Source of the DNA: Hylemonella gracilis
GTDB taxonomy: Bacteria; Pseudomonadota; Gammaproteobacteria; Burkholderiales; Burkholderiaceae_C
Assembly: GCA_945862005.1 (NCBI GenBank)
Contig: CAMAWQ010000002.1
Span: 1-50,292 of the forward strand
Length of the DNA stretch: 50,292 nucleotides
Reading direction: 5' to 3'
Shown in pieces: positions 1-50,292 of the stretch. A program made the translations under genes and the position numbers. Numbering within the stretch: the first letter of the stretch is position 1; the number at the start of each line of letters is the position of its first letter. The notes below the pieces were generated by a model. It saw nothing but the letters and a program-made list of their open reading frames with translations, was not told the origin of the DNA and did no database searches.

Positions 1-2
1 AG

Positions 3-980
3 GTTACCCGTCACGCCTTTAGGGTGGCCAGCGGGCTGGATTCTATGGTGCTGGGCGAGCCCCAAATTTTGGGCCAGATGAAAGATGCCGTGCGCGTGGC
101 CTCAGATGCGGGCGCACTGGGCACCACGCTCAATCAGTTGTTTCAGCGCTCATTTTCAGTGGCCAAAGAGGTGCGCTCCACCACCGAAATTGGCTCGCAC
201 TCCATCAGCATGGCCGCAGCAGCCGTGCGCTTAGCGGGTCAAATCTTTGACGACCTGAGCCAAACCAAAGTGCTGTTTGTGGGCGCTGGGGAAATGATTG
301 AACTCTGCGTCAACCACTTCAATGCTAAAAAACCAAGTTCCATCACGATTGCCAACCGTACCGTAGAAAAAGGCAGCAAACTGGCGCAAGCCTTAGGCGG
401 CAGCGTGATGCAGCTGTCTGAATTGCCTTTGCGGCTTCATGAGTTTGACATTGTGGTCAGCTGCACCGCCAGCACTTTACCGCTGATTGGTTTGGGCGCT
501 GTAGAGCGCGCCGTGAAGCTGCGCAAGAAAAAACCCATGTTCATGCTGGACTTGGCGGTTCCGCGAGACATAGAGCCCGAAGTCAAGTCTTTGCGTGATG
601 TGTTCCTCTACAGCGTGGATGACCTATCCAGCGTGGTTCAAGTGGGGCAAGCGCATAGGCAAGCCGCCGTGAGCCAAGCCGAGAGCATTATTGATGTGGG
701 GGTTAAAAACTTTCACCATTGGATGGAGCAGCGTGGCAATGTGCCTCTGATTCAGCAGCTGCACTCCAAGGCCGATGCTTGGCGCGAGGCTGAGCTGACC
801 AAAGCCAAAAAGCTCTTGGCCAAAGGCGAAGATTTAGAACAAGTGCTGGAAACCTTGTCCCGTGGCCTGGTTAAAAAAATGATGCACGGCACCATGAGCG
901 AGCTGCACGCCGCCACCTCACATGACTTGCAGCACATGCAAGCCACTATTGAAAAGCTGTTTTTACGCTCTCGCCACTGA
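3..980 (+). CDS. hemA: Glutamyl-tRNA reductase, 5'-truncated by window edge
   Basis: Frame continues upstream of the listed ORF ([29 protein letters not shown]), characteristic GluTR motif; C-terminal GluTR dimerisation-like region. Confidence 0.95.
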
Positions 981-1040
981 GTACTTGGCCACGCAAGCAG
1001 CAGGCCACATAGCGTGAAATGTACAAATTGAAAGTCTTGA

Positions 1041-1069
1041 TTGACAACCTTACATTTTGAATGTTAACT
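1041..1069 (+). promoter_or_regulatory. Candidate sigma70 promoter of pucBAC (TTGACA-N17-TTAACT)
   Basis: TTGACA at 1041-1046, 17-nt spacer, TTAACT at 1064-1069, upstream of pucB; overlaps first PpsR-type site. Confidence 0.45.
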
Positions 1070-1079
1070 TAGGTTTACA
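1062..1079. promoter_or_regulatory. PpsR/CrtJ-type operator TGT-N12-ACA (site 1)
   Basis: TGT TAACTTAGGTTT ACA read directly. Confidence 0.7.
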
Positions 1080-1087
1080 TACAGATG

Positions 1088-1105
1088 TGTACATCCAAAT
1101 TAACA
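1088..1105. promoter_or_regulatory. PpsR/CrtJ-type operator TGT-N12-ACA (site 2, tandem)
   Basis: TGT ACATCCAAATTA ACA; 8 bp after site 1. Confidence 0.7.
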
Positions 1106-1200
1106 CTTAGATTCACAGCTGGGCAGAATTTGTGTCCATGGGGGACACGAATACCTCGTGCGGTTTGAGCACGTTTTGGAGTACTACAAGGAGAAATCCA

Positions 1201-1353
1201 ATGTCTGATTCCCAGAAGGTATGGCCTACAGGGTTAACCGAGGCCGAATCCGAGGAAATACATAGAAACCTCATTCAGGGCACGCAAATTTTCGGCATGA
1301 TCGCCGCGTTTGCCCACCTGTTGGCGTATATCTATTCCCCTTGGTTGAAGTAA
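1201..1353 (+). CDS. pucB: LH2-type light-harvesting protein beta chain
   Basis: MSDSQKVWPTGLTEAESEEIHRNLIQGTQIFGMIAAFAHLLAYIYSPWLK; antenna beta motif with AFAHLLA His; AAGGAG-like RBS upstream of ATG 1201 (listed ORF start 1132 is too far upstream). Confidence 0.93.
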   Translation: MSDSQKVWPTGLTEAESEEIHRNLIQGTQIFGMIAAFAHLLAYIYSPWLK

Positions 1354-1369
1354 CAGAAGGAGCTACATC

Positions 1370-1558
1370 ATGATTTACGGAAAAATGTGGTGTGTGGTCA
1401 AACCCTCGGTGGGCATACCATTGTTCATCGCTGCCGTAGCAGTTGCATCGTTCAGCGTGCACCTCGCGATCGTGTCCAACACGACGTGGGTCAAAGCATT
1501 CTTGAACGGCAAAGCACCTGCTCCCGCAGTGACTGCAACGGCCCCGACGGGAAAATAA
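1370..1558 (+). CDS. pucA: LH2-type light-harvesting protein alpha chain
   Basis: MIYGKMWCVVKPSVGIPLFIAAVAVASFSVHLAIVSNTTWVKAFLNGK...; LH2 alpha pattern, His31; AAGGAG RBS. Confidence 0.93.
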   Translation: MIYGKMWCVVKPSVGIPLFIAAVAVASFSVHLAIVSNTTWVKAFLNGKAPAPAVTATAPTGK

Positions 1559-1573
1559 CCAACCTTCCCTCAA

Positions 1574-1604
1574 GCAGGCCGGGTCATTTTTTGACCTGGC
1601 CTGC
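1574..1604 (+). terminator. Strong intercistronic hairpin between pucA and pucC
   Basis: GCAGGCCGGGTCA-TTTTT-TGACCTGGCCTGC: 13-bp stem with one G.T wobble, 5-nt loop, 15 nt after pucA stop. Confidence 0.8.
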
Positions 1605-1628
1605 ATTTAATTTGTCTGCTTGCGCTAC

Positions 1629-3020
1629 ATGACCACCAAATACCCCAAACTCGTTCATGTGTGGAGTGGTATCGCCCCCAAGTTTTTACCTTTTGCAGAC
1701 GCCGCCTCAGAAGATCTCCCGCTATCGCGCCTGTTGCGTTTGTCGCTGTTTCAAGTCAGCGTGGGTATGGCTTTAGTACTGTTGGTAGGCACCCTCAATC
1801 GAGTGATGATTGTGGAATTGCATGTGCCTGCTTCAGTTGTGTCGATCATGGTTGCCATACCCTTGCTGTTTGCGCCTTTTCGCGCCCTGATTGGTTTTAA
1901 ATCTGACAACTACCGATCTGAATTGGGTTGGAGGCGAGTACCCTACATGTGGAAGGGCTCTATGGTTCAGTTTGGCGGCTTAGCCATCATGCCGTTTGCC
2001 TTGCTGGTGCTGGCGGGCGCCGGTCAATCGGCCTCAGTACCCGTCTGGGTGGGCCTGATAGGCGCTGCCGTAGCATTTTTGATGGTAGGCGCGGGTTTGC
2101 ACACCATTCAAACCGCTGGTTTGGCCTTGGCCAACGACTTGGCGGCTGAAGAATCCAGACCCAAAGTCGTGGGCCTGATGTACGTCATGCTCCTGATAGG
2201 CATGATCGTGAGCTCCCTGGCCTTTGGCGCGTATTTATCTGATTTTTCACCCGGCGCGCTCATTCAAGTCATCCAGGCCAGTGCAGTGATCACACTGGTG
2301 CTCAACGTTATTGCGTTTTGGAAGCAAGAGCCCCGCAGCCGCATGCGCCGCGGTAAACCAGCGATAGAACCCTCTTTTGCCGAAGCTTGGCGCACCCTCA
2401 CGGTCGACTCCAGAACCTCCAGAACCTTGGTGGCCATTGGCATGGGCACGTTTGCGTTCAATATGGAAGACATTTTGTTAGAGCCTTATGGGGGTGAAGT
2501 GCTGAATATGAGCGTCAGCGAAACCACCTGGCTCACAGCCACCCTGTGTGTGGGAGGACTGTTGGGCTTTGCGTGGGCGTCTAGGGTGTTGGGCCGCGGC
2601 GCAGACCCTTACCGCATGTCTTGGGCGGGCGTGTTGTTGGGTATTCCGGCTTTTATGGCCGTGATTGCATCCGGTTACCTCCACATGCCATGGTTGTTTT
2701 CTTTAGGGGTACTGCTCATTGGCTTGGGCGGCGGCCTGTTCGGCCACGGCACGCTCACGTCTTGCATGAACCTGGCCCCCAAAGAGCAAAGTGGTTTGGC
2801 GCTGGGCGCATGGGGAGCGGTGCAAGCCACTGCGGCCGGGCTGGCCATGGCCTTAGGGGGCGTGGCCCGAGATGTGGTCAACCTCATGACGGACGGGGAC
2901 ATGGGCTATGTGAGTGTGTACGGGTTTGAAATCCTCATGCTAATTTTGACGGCCTACGTGCTGTATCCCTTAGTTGGGCAGTCCAAAATGGGCCTGCCAG
3001 CAGCCCAAAATGTCAACTGA
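1629..3020 (+). CDS. pucC: PucC / BCD-family MFS light-harvesting assembly transporter
   Basis: ORF 1620-3020, likely ATG start at 1629; PucC-like MFS sequence (LRLSLFQVSVGMALVLLVGTLNRVMIVEL). Confidence 0.9.
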   Translation: MTTKYPKLVHVWSGIAPKFLPFADAASEDLPLSRLLRLSLFQVSVGMALVLLVGTLNRVMIVELHVPASVVSIMVAIPLLFAPFRALIGFKSDNYRSELGWRRVPYMWKGSMVQFGGLAIMPFALLVLAGAGQSASVPVWVGLIGAAVAFLMVGAGLHTIQTAGLALANDLAAEESRPKVVGLMYVMLLIGMIVSSLAFGAYLSDFSPGALIQVIQASAVITLVLNVIAFWKQEPRSRMRRGKPAIEPSFAEAWRTLTVDSRTSRTLVAIGMGTFAFNMEDILLEPYGGEVLNMSVSETTWLTATLCVGGLLGFAWASRVLGRGADPYRMSWAGVLLGIPAFMAVIASGYLHMPWLFSLGVLLIGLGGGLFGHGTLTSCMNLAPKEQSGLALGAWGAVQATAAGLAMALGGVARDVVNLMTDGDMGYVSVYGFEILMLILTAYVLYPLVGQSKMGLPAAQNVN

Positions 3021-3043
3021 ACGAATTTTTATAGGAGATAGGT

Positions 3044-3136
3044 ATGCAAATTCACCATATTCTGCTGGCCCTATGGTTGCTGGTCGTCGTGTTGTTCTTG
3101 ATGAACTTTTTCAAAATCAAGAAGCCCAAGCGCTGA
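3044..3136 (+). CDS. Predicted 30-aa single-pass membrane peptide downstream of pucC
   Basis: ATG 3044 to TGA 3136: MQIHHILLALWLLVVVLFLMNFFKIKKPKR; AGGAG at 3033-3037 with 6-nt spacing. Below the ORF-track length cutoff. Confidence 0.65.
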   Translation: MQIHHILLALWLLVVVLFLMNFFKIKKPKR

Positions 3137-3194
3137 CAGTTAGGTCCTTTCTGGGGCTGTTGCTGGCCTGATCACCAAAACCCTAGTCGGGCAT

Positions 3195-3220
3195 ACCCTG
3201 ATGGCGTGAGGGTTATTTTT
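3195..3220 (+). terminator. Possible weak rho-independent terminator after the pucBAC unit
   Basis: ACCCT-GATGGCGTG-AGGGT followed by TATTTTT. Confidence 0.35.
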
Positions 3221-3307
3221 GTTTAAGCTCGCATCCTAACCAACTCAAGGCGGATCGAGAATACTGGTGCTTAGTCTCAAGCGTCAGGCATGTCACCGTA
3301 ACGGACC

Positions 3308-4159
3308 ATGGATCAGCGCCCCGCTCACAGAAGCTCAGCCTCTTCACCCGCACCTGCCTCACAGGACAGTTGTAAGGATTCGCTTCGACACGTGATTGAG
3401 TCGCAAATCATCCCGCGCCTTTTAGAAGCCACTGCCTTGGTGCAAGCTTCTAACGATGCTCAAACGTTTTTCGCCTGTTATGAGGGCGCACCCCAAGATG
3501 TTGAGGCGTTTGCCCACAGCTGCATGGCCAATGACGCAGCAACTTCCAGCCAGTTTATGGACGATTTGGTGGGGCAAGAATTCAGCATTGAAAGCCTGTT
3601 TTTAAACCTCATTACCCCCGCCGCACGCTGGTTAGGCGAGCAGTGGGAGGCAGACAAGATCGATTTCACGCAGGTGACCTTGGCGTTGCAGCGCATGCAC
3701 CACATCACTCACCGCTTGGGCTATGAGTTTCAAGCCCAGACCCATCAAGCCGACGACCCCAAAAGCATCATGCTGGCATCGGCTCCGGGCTCACAGCATT
3801 TGCTGGGCTTGGTGATGGTGAGCGAGTTTTTTCGCAAAGGCGATTGGCAAGTCACACTTGAAATCACCAACACCGAGCGCGAACTCCTGCACGCCGTCGC
3901 CAATGAGTGGTTTGACCTGATTGGTTTATCTTCAGGTCTTCAAGAGCAAGTCCATGGCTTACCGAGCCTGATTGCGCGCCTGAAAAAATTGTCTCGTAAC
4001 CCCAATATTGGAGTACTTTTAGGTGGGCCTGCTTTTATTGGACACACCCATCAGGCACACGATTTAGGGGCAGACGGCATTGCTACCGATGCCTCGCAAG
4101 CACTAGACATTGCGGCGAATGTCTTGCAATTAAAAAAACTGGCTAAGCATCCGGACTAA
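3308..4159 (+). CDS. ppaA: Cobalamin-binding (B12-binding domain) regulator, AerR/PpaA-like
   Basis: B12-binding-type C-terminal half (ASAPGSQHLLGLVMVSEFFRKGDWQV...GVLLGGPAF); PGC context; paralogous to 13558-14400. Confidence 0.75.
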   Translation: MDQRPAHRSSASSPAPASQDSCKDSLRHVIESQIIPRLLEATALVQASNDAQTFFACYEGAPQDVEAFAHSCMANDAATSSQFMDDLVGQEFSIESLFLNLITPAARWLGEQWEADKIDFTQVTLALQRMHHITHRLGYEFQAQTHQADDPKSIMLASAPGSQHLLGLVMVSEFFRKGDWQVTLEITNTERELLHAVANEWFDLIGLSSGLQEQVHGLPSLIARLKKLSRNPNIGVLLGGPAFIGHTHQAHDLGADGIATDASQALDIAANVLQLKKLAKHPD

Positions 4160-4180
4160 CCCTTGCGGATCAGTCAAAAG

Positions 4181-4198
4181 TGTCAATTTAGCTTGACA
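4181..4198. promoter_or_regulatory. PpsR/CrtJ-type operator upstream of bchI
   Basis: TGT CAATTTAGCTTG ACA, TGTCAA/TTGACA arms; 58 bp before bchI. Confidence 0.75.
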
Positions 4199-4256
4199 TA
4201 AGTCCTCGGTTTGCCGAACATCTGCCGGGTACAAAACCCCAGATGCGAAGATTTTT

Positions 4257-5288
4257 ATGGCTAAGACATTTCCCTTTTCCGCCATTGTGGGTCAAGAAGA
4301 CATGATCTTGGCCATCCAAATGGTCGCCGTTGACCCCAGCATTGGCGGCGTCTTGGTGTTGGGCGATCGCGGCACTGGCAAATCCACAGCAGTTCGCGCC
4401 CTGGCAGATTTGCTGCCCCCTATTAAGGTGGTTGAGGGTTGCCCCTATGGGTGCGACCCAGAAGCCGCTAACCCCTGCCCAAGTTGCCAGCAACGCTTGG
4501 AGGGTAAAAGCGCCACCAAACTGAAATCTGTTAGCCGCGCTGTGCCCGTGGTGGACCTGCCCCTAGGCGCCACCGAAGACCGCGTCGTGGGCGCCTTGGA
4601 CCTGGAACAAGCGCTGAGCCGCGGCGTTAAAGAATTTGCACCGGGCCTATTGGCCAAAGCACACCGTGGCTTTTTGTACATCGACGAAGTGAACCTGCTG
4701 GAGGACCACATTGTGGATTTGCTGATCGACGTGGCCGCCTCCGGAGAAAATCTGGTTGAGCGCGAGGGCCTGAGCGTGCGCCACCCCGCCAAATTTGTGC
4801 TGGTGGGCAGCGGTAACCCCGAAGAAGGCGAGCTGCGCCCTCAGCTCTTGGATCGGTTTGGCTTGTCGGTAGAAGTGCGCACACCTAAAGACCTGGATTT
4901 GCGCATGCAGGTGGTGCGCCGCCGCGACGCGTTTGAGCGCGACCCCGAAGGCTTTAGATCGCAGTGGGAGGAAGCCAACGTCCAATTGCGCCAGCGCATG
5001 CTCAAAGCCCGCAAAGCTGCAGGTCAGCTGCAAGTGTCTGACGATTTGTTGCGAACCACCGCCCAACTCTGCAGCCAACTGGGCACCGATGGCCTCAGGG
5101 CCGAACTGACCTTGCTGCGGGCTATGCGCGCCTTTGCCGCGCTAAAAGGCCACAAACAAGTCGGCACCAGCCATTTGCGCAGCGTGGCGCCTTTGGTACT
5201 GCGCCACCGTTTGCGACGCGACCCCCTTGACGACACCGATTCCGGCGAGCGCGTACAAAGGTGCCTAGACGAGGTGGTACCCGCTTGA
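4257..5288 (+). CDS. bchI: Magnesium chelatase ATPase subunit I
   Basis: AAA+ Walker A GDRGTGKS; LFIDEV-like LYIDEVNLLEDH; Mg-chelatase I family sequence. Confidence 0.97.
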   Translation: MAKTFPFSAIVGQEDMILAIQMVAVDPSIGGVLVLGDRGTGKSTAVRALADLLPPIKVVEGCPYGCDPEAANPCPSCQQRLEGKSATKLKSVSRAVPVVDLPLGATEDRVVGALDLEQALSRGVKEFAPGLLAKAHRGFLYIDEVNLLEDHIVDLLIDVAASGENLVEREGLSVRHPAKFVLVGSGNPEEGELRPQLLDRFGLSVEVRTPKDLDLRMQVVRRRDAFERDPEGFRSQWEEANVQLRQRMLKARKAAGQLQVSDDLLRTTAQLCSQLGTDGLRAELTLLRAMRAFAALKGHKQVGTSHLRSVAPLVLRHRLRRDPLDDTDSGERVQRCLDEVVPA

Positions 5289-5306
5289 TAGGGTGCTGCG
5301 CCGAGC

Positions 5307-7109
5307 ATGCCTGAGCCACAAGCCTCCACGGATTCAGCCCGCGCATGGGGCGATGCCCAGTTGGCCTTGTTAGCCCTGCAGGTTGACCCCATAGGTTTGT
5401 CGGGGGCTTGGGTCCGCGCTGGGCACGGGCCCGTGCGCGACCTTTGGTTGGGGCAGCTGCAGCAGCTCACCTCGTGCACCAAGGTACCGGCCAACACCGA
5501 CACCGAGCGCCTGTTAGGCGGCATTGACCTGGCCGCCACTTTGCAAACAGGACGTTTGGTACAGCAAATGGGCTTACTCACCCAAGCTCAGGGGGGCTTG
5601 GCCCTGCTGCCCATGGCCGAGCGCGCACCCAGCAGCTTGGTGGCCCAAATGGTGCAGCAACTCGAACACGCCACCTTTGGCGTGGTGGCGCTGGACGAAA
5701 GCGATGAAGACGAAGCCCCCGTACCAGAAAGTCTGCGCGACCGCTTGGCGTTTTGGCTGGACCTGCGGCGCACCGCCTACGCCGAAGCCCAAGAGGCCCT
5801 CGAAGCCCTTAGCCCCAGCGAGGTGGAGCGCGCACGGCAACGCCTGACCCACCTGAGCGCCTCCGACGAACAAATTCATGGCTTGTGCACCACCGCTTGG
5901 GCTTTAGGAATCTTCAGTCTGCGCGCGCCCTTGCTGGCATTGCGTTTGGCCAGCGTGCATGCGGCCCTGATGGACAAAGATGCGGTGGAAGACGAAGACC
6001 TGCAAGTAGCCGCTCGCATGGTGCTTGGCCCCAGAGCCACCCAATGGCCCGCCCCCAGCCCCCCAACTGAAAGCGAGCCAGTCAACAAGCCCGACACCGC
6101 ACCAGATAACGCACCGCCACCCGAGCCTCCAATAGAGTCAGTAGCCCAGAGCGAAGCTCCGCCCCCCAGCGAGCCACCTGCCGAACCACCACCCGCGACA
6201 CCACCAGACATTGAAGAGCTCATGCTGGCTGCGGCCATGGCCAATCTGCCGCCCAGAATGCTCGATCAGCTCATGCTGGGCTCGCAAACCACCGCACGCA
6301 CGCCCAACAGCGCTCAGGGCACCAGCGGACAAGCCCGCTCCGCCAAATTGCGGGGCCGCCCCCTGCCCCCGCGCCGCGGCTCGCCCCATGCAGGCGCACG
6401 CATGCACCTGCTGGCCACTCTGCGAGCAGCAGCGCCCAAACAAAAGCTCAGGTCGATGGGGCAAGCCCCACAAGAACAGGGGCGCTTGCCATTGGTGCAG
6501 ATACGGGCTGAAGACTTTCACATTCACCGCTTTGAGCAACGCAGCAGTTCTTGCATTATTTTTGCGCTGGATGCCTCAGGCTCAGCGGCCTATCAGCGCT
6601 TAGCCGAGGCCAAAGGGGCGGTAGAGCTGCTGCTGCAACAGTCCTATGCCCGCCGTGACAGCGTGTGCGTGATTGCGTTTAGGGGTTCAAGCGCGCTCAT
6701 TCTGCTGCCGCCCACCCGCTCTTTGGTGCGTGCCAAACGCGCCTTGGCGGGTTTAGCCGGTGGCGGTGGCACACCCGTGGCGCTGGGCTTGCAGTCGGCT
6801 CTGCAAACCGCGCAAAACCTCAAGCGCCAAGGGTCTACACCCCTGTTAGTGGTGTTGAGCGATGGGCGCGCCAACGTCACCCTGTACGGCGTGGGTGGAC
6901 GCACGCAAGCTCAAGCCGACGCCTTGCAAGGCGCTAGGCAATGGCGCGCACAAGGCTGGAGCGCTTTGTGGATTGATACCGCTCCACAACCCGAGGCCAA
7001 AGCGCAACAACTCGCTGCCACCATGGGGGCCGCCTACTTTCCCATGCCCCATGTGCAAGCCCAGCGTATGGCCAACGTGGTGGGCGATTTGATGCAGCTC
7101 AAAGCCTGA
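5307..7109 (+). CDS. bchD: Magnesium chelatase subunit D
   Basis: Degenerate AAA+ N-terminus, Pro-rich acidic linker, C-terminal VWA domain with ALDASGSAA MIDAS motif; follows bchI. Confidence 0.96.
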   Translation: MPEPQASTDSARAWGDAQLALLALQVDPIGLSGAWVRAGHGPVRDLWLGQLQQLTSCTKVPANTDTERLLGGIDLAATLQTGRLVQQMGLLTQAQGGLALLPMAERAPSSLVAQMVQQLEHATFGVVALDESDEDEAPVPESLRDRLAFWLDLRRTAYAEAQEALEALSPSEVERARQRLTHLSASDEQIHGLCTTAWALGIFSLRAPLLALRLASVHAALMDKDAVEDEDLQVAARMVLGPRATQWPAPSPPTESEPVNKPDTAPDNAPPPEPPIESVAQSEAPPPSEPPAEPPPATPPDIEELMLAAAMANLPPRMLDQLMLGSQTTARTPNSAQGTSGQARSAKLRGRPLPPRRGSPHAGARMHLLATLRAAAPKQKLRSMGQAPQEQGRLPLVQIRAEDFHIHRFEQRSSSCIIFALDASGSAAYQRLAEAKGAVELLLQQSYARRDSVCVIAFRGSSALILLPPTRSLVRAKRALAGLAGGGGTPVALGLQSALQTAQNLKRQGSTPLLVVLSDGRANVTLYGVGGRTQAQADALQGARQWRAQGWSALWIDTAPQPEAKAQQLAATMGAAYFPMPHVQAQRMANVVGDLMQLKA

Positions 7110-7126
7110 GGCCCCAGGCCCTGCCC

Positions 7127-8026
7127 ATGTGGTATTCCCTTTACCCGCCCATGAACTGGGACGCCTACAAAGCGCAGTGGCCTAACGCAGTCCACAGCCA
7201 GTTTGTGAGCACCCCGGGGCTGCGCTGGCATGTTCAGGTGATGGGGCAAGGCCCCGTCATGCTCATGCTGCATGGCACCGGGGCGTCCACCCACACGTGG
7301 CGGCGCATGCTGCCTGTGTTGGCGTCCCGTTACACGTTGGTGTGCCCCGATTTGCCGGGTCACGCCTTCACCACACCACATGCCAGCTTGAACTTGTCCT
7401 TGCCCAATGTGTCGGGCTTTTTAGACCAACTGCTGGGCACCCTAAAACTCAAGCCCAGCGTGGTGGTGGGGCATTCGGCCGGTGCGGCGCTGGGCGCGCA
7501 TTGGGTGTTGCAGCACAGCAGCGCTATAGCCAACACTGCTTTAGTAGCACTCAACCCTGCTTGGTTGGCCCTGCCCGGTCTGGCGTATTGGTTGTTCCCT
7601 CCTGCGGCCAAGCTCATGGCACTTAACCCCGCTACAGGGTTTTTAGCGGCCAAGTTTTTGGCCACCCCCGAACAAACAGAGCGCTTGATAGCCTCCACCG
7701 GCTCGCGCCTGAGCACCCAAGACCTGAACTACTACGCTGCTTTGCTGGCGTCTTCCACACACATCAACGGCGTGCTGAGCATGATGTCCAGCTGGAATGT
7801 TCAGTCACTAGAGGGCCGCTTGCAGCAGCTCAAGGGCCCAGTGCTGATGTGCATTGGCAGCAACGACCAAACGGTCAGCCCCATACAGGCGCAGAAGGCC
7901 GCCAAGCTAATGCCCCATGCCCAGACACGATTTTTTGAAGGCTTAGGGCATTTAGCCCATGAGGAAGACCCGCAGCAGACCTGCGAGGTCATGCTGAAAT
8001 GGCTGGCTCTAAATCAGGCGAACTAA
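7127..8026 (+). CDS. bchO: Alpha/beta hydrolase, BchO (Mg chelatase-associated)
   Basis: VMLMLHGTGASTHTWRRMLP, GHSAGAALG nucleophile elbow; bchI-D-O order. Start could be 7151. Confidence 0.9.
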   Translation: MWYSLYPPMNWDAYKAQWPNAVHSQFVSTPGLRWHVQVMGQGPVMLMLHGTGASTHTWRRMLPVLASRYTLVCPDLPGHAFTTPHASLNLSLPNVSGFLDQLLGTLKLKPSVVVGHSAGAALGAHWVLQHSSAIANTALVALNPAWLALPGLAYWLFPPAAKLMALNPATGFLAAKFLATPEQTERLIASTGSRLSTQDLNYYAALLASSTHINGVLSMMSSWNVQSLEGRLQQLKGPVLMCIGSNDQTVSPIQAQKAAKLMPHAQTRFFEGLGHLAHEEDPQQTCEVMLKWLALNQAN

Positions 8027-8505
8027 AAAGGTCCGTTGAGTGGTATGTTGGCCTGATTCAAAAAACCTGCGGTGGTGACCCACGCCAAATAGGGTACCAA
8101 CAACACGGCGGCCAAGCGGCTATGGCGCCAAGAGACCACCATCATGGCCACAATAGATGCCCACAGAAAGTACAACTCTACCAATGACCAATCGGGGCGA
8201 TGCTGCACAAAAAATAACCAACTCCACAAGACATTGAGGCACAGGTTAATCAAAAAAACCGCTAACACCACCAGCCGCTCGCGCAGCAAGGGCGCTTGGC
8301 GCCATGCCAGCCAGCCGCTAAAGGCCCCAAGGGTGAAGATGGTGCTCCAAATCACGCCAAAAGCCGCGTCTGGCGGCTTCCAGTCGGGTTGCTTTAAGGC
8401 CTGATACCAAGGCCCCAAGTCGGTGAGTGCGCCCCCTATGCCAGCAGTCGCAAAACTGATGACAAAAGCAACGGAAAGAATCAGTGCATCTCGCCTCAAA
8501 CTCAT
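8023..8505 (-). CDS. tspO: TspO/MBR-family tryptophan-rich sensory protein
   Basis: Trp-rich TspO motifs (WYQALKQPDWKPPDAAFGVIWSTIF; LNVLWSWLFF). Confidence 0.9.
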   Translation of the reverse strand: MSLRRDALILSVAFVISFATAGIGGALTDLGPWYQALKQPDWKPPDAAFGVIWSTIFTLGAFSGWLAWRQAPLLRERLVVLAVFLINLCLNVLWSWLFFVQHRPDWSLVELYFLWASIVAMMVVSWRHSRLAAVLLVPYLAWVTTAGFLNQANIPLNGPF

Positions 8506-9692
8506 GTACGTACAAGGCCAAACAAATGGGCCAAATCTTTGAAGAAAATGCGCACATGCCGCATGGGGTCAGAACGAACCAACTCTTTGTTCATGTACGA
8601 GTCAAACGTTAATTTTTGCACGTCTTTGTCTTCACAGATTTTCACAAACCGCTCACGTCTTTGATCGTTTTGGTACCAGAAGTACTGCATGATGGCCAGT
8701 ACCCAAAACACCTTGCCGTGTAATTTTAAAAACCGCTTGCGCGCCTGCTTCAAGCAGGCGGCGTTTCCAGTGGCCAAGGCTTCTTGCACTGCCTCTGCGG
8801 CCATGCGTCCGCAGGCCATGGCGTAGTAAATGCCTTCGCCGGATGCTGGGGCCACCACACCCGCAGCGTCACCGGCCACCACCACATCTCGGCCGTTGTC
8901 CCATTTGGGCAGTGGCTTAAGCGGAATAGGCGCACCCTCGCGGCGCAAGGTTTTGACTTGGTCTAAGCCGGTTTGAGAACGCAAGGCCCCCACGGCTGAG
9001 CGCAATGAAAACCCTTTGTCGGCACTGCCAGTACCCACGCTCATGGTGCGCCCGTGGGGAAACACCCAACCGTAAAAGTCAGGCGACAAATGCCCTTGGT
9101 AAAACACGTCGCAACGTTCGGGGTCGTGGCCGGCGTGGGTGGGCGCCTCAATGATTTCGTGGTAAGCAAACACATACTTGGTTTTTTCAGCGCCCTCAAT
9201 CATTTGCCGCGCCACGCTGGAGCGGGCTCCATCTGCACCAATGATCATGCGGGCACGCGCCCTGCGCAGGACGCCCAAACCATGTTTGTTGACTTCATTG
9301 AAGTGCACCACGGCCATGCCATCTTCATCCCTGGTGATTTTTTGAAAGTCGGCACGGCAACGGTGGGCACCATGAGAGCTGGCACGTTCTCTGAGCCATT
9401 CATCAAATTCGTCGCGATCCACCATACCCACAAATCCATTTTCGATAGGAATGTCCACGCGGTTGTCTTTGGGGGACACCATGCGTGCGCAACGGGCTTT
9501 GGCTACCAGCAAATGGTCGGGGATTTCAAAGTCTTTGATGAGCCTTGGGGGTATGGCGCCACCACAGGGTTTGGTGCGACCTTGACGGTCTAAGAGCAAC
9601 ACTGATCGGCCCTGTAAAGCCAGATCATCTGCAGCAGTGGCGCCGCAGGGACCGCCACCCACCACGATCACGTCGTATTCTTCTGACATCAT
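8502..9692 (-). CDS. bchP: Geranylgeranyl reductase
   Basis: FAD-binding VVGGGPCGATAADDLA; DRQGRTKPCGGAIPPRL typical of BchP. Confidence 0.95.
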   Translation of the reverse strand: MMSEEYDVIVVGGGPCGATAADDLALQGRSVLLLDRQGRTKPCGGAIPPRLIKDFEIPDHLLVAKARCARMVSPKDNRVDIPIENGFVGMVDRDEFDEWLRERASSHGAHRCRADFQKITRDEDGMAVVHFNEVNKHGLGVLRRARARMIIGADGARSSVARQMIEGAEKTKYVFAYHEIIEAPTHAGHDPERCDVFYQGHLSPDFYGWVFPHGRTMSVGTGSADKGFSLRSAVGALRSQTGLDQVKTLRREGAPIPLKPLPKWDNGRDVVVAGDAAGVVAPASGEGIYYAMACGRMAAEAVQEALATGNAACLKQARKRFLKLHGKVFWVLAIMQYFWYQNDQRRERFVKICEDKDVQKLTFDSYMNKELVRSDPMRHVRIFFKDLAHLFGLVRT

Positions 9693-11056
9693 TGCTGAGC
9701 TCCTTGGTAGGTGTTAAATACAGAATCTGGGGATGCGGACGGCCCGTCCAGCCGAAACACATGCACGGCCACTGCGGCCGATAAGGCAAACATGAGGGCC
9801 TCCAGGCCAAACACAGTGGCATAGGCCAAACTTGGAGATGTAATGAGCCAGCGCGCCAAGTCGCTAGCCGCTGTGCCCAACACCCCGCCCAAGCCAAAGG
9901 CAATCGCTTGTGAAGCGCCCCACAGCCCCATGCGGGTGCCCTCGCGACCGCCCTGGCCTTTGCCGGCAAGCCTCATCATGGTGGCAATGGCGGCAATAGA
10001 AAACGCACCATTGGCCACGCCCAACACAAACACGTTAGCCCGTAGGGGCCAGCTCTGGCCTTGTATACCGGCAAGGCACAAACCGGACATGGCCACGGCC
10101 GAAATCAAACAGCCCCACACCATCCAGCTGGGTACAGACCCCAAACGGCCTTTGGCCCAGCTGCTTCCTGCCACCGCAACCAAAATCATGCCGGCCAACA
10201 CGCCGCTGTGGTGTAGTCCGGAGAGCTGCGTAGTGGCCCCTGGAGACATGCCAAACACCGACCCGGCAAAGGGCTCCAATATCAAGTCTTGCGAGCTGTA
10301 GGCCAACATAGACAAAAACACAAAAATGGTGAAGGTGCGGGCTTGCGGCTCGGCCCACACCTCTTGAAGCACTTGTTTAAAGCGCTGGCCGGAAGTTTGC
10401 TCTTGAGCCGCACTGGGCGAATTGAGCGAACTGGCTGAAGCGAGCAAGGCCACTGGCCCTTCAAGCCCCCAAAGGCTTAATGCCGCCACCAACACCACCG
10501 TGCAGGCCAAGCCTGTAGTGACCTGAATCAACACCGACGGGCTGTAAGGGTCTATGAGTTTGCCCACCGTGACCGCAGTAACCGCAAACCCCACAATCAT
10601 CATCATCCACACCAAGGTGGCGGCGGGCGCCCGTCTGTGGTCAGGAACCCGCTTGGCCATCAGGGCCAAGAGCGAGGTACCGCAGGCGCTCACTCCCAAG
10701 CCAATCAGGCAGAAGGCCAAGAAGGCCAGGACCATGCCAGCCCAAAGCTCAGAAGCCATCCAGACCGTAGCCACAGAGGCCAAGATGCCGCCCAATGCCA
10801 ACACCACCACGCCACCCAACATCCAAGGGGTTGAGCGGCGCCCTTCATCTGCCCCAAAACCTAAGCGTGGACGAACCATTTGCACACCGTAGTGCCAACC
10901 TACCAAAAGGCCCGGAAGCAGCGCGGGCAGTGCCAATTCGACCACCATGATGCGGTTTAAGGTGGAGGTGGTCACCACCACCACAGAGCCCAAGCAGGCT
11001 TGCACCAAGCCCAATCGCACAATGTGGAGCCAGCCAAACGGGGACATGGTGTGCAT
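9689..11056 (-). CDS. PucC/BCD-family MFS transporter between bchG and bchP
   Basis: PucC-like LGLVQACLGSVVVVTTSTLNRIMVVEL; located as in other PGCs between bchG and bchP. Confidence 0.88.
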   Translation of the reverse strand: MHTMSPFGWLHIVRLGLVQACLGSVVVVTTSTLNRIMVVELALPALLPGLLVGWHYGVQMVRPRLGFGADEGRRSTPWMLGGVVVLALGGILASVATVWMASELWAGMVLAFLAFCLIGLGVSACGTSLLALMAKRVPDHRRAPAATLVWMMMIVGFAVTAVTVGKLIDPYSPSVLIQVTTGLACTVVLVAALSLWGLEGPVALLASASSLNSPSAAQEQTSGQRFKQVLQEVWAEPQARTFTIFVFLSMLAYSSQDLILEPFAGSVFGMSPGATTQLSGLHHSGVLAGMILVAVAGSSWAKGRLGSVPSWMVWGCLISAVAMSGLCLAGIQGQSWPLRANVFVLGVANGAFSIAAIATMMRLAGKGQGGREGTRMGLWGASQAIAFGLGGVLGTAASDLARWLITSPSLAYATVFGLEALMFALSAAVAVHVFRLDGPSASPDSVFNTYQGAQQ

Positions 11057-11953
11057 CTAGCCTCCCGCCTGCGTCAGAGTTAAAGACCGCACAGCCCAAG
11101 CGCTCACCATCATGCCGGCCACAAACAGGGGCACGCCAAAGGCGCTGACCGACAGGGCTTTTTCAACAGGCTGTTGAACAAATTTGGCCATCAGCGGAAG
11201 TTGCGCAGCGCTGAGCAGCAACACGACCAGCGCGTGATCGGGCGCGCCCCAGTAGGTCAGCAGCAGCACCACGCCCCACTGCGCTAACAACATAAAGGCA
11301 CAGGCCACTTTAGCGGCACGCTCCACGCCCAATTGAACGGGCAATGAGCGCACCCCCATTTGGCGGTCGCCCTGCACCGCCTTGAAGTCGTTCAGTGTCA
11401 TGATGCCGTGCGCACCCGCGCTGTACAACAACGCCAGCCAAAGAGACTTTTCATCGGGCAAGGAACCTCCGAGCATCAAGGCGGAGCCCGTCACCCACGC
11501 CAAGCCTTCATAACTGAGCGCGCAAGCGGTATTACCCAACCAGCCGTTGCTTTTGAATCTAAAAGGTGGCGCGCTATAGGCCCAGGCCAGCAGCAGCCCT
11601 AAGCCACATGCCAAAAAGCCCCAAGTGCCTAAGCTCAAAGCCCACAGCAAAGACAAACCGGTCCAGATGACGGCAATCCTCAAACCCCATTGGCCCGGCA
11701 TGCGCCCTGAGGGTATGGGTCGGTTGGGTTCATTGATGGCGTCCACATGCCGGTCAAACCAATCATTCACCGCTTGGCTGCTGGCGCACACCAAGGGCCC
11801 ACACAACACCAAGCCAGCAAAAATCAGCAGCACATGGTCCGAAATGCTCTGACCTGAAGCCACCACGCCGCAGGCCAAAGCCCACATGGGCGGAAACCAT
11901 GTGATGGGCTTGAGCAGTTCTGCCACCGTGGCAAAAGAGGGGCGGGAGGCCAT
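11057..11953 (-). CDS. bchG: Bacteriochlorophyll synthase (UbiA family)
   Basis: UbiA motif NDWFDRHVDAINEPNRPIPSG. GGGAG positioned before the ATG of MASRPSFATV, so start 11953 preferred over the listed 11980. Confidence 0.94.
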   Translation of the reverse strand: MASRPSFATVAELLKPITWFPPMWALACGVVASGQSISDHVLLIFAGLVLCGPLVCASSQAVNDWFDRHVDAINEPNRPIPSGRMPGQWGLRIAVIWTGLSLLWALSLGTWGFLACGLGLLLAWAYSAPPFRFKSNGWLGNTACALSYEGLAWVTGSALMLGGSLPDEKSLWLALLYSAGAHGIMTLNDFKAVQGDRQMGVRSLPVQLGVERAAKVACAFMLLAQWGVVLLLTYWGAPDHALVVLLLSAAQLPLMAKFVQQPVEKALSVSAFGVPLFVAGMMVSAWAVRSLTLTQAGG

Positions 11954-11987
11954 TTCCATGCTCCCATTGTGGCAAGGCAAGCCGAAA

Positions 11988-12005
11988 TGTCAACAAGGGT
12001 TGACA
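11988..12005. promoter_or_regulatory. PpsR/CrtJ-type operator upstream of bchG
   Basis: TGT CAACAAGGGTTG ACA, with an extra TGTCAA half-site at 12013-12018. Confidence 0.72.
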
Positions 12006-12034
12006 CTTAGTGTGTCAATTAAACAAACGCAGGC

Positions 12035-13423
12035 TTATTCGGCGTCTTGGTCGCTGACCATGCCGTAACGCCGCAGCTTGACGTACAGGCTTTGCCTGGA
12101 CAAACCCAGCATTTCAGAGGCTGAAGCACGGTTGTTGTGGGTCAGGGTCAAGGCCGACTGAATGCACATTTTTTCAATCATGTCCACCGTCTCACCCACA
12201 ATGTCTTTAAGAGGCATGCGCCCGACCAAGCGGGACAGCTCGGCCACTGAGCCGGCCATTCCAGCGCTGGCTGAAGGCGTTTCTTGGGCTCGGCGACGCG
12301 CCACATCTTTGATAAAAAAAGCGTACTGCTGCTCATCCAAATGGGTCAGGCTGAGGGCAGAAATTTCCACCGCCAATTCCATACCTGAGAGCATACGCAA
12401 CTCGGTTGCAAAGTCTTTCACCAAGGCCTGTTGCCGCAAATTGGTACTCAGCACGCCCCAGTCCACTCCGCCGCGCACCAACCAGTTTTCCATCGGCACG
12501 CCTTGAACATGCGACACCGAAGTGGCGCCCATCATGGCCAAAAATTCGGTGTTAGCCGACTTGAGTTGGCCCGAGCGGTCGGTCAGCACAATGCCCACAG
12601 GAGCGTGCTCCATAGCCTCGGTCATCCAATAGTTTTGGCGCGAGCCTGATGGACCGCTGGAGGCCTCATGTTGCAAAAGTCGCACTAAAAATTGGGCGCC
12701 TGTTTCTTGTCGAAACACCGTGGCCGACACCGTGCAGTCCGCATTGGCGCCCAAAAACCGCGCTCTGCACATTTCAATTCTTCCGGTGGCATAGGCCATG
12801 CGCAGCAAGGACATGACCTCTTCTTTCCAGCCGGCCTCAAAGCAATCGGCAATGTCGCGGCCGACCAAACGCTTGCTGGAGTCTTTGACCATCGCTTGCG
12901 CGCTGACATTGACCTCGGTGACTCTGTATGTGGAACCATCCAACACCAATAAAGGTTCGCTGGTGGTGTTGAAAAGCGTACGGTAGCGGGCCTCTATGTG
13001 GCGCAGCCTGAAGTAATCCCGCTCCATAGACTGCTGTGTTTCCACCAAGCGGCGTTGGAGCACCGCTACAGCTTCTAAATCGCGGCCCAGAGCCAGAATG
13101 CGGCCGTCCATTTCCAAACGCAGCACCGCATATTGAATAGGCACATCCACCCCTTGCGGCGTGGCATGGTTCACATGCCTCCAGCGGATATCGCCTTCAG
13201 GCGCGTTGTTGGCCAGCATGTCTTCCACTTTGACTCGGCTTTCGCTGGTCACCAAGTCTGCCCAAGCTTTGCCCACCCAGTTTTGACAACCCAGCACGGC
13301 CAATTCAGACTTGCGAACCGAAACATCTTGCACCACACCTTGGTTGTCTATGATGAGCGCAATATCTGACGCGATGCCGATCAGTCGGGCAAGGGTATCA
13401 GCGTCAAATTTTTCAATGTTCAT
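12035..13423 (-). CDS. ppsR: PpsR/CrtJ transcriptional regulator (PAS domains + Fis-type HTH)
   Basis: PAS-like repeats; C-terminal HTH (CIQSALTLTHNNRASASEMLGLSRQSLYVKLRRYGM). Confidence 0.93.
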   Translation of the reverse strand: MNIEKFDADTLARLIGIASDIALIIDNQGVVQDVSVRKSELAVLGCQNWVGKAWADLVTSESRVKVEDMLANNAPEGDIRWRHVNHATPQGVDVPIQYAVLRLEMDGRILALGRDLEAVAVLQRRLVETQQSMERDYFRLRHIEARYRTLFNTTSEPLLVLDGSTYRVTEVNVSAQAMVKDSSKRLVGRDIADCFEAGWKEEVMSLLRMAYATGRIEMCRARFLGANADCTVSATVFRQETGAQFLVRLLQHEASSGPSGSRQNYWMTEAMEHAPVGIVLTDRSGQLKSANTEFLAMMGATSVSHVQGVPMENWLVRGGVDWGVLSTNLRQQALVKDFATELRMLSGMELAVEISALSLTHLDEQQYAFFIKDVARRRAQETPSASAGMAGSVAELSRLVGRMPLKDIVGETVDMIEKMCIQSALTLTHNNRASASEMLGLSRQSLYVKLRRYGMVSDQDAE

Positions 13424-13557
13424 GTATGAGCGTCAGTTTGTATTGACAGCTTGTTGGGTGGTCGAACTTGTTTATGAGGCCGATGATAGCCCCCAGACCC
13501 TGCACAATGGTAAGAAGTTTTACGCATGGGTGTGCCAAACCCTGATCTCAATCAATC

Positions 13558-14400
13558 CTAGCTCAAACTGCAACTTTGCAATTTGCGCAGGTATTGCAGG
13601 GCCATCTGCGGCGATTGGCCTGCATCTGTGCTGATCAGGTCTGGCTTTAAGCTGCTCAATTGTGGGTGTGCCTCTTGTACCCAGGGGCCACCCAGCATGA
13701 TGACCAGTTTGGGATTGGCAGAACGCAGTCGAACCTCCGTCAACATCTGTTGCGTCAAGTCCAGTTGTCGGTCTGAAGCAATAGACAAGCCCAACACATC
13801 AAACCACTCGGTTTGAACCAAGCGCACCACATCGTCCACCGTGCCCATGGCATCGCTGCTCACGCGCCAGCCGCCACGGCGGAAAAATTCACTCAACATG
13901 AACACCCCCATGCTGTGCTGGCAACCAGGGGTTGGAATCAGCAAAGCCGAGGGCGCAGGGCTAAGCACTTGCGCATCCGCCAAGAACCTGGGGCTGAGTT
14001 CGTACAACAAACGGTGCATGCGGCAAAACGCCACTGTGGCAGTTGCAAAGTCCACCTCGTCTGATGTCCACCATGCGCCAATCAGCTGCGCTGCGGGCAT
14101 GATGGCCTTCAGATACATAGCCTCTAAATCTCGGTCTTGCACCAACCACTGCTGCACCAACTTGAGTGCAGCGTGCTCACTTGACAAGCAGGCATGGGCC
14201 AATTCACCCACATCATTGGCGCTGATGGCCACCAGCTCCAAAGCCTTACGCTCCCGAAGCTTGGGGTAGGCTTGATGTCGGTGCGATCTGTAAAGACGGC
14301 TCGCAGGGTGCGCGTGGGTTTGGGCTTTCATGAGCTTCGTGAATTCAGTCAGAGCCTCTAGTTTTATGGTTTTTTGGGAAACCCGCCCTAGGGTAAACAC
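13558..14400 (-). CDS. aerR: Cobalamin-binding regulator, AerR/PpaA-like, second copy
   Basis: B12-binding-type half (LIPTPGCQHSMGVFMLSEFFRRGGWRV...LVIMLGGPWV); upstream of ppsR. Start uncertain (GTG 14400 or internal ATG). Confidence 0.78.
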   Translation of the reverse strand: MFTLGRVSQKTIKLEALTEFTKLMKAQTHAHPASRLYRSHRHQAYPKLRERKALELVAISANDVGELAHACLSSEHAALKLVQQWLVQDRDLEAMYLKAIMPAAQLIGAWWTSDEVDFATATVAFCRMHRLLYELSPRFLADAQVLSPAPSALLIPTPGCQHSMGVFMLSEFFRRGGWRVSSDAMGTVDDVVRLVQTEWFDVLGLSIASDRQLDLTQQMLTEVRLRSANPKLVIMLGGPWVQEAHPQLSSLKPDLISTDAGQSPQMALQYLRKLQSCSLS

Positions 14401-14422
14401 TTAAACCGTAATATAAAATTTA

Positions 14423-14440
14423 CGTCAATTTAAGTTGACA
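14423..14440. promoter_or_regulatory. Near-consensus PpsR/CrtJ operator between aerR and bchF
   Basis: CGT CAATTTAAGTTG ACA: one mismatch to TGT-N12-ACA and very similar to the bchI site. Confidence 0.55.
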
Positions 14441-14463
14441 CATCTAAGATGAGTCCGTAAAGT
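14435..14463 (+). promoter_or_regulatory. Candidate promoter for the bchF superoperon (TTGACA-N17-TAAAGT)
   Basis: TTGACA 14435-14440, 17-nt spacer, TAAAGT 14458-14463. Confidence 0.45.
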
Positions 14464-14465
14464 CC

Positions 14466-14498
14466 AAAACGTCATCAACCCCATTTGGGACGTTTTTT
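14466..14498 (+). terminator. Terminator-like hairpin abutting the bchF start codon
   Basis: AAAACGTC (14466-14473), 15-nt loop, GACGTTTT (14489-14496), T-run continuing to the ATG at 14499. Confidence 0.6.
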
Positions 14499-16318
<1,820 letters not shown>

Positions 16319-16340
16319 CCTTGCTTACTTAAGTCCCAAG

Positions 16341-17901
16341 ATGCAACTCACCCTCTGGACATACGAAGGCCCGCCCCACATCGGCGCCATGCGCATTGCC
16401 ACGGCCATGCAAGACGTGCACTATGTGCTGCACGCGCCGCAAGGAGACACCTACGCCGACTTGCTGTTCACCATGATCGAGCGCTTGCCCAAGCGCCCGC
16501 CCGTGACTTACACCACCTTTCAAGCACGTGATTTGGGTGGCGACACCGCCCAGCTGTTTAAAGATGCCGCAGCAAAAGCCCATGCGCGTTTTGCCCCTGC
16601 GGCCATGTTGGTGGGCGCCTCGTGTACGGCTGAGTTGATTCAAGACGACCCGGGCGGCTTGGCCCAAGCCCTGAACTTGCCCATACCTGTCGTGCCCTTG
16701 GAGTTGCCCGCTTACCAGCGCAAAGAAAACTGGGGCGCAGCAGAAACCTTTTATCAATTGGCTCGGCGTTTGGTGCTGCCCCCAGCCCCTAAGGACCCCC
16801 TAAGCCAGCGCCGCCCCAGATGCAACCTTTTGGGCCCCACTGCATTGGGTTTTAGGCACCGAGACGACATTCGTGAAATCACCCATTTGCTCGACCAACT
16901 GGGCGTAGATGTGCATGTGGTGGCCCCGCTGAACGCCAGCGTTGAACAGGTTCGCCAATTGGCCCAAGCCGACTTCAATGTGGTGCTCTACCCTGAAATT
17001 GGCATGACCACCGCCACGTGGCTCCAGCGGCAGTTTGATATGCCCTTTACGAAAACCATTCCGATTGGGGTGGGCGCCACGCGCGACTTTGTGACCGAGG
17101 TAGCTGCACTTGCCGGTATTGAGGTTCCTGCCGAACTTGAAGCCCATGCGCGCTCGGTCTGGTACTCCAAGTCGGTCGACAGCACCTACCTCACGGGCAA
17201 ACGTGTGTACCTGTTTGGAGACGCCAGCCACGTGGTGGCCGCGGCCCGCTTTGCCCACCAAGAGATGGGCTTTGAAGTGGTGGGCATGGGCACCTACAGC
17301 CGAGAATTTGCCCGCGAGGTGCGCGACGCTGCCAAAACCTACGGCGTGGAAGCCCTCATCACCGACGACTACCTGTTGGTGGAAGAGCAAATTCGGCAAC
17401 TCCAGCCCGAGCTGATTTTGGGCACCCAAATGGAGCGGCACATTGCCAAACGTTTGAGTACCCCTTGTGCAGTCATTTCAGCCCCCATACACGTTCAAGA
17501 CTTCCCGGCCCGTTACGCCCCTCAAATGGGGTTTGAAGGGGCCAATGTGTTGTTTGACACCTGGGTTCATCCGCTCATGATGGGCCTAGAGGAACACCTG
17601 CTGGGCATGTTCCGTGAAGACTTTGAATTTCATGATGGTGCAGCGCCCTCTCACCTCGGCTCAACACGCACACCGTCCCCTGAGCCTTTATCAGTAGCGG
17701 CACACACCCCAGATCCAGCGCCCCAAATTGTGGTGCCCGCTTCTTCACACGCCAACGCCCCGCAGGGTTCGCAGTGGTCACCTGCAGCAGAAAAAGAGCT
17801 AGGAAAGATCCCGTTTTTTGTACGTGGCAAAGCCAAACGCAATACCGAGCGCTATGCGCAGGAGCTCGGCATTTACGACATCACTGTGGAGACTCTTTAC
17901 G

Positions 17902-17927
<26 letters not shown>
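16341..17927 (+). CDS. bchB: Dark-operative protochlorophyllide reductase subunit B
   Basis: [48 protein letters not shown] typical BchB N-terminus. Confidence 0.97.
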
Positions 17928-22643
<4,716 letters not shown>

Positions 22644-22667
22644 ACCCACCACCTTCGACTCAAAATT

Positions 22668-23375
22668 ATGAACAGCACCACCTACGAAGCGCGCCGCAAC
22701 CAGATTGAGCACTATTTTGACCGCACGGCGGCCAATGCTTGGGCTCTATTGACCTCTAATGAACCGGTGGGTCGCATTCGCACCACGGTGCGAGAAGGCC
22801 GCGACCAAATGCGCACCACGCTCATGAGCTGGTTGCCGCAAGACATGCATGGCATGCGTCTGTTGGATGCAGGCTGCGGCACAGGTGCTTTGGCTGTTCT
22901 GGCAGCGTCACGAGGCGCTGAGGTGGTGGCCATTGACCTGTCACCCACCTTGGTCAATCTGGCACGTGAACGGATTGTTCAAGGCCTTTCCCACATGCCC
23001 GGGTCCATTGAGTTTTTGTCGGGTGACATGCTGGACCCCAATTTGGGCAGCTTTGACTATGTGGTAGCGATGGACTCGCTGATCCACTATGGTGCTGAAG
23101 ACATTTTGCGAGCTTTGACGGTGTTGTCACAGCGCACTCGCCATGGCATGTTGTTCACGTTTGCACCGCGCACGCCACTCCTCGCGCTCATGCACAGCAT
23201 GGGCCAATGGTTTCCTAAAAGCGACCGGTCACCCTCTTTGGTGCCGGTGGCTTACCAACACCTTTTAAAACTCATGAAGCAAACGCCTGAGTTACAAAGT
23301 TGGCACACCGCGCGCAACCTGCGCGTGTCCAGTGGCTTCTACACTTCTCAAGCTTGGGAATGGCGCCACGCATGA
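22668..23375 (+). CDS. bchM: Mg-protoporphyrin IX O-methyltransferase
   Basis: SAM motif LLDAGCGTGALAVLAASRGAEVVAIDLS; downstream of bchL. Confidence 0.95.
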   Translation: MNSTTYEARRNQIEHYFDRTAANAWALLTSNEPVGRIRTTVREGRDQMRTTLMSWLPQDMHGMRLLDAGCGTGALAVLAASRGAEVVAIDLSPTLVNLARERIVQGLSHMPGSIEFLSGDMLDPNLGSFDYVVAMDSLIHYGAEDILRALTVLSQRTRHGMLFTFAPRTPLLALMHSMGQWFPKSDRSPSLVPVAYQHLLKLMKQTPELQSWHTARNLRVSSGFYTSQAWEWRHA

Positions 23376-24829
23376 AGCTTGCGGCCAAGCTCATGAACAC
23401 ACCCTTGCTGCGTCCACCAGGGTGGGTGATGGCATTGGGCAGCCGCATCATGCCGTTTGCAGATGCCGCCTCTCCTGAGCTGCCCATGAGCCGTTTGCTG
23501 CGTTTGTCTTTGTTTCAATTGGTCATTGGCATCAACATGGCACTGTTGGTGGGCACCCTCAACCGCGTCATGATTGTGGAGTTGGGCATGCCCGCTTGGA
23601 TCGTGGCTTGCTCGGTGGCCATACCTTTGTTGTTTGCACCTTTGCGCGCATTCATCGGGTACCGCAGTGACACCCACCCCTCGCCCTTAGGTTTGCGCCG
23701 TCTGCCTTATTTGTGGATGGGCAGCTTGATGCTGTTCGGGGGTTTGGCCATCATGCCCTTTGCCTTATTGTTGTTGTCCGAGTCCATAGACCAAACTCTT
23801 TCACTGGGTCACGTGGGCGCCTGCTTGGCCTTTGTGTTGGTAGGTGCGGGTATGCAAGTCACTCAAACGGCAGGTATGGCTTTGGCCAATGACCTTGCCC
23901 CTGCAGAAAAGCGTCCTCGCGTGGTGGCCTTGCTCTACACCATGCTGTTGGTGGGCATGATTGGCAGCAGCGCGGTGTTGGGTTGGCTCCTGGAAGACTT
24001 TTCCCCCAAACTGCTGATTCAGGTCATTCAGGGCTCCGCTGTCTTGGTGTTGGTGCTCAACTTGATGGCGCTTTGGAAACAAGAGGCGCGTCAACCACGC
24101 CGTGGCGCACGCCAAGTAGATGGCTTTAAGCAGAGCTGGACCCAGCTGATGCAACTGCCCCACATGAAACGCTTTTTGTGGACGGTGGGCTTGGGCACCA
24201 GCGCCTTCAGTATGCAAGACATTATTTTGGAGCCCTATGGCGCTGAGGTGTTGGGCCTGAGCGTGGGCATGACCAGCAGCCTCACAGCCATCAGCATGGC
24301 CGGGGCTCTGCTGGCGTTTATAGGTTCAGCGAGATGGCTGAGCCAAGGCATTCATGCCTGCCGCTTGGCCAGTTTGGGCGTGTTGACTGGTCTGCCCGCA
24401 TTTGCCTTAGTCATTTTTTCTGCCCCCATGGAGTCGATTTGGATGTTTCGCATCGGCGTGCTCTTGATTGGGTTTGGGGGCGGTTTGTTTTCGGTGGGCA
24501 TGTTGGTCACGGCCATGTCACTTCCGAACAAAGAACACAGCGGTTTGGTCTTAGGGGCTTGGGGCGCTGTGCAAGCCACAGCGGCTGGCGCCTCTATGGC
24601 GCTGGGCGGTGTGATTCGAGATGTGGTGGCGCAATGTGTGCAGTGGGGCTGGCTTGGAGAACCCTTGATGGGTCCGGCAACTGCTTACAGCTTTGTTTAC
24701 CACATTGAAATTTATTTGTTGTTTGTGGTGTTGGTGGCCTTGGGTCCGCTGGTTCGACGCTCTCGCAGGGAATCAACTGGCGCAAACCTTAGGTATTCCA
24801 AATTGGGGCTGGCTGAATTGCCGGGTTAA
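23372..24829 (+). CDS. lhaA: PucC-family LH1 assembly protein
   Basis: PucC-like MFS, bchM-lhaA-puhA order; ATGA overlap gives start 23372 rather than 23300. Confidence 0.9.
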   Translation: MKLAAKLMNTPLLRPPGWVMALGSRIMPFADAASPELPMSRLLRLSLFQLVIGINMALLVGTLNRVMIVELGMPAWIVACSVAIPLLFAPLRAFIGYRSDTHPSPLGLRRLPYLWMGSLMLFGGLAIMPFALLLLSESIDQTLSLGHVGACLAFVLVGAGMQVTQTAGMALANDLAPAEKRPRVVALLYTMLLVGMIGSSAVLGWLLEDFSPKLLIQVIQGSAVLVLVLNLMALWKQEARQPRRGARQVDGFKQSWTQLMQLPHMKRFLWTVGLGTSAFSMQDIILEPYGAEVLGLSVGMTSSLTAISMAGALLAFIGSARWLSQGIHACRLASLGVLTGLPAFALVIFSAPMESIWMFRIGVLLIGFGGGLFSVGMLVTAMSLPNKEHSGLVLGAWGAVQATAAGASMALGGVIRDVVAQCVQWGWLGEPLMGPATAYSFVYHIEIYLLFVVLVALGPLVRRSRRESTGANLRYSKLGLAELPG

Positions 24830-24867
24830 TCAGAAAGTTGTTCGTCATTTTTTTGAAGGAGTGAACC

Positions 24868-25629
24868 ATGGAAACAGGCGCAATCACACAGTACGTCGAT
24901 GTGGCTCAGATCGTGCTGTATATGTTTTGGTTATTTTTTGCGGGTCTGATGTATTACCTGTTGCGGGAAAACCACCGCGAGGGTTATCCCATGGACTCTG
25001 GCCGTGACAACGGTCCGAAGATTGAAGGCTGGCCCGCTGTGCCAGAACCTAAGACCTTCAAAATGGCCAACGGACACACTTATCTTTCGCCCGACTTGTC
25101 ACGCGCAGATGGCAGCTACTCGGCCCAGCCCATACACGGCTGGAATGGCGCCCCACTTGAACCTGTGGGCGATCCTCTGCTTGCGGGCGTGGGCCCAGGG
25201 GCTTGGGCTGCACGTGCCGATGAACCCGACACCATGCTCGAAGGCGGCGCCAAAATTATTCCTCTGCGTTTTGCAGCCGAGCATGGCGTGGCCTCGCAAG
25301 ACACAGACCCCCGCGGCTTAACCGTCACCGGGGCAGACGGACAAGAGGCTGGCACGGTGGCGGACCTGTGGATCGACCAAATGGAAATGGTGTTTCGCTA
25401 CCTTGAAGTCAAGCTGGCTTCAGGTGAGGTGGTGTTGTTGCCCATGACGTTTGCCGATATCAGCCGCCATGGCGTGCATGTGGTGGCCATACTGGCGGCG
25501 CAATTTGCGAACGTGCCTAAAACCAAATCGCAGTACCAAATCACCATGCTGGAAGAAGAAAAAATTTCGGCCTATTACGGCGCAGGCACTTTGTATGCCA
25601 CACCCGCACGTCAGGAGCCCCTGCTGTGA
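24868..25629 (+). CDS. puhA: Photosynthetic reaction center H subunit
   Basis: ITQYVDVAQIVLYMFWLFFAGLMYYLLRENHREGYPM. Confidence 0.98.
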   Translation: METGAITQYVDVAQIVLYMFWLFFAGLMYYLLRENHREGYPMDSGRDNGPKIEGWPAVPEPKTFKMANGHTYLSPDLSRADGSYSAQPIHGWNGAPLEPVGDPLLAGVGPGAWAARADEPDTMLEGGAKIIPLRFAAEHGVASQDTDPRGLTVTGADGQEAGTVADLWIDQMEMVFRYLEVKLASGEVVLLPMTFADISRHGVHVVAILAAQFANVPKTKSQYQITMLEEEKISAYYGAGTLYATPARQEPLL

Positions 25630-26300
25630 ACCCAAGCGCCGAATACGAATTTGAAGCCGCACCGGGCCTGCCAGAAAAGCTGCCCAATGGGGAGCACATC
25701 ATTTGGCAAGGCGCGCCGGACTGGAAACAACTGGCTTTACAGGCCTTTCATGTGCGTATCGTTTCAATTTACTTTGCCTTGATGCTGGCTATTCAACTCT
25801 TCAATGCTTGGGATTCGGGCCAGCCCTTGGCTACATGGGTGGGTTCTTTGTTGACAAGCTTGGGACTGTCCTTGTGTGCACTGGCGCTGCTTGCTGGCTG
25901 CGCTTGGTTGAGCAGCCGCGAAACGCTCTACACCATCACGAACAAACGGGTGGTGATGCGCATTGGCATTGTGCTGACGGTCACCTTCAATTTGCCTTTT
26001 GCACGCATCACGGGGGCATCTGTTAAAGCCTTAAAGGGCAGCACCGGAGATTTGGCCTTGGCTTTGAACAACGAAGACCAGATTGGTTACTTTCACCTCA
26101 TGCCTCATGCACGGCCTTGGCATCTGCGTCAACCCCAACCTGCTCTGCGCTGCGTTCCTGAAGTGGCGCAAGTGGGCGCACTGTTACAACAGGCTTGGCA
26201 AGCGGCTAACCCACAAGCCCGTGCCGTGGCGAACGAAGTCATGACCCAAGACACTTCTGCACCCGCAACGCCAACACGTTGGGTCACCGCCAACACTTAA
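25626..26300 (+). CDS. puhB: Photosynthetic complex putative assembly protein PuhB
   Basis: EKLPNGEHIIWQGAPDWKQLALQAFHVR; follows puhA. Confidence 0.93.
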   Translation: MNPSAEYEFEAAPGLPEKLPNGEHIIWQGAPDWKQLALQAFHVRIVSIYFALMLAIQLFNAWDSGQPLATWVGSLLTSLGLSLCALALLAGCAWLSSRETLYTITNKRVVMRIGIVLTVTFNLPFARITGASVKALKGSTGDLALALNNEDQIGYFHLMPHARPWHLRQPQPALRCVPEVAQVGALLQQAWQAANPQARAVANEVMTQDTSAPATPTRWVTANT

Positions 26301-26312
26301 CAGTCTTTCAGC

Positions 26313-26768
26313 ATGAACCACTCCAGCCATCATCACGAACCTCCCACCACCTGGCCTGTGAGCTGGCTCTTGAGTGCCATGGCCTTGGTGCTGGTGGCGG
26401 TCGCTTGGATGCAATGGAGCCAGAAAGACGCCTCTCAAGAGGCCTTAGCGCCACAGTGGCAACGCCAGTTGGTGTTTGCGGATTCGCCTGATGGCGATAT
26501 TTTGGTGAAAGATTTTCCTCAAGGGGCGGTCATTGCGCGCTTTGAAGGAGAGCAAGGGTTTATCCGTGGCACCTTAAGGGCGATGGCCCGGGAGCGCAGG
26601 AGCCGAAACCTGGGGTCGGAGCTGCCCTTTGAATTGGTGGCCCACAGCCAAGGTCGCCTCACGCTCATAGACCCTTCAACCCAGTACCGAATTGACCTTG
26701 AATCTTTTGGACCCACGCAAATGGCCAAGTTTGCCCAGTTGCGTGACGCCCAAGCCATCACCCCCTAA
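26313..26768 (+). CDS. puhC: Photosynthetic complex assembly protein PuhC
   Basis: Single TM plus IARFEGEQGFIRGTLRAMARERR; position after puhB. Confidence 0.9.
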   Translation: MNHSSHHHEPPTTWPVSWLLSAMALVLVAVAWMQWSQKDASQEALAPQWQRQLVFADSPDGDILVKDFPQGAVIARFEGEQGFIRGTLRAMARERRSRNLGSELPFELVAHSQGRLTLIDPSTQYRIDLESFGPTQMAKFAQLRDAQAITP

Positions 26769-26783
26769 AGCTAGGAGCCTGAT

Positions 26784-27863
26784 ATGTCCACCCTAACCGC
26801 CACGATTGAAACCGCCGAAGACGCCAATAAAAAGGCCGTTCAGGACTCCATGGTGAGTCCGCGCTTTTACACCACCGATTTCAACGCCATGGACCGCATT
26901 GATGTGAGTGCCCTGCGTGCCGAGTGGGATGCCATGCTGCTGGAATACGAAGGTGACAACAACCACGACCACTTTCAGCGTGACGAGCGGTTTGCCGAAG
27001 AAGTGGCCCAAACTATGCCCAAGCTGTCGCCTGAAATGCGTCAGGAATTTATAGACTTTTTGGTCAGCTCCCTCACGTCAGAGTTTTCAGGTTGTATTTT
27101 GTACAACGAAATTCGCAAAAACGTGACCAATCCAGATATCAAGCAGCTCATGACTTACATGGCGCGTGATGAATCTCGGCATGCGGGCTTTATCAACCAG
27201 TCATTGCGCGACTTCAATTTGGGCATTGACTTGGGTGACCTTAAGCGCACCAAGGCTTACACGTTCTTTAAGCCCAAGTTCATTTTTTACGCGACCTATT
27301 TGTCTGAAAAAATTGGCTACGCGCGCTACATCACCATTTACCGTCAACTCGAGCGCAACCCCGACAAACGGTTCCACCCTATCTTCAGATGGTTTGAGCG
27401 CTGGTGCAATGATGAGTTTCGCCATGGCGAATCTTTTGCCCTCATCATGCGTGCCAACCCGCATTTGTTGCGCGGCCTGAACTTGTATTGGATCCGCTTT
27501 TTCTTATTGGCGGTGTACGCCACCATGTATGTACGCGACCATACCCGCCCCATGCTCCACGAGGCTATGGGCTTGCACTCCACCGAATACGACTATGCGG
27601 TGTTTCGCATGACCAACGAGATCACCAAGCAGGTGTTTCCTGTTGCGCTGGACATTGATCACCCCGCCTTCAGAGCCGGCTTAACTCAACTCTTTGAAGT
27701 CTCCCAAGCCTTTGATGCCGCTCGTCAGCGTGGCGGCGTGGTCGGCAAAGTGCTTCAAGGCTGGCAAGCCCTGCGCGGCCTTTACACCTTTGGACGCTTG
27801 TACTTCTTGCCCGTGGTGTCCCAGCCCTTAACGTCCGAAATTCGAATGCAGCCTGCTTGGTAA
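26784..27863 (+). CDS. acsF: Aerobic Mg-protoporphyrin IX monomethyl ester (oxidative) cyclase
   Basis: Diiron motifs ([30 protein letters not shown]). Confidence 0.97.
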
Positions 27864-27873
27864 AGAACCTTTT

Positions 27874-28659
27874 ATGTCATTGGAAACATTAGCTGCAGCA
27901 GGATTTGCCCTATGGTGCTGGTGGTTAGGCACCGGGGTCATCCTGTGGCTGGACCGGTTGCACCCCAGCACCTTCAACCGCAGCTTGGCTGGTTGGACGG
28001 TGCTGTTGGCTTTGAGCTTTTGGGGGGTTTGGCAAAGCATGTCCGAGAACAGTGTGTTCAATGCCTACTTGGGTTTTGGATCGGTGATTGTGATGTGGGG
28101 TTGGCACGAGCTGGCGTTTTTAACGGGGCGTTTGACGGGTCCTAGAACCACCCCCTTGGATGCCGGCACTTCAGAACTTCAACGATTTAAGCAGTCGGTA
28201 GGTGTGGTGATTCACCATGAACTGGCCCTGCTTTTGAACTTTGGCCTGTTGTGTCTGATGCAAATAGACCAGCCCAACCACGTGGCCTTGTGTACCTTTG
28301 CTTTGCTGTGGTGCATGCGCGTGAGCGCCAAAATGAACTTGTACTTTGGCGTGCGCCACAACGGCGCGCAGTACCTGCCAGCGCATTTGTTGTACTTGGG
28401 AAGCTACTTTCGCATTCGCTCCATGACGCCTTGGTTTGTGCTGTCCATGTTGGCAGCATGCCTGGCTTGGGCTTGGATGTTGTGGCGTGCGCAGCAAGGC
28501 TTGGTGGAAGTCACCACCGGCTGGGTGCTGCTGGCCAGCCTGCTGGGCTTAGCCATCGTAGAGCACGCCATGATGGTCTTGCCCTGGCCCATGGAAAAAC
28601 TTTGGGGCTGGGCACTGGGTCAAACGGTGAGCGCTAAACCTGCGAATGCTTCTTCATGA
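27874..28659 (+). CDS. puhE: Putative photosynthetic complex assembly protein PuhE
   Basis: Membrane protein (LNFGLLCLMQIDQPNHVALCTFALLWCMRVSAKMNLYFGVRH) after acsF. Confidence 0.88.
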   Translation: MSLETLAAAGFALWCWWLGTGVILWLDRLHPSTFNRSLAGWTVLLALSFWGVWQSMSENSVFNAYLGFGSVIVMWGWHELAFLTGRLTGPRTTPLDAGTSELQRFKQSVGVVIHHELALLLNFGLLCLMQIDQPNHVALCTFALLWCMRVSAKMNLYFGVRHNGAQYLPAHLLYLGSYFRIRSMTPWFVLSMLAACLAWAWMLWRAQQGLVEVTTGWVLLASLLGLAIVEHAMMVLPWPMEKLWGWALGQTVSAKPANASS

Positions 28660-30200
28660 ATGCCCATACCCCCTACAACTATTTAGCGGAGCCCTCGGCT
28701 ATGACGTTTCCTAAGTCCGCGCCTATTGCGGTGGTGATTGGCAGCGGCTTTGGGGGCTTGGCTGCGGCCATTCGCCTGAGCGTTCAGGGCTACTGCGTCA
28801 AGGTACTCGAAAAGCTCGACAAGCCAGGAGGCCGTGCTTATGTGTACGAGCAAGACGGCTTTACCTTTGATGCAGGCCCCACCATCATCACTGCACCATT
28901 TTTGCTTGAGGAGTTATGGACCCTTTGTGGCAAACGCTTTGCAGATGACATAGATCTGCGCCCCATGGATCCGTTTTATCGAATCCGGTTTCATGACGGC
29001 ACACACTTCGATTACAGCGGCGACCCCCAAGCCATGTTGGAAGAAGTGGCCCGCTTCAGCCCCGAGGACATTGACGGCTACCACCGGTTTTTAGAGGACG
29101 CGGAGCGTTGCAGGCGCTTGGGCTTTGAAGGTTTAGGCTCTATTGCCTTTGACACTTTAATGGACCTCATTAAGGCCATTCCGTCTTTTGCCCGCATGGG
29201 CGCATGGCGCAGCATCTATACGCTGGTAGCCAAGCACCTCAAAAACGACAAGCTTCGAATTGTGATGAGCTTTCACCCCTTGCTGATTGGGGGCAACCCG
29301 TTTTCAGTCACATGTGCATATGCCTTGATTAATTCTTTAGAGCGCACTTGGGGTGTGCACTCCGCCATGGGCGGCACGGGCGCCATTGTGAAAGGGCTAG
29401 TGAACCTGCTGCAGGAGCGCGGGGTGAATATTCGCCTGAATGCTCCGGTGACCCGAATTGAAGTTCAAAACGGTCGTACCACTGGCGTCACCCTAAGTAA
29501 TGGCGAATTTATAGCGGCCGACATCGTGGTGTCCAATGCCGACACCGCTTGGACCTACAAGCATTTGGTGGCCCCAGAACACCGGCACCAATGGACTGAC
29601 CGCAAAATTGACAAGGGTCGCTATTCCATGGGCTTGTTTGTTTGGTACTTTGGTACCAACCGCACCTTCCCTGACATACCGCACCACATGATGGTGCTGG
29701 GACCACGCTACAAAGAGTTACTGCGCGATATTTTTAAGCGGCACCATCTGTCTGAAGACTTCAGCCTTTATTTGCACCGCCCTACTGCCACCGACCCTGC
29801 TTTGGCGCCTGAGGGATGTGACACGTTTTACGTGCTTTCCCCCGTGCCCCACTTGGATAGCGGCACCGACTGGGCCCTGCATGCTGAAACCTACCGGGCC
29901 GCCATTTGTGCGGAGTTAGAGCGCACGGTATTGCCCAATTTGAGTCAGCACATTGTGACTTCTAAGGTCAACACGCCTCAAGACTTTCATGATCGCTTGT
30001 GGTCCTTTAAGGGCGCAGGGTTTGGACTGGAGCCCTTGTTGCTTCAGAGCGCATGGTTCAGGCCGCACAACCGCAGTGAGGATGTGCAAGGTTTGTTTAT
30101 GGTCGGCGCTGGCACCCATCCAGGTGCGGGTGTGCCCGGTGTATTGATGTCAGCCAAAGCGCTTGAAACGGTGGTGCCTCATGTCGACTCCTTCGTCTAG
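28656..30200 (+). CDS. crtI: Phytoene desaturase
   Basis: Dinucleotide motif VVIGSGFGGLAAAIRLSVQGYCVKVLEKLDKPGGRAYVYEQDGFTFDAGPTIITAPFLLEEL. Confidence 0.97.
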   Translation: MNAHTPYNYLAEPSAMTFPKSAPIAVVIGSGFGGLAAAIRLSVQGYCVKVLEKLDKPGGRAYVYEQDGFTFDAGPTIITAPFLLEELWTLCGKRFADDIDLRPMDPFYRIRFHDGTHFDYSGDPQAMLEEVARFSPEDIDGYHRFLEDAERCRRLGFEGLGSIAFDTLMDLIKAIPSFARMGAWRSIYTLVAKHLKNDKLRIVMSFHPLLIGGNPFSVTCAYALINSLERTWGVHSAMGGTGAIVKGLVNLLQERGVNIRLNAPVTRIEVQNGRTTGVTLSNGEFIAADIVVSNADTAWTYKHLVAPEHRHQWTDRKIDKGRYSMGLFVWYFGTNRTFPDIPHHMMVLGPRYKELLRDIFKRHHLSEDFSLYLHRPTATDPALAPEGCDTFYVLSPVPHLDSGTDWALHAETYRAAICAELERTVLPNLSQHIVTSKVNTPQDFHDRLWSFKGAGFGLEPLLLQSAWFRPHNRSEDVQGLFMVGAGTHPGAGVPGVLMSAKALETVVPHVDSFV

Positions 30201-31275
30201 TACCTTGAGTACCTCTGCTACCGAATTGGATTTAGAGTCGTGCGTCGGCATGATGCGCGCAGGCTCGAAAACATTTTTTGCAGCCAGCCGCCTGCTCCCC
30301 CAACGCATGAGGGCAGCGTCTGTGGCCTTGTATGCGTTTTGTAGGGTTGCCGACGATTTGGTAGACGGCGCTGAATATTCTCCGACGCAAAGTCTCAAAC
30401 TGTTGCACCATCGGCTTGACCGGGTGTACCAAGGTCAACCCACCGAAGCCATTGAAGACCAAGCTTTGGCTTTGGTGGTGCAGCAGTACCAGCTGCCCCG
30501 TTTGTTACTAGACGGTTTGCTTGAGGGTTTTGCATGGGATGCCGAGGGTCGCCGTTACGACACCCTAGAGCAACTCCACAGCTACGCCGCACGTGTGGCC
30601 GGAACAGTGGGCGGCATGATGTGTTGGATCATGGGCATTCGCCACCCCGTGGCCTTGGCCCGGGCTTGCGAATTGGGTGTGGCCATGCAACTGACCAACA
30701 TTGCCCGCGATGTGGGCGATGACGCCCGCATGGGACGCATCTATCTGCCCTACGCTTGGTTGCAGGAAGCAGGCATTACGCCCCAGGAGTGGCTGCAACA
30801 ACCTGAGTGCACCCCTGCCCTGCAGTCGGTGGTGAGCCGCTTACTTGACGAAGCTGACCGCTTGTACGAGCAGGCCAGCGCAGGCATTGCCAATTTGCCT
30901 AAAGACTGTCGCCCTGCGATTTTGGCGGCACGTTTGATCTATGCCGAAATTGGCCATCAGCTTCGCCGCAATGGGCTGAACTCTGTGGACCACAGGGCCG
31001 TGGTGGGCACGCCCACCAAGCTTATGCTGCTCGGCCAATCTCATTTATCTGCCGCTTGGATCAAGCCAGCCGAACACCCTCCCAAGCCCCTAGATGCCAT
31101 TGCCTATTTAGTAGATGGGTGTGTGGCTCAAGTGGCTTGTGAAACCGCACATGCACCAAGCACTGCGACCAGCTCTAGGTCTGCAGTGGACAAAATTGAA
31201 TGGATGCTGGTGCTGTTTGAGCGCCTAGCTCACGAACGCCGCGACGCTATGGAAGCGCCTCGGGTTTTGCACTAA
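30181..31275 (+). CDS. crtB: Phytoene synthase
   Basis: YAFCRVADDLVDG and LTNIARDVGDDARMGRIYLP motifs; start 30181 likely. Confidence 0.96.
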   Translation: MSTPSSSTLSTSATELDLESCVGMMRAGSKTFFAASRLLPQRMRAASVALYAFCRVADDLVDGAEYSPTQSLKLLHHRLDRVYQGQPTEAIEDQALALVVQQYQLPRLLLDGLLEGFAWDAEGRRYDTLEQLHSYAARVAGTVGGMMCWIMGIRHPVALARACELGVAMQLTNIARDVGDDARMGRIYLPYAWLQEAGITPQEWLQQPECTPALQSVVSRLLDEADRLYEQASAGIANLPKDCRPAILAARLIYAEIGHQLRRNGLNSVDHRAVVGTPTKLMLLGQSHLSAAWIKPAEHPPKPLDAIAYLVDGCVAQVACETAHAPSTATSSRSAVDKIEWMLVLFERLAHERRDAMEAPRVLH

Positions 31276-32132
31276 AAAGGCTTTTCACCCAAGACAGTGA
31301 TACGTCTGAGCTTTCTTCTTTCGCTCGAATCAAAGTCGCTTCGAGCATGGAGAGTGCATCTGTTGTCCCAAATAATGATGTCTCCAACAGTCCACTTGTG
31401 GGCATAGGTAAATTCAGCCTGCTCGGCATGGTCGAACAAGAAATTTAATATGTCGTTGCTCTCATTTATGGGTAAGCCAATGATGTGATCGGTCATTAAG
31501 CGGTTCACGTACAAAGCTTTACGCTTCGTTACCGGATGGGTACGAAATACCGGGTGGGCAAAGTGTTTAACACCTTCCGCAATTTTAGATCCTCGCTTGG
31601 TACCGCTTGCTTCGTAGTCGTATACATTGACTGCCATTAACCCCTCAAGTTTGATTTTCAGCTCAGAGGGTAGCGTTTCGTAAGCTTTGTACATATTCGA
31701 AAAAATGGTGTCGCCACCCTTTTTAGGAATCTCCATGGCATAAAGCATTGTGGCCATGGCGGGTTTTTCTACATAACATTGGTCTGAGTGAAAATACATC
31801 TCACCATCGGGCAAGGCGCCAATTAGTGCTCCATTTTCCTTGATGTTAGATATATACATAACGGAGGGGTGTCTGCCTCCCCCGGTATGTTTATTCAGAA
31901 CACTGCCAAGCACACCAAACTGCTCACAAAACCTGACTTGATCGTCTTCTTCCAAACGTTGCCCGCGAATTAAAAGGATCAGACCGTCATGCCAGGCCTG
32001 TTGAATACGATTGAATTTTTCATGATCCAGTGGCTCTGATAAGTCAACGCCACAAATTTCCATACCCAGCGCAGCGGAAACAGGCCTAATTTGAATATCG
32101 GCAACATTTGTATGTTCCATATGTACATCCAA
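31272..32132 (-). CDS. TauD/TfdA-family Fe(II)/2-oxoglutarate dioxygenase
   Basis: FHSDQCY (HxD), WDNRCTLHAR distal His; TauD fold sequence. Start may be 32120. Confidence 0.9.
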   Translation of the reverse strand: MDVHMEHTNVADIQIRPVSAALGMEICGVDLSEPLDHEKFNRIQQAWHDGLILLIRGQRLEEDDQVRFCEQFGVLGSVLNKHTGGGRHPSVMYISNIKENGALIGALPDGEMYFHSDQCYVEKPAMATMLYAMEIPKKGGDTIFSNMYKAYETLPSELKIKLEGLMAVNVYDYEASGTKRGSKIAEGVKHFAHPVFRTHPVTKRKALYVNRLMTDHIIGLPINESNDILNFLFDHAEQAEFTYAHKWTVGDIIIWDNRCTLHARSDFDSSERRKLRRITVLGEKPF

Positions 32133-32213
32133 GGCTTTAGTTAAGGAAAAAGAGATGGGTTAGGGTTGAGTTAAAAACCTTTGAGCCCGTCAGTAAGATG
32201 GGGGTTACGTGTT

Positions 32214-33104
32214 TTAGCATTCGTAGCGCTTGGCAGCTTCCATCAAAACGGGAGTACCAATCATTTCATTTAGGCCATCAAAGTCAAGCATCTTTTGTTG
32301 CCATGGGGCTGTGCTTTGATGTTTGCGTAAGCTGGCGTAGTAACCTTGAAGTGTGTGAGCGACTGCACGCGCAGTTCCACCAGGAAAGATCACAATACTA
32401 AAACCACGCTGCCCCAGTTCATCCACTGTCTGGAGGGGGGACTTACCACCTTCAACCATATTGGCAAGCAGCGGCACCCTATTGGCAAAGCGGGAGCAGG
32501 CATCATCCATTTGCTGTGGTGTGCGAAGCGCTTCGATAAATAGAGCATCTACGCCACAGTTCAGGTACTCCTCGGCCCGATCCATAGCTGCGTCCATACC
32601 CTCGACGGCAACAGCATCCGTGCGAGCAAGAATTAAAGTGTCAGCGCTATGTCTGGCGTCAAGCGCAGCGCGCAGTTTGCCGCACATCTCACTGGTTGCA
32701 ACTACAGTTTTACCGTCTAAGTGACCACAGCGTTTAGGGAAAGTCTGATCTTCAATTTGAATCATGGCAGCGCCTAAACGCTCAAATCCACGAACTGTGC
32801 GTTGAACGTTAACAACATTACCAAAACCTGTATCAGCATCCACAATCACTGGAATGGCAACTCTATCTGTTATGCGAGCTAGTGTGTCTTCGACCTCAGT
32901 AAATGTGGTGAGTCCAACGTCTGAGCGACCAAGACGGGTGTATGCAATTGAAGCTCCCGAAAGATAAATTGCTTCAAAACCCTCCTGCTCAGCAACTAAG
33001 GCTGTCATCGCATCGTAAACGCCTGGAGCCAATACAGCGGACTGCTCAGTGAGCCGAGTTTTAAAAGAAGGCATGAGTATTGGCTTTAAGTTGTAAAACA
33101 ACAA
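32214..33104 (-). CDS. Isocitrate lyase/PEP mutase-superfamily C-C lyase
   Basis: PGVYDAMTALVAEQEGFEAIYLSG, DADTGFGN, FPKRCGH lyase signature (methylisocitrate/dimethylmalate lyase-like). Confidence 0.9.
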   Translation of the reverse strand: MLFYNLKPILMPSFKTRLTEQSAVLAPGVYDAMTALVAEQEGFEAIYLSGASIAYTRLGRSDVGLTTFTEVEDTLARITDRVAIPVIVDADTGFGNVVNVQRTVRGFERLGAAMIQIEDQTFPKRCGHLDGKTVVATSEMCGKLRAALDARHSADTLILARTDAVAVEGMDAAMDRAEEYLNCGVDALFIEALRTPQQMDDACSRFANRVPLLANMVEGGKSPLQTVDELGQRGFSIVIFPGGTARAVAHTLQGYYASLRKHQSTAPWQQKMLDFDGLNEMIGTPVLMEAAKRYEC

Positions 33105-33114
33105 TAATCATCAC

Positions 33115-34587
33115 TCAAGTTGTGGGCCGGAACAAATACTTGCCTTTAGGCTTGCCAATAACTTGACCGTTCTCATAGATTTTTTCACCCCTAAGATAGG
33201 TGGCTTCAACGCTCGCAGAAAGCTCTAGACCTTCAAAGGGGGTGTAACCCTGAGTGGACGCCGAATCCTTGGCATGTATGGTCCAGGTTTTGGCTGGATT
33301 AACTAGAGCAATATCAGCGTCAAAGCCATGAGCAATATCACCCTTGCTATTGAGCCCATAGCGCTGGGCAGGATTCCAACTTAGCACACGAGCCATATGG
33401 TTGTAACCCATTCCGCGTTTTGTGCCTTCGCTCACAAGAGAAGGCAGTAGGTATTCGGTGCCACCAAATCCACTCTTGGTCATCCATATATTTCCAAAGT
33501 AACGTTTGGCAGATTTCATTTCGTGACGGCAGCATGCGTGGTCACTGACAACCCAGTCCAACTCACCAGCCAGGAGCGCCTCCCATAGAAACTCCACATC
33601 CTCGCGCGGGCGAATGGGCGGATTGACCTTAGCCAAAACTGCTGCTTTACTATGAATATCAAGCATCAGGTGACCAATAGTGACTTCGCGCTTGAAATCA
33701 ATATGTGGAAAGGTTTGAGCCATCATCATCGCGGCCTGAACCGCTTTTCGGGACGACAGGTGAAGAAGATTGATGTTGGGCAAAGCTGTCTCATGAGCTA
33801 GGTAGCTAGCGATAAAAACAGCAAGGCCTTCTGAGTGCTGCGGCCTAGAAGCACTATAGGCTGCCAAACCGCTTAACGATTTATCTTTTTGAACTAGCTC
33901 CGTGTATGCCGTCATGACTTCAGCAGTCTCGCAGTGCAAGGACAGTGAAATTTGCTTAGCACGATCTGGAAACCTCTCTCTCGCTGCCTGAATGCCACGC
34001 ATGATGAACTCGAAGTGAGCGAAATCGTACCGCTCGTCCTCACCGATCATCAAGAAGTCTTTTTGCGAGTTTGAGGCTCCATGCAGGCCGTGCGAGCCAT
34101 AGAACATGAAGATCTTAAAACTGGATACACCGTGCTTTTCAATGAGTTCAGGAATTTCCCGAATGTGCTCACGGTCCATTGGCGCCAGATGAAAACCATA
34201 GTCAACGTGAAATCTACCGCGAGCGATTTTGAGTACTTCAGGATAAAACTTTTTGTAAGGTCCGCCCTTATTCAGGTAGTACTGCCCCGTTCGGAAATAA
34301 TTAAGACTCGAAGTGACACCCCCCATAGCCGCGGCTTTACTTTCGGAGATTGCATCTTCATACAGAGGAGAGTAGATACCACTGTGCATATGCGCATCCA
34401 CTACTCCCGGAAAGGCTAAGGCTCCTTTAGCGTCATCCACTCGCTTAGCTCTACTCACATCAATACCCGGTGCTATCAACGCAAACTTGCCCTCATTGAT
34501 AGCGATATCGCTATCGTGAACGACATTGCCATGAGGACGAACTAGGCGAACATTCTTAATAAGCAAGTCAAATTCGGGTTGATTCAT
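33115..34587 (-). CDS. Dihydropyrimidinase/hydantoinase/dihydroorotase-like amidohydrolase
   Basis: Metal ligands DAHMHSG, SSFKIFM (carboxylysine), LHCET, LLHLSS, VSDHAC. Confidence 0.88.
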   Translation of the reverse strand: MNQPEFDLLIKNVRLVRPHGNVVHDSDIAINEGKFALIAPGIDVSRAKRVDDAKGALAFPGVVDAHMHSGIYSPLYEDAISESKAAAMGGVTSSLNYFRTGQYYLNKGGPYKKFYPEVLKIARGRFHVDYGFHLAPMDREHIREIPELIEKHGVSSFKIFMFYGSHGLHGASNSQKDFLMIGEDERYDFAHFEFIMRGIQAARERFPDRAKQISLSLHCETAEVMTAYTELVQKDKSLSGLAAYSASRPQHSEGLAVFIASYLAHETALPNINLLHLSSRKAVQAAMMMAQTFPHIDFKREVTIGHLMLDIHSKAAVLAKVNPPIRPREDVEFLWEALLAGELDWVVSDHACCRHEMKSAKRYFGNIWMTKSGFGGTEYLLPSLVSEGTKRGMGYNHMARVLSWNPAQRYGLNSKGDIAHGFDADIALVNPAKTWTIHAKDSASTQGYTPFEGLELSASVEATYLRGEKIYENGQVIGKPKGKYLFRPTT

Positions 34588-34604
34588 AAAAGTGCCAGCT
34601 TTAT

Positions 34605-35597
34605 TCAGTCAATGTTGATGCGATTAGCCTTGATAACAGGGGCCCACTTTCGATTTTCAGCTTGAATAAAGCCCACGTAGTCTGCACCAACCAAAGGTAG
34701 AGGAGTCATCCCCAACTCGATAAGTCGAGATTGAATCTCGGGAATATTGACAATGGCTTGTACTTCCCGTTGGAGCCGCAGTGTGATATCAATCGGCAAA
34801 CGCGCCGGTGCCGAAATACCGAACCACGCCCCACCCGTGACACCAGGCAAGATTTCATTAAGTGTTGGAACATCTGGAAAGGAGGTACTTCGTTTTTCGC
34901 CGCTGACCGACAACAGTCGCATCTTGCCCCCCCTTACGTAACCTGTGGCAGTAACTAAGCTTTCAAACATGCCATCCAATTGACCACCAAGCAAATCGTT
35001 AATAGCTGGGGCTGAACCCTTGTAGGGCACATGGACCATGTCAATACCTGCCGCCAACTTGAGCAACTCCCCCGTAAGAAAACCTGAACTACCTACCCCG
35101 GCCGAGGCGTAGTTGAAAGCCCCCGGCTTTGAGCGCGCTATAGCTATGAAATCAAGCATTGTTTTGGCGGGGTGATCGCTACGCACAACAAATCCATTAG
35201 CGAAGGTTCCCAGCAAGGAGATATGGGTAAAGTCCTTGACGGGTTCATAAGGCATTGTGCTTCGCATCAATGGGCCAGGAGCAATAGCTGGATTGGCAGC
35301 GACAACCAAGGTATAGCCATCTGGGGCCGCTTTTGCAACGCTATCTGTACCCAAAAGCGAACCTACGCCGGGCCGGTTTTCGACCACTACGGCAACATTA
35401 AGAGCCTCCGCAAGGCGCTGACTGAACATGCGGGCAATGACATCTGTAGAGCCGCCAGCTGGAAATGGCACTACAAGCCTAATTGGACGAACTGGATAAG
35501 CCTGAGCAAGAGCGAGCTTGGAATATGTAAACACATTACCAACTAGCGCAAACGACAAGCCATTTAGTACTTTACGACGTGTAAACTTGTTCAACAT
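34605..35597 (-). CDS. Tripartite tricarboxylate transporter (Bug) substrate-binding protein with Tat-like signal
   Basis: YPVRPIRLVVPFPAGGSTDVIARMF; TRRKVLNGL leader. Confidence 0.92.
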   Translation of the reverse strand: MLNKFTRRKVLNGLSFALVGNVFTYSKLALAQAYPVRPIRLVVPFPAGGSTDVIARMFSQRLAEALNVAVVVENRPGVGSLLGTDSVAKAAPDGYTLVVAANPAIAPGPLMRSTMPYEPVKDFTHISLLGTFANGFVVRSDHPAKTMLDFIAIARSKPGAFNYASAGVGSSGFLTGELLKLAAGIDMVHVPYKGSAPAINDLLGGQLDGMFESLVTATGYVRGGKMRLLSVSGEKRSTSFPDVPTLNEILPGVTGGAWFGISAPARLPIDITLRLQREVQAIVNIPEIQSRLIELGMTPLPLVGADYVGFIQAENRKWAPVIKANRINID

Positions 35598-36795
35598 GAA
35601 AGCCCTCCCTCAAGTTTTAATTGTAGGTGCCGGTCCAGTGGGCCTTACTGCCGCTCTGGTTTTGGCGGATTCTGGTGTCAAGGTTCAAGTGCTTGAGGCA
35701 TCCAGCGGCATAGAAGAAGACCTTCGCGCCTCTACATTCCACCCGCCGACCTTGGATATGCTCGATGCTTGGGGCATTACCAGTACCTTGCTGGCACAAG
35801 GTTTGTTGTGTCCACATTGGCAGGTCCGCCTTCACCCTGCTGGAGAGTTTGCACGTTTCGACCTGTCTGTACTGGCTGACATCACCGCACACCCCTACAG
35901 ACTCCAATGCGAGCAGTTCAAGCTTTCTCGTGCATTGTTGGCTCGACTGAAAGACTTTCCTCATGCGCATGTGCGCTTTGGCACATCTGTGGAAAAAGTC
36001 TCTCAGAACGATAGCAGTGTTCAATTGCATGTGACCCATGAAGACGGCTCTGAAAACTTGCGCGGTGGGTGGTTGATCGGAGCAGACGGTGCACACAGCA
36101 TTGTGCGCAAAGCGCTCGGAGTTGGCTTTGAAGGTCAGACTTACCCCGAAACTACGATTTTGGCTACTACCAACTTTGCTTTTGAAGAGCACTTGCCAGG
36201 GTTGTCTAATGTGTCTTATTGCTGGCATATGGATGGAGGTAACTTCAGTCTGCTTAAGGTTCCTGAACGTTGGAGGGTCTCTATCTACCCTGATGCGAAC
36301 AAGCCCATTGAAGAATCTTTGACCCCTGAAGCCATTGAAGAGTCTCTCCAAGCTATCGTTCCGCATGAGAAACCATACCAGGTGATGGAAGTAAGACCCT
36401 ACCGCGTACATCAGCGTATAGCCTCGTCTTACGGAATTGGTCGAATCTGGTTGGCCGGAGACGCCGCCCATTTGAATAGCCCAGCCGGAGGTATGGGAAT
36501 GAACGGCGGCGTGCATGACGCGCTTAACTTGGCCAAAAAACTGGTGAGAGTTTTGAGGGGCGAGCCCAGCGAGCTGTTGGCTCAATACGAACTTCAGCGC
36601 CGGCCTGTAGCACTTGAACAAATTCTCAAGCAATCCGACGCCAACCGAGCTCGCATGCGTGAGCGTGACCCCACTCTGCGCCGCCAGGCCTTGCAGAAAC
36701 TTCAGGTTATTGCTGATGACCCTGTTGCCCATAGGCAGCACCTGCTTCGCACATCGATGATCGAAGGACTGAGACTCAGCGGCCAGATTCAATAG
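35596..36795 (+). CDS. FAD-dependent monooxygenase (class A flavoprotein hydroxylase)
   Basis: VLIVGAGPVGLTAALVLADSGVKVQVLEAS; LIGADGAHSIVRKALG; IWLAGDAAHLNSPAGGMGMNGGVHDALNLAKKL. Start MKALPQV at 35596 chosen. Confidence 0.9.
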   Translation: MKALPQVLIVGAGPVGLTAALVLADSGVKVQVLEASSGIEEDLRASTFHPPTLDMLDAWGITSTLLAQGLLCPHWQVRLHPAGEFARFDLSVLADITAHPYRLQCEQFKLSRALLARLKDFPHAHVRFGTSVEKVSQNDSSVQLHVTHEDGSENLRGGWLIGADGAHSIVRKALGVGFEGQTYPETTILATTNFAFEEHLPGLSNVSYCWHMDGGNFSLLKVPERWRVSIYPDANKPIEESLTPEAIEESLQAIVPHEKPYQVMEVRPYRVHQRIASSYGIGRIWLAGDAAHLNSPAGGMGMNGGVHDALNLAKKLVRVLRGEPSELLAQYELQRRPVALEQILKQSDANRARMRERDPTLRRQALQKLQVIADDPVAHRQHLLRTSMIEGLRLSGQIQ

Positions 36796-36803
36796 CCCAA
36801 CTA

Positions 36804-37574
36804 TCAACGGCAACTTCCAATCTCGCTTCGCCACTGAGCTTTCGGATCAAGCATAGCTTTTAATATATGGTGGTGACTGGTTTGAACCGCAGTTGCACAG
36901 CGCATAGCCCAGGCTAGACAAAGATTTGACGAAAGAATCGGCACTGAGGAGTAACGCTGGGCAATAACTCGCAACGTTGGCATACCCGTGCCGCTAAGCA
37001 ACACCGCATCGCACAAGCTGGTATCAATCTGGTCAAAAATCTCTAACACGCTCCTAGACCTCAGACCATAAATATTGCGAGTGTCCAGCAGTTCTTGAGG
37101 CAGGGTCAAAATAGGCCCCAGATCAAAACCGCAGGCGCGCCAGTAGGCCTGGCCAGCTGCTGAAAGCCAATCAGGATAGGGCGATAGCAAGGCTATACGT
37201 CGTGCGCCCAGGGTCTGGAGAGCAAGTTTGATGGCTTGAGCAGCCCCAATTACTGGATAGCCACGTGCTGAAGTTAAGTTACCAAGCCGAAGCTGATCCT
37301 CCTCTAGGCCCACGAGATAGCTTGATCCAGTGCAAGCAAAGCCAGCCACCTGAACTGGAGCCACATCAAATTGATCTAAGGTTTGGCTTAGCTTGTCAAA
37401 GTAATCGATCAGCCGAGCCCGAGAGTCCTGAAGCAGACTCGTCATTCGTGCCGTTAACAAGCTGTTGCCTTGAGACAGCAATGCTTGCATTTCTGGCTCG
37501 ACTGTTGGATTGGCTTGGGGCACAGCGACCGCTAAGACTGGACCGTATTCGAGACTGCAGCTGAGATCAGCCAT
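36804..37574 (-). CDS. Asp/Glu racemase / maleate isomerase / arylmalonate decarboxylase-superfamily protein
   Basis: VAVPQANPTVEPE, AGFACTGSSYLVG, VLLSGTGMPTLRVIAQRYSSVPILSSN. Confidence 0.8.
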   Translation of the reverse strand: MADLSCSLEYGPVLAVAVPQANPTVEPEMQALLSQGNSLLTARMTSLLQDSRARLIDYFDKLSQTLDQFDVAPVQVAGFACTGSSYLVGLEEDQLRLGNLTSARGYPVIGAAQAIKLALQTLGARRIALLSPYPDWLSAAGQAYWRACGFDLGPILTLPQELLDTRNIYGLRSRSVLEIFDQIDTSLCDAVLLSGTGMPTLRVIAQRYSSVPILSSNLCLAWAMRCATAVQTSHHHILKAMLDPKAQWRSEIGSCR

Positions 37575-37581
37575 AAGGAAT

Positions 37582-38097
37582 TTATTTCAAGTTTCGCTGT
37601 TTGAGGCTTGCAAGCAAACCTCCCTTGAGCGCCATTTGCAGAAGAAAGTCAGGAACAGGTTCGCAATTAAGGCGCTTTCCAGACAATAAAACAACCGAAG
37701 ATCGATCCACATCTAGCAAAAGGTGCTTCTCATTTTTTAACGAATCGGCACTTGTACAAGTCAGCAAAATCAGACCTAAGTTAAATGCATTACGAAAAAA
37801 AAGACCGCCATAGCTAGGAGCAATGACAGCAGCCACACCTAGATGAACTAGGGCACCTGCTGCCTGCTCCCGGGAAGATCCAATGCCGAAATTACGACCC
37901 GCCACTATCACATCCCCTGGTCTTACAAGTGAGGCGAAGTGAGGAACTAAGCTTTCTAAGCAGTGATTTGCAACCACATCAATTCCATACTGCATCCATG
38001 CTCCGGGAGCTAACGCATCGGTATTCACCTCGTCACCCAAATGCCAGATTTTGTGCGGGGCACCGGCGTAAATACTCTTAGGTTCTACTGCGTTCAA
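37582..38097 (-). CDS. LeuD-like hydro-lyase small subunit
   Basis: IVAGRNFGIGSSREQAAGALVHLGVAAVIAPSYGGLFFRNAFNLGL. Confidence 0.92.
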   Translation of the reverse strand: MNAVEPKSIYAGAPHKIWHLGDEVNTDALAPGAWMQYGIDVVANHCLESLVPHFASLVRPGDVIVAGRNFGIGSSREQAAGALVHLGVAAVIAPSYGGLFFRNAFNLGLILLTCTSADSLKNEKHLLLDVDRSSVVLLSGKRLNCEPVPDFLLQMALKGGLLASLKQRNLK

Positions 38098-39362
38098 ATC
38101 ATGACCTCCCTCGGGTCAGTAATGCAACCCCGAAGCGCTGAAGCAGCAACGGTGTATGGGGAACCAAGAAACACTTCAGTGCTAAGTGGGCCCATGCGGC
38201 CTTGAAAATTACGAGCAGTGCTAGAAATAACGGTTTGGTTTTCTTCAAAGTTTTGCCCATAGCCAGCACATGCTCCGCAGCTGCTCGGTAAGATTTTGGC
38301 ACCCGCATCGATCAAAGTCTGAAGCGTTCCTTCTGACGCAGCAACCGCCTGATCCTTCAAGCTTGCTGGGGCGATTAACATCTGAACTCCAGGGGCTACT
38401 TTGCGACCCCTCAAGACCTGGGCAGCAAAACGTAAGTCTTCTAGCTTAGCCCCAGTACAAGCGCCAATATAGGCAACATCAATAGATGTATTTGCAAACT
38501 CGACCAACGGCACACCATGAGCAGGGCTATGGGGAGCAGCCAGCTGTGGCCCCAACACGTCAGCGTCAAAATCGTATTGTTGTGAGCTACTGTAAAGATC
38601 GGATTGCAAATTCTCGATCCCATTAGGCAATACAGCCCCGTTAAGGCCAAGCCATTCAATGGTGGCAGCATCTGGCGCTACCAATCCAGTCTGCGCACCC
38701 AGCTCTGCGCTCATATTACAAAGCGTCATACGCTCCTGCATCGAGAGCTCCCTCACGGCGCTACCAGCAAACTCGACTGCCTCGTAATTTGCACCATTGA
38801 TGCCAAAACGGGCAATCATGAACAACATCATGTCCTTGGCGCAAACGCCCCTAGCCAGCCGGCCAGACCAGTTCATAGTGATAGTCCTCGGTACCCGGAG
38901 CCAAATTTCGCCGGTAACGACAACTCCAAGCATCTCAGTGCTGCCTATCCCAAACATATAGGCGCCAAAGGCTCCACCGGTAGTCGAATGAGAATCACCC
39001 CCAACGCAGAACATACCCGGAGAAATATGTCCGTTCTCAGGAACCACCACATGACAGATGCCCTGGCTGTCGTAGACATTTGGAAGCGACTGCTCGCGTG
39101 CCCAGTCTCGCGCAATGTTCACAATCTTGCGAGATTCAGGATTACGCTCTGGCACATAGTGGTCCATAACCAAGACAACGCGTGACTTATCCCAAATTTG
39201 TGCCCCCAGCTCCTCAAGCATCGGCTTGAGACGGCGCGGGCCCGATGAGTCATGGAACATGGCGAGGTCGACTTTGCAAATCACAATTTCGCCCACATCT
39301 ACGGTATTACGGCCAGCAGCTCTGGCAATAATTTTTTGAGCAAGAGACTGCAGTTGACTCAT
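38094..39362 (-). CDS. LeuC/aconitase-like hydro-lyase large subunit
   Basis: GGDSHSTTGGAFGAYMFGIGSTEM; YIGACTGAKLEDLR; LPSSCGACAGYG Fe-S ligands. Confidence 0.93.
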   Translation of the reverse strand: MSQLQSLAQKIIARAAGRNTVDVGEIVICKVDLAMFHDSSGPRRLKPMLEELGAQIWDKSRVVLVMDHYVPERNPESRKIVNIARDWAREQSLPNVYDSQGICHVVVPENGHISPGMFCVGGDSHSTTGGAFGAYMFGIGSTEMLGVVVTGEIWLRVPRTITMNWSGRLARGVCAKDMMLFMIARFGINGANYEAVEFAGSAVRELSMQERMTLCNMSAELGAQTGLVAPDAATIEWLGLNGAVLPNGIENLQSDLYSSSQQYDFDADVLGPQLAAPHSPAHGVPLVEFANTSIDVAYIGACTGAKLEDLRFAAQVLRGRKVAPGVQMLIAPASLKDQAVAASEGTLQTLIDAGAKILPSSCGACAGYGQNFEENQTVISSTARNFQGRMGPLSTEVFLGSPYTVAASALRGCITDPREVMI

Positions 39363-40330
39363 TCGGGTCTGGCTCCAGAAAATTTCACAACCTTAGACCA
39401 ACGGACAATTTCAGCCAAAACAAAGCGAGAGAACTCATCTGGAGTATTTCCAACAGGTGTATAGCCTTCCACTTCAAGTCTTCGCCTTACTTCGGACTGC
39501 GACAAGGCATGACGTGCAGCATCTGAGAGCCTGCGAGCCAATACAACATCCATTCGAGCTGGAGCAAAAAGACCAAACCAAGCACTTGATTCGAATCCCG
39601 GCAACACTTCGTTGATAGCGGGCACGTCTGGAAACGCCGTCAGCCTCTTAGAGCTCGTTACACCAAGGGCTCGAAGTTTTCCATTCTTTATATGAGCTGA
39701 TGCGTTACCGATTGCGGCAAACATCAATTCAACCTGTCCCGCTAAAACGTCTTGTAAAGCTGGTGCGGTTCCCCGATAAGGAATATTGACGATGAACGCA
39801 CCCGACTGCATCTTGAAGGCGTCACCTGCCAGATGCAATGACGACCCTATGGCGCCTATTGCAAAATTAAGCTGACCGGGCTTACTTCTGGCCAACGAGA
39901 TCAAATCATGCACGTTTTTAACAGGTAACGATGGATGTGCAACCAGAATGGACGGGGAAGTGGCCACAAGAGTCAGTGGGGTAAAGTCTTTTACAGGATC
40001 AAAAGTAAGGGATGGGTAAAGCGACGCATTTATGGCGTGACTTGTAAAACTCATTAGCAGTGTGTTGCCATCAGCCGCAGCCTTAGCTACGGCGTCAGCA
40101 GCAATGTTGCCGCCAGCACCCGGCCTGTTTTCCACAATCACCGATCGACCGAGATGCCGACCAAACTCCAAGGCTAGTGTTCGAGCAATAGTGTCGGTAG
40201 AACCACCTGCTGGTGCGCCAACAAGTATTCGAATTGGTGTTGTGTCCTGTGCGTTTACAACCGAAACAAAAGATATGAAAGAAAGCACTGCAAGCGCAAT
40301 AAGTCGGCACATTTTGAAACTCACTACCAA
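39359..40330 (-). CDS. Bug-family substrate-binding protein
   Basis: PIRILVGAPAGGSTDTIARTLALEF; Sec-type signal peptide. Confidence 0.92.
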   Translation of the reverse strand: MVVSFKMCRLIALAVLSFISFVSVVNAQDTTPIRILVGAPAGGSTDTIARTLALEFGRHLGRSVIVENRPGAGGNIAADAVAKAAADGNTLLMSFTSHAINASLYPSLTFDPVKDFTPLTLVATSPSILVAHPSLPVKNVHDLISLARSKPGQLNFAIGAIGSSLHLAGDAFKMQSGAFIVNIPYRGTAPALQDVLAGQVELMFAAIGNASAHIKNGKLRALGVTSSKRLTAFPDVPAINEVLPGFESSAWFGLFAPARMDVVLARRLSDAARHALSQSEVRRRLEVEGYTPVGNTPDEFSRFVLAEIVRWSKVVKFSGARPE

Positions 40331-40378
40331 AACAGAATTTTTTTCACAGCGAAAAAGCGAAACATAATTAAAAGGGAT

Positions 40379-41170
40379 TTAATGCATCATCGCACCGCCA
40401 TCCACATTGATGGTCTGGCCAGTTATATAACTACTTGCATCCGACAATAGAAAGAGCAACACTCCCACCAAATCCTCAGGTATTTGTGTGCGCTTTAATG
40501 CTTTGCGACTATTTAACTCTTGCATTTTTACAACGTAAGCTGGATTACTAAATTCGATTTGCCGTTCACTTGCAGTGAATCCGGGCGTGATGGCATTAAC
40601 CGTAATGTTGTCATCACCCACTTCACGTGAGAGCGCACGAGTAAAACCAACGACGCCTGCCTTTGATGTTGTGTAATGCAGTCTATTGGGCGTGCCATCC
40701 CAAATGCGGTTGGATGAAATATTGATAATTCGTCCACCCCCCATTTTTTTCATGTGTGGATAGACGGCCCTGCTGCACAAAAATAGGCTGCGTAAATTAA
40801 CCTCCATCACGCGATCCCAGTCTGACTGCTCTATTTCATACCATGGACCTCGGGGAAGTGTGCTCATGAGCGCAGCGTTGTTCACAAGACCGTGAACAGA
40901 ACCAAAATGCTTGATGACGGCACTGACCATGTTGATAACTGAGTCCGGATTAGAAACATCGCAACCCAAACCTAGTGCACTTTGTCCTCTTGCGTTCAAG
41001 TCTGATGCCAGCTGTTGAGCGAGAAATTCATTTTGGTCTGCAATCACTGGTTTTGCGCCGCAAGAAGCCAGCGCCTCACAATAGACCCGCCCAATTCCAG
41101 ACGCACCACCCGTAACTATGACCACCTTTTCAGATAAGTCAAAAAGTTTATGCGCCATACTTAAAATCAA
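40379..41170 (-). CDS. SDR-family NAD(P)-dependent oxidoreductase
   Basis: VTGGASGIGRVYCEALASCGA; NNAAL; YTTSK active site. Start may be 41158. Confidence 0.93.
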   Translation of the reverse strand: MILSMAHKLFDLSEKVVIVTGGASGIGRVYCEALASCGAKPVIADQNEFLAQQLASDLNARGQSALGLGCDVSNPDSVINMVSAVIKHFGSVHGLVNNAALMSTLPRGPWYEIEQSDWDRVMEVNLRSLFLCSRAVYPHMKKMGGGRIINISSNRIWDGTPNRLHYTTSKAGVVGFTRALSREVGDDNITVNAITPGFTASERQIEFSNPAYVVKMQELNSRKALKRTQIPEDLVGVLLFLLSDASSYITGQTINVDGGAMMH

Positions 41171-42168
41171 TCCGGCTTGATGCCAACGTCTCGAATGATT
41201 TTGCCAAATCTGACAAAGTCTTTTTCAATCAAAGTACTAAACTGCTCTGGAGTTCCCGGCATCACATCAAAGAACTGACCCTGTAGACGACTCTTGACAT
41301 CTTGCTGCGACAATAATGTATTGATATCTTGATTAATTTTTATAATGATTTCGCGAGGTGTTTTGGCAGGTGCAAGCAAACCAAACCAAACATCAAAGTT
41401 ATAACCTGCCAAACCCGCCTCTGCAACAGTTGGAAGCTCTGGTACTAAGTCGCTGCGCTTGGCACCTGCAACTGCAAACCCCTTCAATCGACCAGTTTTA
41501 ATATGTGGATTCATATTGGCAACTGTTGTAAATAAGACCTGAACAACACCCGCAACCGCATCGGGTATTGCAGCCCCGCACCCCTTGTAAGGAACATGCT
41601 GCATCTGAACACCAGCCATAGAGTTAAACAACTCTCCGGCAATATGCTGCGGAGATCCGCCGCCACATGAAATATAGTTAAGAGTACCTGGCTTGGCTTT
41701 TGCCAAAGCAATAAGCTCACGAATAGAATTCGCAGGAACACCCGCATTTACCCCAATCATAATTGGGGATGATGCCACTGTTCCAATAGGAGCAAAGTCC
41801 TTTAAGGGATCCCATGGGGTTTTATCAAATAATGAGGGATTGATAGAAAGGTTACTGGGCATCATAACCAGGGTATACCCATCAGGAGCAGACCTGGCAA
41901 CCTGATCTGCCCCGATATTACCCCCCGCACCTCCTCTATTTTCGACGACAACGGGCTGCCCCCACATATCAGAAAACTTTTGCGCCAAGAACCGGGCCAT
42001 TATGTCCGTACCGCCCCCAGCTGGATATGGAACCACTATTTTCACGGGCCTTACTGGCCACGTCTGAGCCCATGCGAAGGAATGGCTGCCAAGTATTAGT
42101 ACCGCTACAGCTGATACAAGGTTAATCACAAACCGATTCAATAAACTGTATTTATTCATAATTCTCAC
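41167..42168 (-). CDS. Bug-family substrate-binding protein
   Basis: WPVRPVKIVVPYPAGGGTDIMARFLAQKF; Sec-type signal. Confidence 0.93.
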   Translation of the reverse strand: MRIMNKYSLLNRFVINLVSAVAVLILGSHSFAWAQTWPVRPVKIVVPYPAGGGTDIMARFLAQKFSDMWGQPVVVENRGGAGGNIGADQVARSAPDGYTLVMMPSNLSINPSLFDKTPWDPLKDFAPIGTVASSPIMIGVNAGVPANSIRELIALAKAKPGTLNYISCGGGSPQHIAGELFNSMAGVQMQHVPYKGCGAAIPDAVAGVVQVLFTTVANMNPHIKTGRLKGFAVAGAKRSDLVPELPTVAEAGLAGYNFDVWFGLLAPAKTPREIIIKINQDINTLLSQQDVKSRLQGQFFDVMPGTPEQFSTLIEKDFVRFGKIIRDVGIKPD

Positions 42169-42443
42169 CTAATTAAAGTTTTCCATTTTTATGATTATTT
42201 TGCAAATCATTAAATAGGGGTAAACACTTGGTGAATTAGCAAATGTGTGTGGCTAGGGTAATACCTGTTGTTGCACTTGTTCCTAGCCCTTAGCATTCAA
42301 AGCTGTGTAATGCACAAGAACTCATACGCTGCTTGAGAAACTCGAACAGTGAATTCAAACCTAAAATTTGAATCAATCAACTTAGGATCGGCCTATTTCG
42401 TCTGTGTTTCGCAACATTCAAACAAGTCACTCAGCTTATCCAT

Positions 42444-43148
42444 TTGCCTAAAAGAAACTACCGCTACTACGACTTCATTGTGGCCGCCTTTGTGACGGTC
42501 CTGCTCTGCTCCAACTTGATTGGCGCGGGTAAAGTAGCTCAGGTGGACTTGCCTTTCGTGGGCAACGTGGTGTTTGGAGCGGGGATTCTCTTTTTCCCGA
42601 TTGCTTATTTTTTTGGCGACATCTTGACCGAGGTCTACGGCTACGCGCATGACCGCAGAGCCGTTTGGTGTGGCTTTGGCGCCTTGTTATTTGCGGCCAT
42701 CATGGCCAGTGTGGTGGTGTCTCTCACCCCTGCTCCAGGCGAATACAACTCGTCTCTTCAAAATGGCTTAGAAATGGTGTTTGGCAACACCTGGCGAATT
42801 GTGGCGGGCTCCATCACCGCCTTCTGGATGGGCAGCTTTGTCAATGCCTATGTATTGGCCAAGCTCAAGGTGTGGACTCAGGGTCGACAACTGTGGTTGC
42901 GCACCATCGGCTCCACCGCCGCTGGAGAGTTGGTGGACTCAAGCTTGTTTTATGTGATTGCTTTTGCAGGCATTTGGCCCCTAGAGCAAGTGGTGACGGT
43001 AGCCCTGGTGCAGTATGTGCTCAAGACCTCTTGGGAGGTGCTGGCCACTCCCTTAACTTACGTGGTCGTGGGCTACCTTAAACGTCAAGAACAAGAAGAC
43101 TACTACGACACCCACACCAACTTCTCGCCCTTTAAAACGACACTTTAA
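42444..43148 (+). CDS. Queuosine precursor transporter, YhhQ/COG1738-like
   Basis: MPKRNYRYYDFIVAAFVTVLLCSNLIGAGKVAQ...FFPIAYFFGDILTEVYGYAHDRRAVW; TTG start assumed. Confidence 0.85.
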   Translation: MPKRNYRYYDFIVAAFVTVLLCSNLIGAGKVAQVDLPFVGNVVFGAGILFFPIAYFFGDILTEVYGYAHDRRAVWCGFGALLFAAIMASVVVSLTPAPGEYNSSLQNGLEMVFGNTWRIVAGSITAFWMGSFVNAYVLAKLKVWTQGRQLWLRTIGSTAAGELVDSSLFYVIAFAGIWPLEQVVTVALVQYVLKTSWEVLATPLTYVVVGYLKRQEQEDYYDTHTNFSPFKTTL

Positions 43149-43157
43149 GGCAACCCT

Positions 43158-44081
43158 CTAAAGCGCAGACTCCAAAAATTGGGTCACTTCAAGCAGAGCC
43201 TCTTGGGGGCGCTCTTCTTGCATCAAATGACCCTGCTTGGGCAGTACTACGGTTTTGTATTGGGGCACCACCAGCTCATAGCTCTTGGCGTTGTCGCTGG
43301 GAATCATTTGATCTGTTTGGCCCCATAAAAGCAGTGTGGGTGCGGTGATGCGCTTCAAACGGTCAGCCGGGTCTGTGTTGATAGTTTGATTAGCCCGATC
43401 GATGATGGCTTGCCGAACACCTGGGGCCCTGAGCATGTCAAAGTAGCGGTTGAGCAAATCTTCTTGCAGCTCTTGGGCATCAAAAAAAGCCGGTTCAATG
43501 GACTTTTTGACCATGAACTTTGGTAAGCAGTATTTGATGGCGCTCATGAATGAAGGCATAGCGTAGGGTTTGGAGCCAAAATCTTCTGGCTTGGAATAGC
43601 CGTCGGGGGCCATTAACACCAATCTCTTGACCCGCTTAGGGTAGGCCGCCGCAAAGTTCCAAGCGATTTTTCCGCCCATGGAATGGCCCAACAACGAAAA
43701 CTCGGTGAGATCCAAATGGTCTGCAAAATGGGCTATAGCTTGAACGTCATCAAGGTCGGCGTATTTTTGGTCGGGGCTTGGGCCCGTTAAGCCAAACCCA
43801 GGCAAATCGAGGCGGATGACTCTGTACCTGCTTTCTAGCGACTGGGCCCAAACGTCCCAGGTTTGAAGGCTGGAGCCAAAACCGTGCAACAGCAACAGCA
43901 CGGGGGCATCTCTAGGGCCGGTGTCTTGATAGTGGATGCGCAAACTACTTACCACCACAAAATGGCTGTTGGGTGTGGCGTACTTATTCTCGAGAACTTT
44001 TCTGTCCAAGTCGGGCGTCCAAAGCCCAGCCACAGTGCCGGCCAACACAAGCGCCAAGACACTCATAGAAGTGAAAATCAA
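43158..44081 (-). CDS. Alpha/beta fold hydrolase
   Basis: VLLLLHGFGSSLQTWDVWAQ; LLGHSMGGKIAWNFA. Confidence 0.92.
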   Translation of the reverse strand: MIFTSMSVLALVLAGTVAGLWTPDLDRKVLENKYATPNSHFVVVSSLRIHYQDTGPRDAPVLLLLHGFGSSLQTWDVWAQSLESRYRVIRLDLPGFGLTGPSPDQKYADLDDVQAIAHFADHLDLTEFSLLGHSMGGKIAWNFAAAYPKRVKRLVLMAPDGYSKPEDFGSKPYAMPSFMSAIKYCLPKFMVKKSIEPAFFDAQELQEDLLNRYFDMLRAPGVRQAIIDRANQTINTDPADRLKRITAPTLLLWGQTDQMIPSDNAKSYELVVPQYKTVVLPKQGHLMQEERPQEALLEVTQFLESAL

Positions 44082-44107
44082 AGCATGCCCTTCAGATATT
44101 GGTGCAC

Positions 44108-45034
44108 TTAAGACCGGCGCGGCATTCTAAAAGGCAGCATGGCCTGCACCACCGGTGAAACTAGCCGCCCCGTGTGCAGCGTTTCATGAAAACTTACCAC
44201 GGGCTCACCCAACAAGCGACTTTGAATAACGGAGCGCTGGTAAAAAGGCGCATCTTCCAATTGGTGTTGCACCTTGACGGGGCCTTCTGAACGCATGCGA
44301 CGTGCCATGCCCCAAGCGGTTCTGGGCAAGGTTTGCCTGGGAGGCGCGTCGAACGAGCGCACCTGCCCATCTGGACAAAACTTTAATGCCAGCAAATGGT
44401 CAGTGCCTTGATGAGGTTGCACGTCGTACAACACGGCCACGCTGCCGTCTTGCAGCACACTGCGTGACCAGTCCCACTCTTTAAAGGGCAGGTCTATAGG
44501 CTCTATCCCTTCATTGGAGTCCAAATACCCTTGACCCGACCAAGACTGCTGAGGCTGCTGCAACTGCACTTCAACCCGAGCATGGGGCGCAATAGGTCCC
44601 CAGTGGTGGCGGGCTGCGGCATCTAAGGGTGTGCTGAAGTCAAACAACTGTGTGGGTAAAACGCTGACGCGCCCCTTGATGGGCCTGGGCCAAGGTACAG
44701 CTGTTTCGTTGATATGAATATGCAGCGCTTGCCCATCCCACTCCAAGTGGCTGGGCCCAATTACAAAACGATCTGCCGTACGGTGGGAGTGCGAAGCCCC
44801 TCGTTCGGTCATCGCCCAACGGGGGGCTGCTTTGCTGTACAGCGCCACATTCAAACAGCAATAGTGTTCAGGATCGACCACTTGGGGTGGCCTGGTGCTG
44901 CGGCGCGCCCACGCGTAATAGGGAGAAAACACACTGCCCACAAAGGCAATGATGGTCAGGCCCCATTGGCCGTCATCACTCAGGGCGTCGAGGTACCACC
45001 ATAAGTAGCCGCCGGGTGGAACCGCTTGGTCGAA
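44108..45034 (-). CDS. crtC: Hydroxyneurosporene synthase (carotenoid 1,2-hydratase); 5' end uncertain
   Basis: FDQAVPPGGYLWWYLDALSDDGQWGLTIIAFVGSVFSPYYAWARR CrtC signature. Upper coordinate marks first clearly CrtC-like codon; open frame extends to 45328. Confidence 0.88.
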   Translation of the reverse strand, partial: FDQAVPPGGYLWWYLDALSDDGQWGLTIIAFVGSVFSPYYAWARRSTRPPQVVDPEHYCCLNVALYSKAAPRWAMTERGASHSHRTADRFVIGPSHLEWDGQALHIHINETAVPWPRPIKGRVSVLPTQLFDFSTPLDAAARHHWGPIAPHARVEVQLQQPQQSWSGQGYLDSNEGIEPIDLPFKEWDWSRSVLQDGSVAVLYDVQPHQGTDHLLALKFCPDGQVRSFDAPPRQTLPRTAWGMARRMRSEGPVKVQHQLEDAPFYQRSVIQSRLLGEPVVSFHETLHTGRLVSPVVQAMLPFRMPRRS

Positions 45035-46542
45035 TTGCGGTCGGCCACCAGGGCCTCGGCCGCCATGCGTCCCGAGAGCGCGGCCATCGGCACGCCCGGC
45101 CCCGGATGAATGCTCCCTCCCGCCAGGTAGAGCCCCTTCAGGGCGCTGCGCGCTAAGGGACGCGCAAAGGCCGCCATCCAACTGTGGGTGGCTTGGCCAT
45201 ACAGCGCGCCGCCCGTGGCCGGAAACAACTTGTGAAATTGTGCTGGTGTGGTGCATACCGTGTCTTGCGGGCTGAACTGCAGCTTGAGGCCACAGCGTTG
45301 AAGTAAGGAAAGACTCTGCTGTTGACATGCTTGTATCGCCTCATGACTTAAGGTGGGGGTGTCGCCCACAGCGGGCGCATTGACCAAACACAGCAAACGC
45401 TCTGGACCTTGGGGCACCGAATGGGCGCCACGGTCTTGGGCACAGATGTACACCGTGGGTTTTCTGGGCAACTGGTGGGCTTTGCAAATGTCGCCAAATT
45501 CGCTGGAGTAATGGTAACTTTGCTGAAAAAAGACGTTGTGCCGGTCCAGTTCAAAGCCCTCGGTGGGGATGAAGCTGGACCAAGTGATGGCAGACAACGA
45601 GCGCTCGGGCGCTTGGGCAGACACTGCCGCAATGGCCTCGGTACCAAGAAGGCCCTGACGCAGCGCCGCTGCATCGCCATTGAACACCACATGCTCGGTG
45701 GCCAAACGGCGACTGGTATCAGGCGAATGCGCTAAGGTGGAGCCCACGTGCACAGCAACCACCTTGCCGCCTTGCACCTCAATGCGCTCGCAGCGGGTGT
45801 TGAAACAAAACTCCACTCCTTTGGCCAGCGCATGGTCCATTAAGTTTCGGGCAATGGCATGCATGCCCCCTTTGACTGACCACACCCCGTCCCTTTCGAC
45901 TTGGGCAATCAACATCAAGGTGGCAGGTGCCTCCCAGGGCGATGAGCCGCAATAGGTGGCGTATCGGGCAAACAACTGGCGCAGTTTGGGGTCGGCAAAC
46001 TGCTTGCCTAAGCTGTCCCACAAACTTTTAAACAAGCCGATTTTTCTGAGCACGCCCAAGCCTTTAAAGCCCAGAGACCGGGTCAGGTTGAAGGTGCTGG
46101 GTTCGGCGCTGCCCATGTAAGCATGTTCAAGTGTGTCGAACAACTCTCGAATCAACACAGCAAACTGCTCATAGCGCTGGGCTTCTGCTGCACCTGCAAA
46201 TTCAGAAACGGCATGCACCGTGCGCTTATGGTCCGCAAACAAGTCGAGCTGGGAGCCGTCTTCCCAAGCGTGGCGGGCAATCACATCCAAGCGGTGCAGC
46301 TCAAGTTCGGCTGACAAGTTCAAGCCCACTTGGGCATAAATGTCTTCAAAAATATGCCTCATGGTGAACACCGTAGGCCCGCTGTCAATGGCCGCACCCT
46401 GAACGTGAAGCTGCCTAATCTTGCCCCCAGGGGTTTCGGCCGCTTCGATCACCGTGACCTTAAAACCCGCATCGGACAGCAACAGTGCGCTGACCAAGCC
46501 GGCCATGCCTGCGCCCACCACCACCACGTGTTCATCAGTCAT
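44980..46542 (-). CDS. crtD: Methoxyneurosporene dehydrogenase
   Basis: MTDEHVVVVGAGMAGLVSALLLSDAGFKVTVIEAAETPGGKIRQL; C-terminal GGSIHPGPGVPMAALSGRMAAEAL. Confidence 0.95.
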   Translation of the reverse strand: MTDEHVVVVGAGMAGLVSALLLSDAGFKVTVIEAAETPGGKIRQLHVQGAAIDSGPTVFTMRHIFEDIYAQVGLNLSAELELHRLDVIARHAWEDGSQLDLFADHKRTVHAVSEFAGAAEAQRYEQFAVLIRELFDTLEHAYMGSAEPSTFNLTRSLGFKGLGVLRKIGLFKSLWDSLGKQFADPKLRQLFARYATYCGSSPWEAPATLMLIAQVERDGVWSVKGGMHAIARNLMDHALAKGVEFCFNTRCERIEVQGGKVVAVHVGSTLAHSPDTSRRLATEHVVFNGDAAALRQGLLGTEAIAAVSAQAPERSLSAITWSSFIPTEGFELDRHNVFFQQSYHYSSEFGDICKAHQLPRKPTVYICAQDRGAHSVPQGPERLLCLVNAPAVGDTPTLSHEAIQACQQQSLSLLQRCGLKLQFSPQDTVCTTPAQFHKLFPATGGALYGQATHSWMAAFARPLARSALKGLYLAGGSIHPGPGVPMAALSGRMAAEALVADRNSTKRFHPAATYGGTSTP

Positions 46543-47305
46543 GAGAGGTTGGAGCGGCACTGAAAGCAAATTGACGTTGCTGCCACTGGCCATGAAGTTC
46601 TAAAACACGCATGCGTGTGAACATGGACTCAGAAAAAAAGGAATGACGGTGCGCGGCCTCAATGGCGCGCTGGTGTGCGCCACGCCTTGCATAGAGGTGC
46701 ATGGCCTCCCAGTTGCGCCAGACGCTGAAGGTGCATTGCCGCACCAAGGGTGCCTCGCCTAAACCCATGGCCAATTCGCAACCATCGGCTTGCGGCAATT
46801 GCTCTTGAGCCGCCGGGGCGTACTTCCAAAAGGCCATCGCACTGGCGGGGCGAATGCTGGCACGGGTTAAAGCGGCAAACAAGTTGGGGGTTTCAGGCGC
46901 CTCCAATGCATAAGCACCTTCTAGGCAGGCCTCTGGGGTCGTGACCCAGGGCATGGCATCCCATTCGCCACGAGAGCTTTGCACCGACATGAGGGCCTCG
47001 CAGCAGCTGTGTGCATGCTCACGGTAAGCGCACACCAACTCGCTGTTTAAAAAATCGCGGGCGTGGCTTAAGTTGTCGAGTACCGCAACAAGCCCTTGAT
47101 GACTGGAACTGGGCCTGAGACTGAACCCCCCCTCGTGCCCACTGCCCATGACTTTGGCAAACACCATTCCGGGCTGGCCTTTAAGGGCGCTAGGGCCTTT
47201 GACCAATCGGCTCCAACCCCAAGCACGATGCTGCAGTTTAAAGTCCACCAAAACAGCCACGACCACCCCTTGCACAGGAGTGGCGGGCGTTTCGCTAGAG
47301 GGCAA
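46535..47305 (-). CDS. crtA: Spheroidene monooxygenase
   Basis: CrtA-like sequence (GFSLRPSSSHQGLVAVLDN; PASAMAFWKYAPAAQEQL); between crtD and pufC. TTG start. Confidence 0.9.
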   Translation of the reverse strand: MPSSETPATPVQGVVVAVLVDFKLQHRAWGWSRLVKGPSALKGQPGMVFAKVMGSGHEGGFSLRPSSSHQGLVAVLDNLSHARDFLNSELVCAYREHAHSCCEALMSVQSSRGEWDAMPWVTTPEACLEGAYALEAPETPNLFAALTRASIRPASAMAFWKYAPAAQEQLPQADGCELAMGLGEAPLVRQCTFSVWRNWEAMHLYARRGAHQRAIEAAHRHSFFSESMFTRMRVLELHGQWQQRQFAFSAAPTSHD

Positions 47306-47313
47306 GGCTCAAC

Positions 47314-48366
47314 TCATTTTTTGGCAACAACATCTCGTGTGGCCGCAGACTTTAAAAGCTCAGGAAAGTCCTTAGCCATTTGGGCGCCATTTAAAGGTTT
47401 ATAAGCGCCTTGGTGACAGGTACCGCAATTGATTTTGGCGGTATCGCCCAATGGCCCCAAACGCTCTGCAGGGAATGTAGGCTGCAAGGGCTCCATGTAC
47501 TCGTTGTTCAGGTCGCGCGCCATACGAATGCCATGCCAAGCCTTAGCCCTTTGTGGCGGACTGCCCTCCCAGCTCGAGAAAGAGTTGGTGTTGTGGCAAT
47601 ACGTACAGTTCACACCCAATGATGAGGACATGTGGGTCATAAGGCTGTAGGTCCACTCGGTTTGCTTGATGGAGTGGCGGTTGCCGTTAGGCAATGCTGT
47701 GGTGCCAGACACCCGAATGTCCAAGTCGCCGAGCAAAAATGGTGTGAAGGGGTCAGACGGCAATGAGGCCAGCTTGACACTTTCTGCAGCCAAGTTTTGG
47801 CCAGCACGCTCGCCAATAAAGTCGGCACCGCGGTGTTGGTCCGGCTCTTTGAACCAAACTTGCGCAGGTACAGGCTGACCGCGGTGACAGCTGTAGCACG
47901 TGACACCTGTTTGGGCCACGTGAGGCTGCCAGTCGGCGTTGATGTGCTGCGTCATTTGAATCATGCGCCGCGCCACCACCTTGGTGTACTTGCTGTCTTC
48001 TGCAAAGTTGGCCGGGTTGTGGCAGTAAGTGCAGCCTTCGTTGGGCGATACCCAGCTGGTGATGGCCACCATGTGGCGTGCAAACTGCCCAACGCTCAAG
48101 TCGCCTAAGACCTGAACATTTTTATAGACCTTGCCTGCCAAAGGCCCATCGCCAGAGGCTTGCGGTAAGGAGACCGGTGCGGTGTGAATGTCTTGGCTCG
48201 CCTCTACCGTGCGAGGGTTGTACACCTGCACCATGCCAGTTCCCCGGTAGCCGTGTTGCACGGACTCTATGGGGGGTCGTTCGCAACCTGACAACAGCAT
48301 GACAGCAGAGACGGCCAAAACAGCCAGCACGCCACTAGAGGCCTTTAAGCCTTGAAAAGGTTTCAT
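47314..48366 (-). CDS. pufC: Photosynthetic reaction center tetraheme cytochrome c subunit
   Basis: Lipobox LLSGC; four CxxCH motifs (CTYCH, CYSCH, CTYCH, CGTCH); ATGA overlap with pufM sets start at 48366. Confidence 0.97.
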
Positions 48367-49340
48367 GGTTTCACTCCAGTCATCAGGGCAGGATCCACTA
48401 CAGCAGGAAATACAGCGGGGTAAGCGGGCGCCACGCCATGCTTGACAGCCCACAGGTACCAGTTGTCCACCACCGTGCCGGTGAGCAGAATGCCAATGCC
48501 ACCTGTTAGGGGACACAGAACCGCGAACCACCATGCCCAGCGGTGAATGGATTCCATCGTGGCGTTAAAGCCCATGGTCCACCGCCAAAACAATGCCGCA
48601 CGCTCAGAAGCGGTACCACGGTCGACAATTTGTTCAATTTCACGCTCTCCACCATATTTGGTGACCGCCAAAATCGTAGCGCCATGCATGGCAAACAGCA
48701 AAACAGAGCCGTACAAAAACACAATAGACAAAGCATGAAAGGGGTTGTAGAACAGGTTGCCATAGCGCAATGAGAACGCTGCAGTCCAATCCAGATGCGG
48801 GAAGATGCCGTAAGGAACCGCCTCAGACCAAGATCCCATCAAGATGGGGCGGAACAGACCCAACACCATCATGAGCCAGATGGCGGCAGCAAAGGCCCAA
48901 GCCACATGCGTGCCCATACCCAATTCGGTGGCTCTGCGGTACACACGAGCCCACCACAGCAACACCGAGGCCATAAAGAAGAATCCTGTGAGCAGGAACC
49001 ACCCCCCTTGGTTCATGGGCGGAATGCCCAAGCCGTAGGCTGGTGCGGGCGGCTCTAGTGCCAGCCAGAACAACTGTCGCACAAATTGAATCGGGTTCCA
49101 GTCGACCGAGGCCAACATGTTCATGCCAATGATCGTGAAGGCAAATACACCACAGATCAGTGAGGCCAAGCCCAAGCCCCCTAAGTAAATGGGACCCAAC
49201 TGCGCATTACCCAGACGTCCGAACAAATGGATTAAGAAGGGCTGTCCGCTTCGGGGACTGTTGCCATGCCCAAGTTCTACGCCATGCTGCACAGGGCCGG
49301 TAGCCTGCACAACGGTGAAGATGTTTTGATATTCAGCCAT
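48363..49340 (-). CDS. pufM: Photosynthetic reaction center M subunit
   Basis: [26 protein letters not shown]-type sequence. Confidence 0.98.
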
Positions 49341-49354
49341 GTGAGTCTCCTGTC

Positions 49355-50179
49355 TTATTTCCAAATGGGCATGTTGAGCCACCAGCTCCACCATTCAGGC
49401 CAACCACGGGTCCAGAACGGTCCGCTGATAACGATGCACAAGGCACTAAACAAAACGGCTGCTAAGGCTAAGAACAAACCCAACCGGTGAATGCCCAAGG
49501 TGCCTACGGAGTAGCCGATGATGTCTCGGAAAAAGGTGTCTTCGTGCTCTGGGGTTCTGACGGTGTGACCTGGTGCCGGGTTGGTGGAAGACAACACCAA
49601 GGCACCGTGTAAGGACAGAGCTAAGGTGGTGGTGAAGAAAAAGGTCACCGCCAGCATATGGGCGGGGTTGTAATGAAAGTGCAGGTATTGGTAGCCTACG
49701 TTGGACACCCAATCTAAGTGACTGAAAATGCCGTATGGGAAACCATGCCCCCAAGCGCCCATGAGCACAGGGCGCACCACCACTAAGGTGACGTAACCCA
49801 ATATAGCCACAGCGAACGCTGCGGGCACATGAAAACCCATACCCAATTTGCGGCAGATTTCAACCTCTCGGAGCATCCACGACACAAAGGCGCCGATGGC
49901 ACACACCGTGATGAGCTGCCACAGCCCGCCTTCCATAAGGGGGGCGAAGCGTAAGCCGTACGACAAGTCGGGCGGCGCAATACTGATTTGCCACAGATTC
50001 CAAGTAGGCCCCTGTGAGGCGCCCCACAAAATCATGGCGGTTCCTAAGAACGAGAAAAATAAAGTGGTGACGCCGAAAAACCCGACGTAAAAAGGGCCGA
50101 CCCAAAAATCAAAAAGGTCACCGCCTAACAACGTGCCCCCTCGCACTCTGTACTTCTTTTCAAAATTTAGCATGGCCAT
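49355..50179 (-). CDS. pufL: Photosynthetic reaction center L subunit
   Basis: [37 protein letters not shown]. Confidence 0.98.
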
Positions 50180-50233
50180 GTTGGCACCCTCCAGCTGCTT
50201 GCTGTGAAACGAATAGAGATGAAATTCAAAAAG

Positions 50234-50275
50234 AGGCAAACAGCTTCATGGCGTGAACCAATCCCCTGTTTGCCT
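50234..50275 (-). terminator. Hairpin upstream of pufL, followed by T-run on the minus strand
   Basis: Minus strand AGGCAAACAG-22 nt-CTGTTTGCCT-CTTTTTG: perfect 10-bp stem. Confidence 0.7.
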
Positions 50276-50292
50276 AGCTTCATCAATGCCTT

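Follow-up and report, generated by a model that had tools for sequence, protein, structure and literature searches.

We report that the puc genes of the contig analyzed here most probably encode a sole, donor-free, blue-shifted LH2-type antenna ring absorbing at about 813 nm (range 803-826 nm), a reading to which we assign a probability of roughly 85%. On this reading, pucBA would specify the only peripheral antenna of a phototrophic betaproteobacterium of the Comamonadaceae, whose nearest named relatives carry the label Hylemonella. Phe44 and Leu45 stand where the alpha chain usually has its donors to the B850 C3-acetyl groups, and Val41 where the LH3 of Rbl. acidophilus 7050 (1IJD) has its substitute donor, Tyr41. 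Acetyl groups deprived of hydrogen bonds would rotate out of plane, moving ring absorption to higher energy; B800 would lie near 799 nm, and the ring would pass its energy to LH1 at ~865 nm. The donor-free state would constitute a long-kept property of the group, and not a low-light isoform maintained beside LH2.

The window (the whole stretch of 50,292 nucleotides) is an entire contig of a 1.70 Mb genome that is 72% complete. The contig starts inside hemA and continues with pucB, pucA, pucC, a 30-codon ORF, a PpaA/AerR-type B12-binding regulator (3308-4159), bchI and bchD, after which the rest of the photosynthesis gene cluster runs to the contig edge, ending just after pufL. The reaction-center genes pufM (to 49394) and pufL (49355-50239), read from their translations, occupy 48363..50239 on the reverse strand, and pufBA (LH1) is expected beside pufL, beyond the contig end. 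Besides the puc-linked protein, two more PUCC-family proteins are encoded at 9689-11056 (reverse strand) and 23300-24829 (forward strand), probably serving LH1 assembly or bacteriochlorophyll handling. Judging from translations only, ~11-13 kb of unrelated genes (31272-44081) seem to break the photosynthesis gene cluster between crt genes, comprising several TctC-like solute-binding proteins, an aconitase-like pair, and dihydropyrimidinase-like and monooxygenase-like ORFs. The nearest named loci belong to metagenome-assembled genomes (MAGs) labelled Betaproteobacteria, Comamonadaceae and Hylemonella, and PucA is present in 5 of the 26 genomes of the window's genus group, its own genome counted.

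Assignment to the LH2-type antennas follows from both subunits and from the linked assembly gene. The beta subunit (pucB, 1201..1353, forward strand, 50 aa) and the alpha subunit (pucA, 1370..1558, forward strand, 62 aa; translation MIYGKMWCVVKPSVGIPLFIAAVAVASFSVHLAIVSNTTWVKAFLNGKAPAPAVTATAPTGK) both match the Pfam LHC family PF00556, the latter with an E-value of 3.2e-8, and beta-His39, the B850 ligand by alignment, and alpha-His31 (codon 1460-1462) align with solved LH2 chains; PucB carries a further histidine at position 21. Directly downstream on the same strand lies pucC (1629..3020), encoding a PUCC-family membrane protein (PF03209, 6.5e-153).

The earlier note had placed PucA in gapless register with LH2 alpha chains from Met1 onwards and had recognized the LH3 pair in Phe44/Leu45. 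Searching PDB chains with phmmer bears out both statements: PucA aligns without gaps and with matching numbering to LH2 and LH3 alpha chains, residues 3-49 pairing with 3-49 of 1IJD (B800/820) and residues 3-48 with 3-48 of 1KZU (B800/850), so that the placement of positions 44 and 45 holds against both characterized types. The 1IJD alpha chain has the sequence ...HTTWYAAFLQGG, with Tyr41, Phe44 and Leu45, and that of 1KZU the sequence ...HTTWFPAYWQGG, with Phe41, Tyr44 and Trp45. In PucA the pair is specified by ttc (1499-1501) and ttg (1502-1504), lacks a hydrogen-bond donor at either position and is identical to that of 1IJD. The alpha-Tyr41 acetyl donor of 1IJD, a feature not universal among LH3 complexes, is Val41 in PucA; this is no ground against LH3 membership, because a second B800/820 chain (9dwz, Phe41-Phe44-Gln45) also lacks Tyr41. 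The best PDB match of PucA is the alpha chain of the PucD-LH2 of Rps. palustris (7ze3), with Val41, Phe44 and Met45. An independent MAG encodes a PucA that is 94% identical and has the same pair, and among relatives sharing Phe44-Leu45 in the analyzed set each of the two Phe and six Leu codons occurs at these sites, which together show that the pair is no sequencing slip. The mixed codons indicate that residues, not bases, are conserved, and the pair is maintained in the group by purifying selection.

The predicted absorption draws on measured antennas. A comparison of nine LH2 structures links absorption to the number of C3-acetyl hydrogen bonds, with ~850 nm for two, ~825 nm for one and ~800 nm for none; 1IJD retains a single such bond, from alpha-Tyr41, PucD-LH2 has zero and absorbs at 803 nm, and an alpha-Tyr44/Tyr45 double mutant of Rba. 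sphaeroides with Ser27 kept is a B800-826 complex, shifted by 24 nm at 77 K (PMC9618040). Of the nearest relatives with measured spectra, Rfx. antarcticus, with Phe44-Phe45 and one puc operon, absorbs at 819 nm and lacks an 850 nm band (PMC5374385), and Limnohabitans planktonicus peaks at 799 and 813 nm, values available second-hand from a review (PMC12654162), which weakens our reading somewhat. From its residues (Ser27, Val41, Phe44, Leu45) we identify no C3-acetyl donor in PucA. That the shift leads away from 850 nm is well supported by structures and mutants, and this part of the earlier note's claim of absorption near 820 instead of 850 nm stands. Its figure does not: the 820 nm value comes from an LH3 in which the alpha-Tyr41 bond is retained, and given Val41 we regard ~813 nm as the better estimate, L. 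planktonicus, the Rba. sphaeroides double mutant and PucD-LH2 serving as the best analogues and the exact wavelength being extrapolated from structures, mutants and the spectrum of one relative. That the protein behaves as a close copy of the 1IJD antenna and peaks at 820 nm, a special case of our reading differing in the exact peak, is possible but rather unlikely; it draws on the shared Phe44-Leu45 pair and on the 819 nm peak of the Phe-Phe antenna of Rfx. antarcticus, but Val41 cannot make the Tyr41 bond to the C3-acetyl group, and the best-matched measured genus, Limnohabitans, gives 813 nm. Full-text literature searching on the B800-814 complex (PDB 9lt4) yielded nothing useful, in PMC11324704, consulted for an energetic rationale, none of the terms was present, and PMC5017807 provided no match at strain level.

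Companion antennas were sought in the genome and its relatives. The only PF00556 matches in the 72%-complete genome are pucB and pucA, so the pair that the earlier note had described as the sole pucBA in the window is also the only one in the genome as assembled. Following its suggestion to look for additional copies, ten relatives whose genomes were reached through named loci, the nearest relative's included (eight with Phe44-Leu45, two with Tyr44-Leu45), were found to have four LHC matches each, corresponding to one pufBA and one pucBA. A second pucBA with Tyr/Trp, as expected of a low-light isoform system, was found neither in the 72%-complete genome nor in these ten relatives; nearly all genomes searched give a single PucA match, and a search of plasmids gave zero. 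One pucBA in the genome itself and in 10/10 relatives makes a companion LH2 unlikely, and the missing 28%, where a second pucBA is conceivable, leaves it a small chance. The corresponding two-antenna alternative, in which a Tyr/Trp pucBA resides in that missing part and the Phe44-Leu45 pair marks a low-light isoform as in Rbl. acidophilus, has precedent in the LH2 and LH3 pairs known from other purple bacteria (PMC5374385) and appeals to the incompleteness of the genome, but the single copies in the relatives and in nearly all other genomes searched render it very improbable.

Equally poor are the prospects of restored hydrogen bonding, whereby beta-Trp48 (His39+9) or alpha-Ser27, either of which could bond elsewhere on the B850 pigments, would return absorption to >=840 nm as in normal LH2: in Phs. 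molischianum the C3-acetyl of beta-B850 is indeed bonded by a beta-Trp, in Rba. sphaeroides Ser27 bonds a B850 carbonyl (PMC9618040), and both residues are present here, but Phs. molischianum additionally carries alpha-Trp45, the Rba. sphaeroides double mutant moved to 826 nm despite its Ser27, and Limnohabitans, with the same beta C-terminus, has no 850 nm band.

The second pigment site of the putative donor-free ring has its own peculiarity. Codon 29 of pucB (1285-1287) specifies Gln at the B800 acetyl site. This position precedes the B850 histidine by ten residues and is ordinarily Arg in LH2, as it is in the R. palustris beta chain to which PucB was aligned. Beta-Arg hydrogen-bonds the B800 acetyl group, and substitution by Leu, Glu or Phe moves B800 to 783-789 nm, whereas Met leaves it at 800 nm (PMC6358721). 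Gln occupies this position in 88 of the 97 beta chains read in the analyzed set, and Gln29 probably still donates a bond to B800, since Limnohabitans has Gln there and its B800 lies at 799 nm.

To place the alpha-chain pair in context, PucA was surveyed in genomes drawn evenly from the family (401) and from the order (400). These two draws yielded 52 distinct genomes with PucA and provide a fair frequency figure, as opposed to the biased count (78 FL and 2 YL, writing residues 44 and 45 in one-letter code) among 80 named loci picked by similarity to the window's PucA. FL is present in 32 of these 52 genomes, followed by YY (9), FF, YW and YH (2 each) and YL, FV, FY and FM (one each), with one pair unread. 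FL is therefore the most frequent pair in the PucA of Burkholderiales, and the window is unexceptional in carrying it. The notion of FL as a rare state was dropped after this census, and the pair is not the striking feature of this particular antenna that the earlier note took it for. Within group g112, 37 of the 38 PucA read are FL, all 37 with Val41/Phe44/Leu45, and one is YL; the identification of g112 as Limnohabitans, on which our reading partly leans, hangs on the PucA of a single named strain (L103), identical to that of two g112 members. Genus g128 (L142-L153, L222-L231) includes four FL, four FF and four YY versions, and its FF and YY members can share identical beta chains (L222, L226).

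PucA offers too few residues for a phylogeny, and a tree of PucC from 109 loci served as a proxy. It requires 17 changes of the 44/45 pair, a count that presumes that pucA and pucC travel together and that is subject to short-search support values, many deep branches being weak. On this tree YL (L091, L104, L252, L242) has four separate origins, three of them within FL rows, where Phe44 would have switched to Tyr, and the fourth within YY rows, and FF and YY are interleaved inside g128. Residue 44 thus appears to have been switched repeatedly, and a Tyr44-Leu45 PucA should keep one acetyl bond.

A further component of the operon may be its more novel feature. Directly after pucC, and preceded by a strong Shine-Dalgarno sequence (aggaga), a 30-aa peptide with a single helix and a basic tail is encoded at 3044..3136 on the forward strand. 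Homologous membrane peptides of this architecture, 26-43 aa long, occupy the same place in at least 89 of the 106 betaproteobacterial pucBAC loci eligible for the count (among them L066, L063, L103 and L222-L229), with the consensus MxxxxILxIxWxVxxxFxLxNxFN.., and several of the 17 loci scored as lacking one have a peptide that overlaps the pucC end. Codon differences are predominantly synonymous, both in 20 independent close pairs (84 synonymous vs 53 non-synonymous) and between the window and L066 (9 vs 1), an excess that identifies the peptide as apparently a real protein under purifying selection. Comparison with Pfam, NCBIfam and the PDB gave no convincing family match, and a full-text literature search for earlier descriptions of a small ORF in this position returned nothing useful. 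The peptide does not go with the FL pair alone, being present at YY and FF loci too.

Regulation of the operon was considered through its upstream region. Two tandem TGTN12ACA sites of the CrtJ/PpsR type (1062-1079 and 1088-1105, forward strand) lie upstream of pucB; the motif occurs at chance level across the window (12 vs 14.1 expected), and the tandem arrangement recurs, again at a 26-bp step, in the near relatives L066 and L062. The stretch examined in Limnohabitans L103 contains no such sites. A ppsR-like regulator with PAS domains and a Fis-type HTH, a candidate puc repressor, is encoded at 12035..13423 on the reverse strand, and control of puc by PpsR through the tandem sites is likely. 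Similar sites are found at 4181-4198, before bchI, and at 11988-12005.

An LH3-only antenna has been proposed as possibly unique to Rfx. antarcticus and attributed to habitats that are cold and dark (PMC5374385), and the Limnohabitans spectrum (PMC12654162) had already pointed to its existence beyond that species. Our survey of predicted proteins indicates that such antennas are widespread and seemingly the norm in this betaproteobacterial group; this kind of donor-free pair is the most frequent state among betaproteobacterial phototrophs, many of them from lakes and reservoirs, which argues against a purely polar explanation. The natural series FL, YL, FF, YY, YH and YW in similar backgrounds makes the contribution of each bond to color directly measurable, and g128, with FF, YY and FL and with FF and YY on identical beta chains, constitutes a natural test of positions alpha44/45. 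Jointly, and at somewhat less than even odds, we tentatively put forward that a large betaproteobacterial clade relies on a permanent, blue-shifted, LH3-only antenna without C3-acetyl hydrogen bonds, that its lineages retune this antenna by single switches at alpha44 (from Phe to Tyr at least three times, and Phe-Phe versus Tyr-Tyr with identical beta chains in g128), and that most operons add a membrane micropeptide that may join the complex or help assemble it.

Among known systems, 1IJD shares the Phe44-Leu45 pair in gapless register but differs in Tyr41, which makes an acetyl bond, in its N-terminus and in its C-terminal tail; it is a light-regulated isoform beside LH2, whereas no such partner was found for PucA in the 72%-complete genome. 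The PucD-LH2 of Rps. palustris shares Val41, Phe44 and the lack of acetyl bonds, but has Met45 and Val27 in place of Leu45 and Ser27 and belongs to a genome with several puc sets. Rfx. antarcticus likewise lacks Tyr/Trp at 44/45 and has a single puc operon within the photosynthesis gene cluster, but its pair is Phe44-Phe45 and its puc genes lie among crt genes, whereas here they are flanked by hemA and ppaA-bchID. The Limnohabitans antenna has Val41, Phe44, Leu45, Ser27, a near-identical beta chain and a single pucBA in common with the one described here, and differs in a PucA that is ~77-78% identical and in the neighbors of its puc operon. The antenna encoded in the window is thus a member of the LH2/LH3 family that works like LH3 and is at odds with the picture of a low-light isoform accompanying LH2.

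Follow-up and report, generated by a model that had tools for sequence, protein, structure and literature searches.

LH2 is a textbook antenna and is usually described as being composed of alpha and beta polypeptides only. Small single-transmembrane (TM) proteins associated with antennas are familiar from the RC-LH1 complexes of Rhodobacter, namely PufX, PufY/protein-U and protein-Z. In Rhodobacter capsulatus, the genes for PucD and PucE follow pucC in the puc operon and encode larger proteins. CcmD and similar proteins combine a short helix with a charged tail and are encoded beside a larger membrane protein. The subunits of open-ring RC-LH1 complexes are treated elsewhere (PMC10214105).

The closest described analogues in architecture are LH1 gamma of Blastochloris viridis and the gamma-like polypeptide of Rhodopila globiformis (PDB 7XXF). 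Both are very short single helices (22 to about 36 aa for this group) of a kind that often goes unannotated. LH1 gamma sits between the beta helices of the LH1 ring. The gamma-like polypeptide of R. globiformis is reported to have its N-terminus in the periplasm and to run antiparallel to alpha and beta; gamma-like chains are small RC-LH1 helices encoded far from puf (PMC9640540). An extra LH2 polypeptide is known from Rhodopseudomonas palustris, and it also remained unnoticed until cryo-EM. This LH2 gamma is an extended ribbon of ~10 kDa without a helix, has been reported only from Rhodopseudomonas, and binds BChl through six Ser-containing repeats (PMC9618040).

The DNA analysed here, called the window, is a stretch of 50,292 nt from Hylemonella gracilis. 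It lies within a photosynthesis gene cluster (bchD, bchO, bchP, bchL, bchM, puhA, puhB, acsF, pufL and others), with the puc operon at its left end on the forward strand. The operon begins with pucB (LH2 beta, 1201..1353) and pucA (1370..1558), which encodes an LH2 alpha of MIYGK type. A 13-bp hairpin in the pucA-pucC spacer (1574..1604), pucC (an LH2 assembly protein of the MFS type with a weak ribosome-binding site, 1629..3020) and a short ORF (3044..3136 including the stop) follow. Three PucC-family proteins are encoded in the window (1629-3020; 9689-11056 on the minus strand; 23300-24829), with 100, 31 and 56% identity to PucC, and the short ORF is found only after the copy behind pucBA. 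Genes without an obvious photosynthetic role sit within the cluster at 31272-44081. They include a taurine-dioxygenase-like gene, an SDR oxidoreductase, an alpha/beta hydrolase and a match to a queuosine precursor transporter, as well as aconitase/LeuCD-like and racemase-like ORFs recognised by eye.

A preliminary description of the short ORF had listed its start, ribosome-binding site, distance from pucC and stop, and had described one hydrophobic helix with a strongly basic tail. Direct reading of the sequence agrees on all of these. The ATG at 3044 lies 23 nt after the end of pucC at 3020, an AGGAG (3033..3037) is found 6 nt upstream with an anti-SD duplex energy of -7.3 kcal/mol, and TGA at 3134-3136 closes the frame. 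The translation, MQIHHILLALWLLVVVLFLMNFFKIKKPKR, has 30 aa, with the helix at residues 6-23 and KIKKPKR as the C-terminal tail.

The ORF is a genuine conserved gene and is under purifying selection. Two genomes of the window's genus contain the same ORF with 97% identity. Conservation and the synonymous/non-synonymous pattern downstream of pucC had been proposed as a check of the gene, and the outcome bears it out. The frame is kept, and nine synonymous differences stand against one non-synonymous difference between the window and L044/L005 (L044 is identical to G015 in this ORF); PucC of the window and of L044 is 90% identical. A second comparison, of L005 with L006 (G015 with G020), gave eight synonymous and no non-synonymous differences. 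Together with homologues after pucC and a strong Shine-Dalgarno (SD) sequence, this substitution pattern upholds the earlier statement that the ORF has the hallmarks of a real coding gene. It is most improbable that the ORF makes no functional protein and is either a chance frame or a short frame serving an RNA or translational coupling. The ORF is indeed very short and belongs to no database family, but such a reading is contradicted by the nine-to-one ratio, the strong SD sequence and the presence of the family in several Burkholderiales families. As for an RNA element, Rfam gave no match across window positions 900-4400, and no terminator-like pattern was seen between the ORF and 4300. Dinucleotide shuffling of the peptide loci produced an ORF that passed the size, hydrophobicity and SD criteria used for the peptide in 9.9% of shuffles, a rate that sets the background only, because the loci had been picked for having the peptide.

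Peptide ORFs were collected at 70 loci from two collections, with some duplicates, at -4 to +190 nt after pucC. The members have 26-43 aa, a single hydrophobic helix, a mostly basic C-terminal tail and an SD sequence. When the members are compared without gaps, starting at the methionine, conservation in the core is highest at W11 (weighted 73%) and N21 (70%), and N24 and F23 recur often. Identity to the window peptide ranges from 7 to 70% (alignment A2), and this high divergence means that a search with a single sequence misses most members. In the profile search, true members reached E values between ~3e-11 and 5e-18 per genome, always at pucC, with the reservation that the same sequences helped to build the profile. 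The window peptide fits the family by its profile E values (3.3e-11 and 2.8e-9) and by its place directly 3' of pucC, behind pucBA of the MIY type. The Polynucleobacter forms (e.g., MNLTGILLTAWVVVCVITLSKMAARLTSKYK) are very divergent and were included mainly because of where they lie and how they are built. A conserved helix face was not detected (p = 0.27). The helix carries no conserved histidine, so pigment binding is not expected.

Some candidates were set aside. Weak tblastn matches appeared in genomes such as G051 and G042, and in G051 no convincing profile match was found; G048, at first also a weak tblastn match, proved to be a true member. An apparent fusion of PucC and the peptide in L058 was ruled out by a stop codon between the two genes. 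In Polynucleobacter rarus and relatives (L055, L061, L116), a second conserved small ORF follows the peptide ~220 nt past the pucC stop. It codes for 60 aa and contains two hydrophobic stretches (MGSTQITKYVGFAIIAVV...).

The family is apparently undescribed and extends across several families of Burkholderiales. Among the curated Pfam and NCBIfam models, nothing passed the curated cut-off, and the window peptide had no match at E 1. Other members gave only isolated, weak matches of the TM type, the best being to DUF3262 (E 0.00064) and to the PP0621 family (E 0.0052). Up to E 10, phmmer and profile searches of the PDB yielded nothing relevant, with filters that may lose such short chains. No description of the family was found in the open-access literature. 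The earlier suggestion of a possibly undescribed family is thus sustained by the lack of a convincing match in Pfam, NCBIfam and the PDB, though short peptides can hide from such methods.

Of the analogues listed in the preliminary description, LH1 gamma is the closest in architecture, and LH2 gamma of Rps. palustris falls away as a helix-free ribbon, since the peptide is a 30-aa hydrophobic helix without repeats. Like LH1 gamma and the gamma-like polypeptide, the peptide is a very short single helix that escapes annotation; all family members have one hydrophobic stretch. The differences lie in genome context. LH1 gamma and gamma-like chains are LH1 parts encoded away from puf, whereas the peptide gene keeps its place after pucC in LH2 operons, and its distribution over genomes follows the LH2 type, not LH1. 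The solved gamma chains gave no PDB sequence match either, within the limits of those searches. PufX, PufY/protein-U and protein-Z are RC-LH1 components, and the peptide had no PDB match although entries for Rhodobacter RC-LH1 were included. PucD and PucE of R. capsulatus are likewise encoded after pucC but are larger proteins. CcmD shows no match at the family level (best E 0.062, in one of 17 members).

The link to the puc operon was also seen in a blind search. This order-wide search used the peptide profile alone, with no reference to pucC, and matched 17 genomes, of which 15 belong to families other than the window's. Fourteen of these 15, from three other families, were examined with longer flanks. 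In all 14, pucC adjoins the peptide and a pucA of the MIY type precedes pucC, i.e., the peptide belongs to MIY-type pucBAC operons. The fifteenth genome, G992, is the same as L167, and pucC lies upstream there too. The number of fully independent cases is somewhat below 14: the G1161 peptide is identical to the profile member L067, so that both probably come from a single genome, and some of the others (G965, G844-like genomes) may duplicate entries of the named collection.

The peptide is present in 68 of 71 pucA rows whose alpha N-terminus reads MIY[GSAE]K. One of the three exceptions (L069) ends its contig inside the peptide; the other two (L022 and L029) come from one genus, that of G108 and G219, in which a genome-wide search found no copy of the peptide. 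In L022 and L029, genes on the opposite strand begin ~50-100 nt after pucC, and alpha residues 44/45 are Y W. The existence of this lineage implies that the peptide is not strictly required by MIY-type antennas. Among 30 non-MIY rows from alpha-, gamma- and some betaproteobacteria, mostly with MNQ or MNN N-termini, none has the peptide; an ORF in L028 that met the mechanical criteria was rejected as a low-complexity ORF starting with TTG. Fisher's test for 68/70 versus 0/30 gives p ~2e-23, a value that is descriptive only because the loci are related by descent. The co-occurrence is largely a consequence of the common ancestry of a single operon type.

In the family sample, 29 genomes had a strong pucC match. 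They include all 17 genomes with the peptide, which was found in none of the 372 genomes lacking such a match. Across the 369 genomes of the class sample, the sole match at E 1e-4 was the window's own. In the plasmid collection, PucC was found only at <60% identity, mostly of alphaproteobacterial type. Four phototrophic relatives with MNQ-type LH2 (G061, G243, G316 and G436) lack the peptide, which indicates that it is not a general RC-LH1 subunit. These observations support a tie of the peptide to one LH2 gene type rather than to phototrophy in general. They also make it unlikely that the peptide serves another part of the photosynthetic membrane (the RC-LH1 ring, a pigment synthesis complex or membrane curvature) and is merely co-transcribed with puc. 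RC-LH1 complexes do have similarly small helices, such as the gamma-like chains encoded far from puf (PMC9640540), but those four relatives have RC-LH1 with a non-MIY LH2 and manage without the peptide, and in every genome where it was found it is kept with the puc operon.

The translation signals distinguish the peptide from pucC. Mean anti-SD duplex energies over ~70 loci were -8.6 kcal/mol for pucB, -8.4 for pucA, -7.8 for the peptide and -2.9 for pucC, the last with the best candidate start used. The peptide starts had been chosen with a weak SD requirement, so that a small part of this strength is due to selection; the contrast with pucC is large. The peptide thus appears to be translated like a structural gene. 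A strongly folding pucA-pucC spacer is found in most related loci, and the hairpin probably sets the ratio of pucBA to pucC. The SD energies and the folding spacer suggest that peptide synthesis would lie above that of PucC and below that of alpha and beta.

The charge distribution predicts an orientation. Over 65 distinct peptides, the mean net charge is +0.4 in the N-terminal flank and +3.0 in the C-terminal flank, and the C side is higher in 58 of them. By the positive-inside rule, this asymmetry predicts an N-out/C-in helix, antiparallel to LH alpha and beta. The orientation predicted from charge asymmetry would match the one reported for LH1 gamma and gamma-like chains. Translation signal and predicted orientation lean towards a subunit. 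The position behind pucC and after a strong hairpin would suit an assembly factor too.

Such a factor could be a small partner of PucC that binds it in the membrane, helps to deliver bacteriochlorophyll or newly made alpha/beta chains to the site where LH2 is assembled, and stays outside the finished antenna. This is the main alternative to a subunit role and somewhat less likely. The peptide always lies directly behind pucC, even overlapping its stop codon in L023 and L024, and every peptide-positive genome of the family sample has pucC. PucC itself acts in LH2 assembly and forms oligomers (PMC4949548). The distance correlation of the peptide with PucC (0.50) is slightly above those with PucA (0.40) and PucB (0.41); the peptide correlates with all partners, and LH2 and PucC are not separated. 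The ribosome-binding site of the peptide is, however, far stronger than that of pucC, which would be unexpected for a 1:1 partner, and PucC of alpha- and gammaproteobacteria works without the peptide. A betaproteobacterial PucC group with MNQ-type LH2 also lacks it (placement support 82). The PucC tree shows three changes of the peptide label and fits one gain and two losses, one in the Y W genus and one, unsure at this support, in that betaproteobacterial group. An AlphaFold2 model of a PucC-linker-peptide read-through of L060 (pTM 0.81; peptide pLDDT about 64-86, linker mostly <50) does not decide between LH2 and PucC and carries no docking information.

We tentatively favour a gamma-like role for the peptide, as a putative accessory subunit of the MIY-type LH2, which is often blue-shifted, with a likelihood just short of even. 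The preliminary description had proposed an antenna subunit or assembly peptide. What stands of this is a real, previously unlisted gene that closes the puc operon and is tied to one LH2 type; the physical role stays putative. As a gamma-like subunit, the peptide would be the product of the fourth gene of a pucB-pucA-pucC-peptide operon. The transcript may pass the pucA-pucC hairpin at a level below pucBA, and the strong ribosome-binding site would then yield more peptide than PucC. The peptide would insert as a single helix with a periplasmic N-terminus and a cytoplasmic basic tail, antiparallel to alpha and beta. It might pack outside the LH2 ring near the beta helices, as LH1 gamma does, and one or a few copies per ring could stabilise the often blue-shifted LH2. 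Extended to the whole class of MIY-type LH2 in Burkholderiales, mostly predicted or known to be blue-shifted, an antiparallel single-helix gamma-like subunit encoded behind pucC is slightly less likely still.

New here is a small membrane protein of MIY-type puc operons that is real, conserved and apparently undescribed; in this antenna it probably acts as a helper or subunit that has so far been missed. If it is a gamma-like subunit, MIY-type LH2 rings would not be plain alpha-beta rings. A conserved third small puc gene with a strong translation signal would mean an overlooked subunit or assembly factor in a major environmental group, comprising Limnohabitans, Rhodoferax, Polynucleobacter and relatives.

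In the window, alpha residues 44/45 (counted from Met1, with H31 and W40 in register) are F L, replacing Y W of the B850 type. Without the hydrogen-bonding residues at these positions, the band moves from 850 to about 820 nm (PMC5374385), and a blue-shifted antenna (B800-820 or LH3-like) is therefore predicted for the window. Most peptide-bearing operons have the pair F L (50/68), and the peptide-free MIY lineage has the B850-type pair Y44 W45. F44 L45 occurs also in peptide-free, non-MIY antennas. A link of the peptide to alpha chains without W45 is suggestive only, as it is based on one independent loss. The antenna of Limnohabitans planktonicus is atypical (799/813 nm), and its architecture has been named an open question (PMC12654162). 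The peptide gene offers a deletable target for that question. In our collection, this species (L085) has the peptide, and its alpha 44/45 pair is F L.
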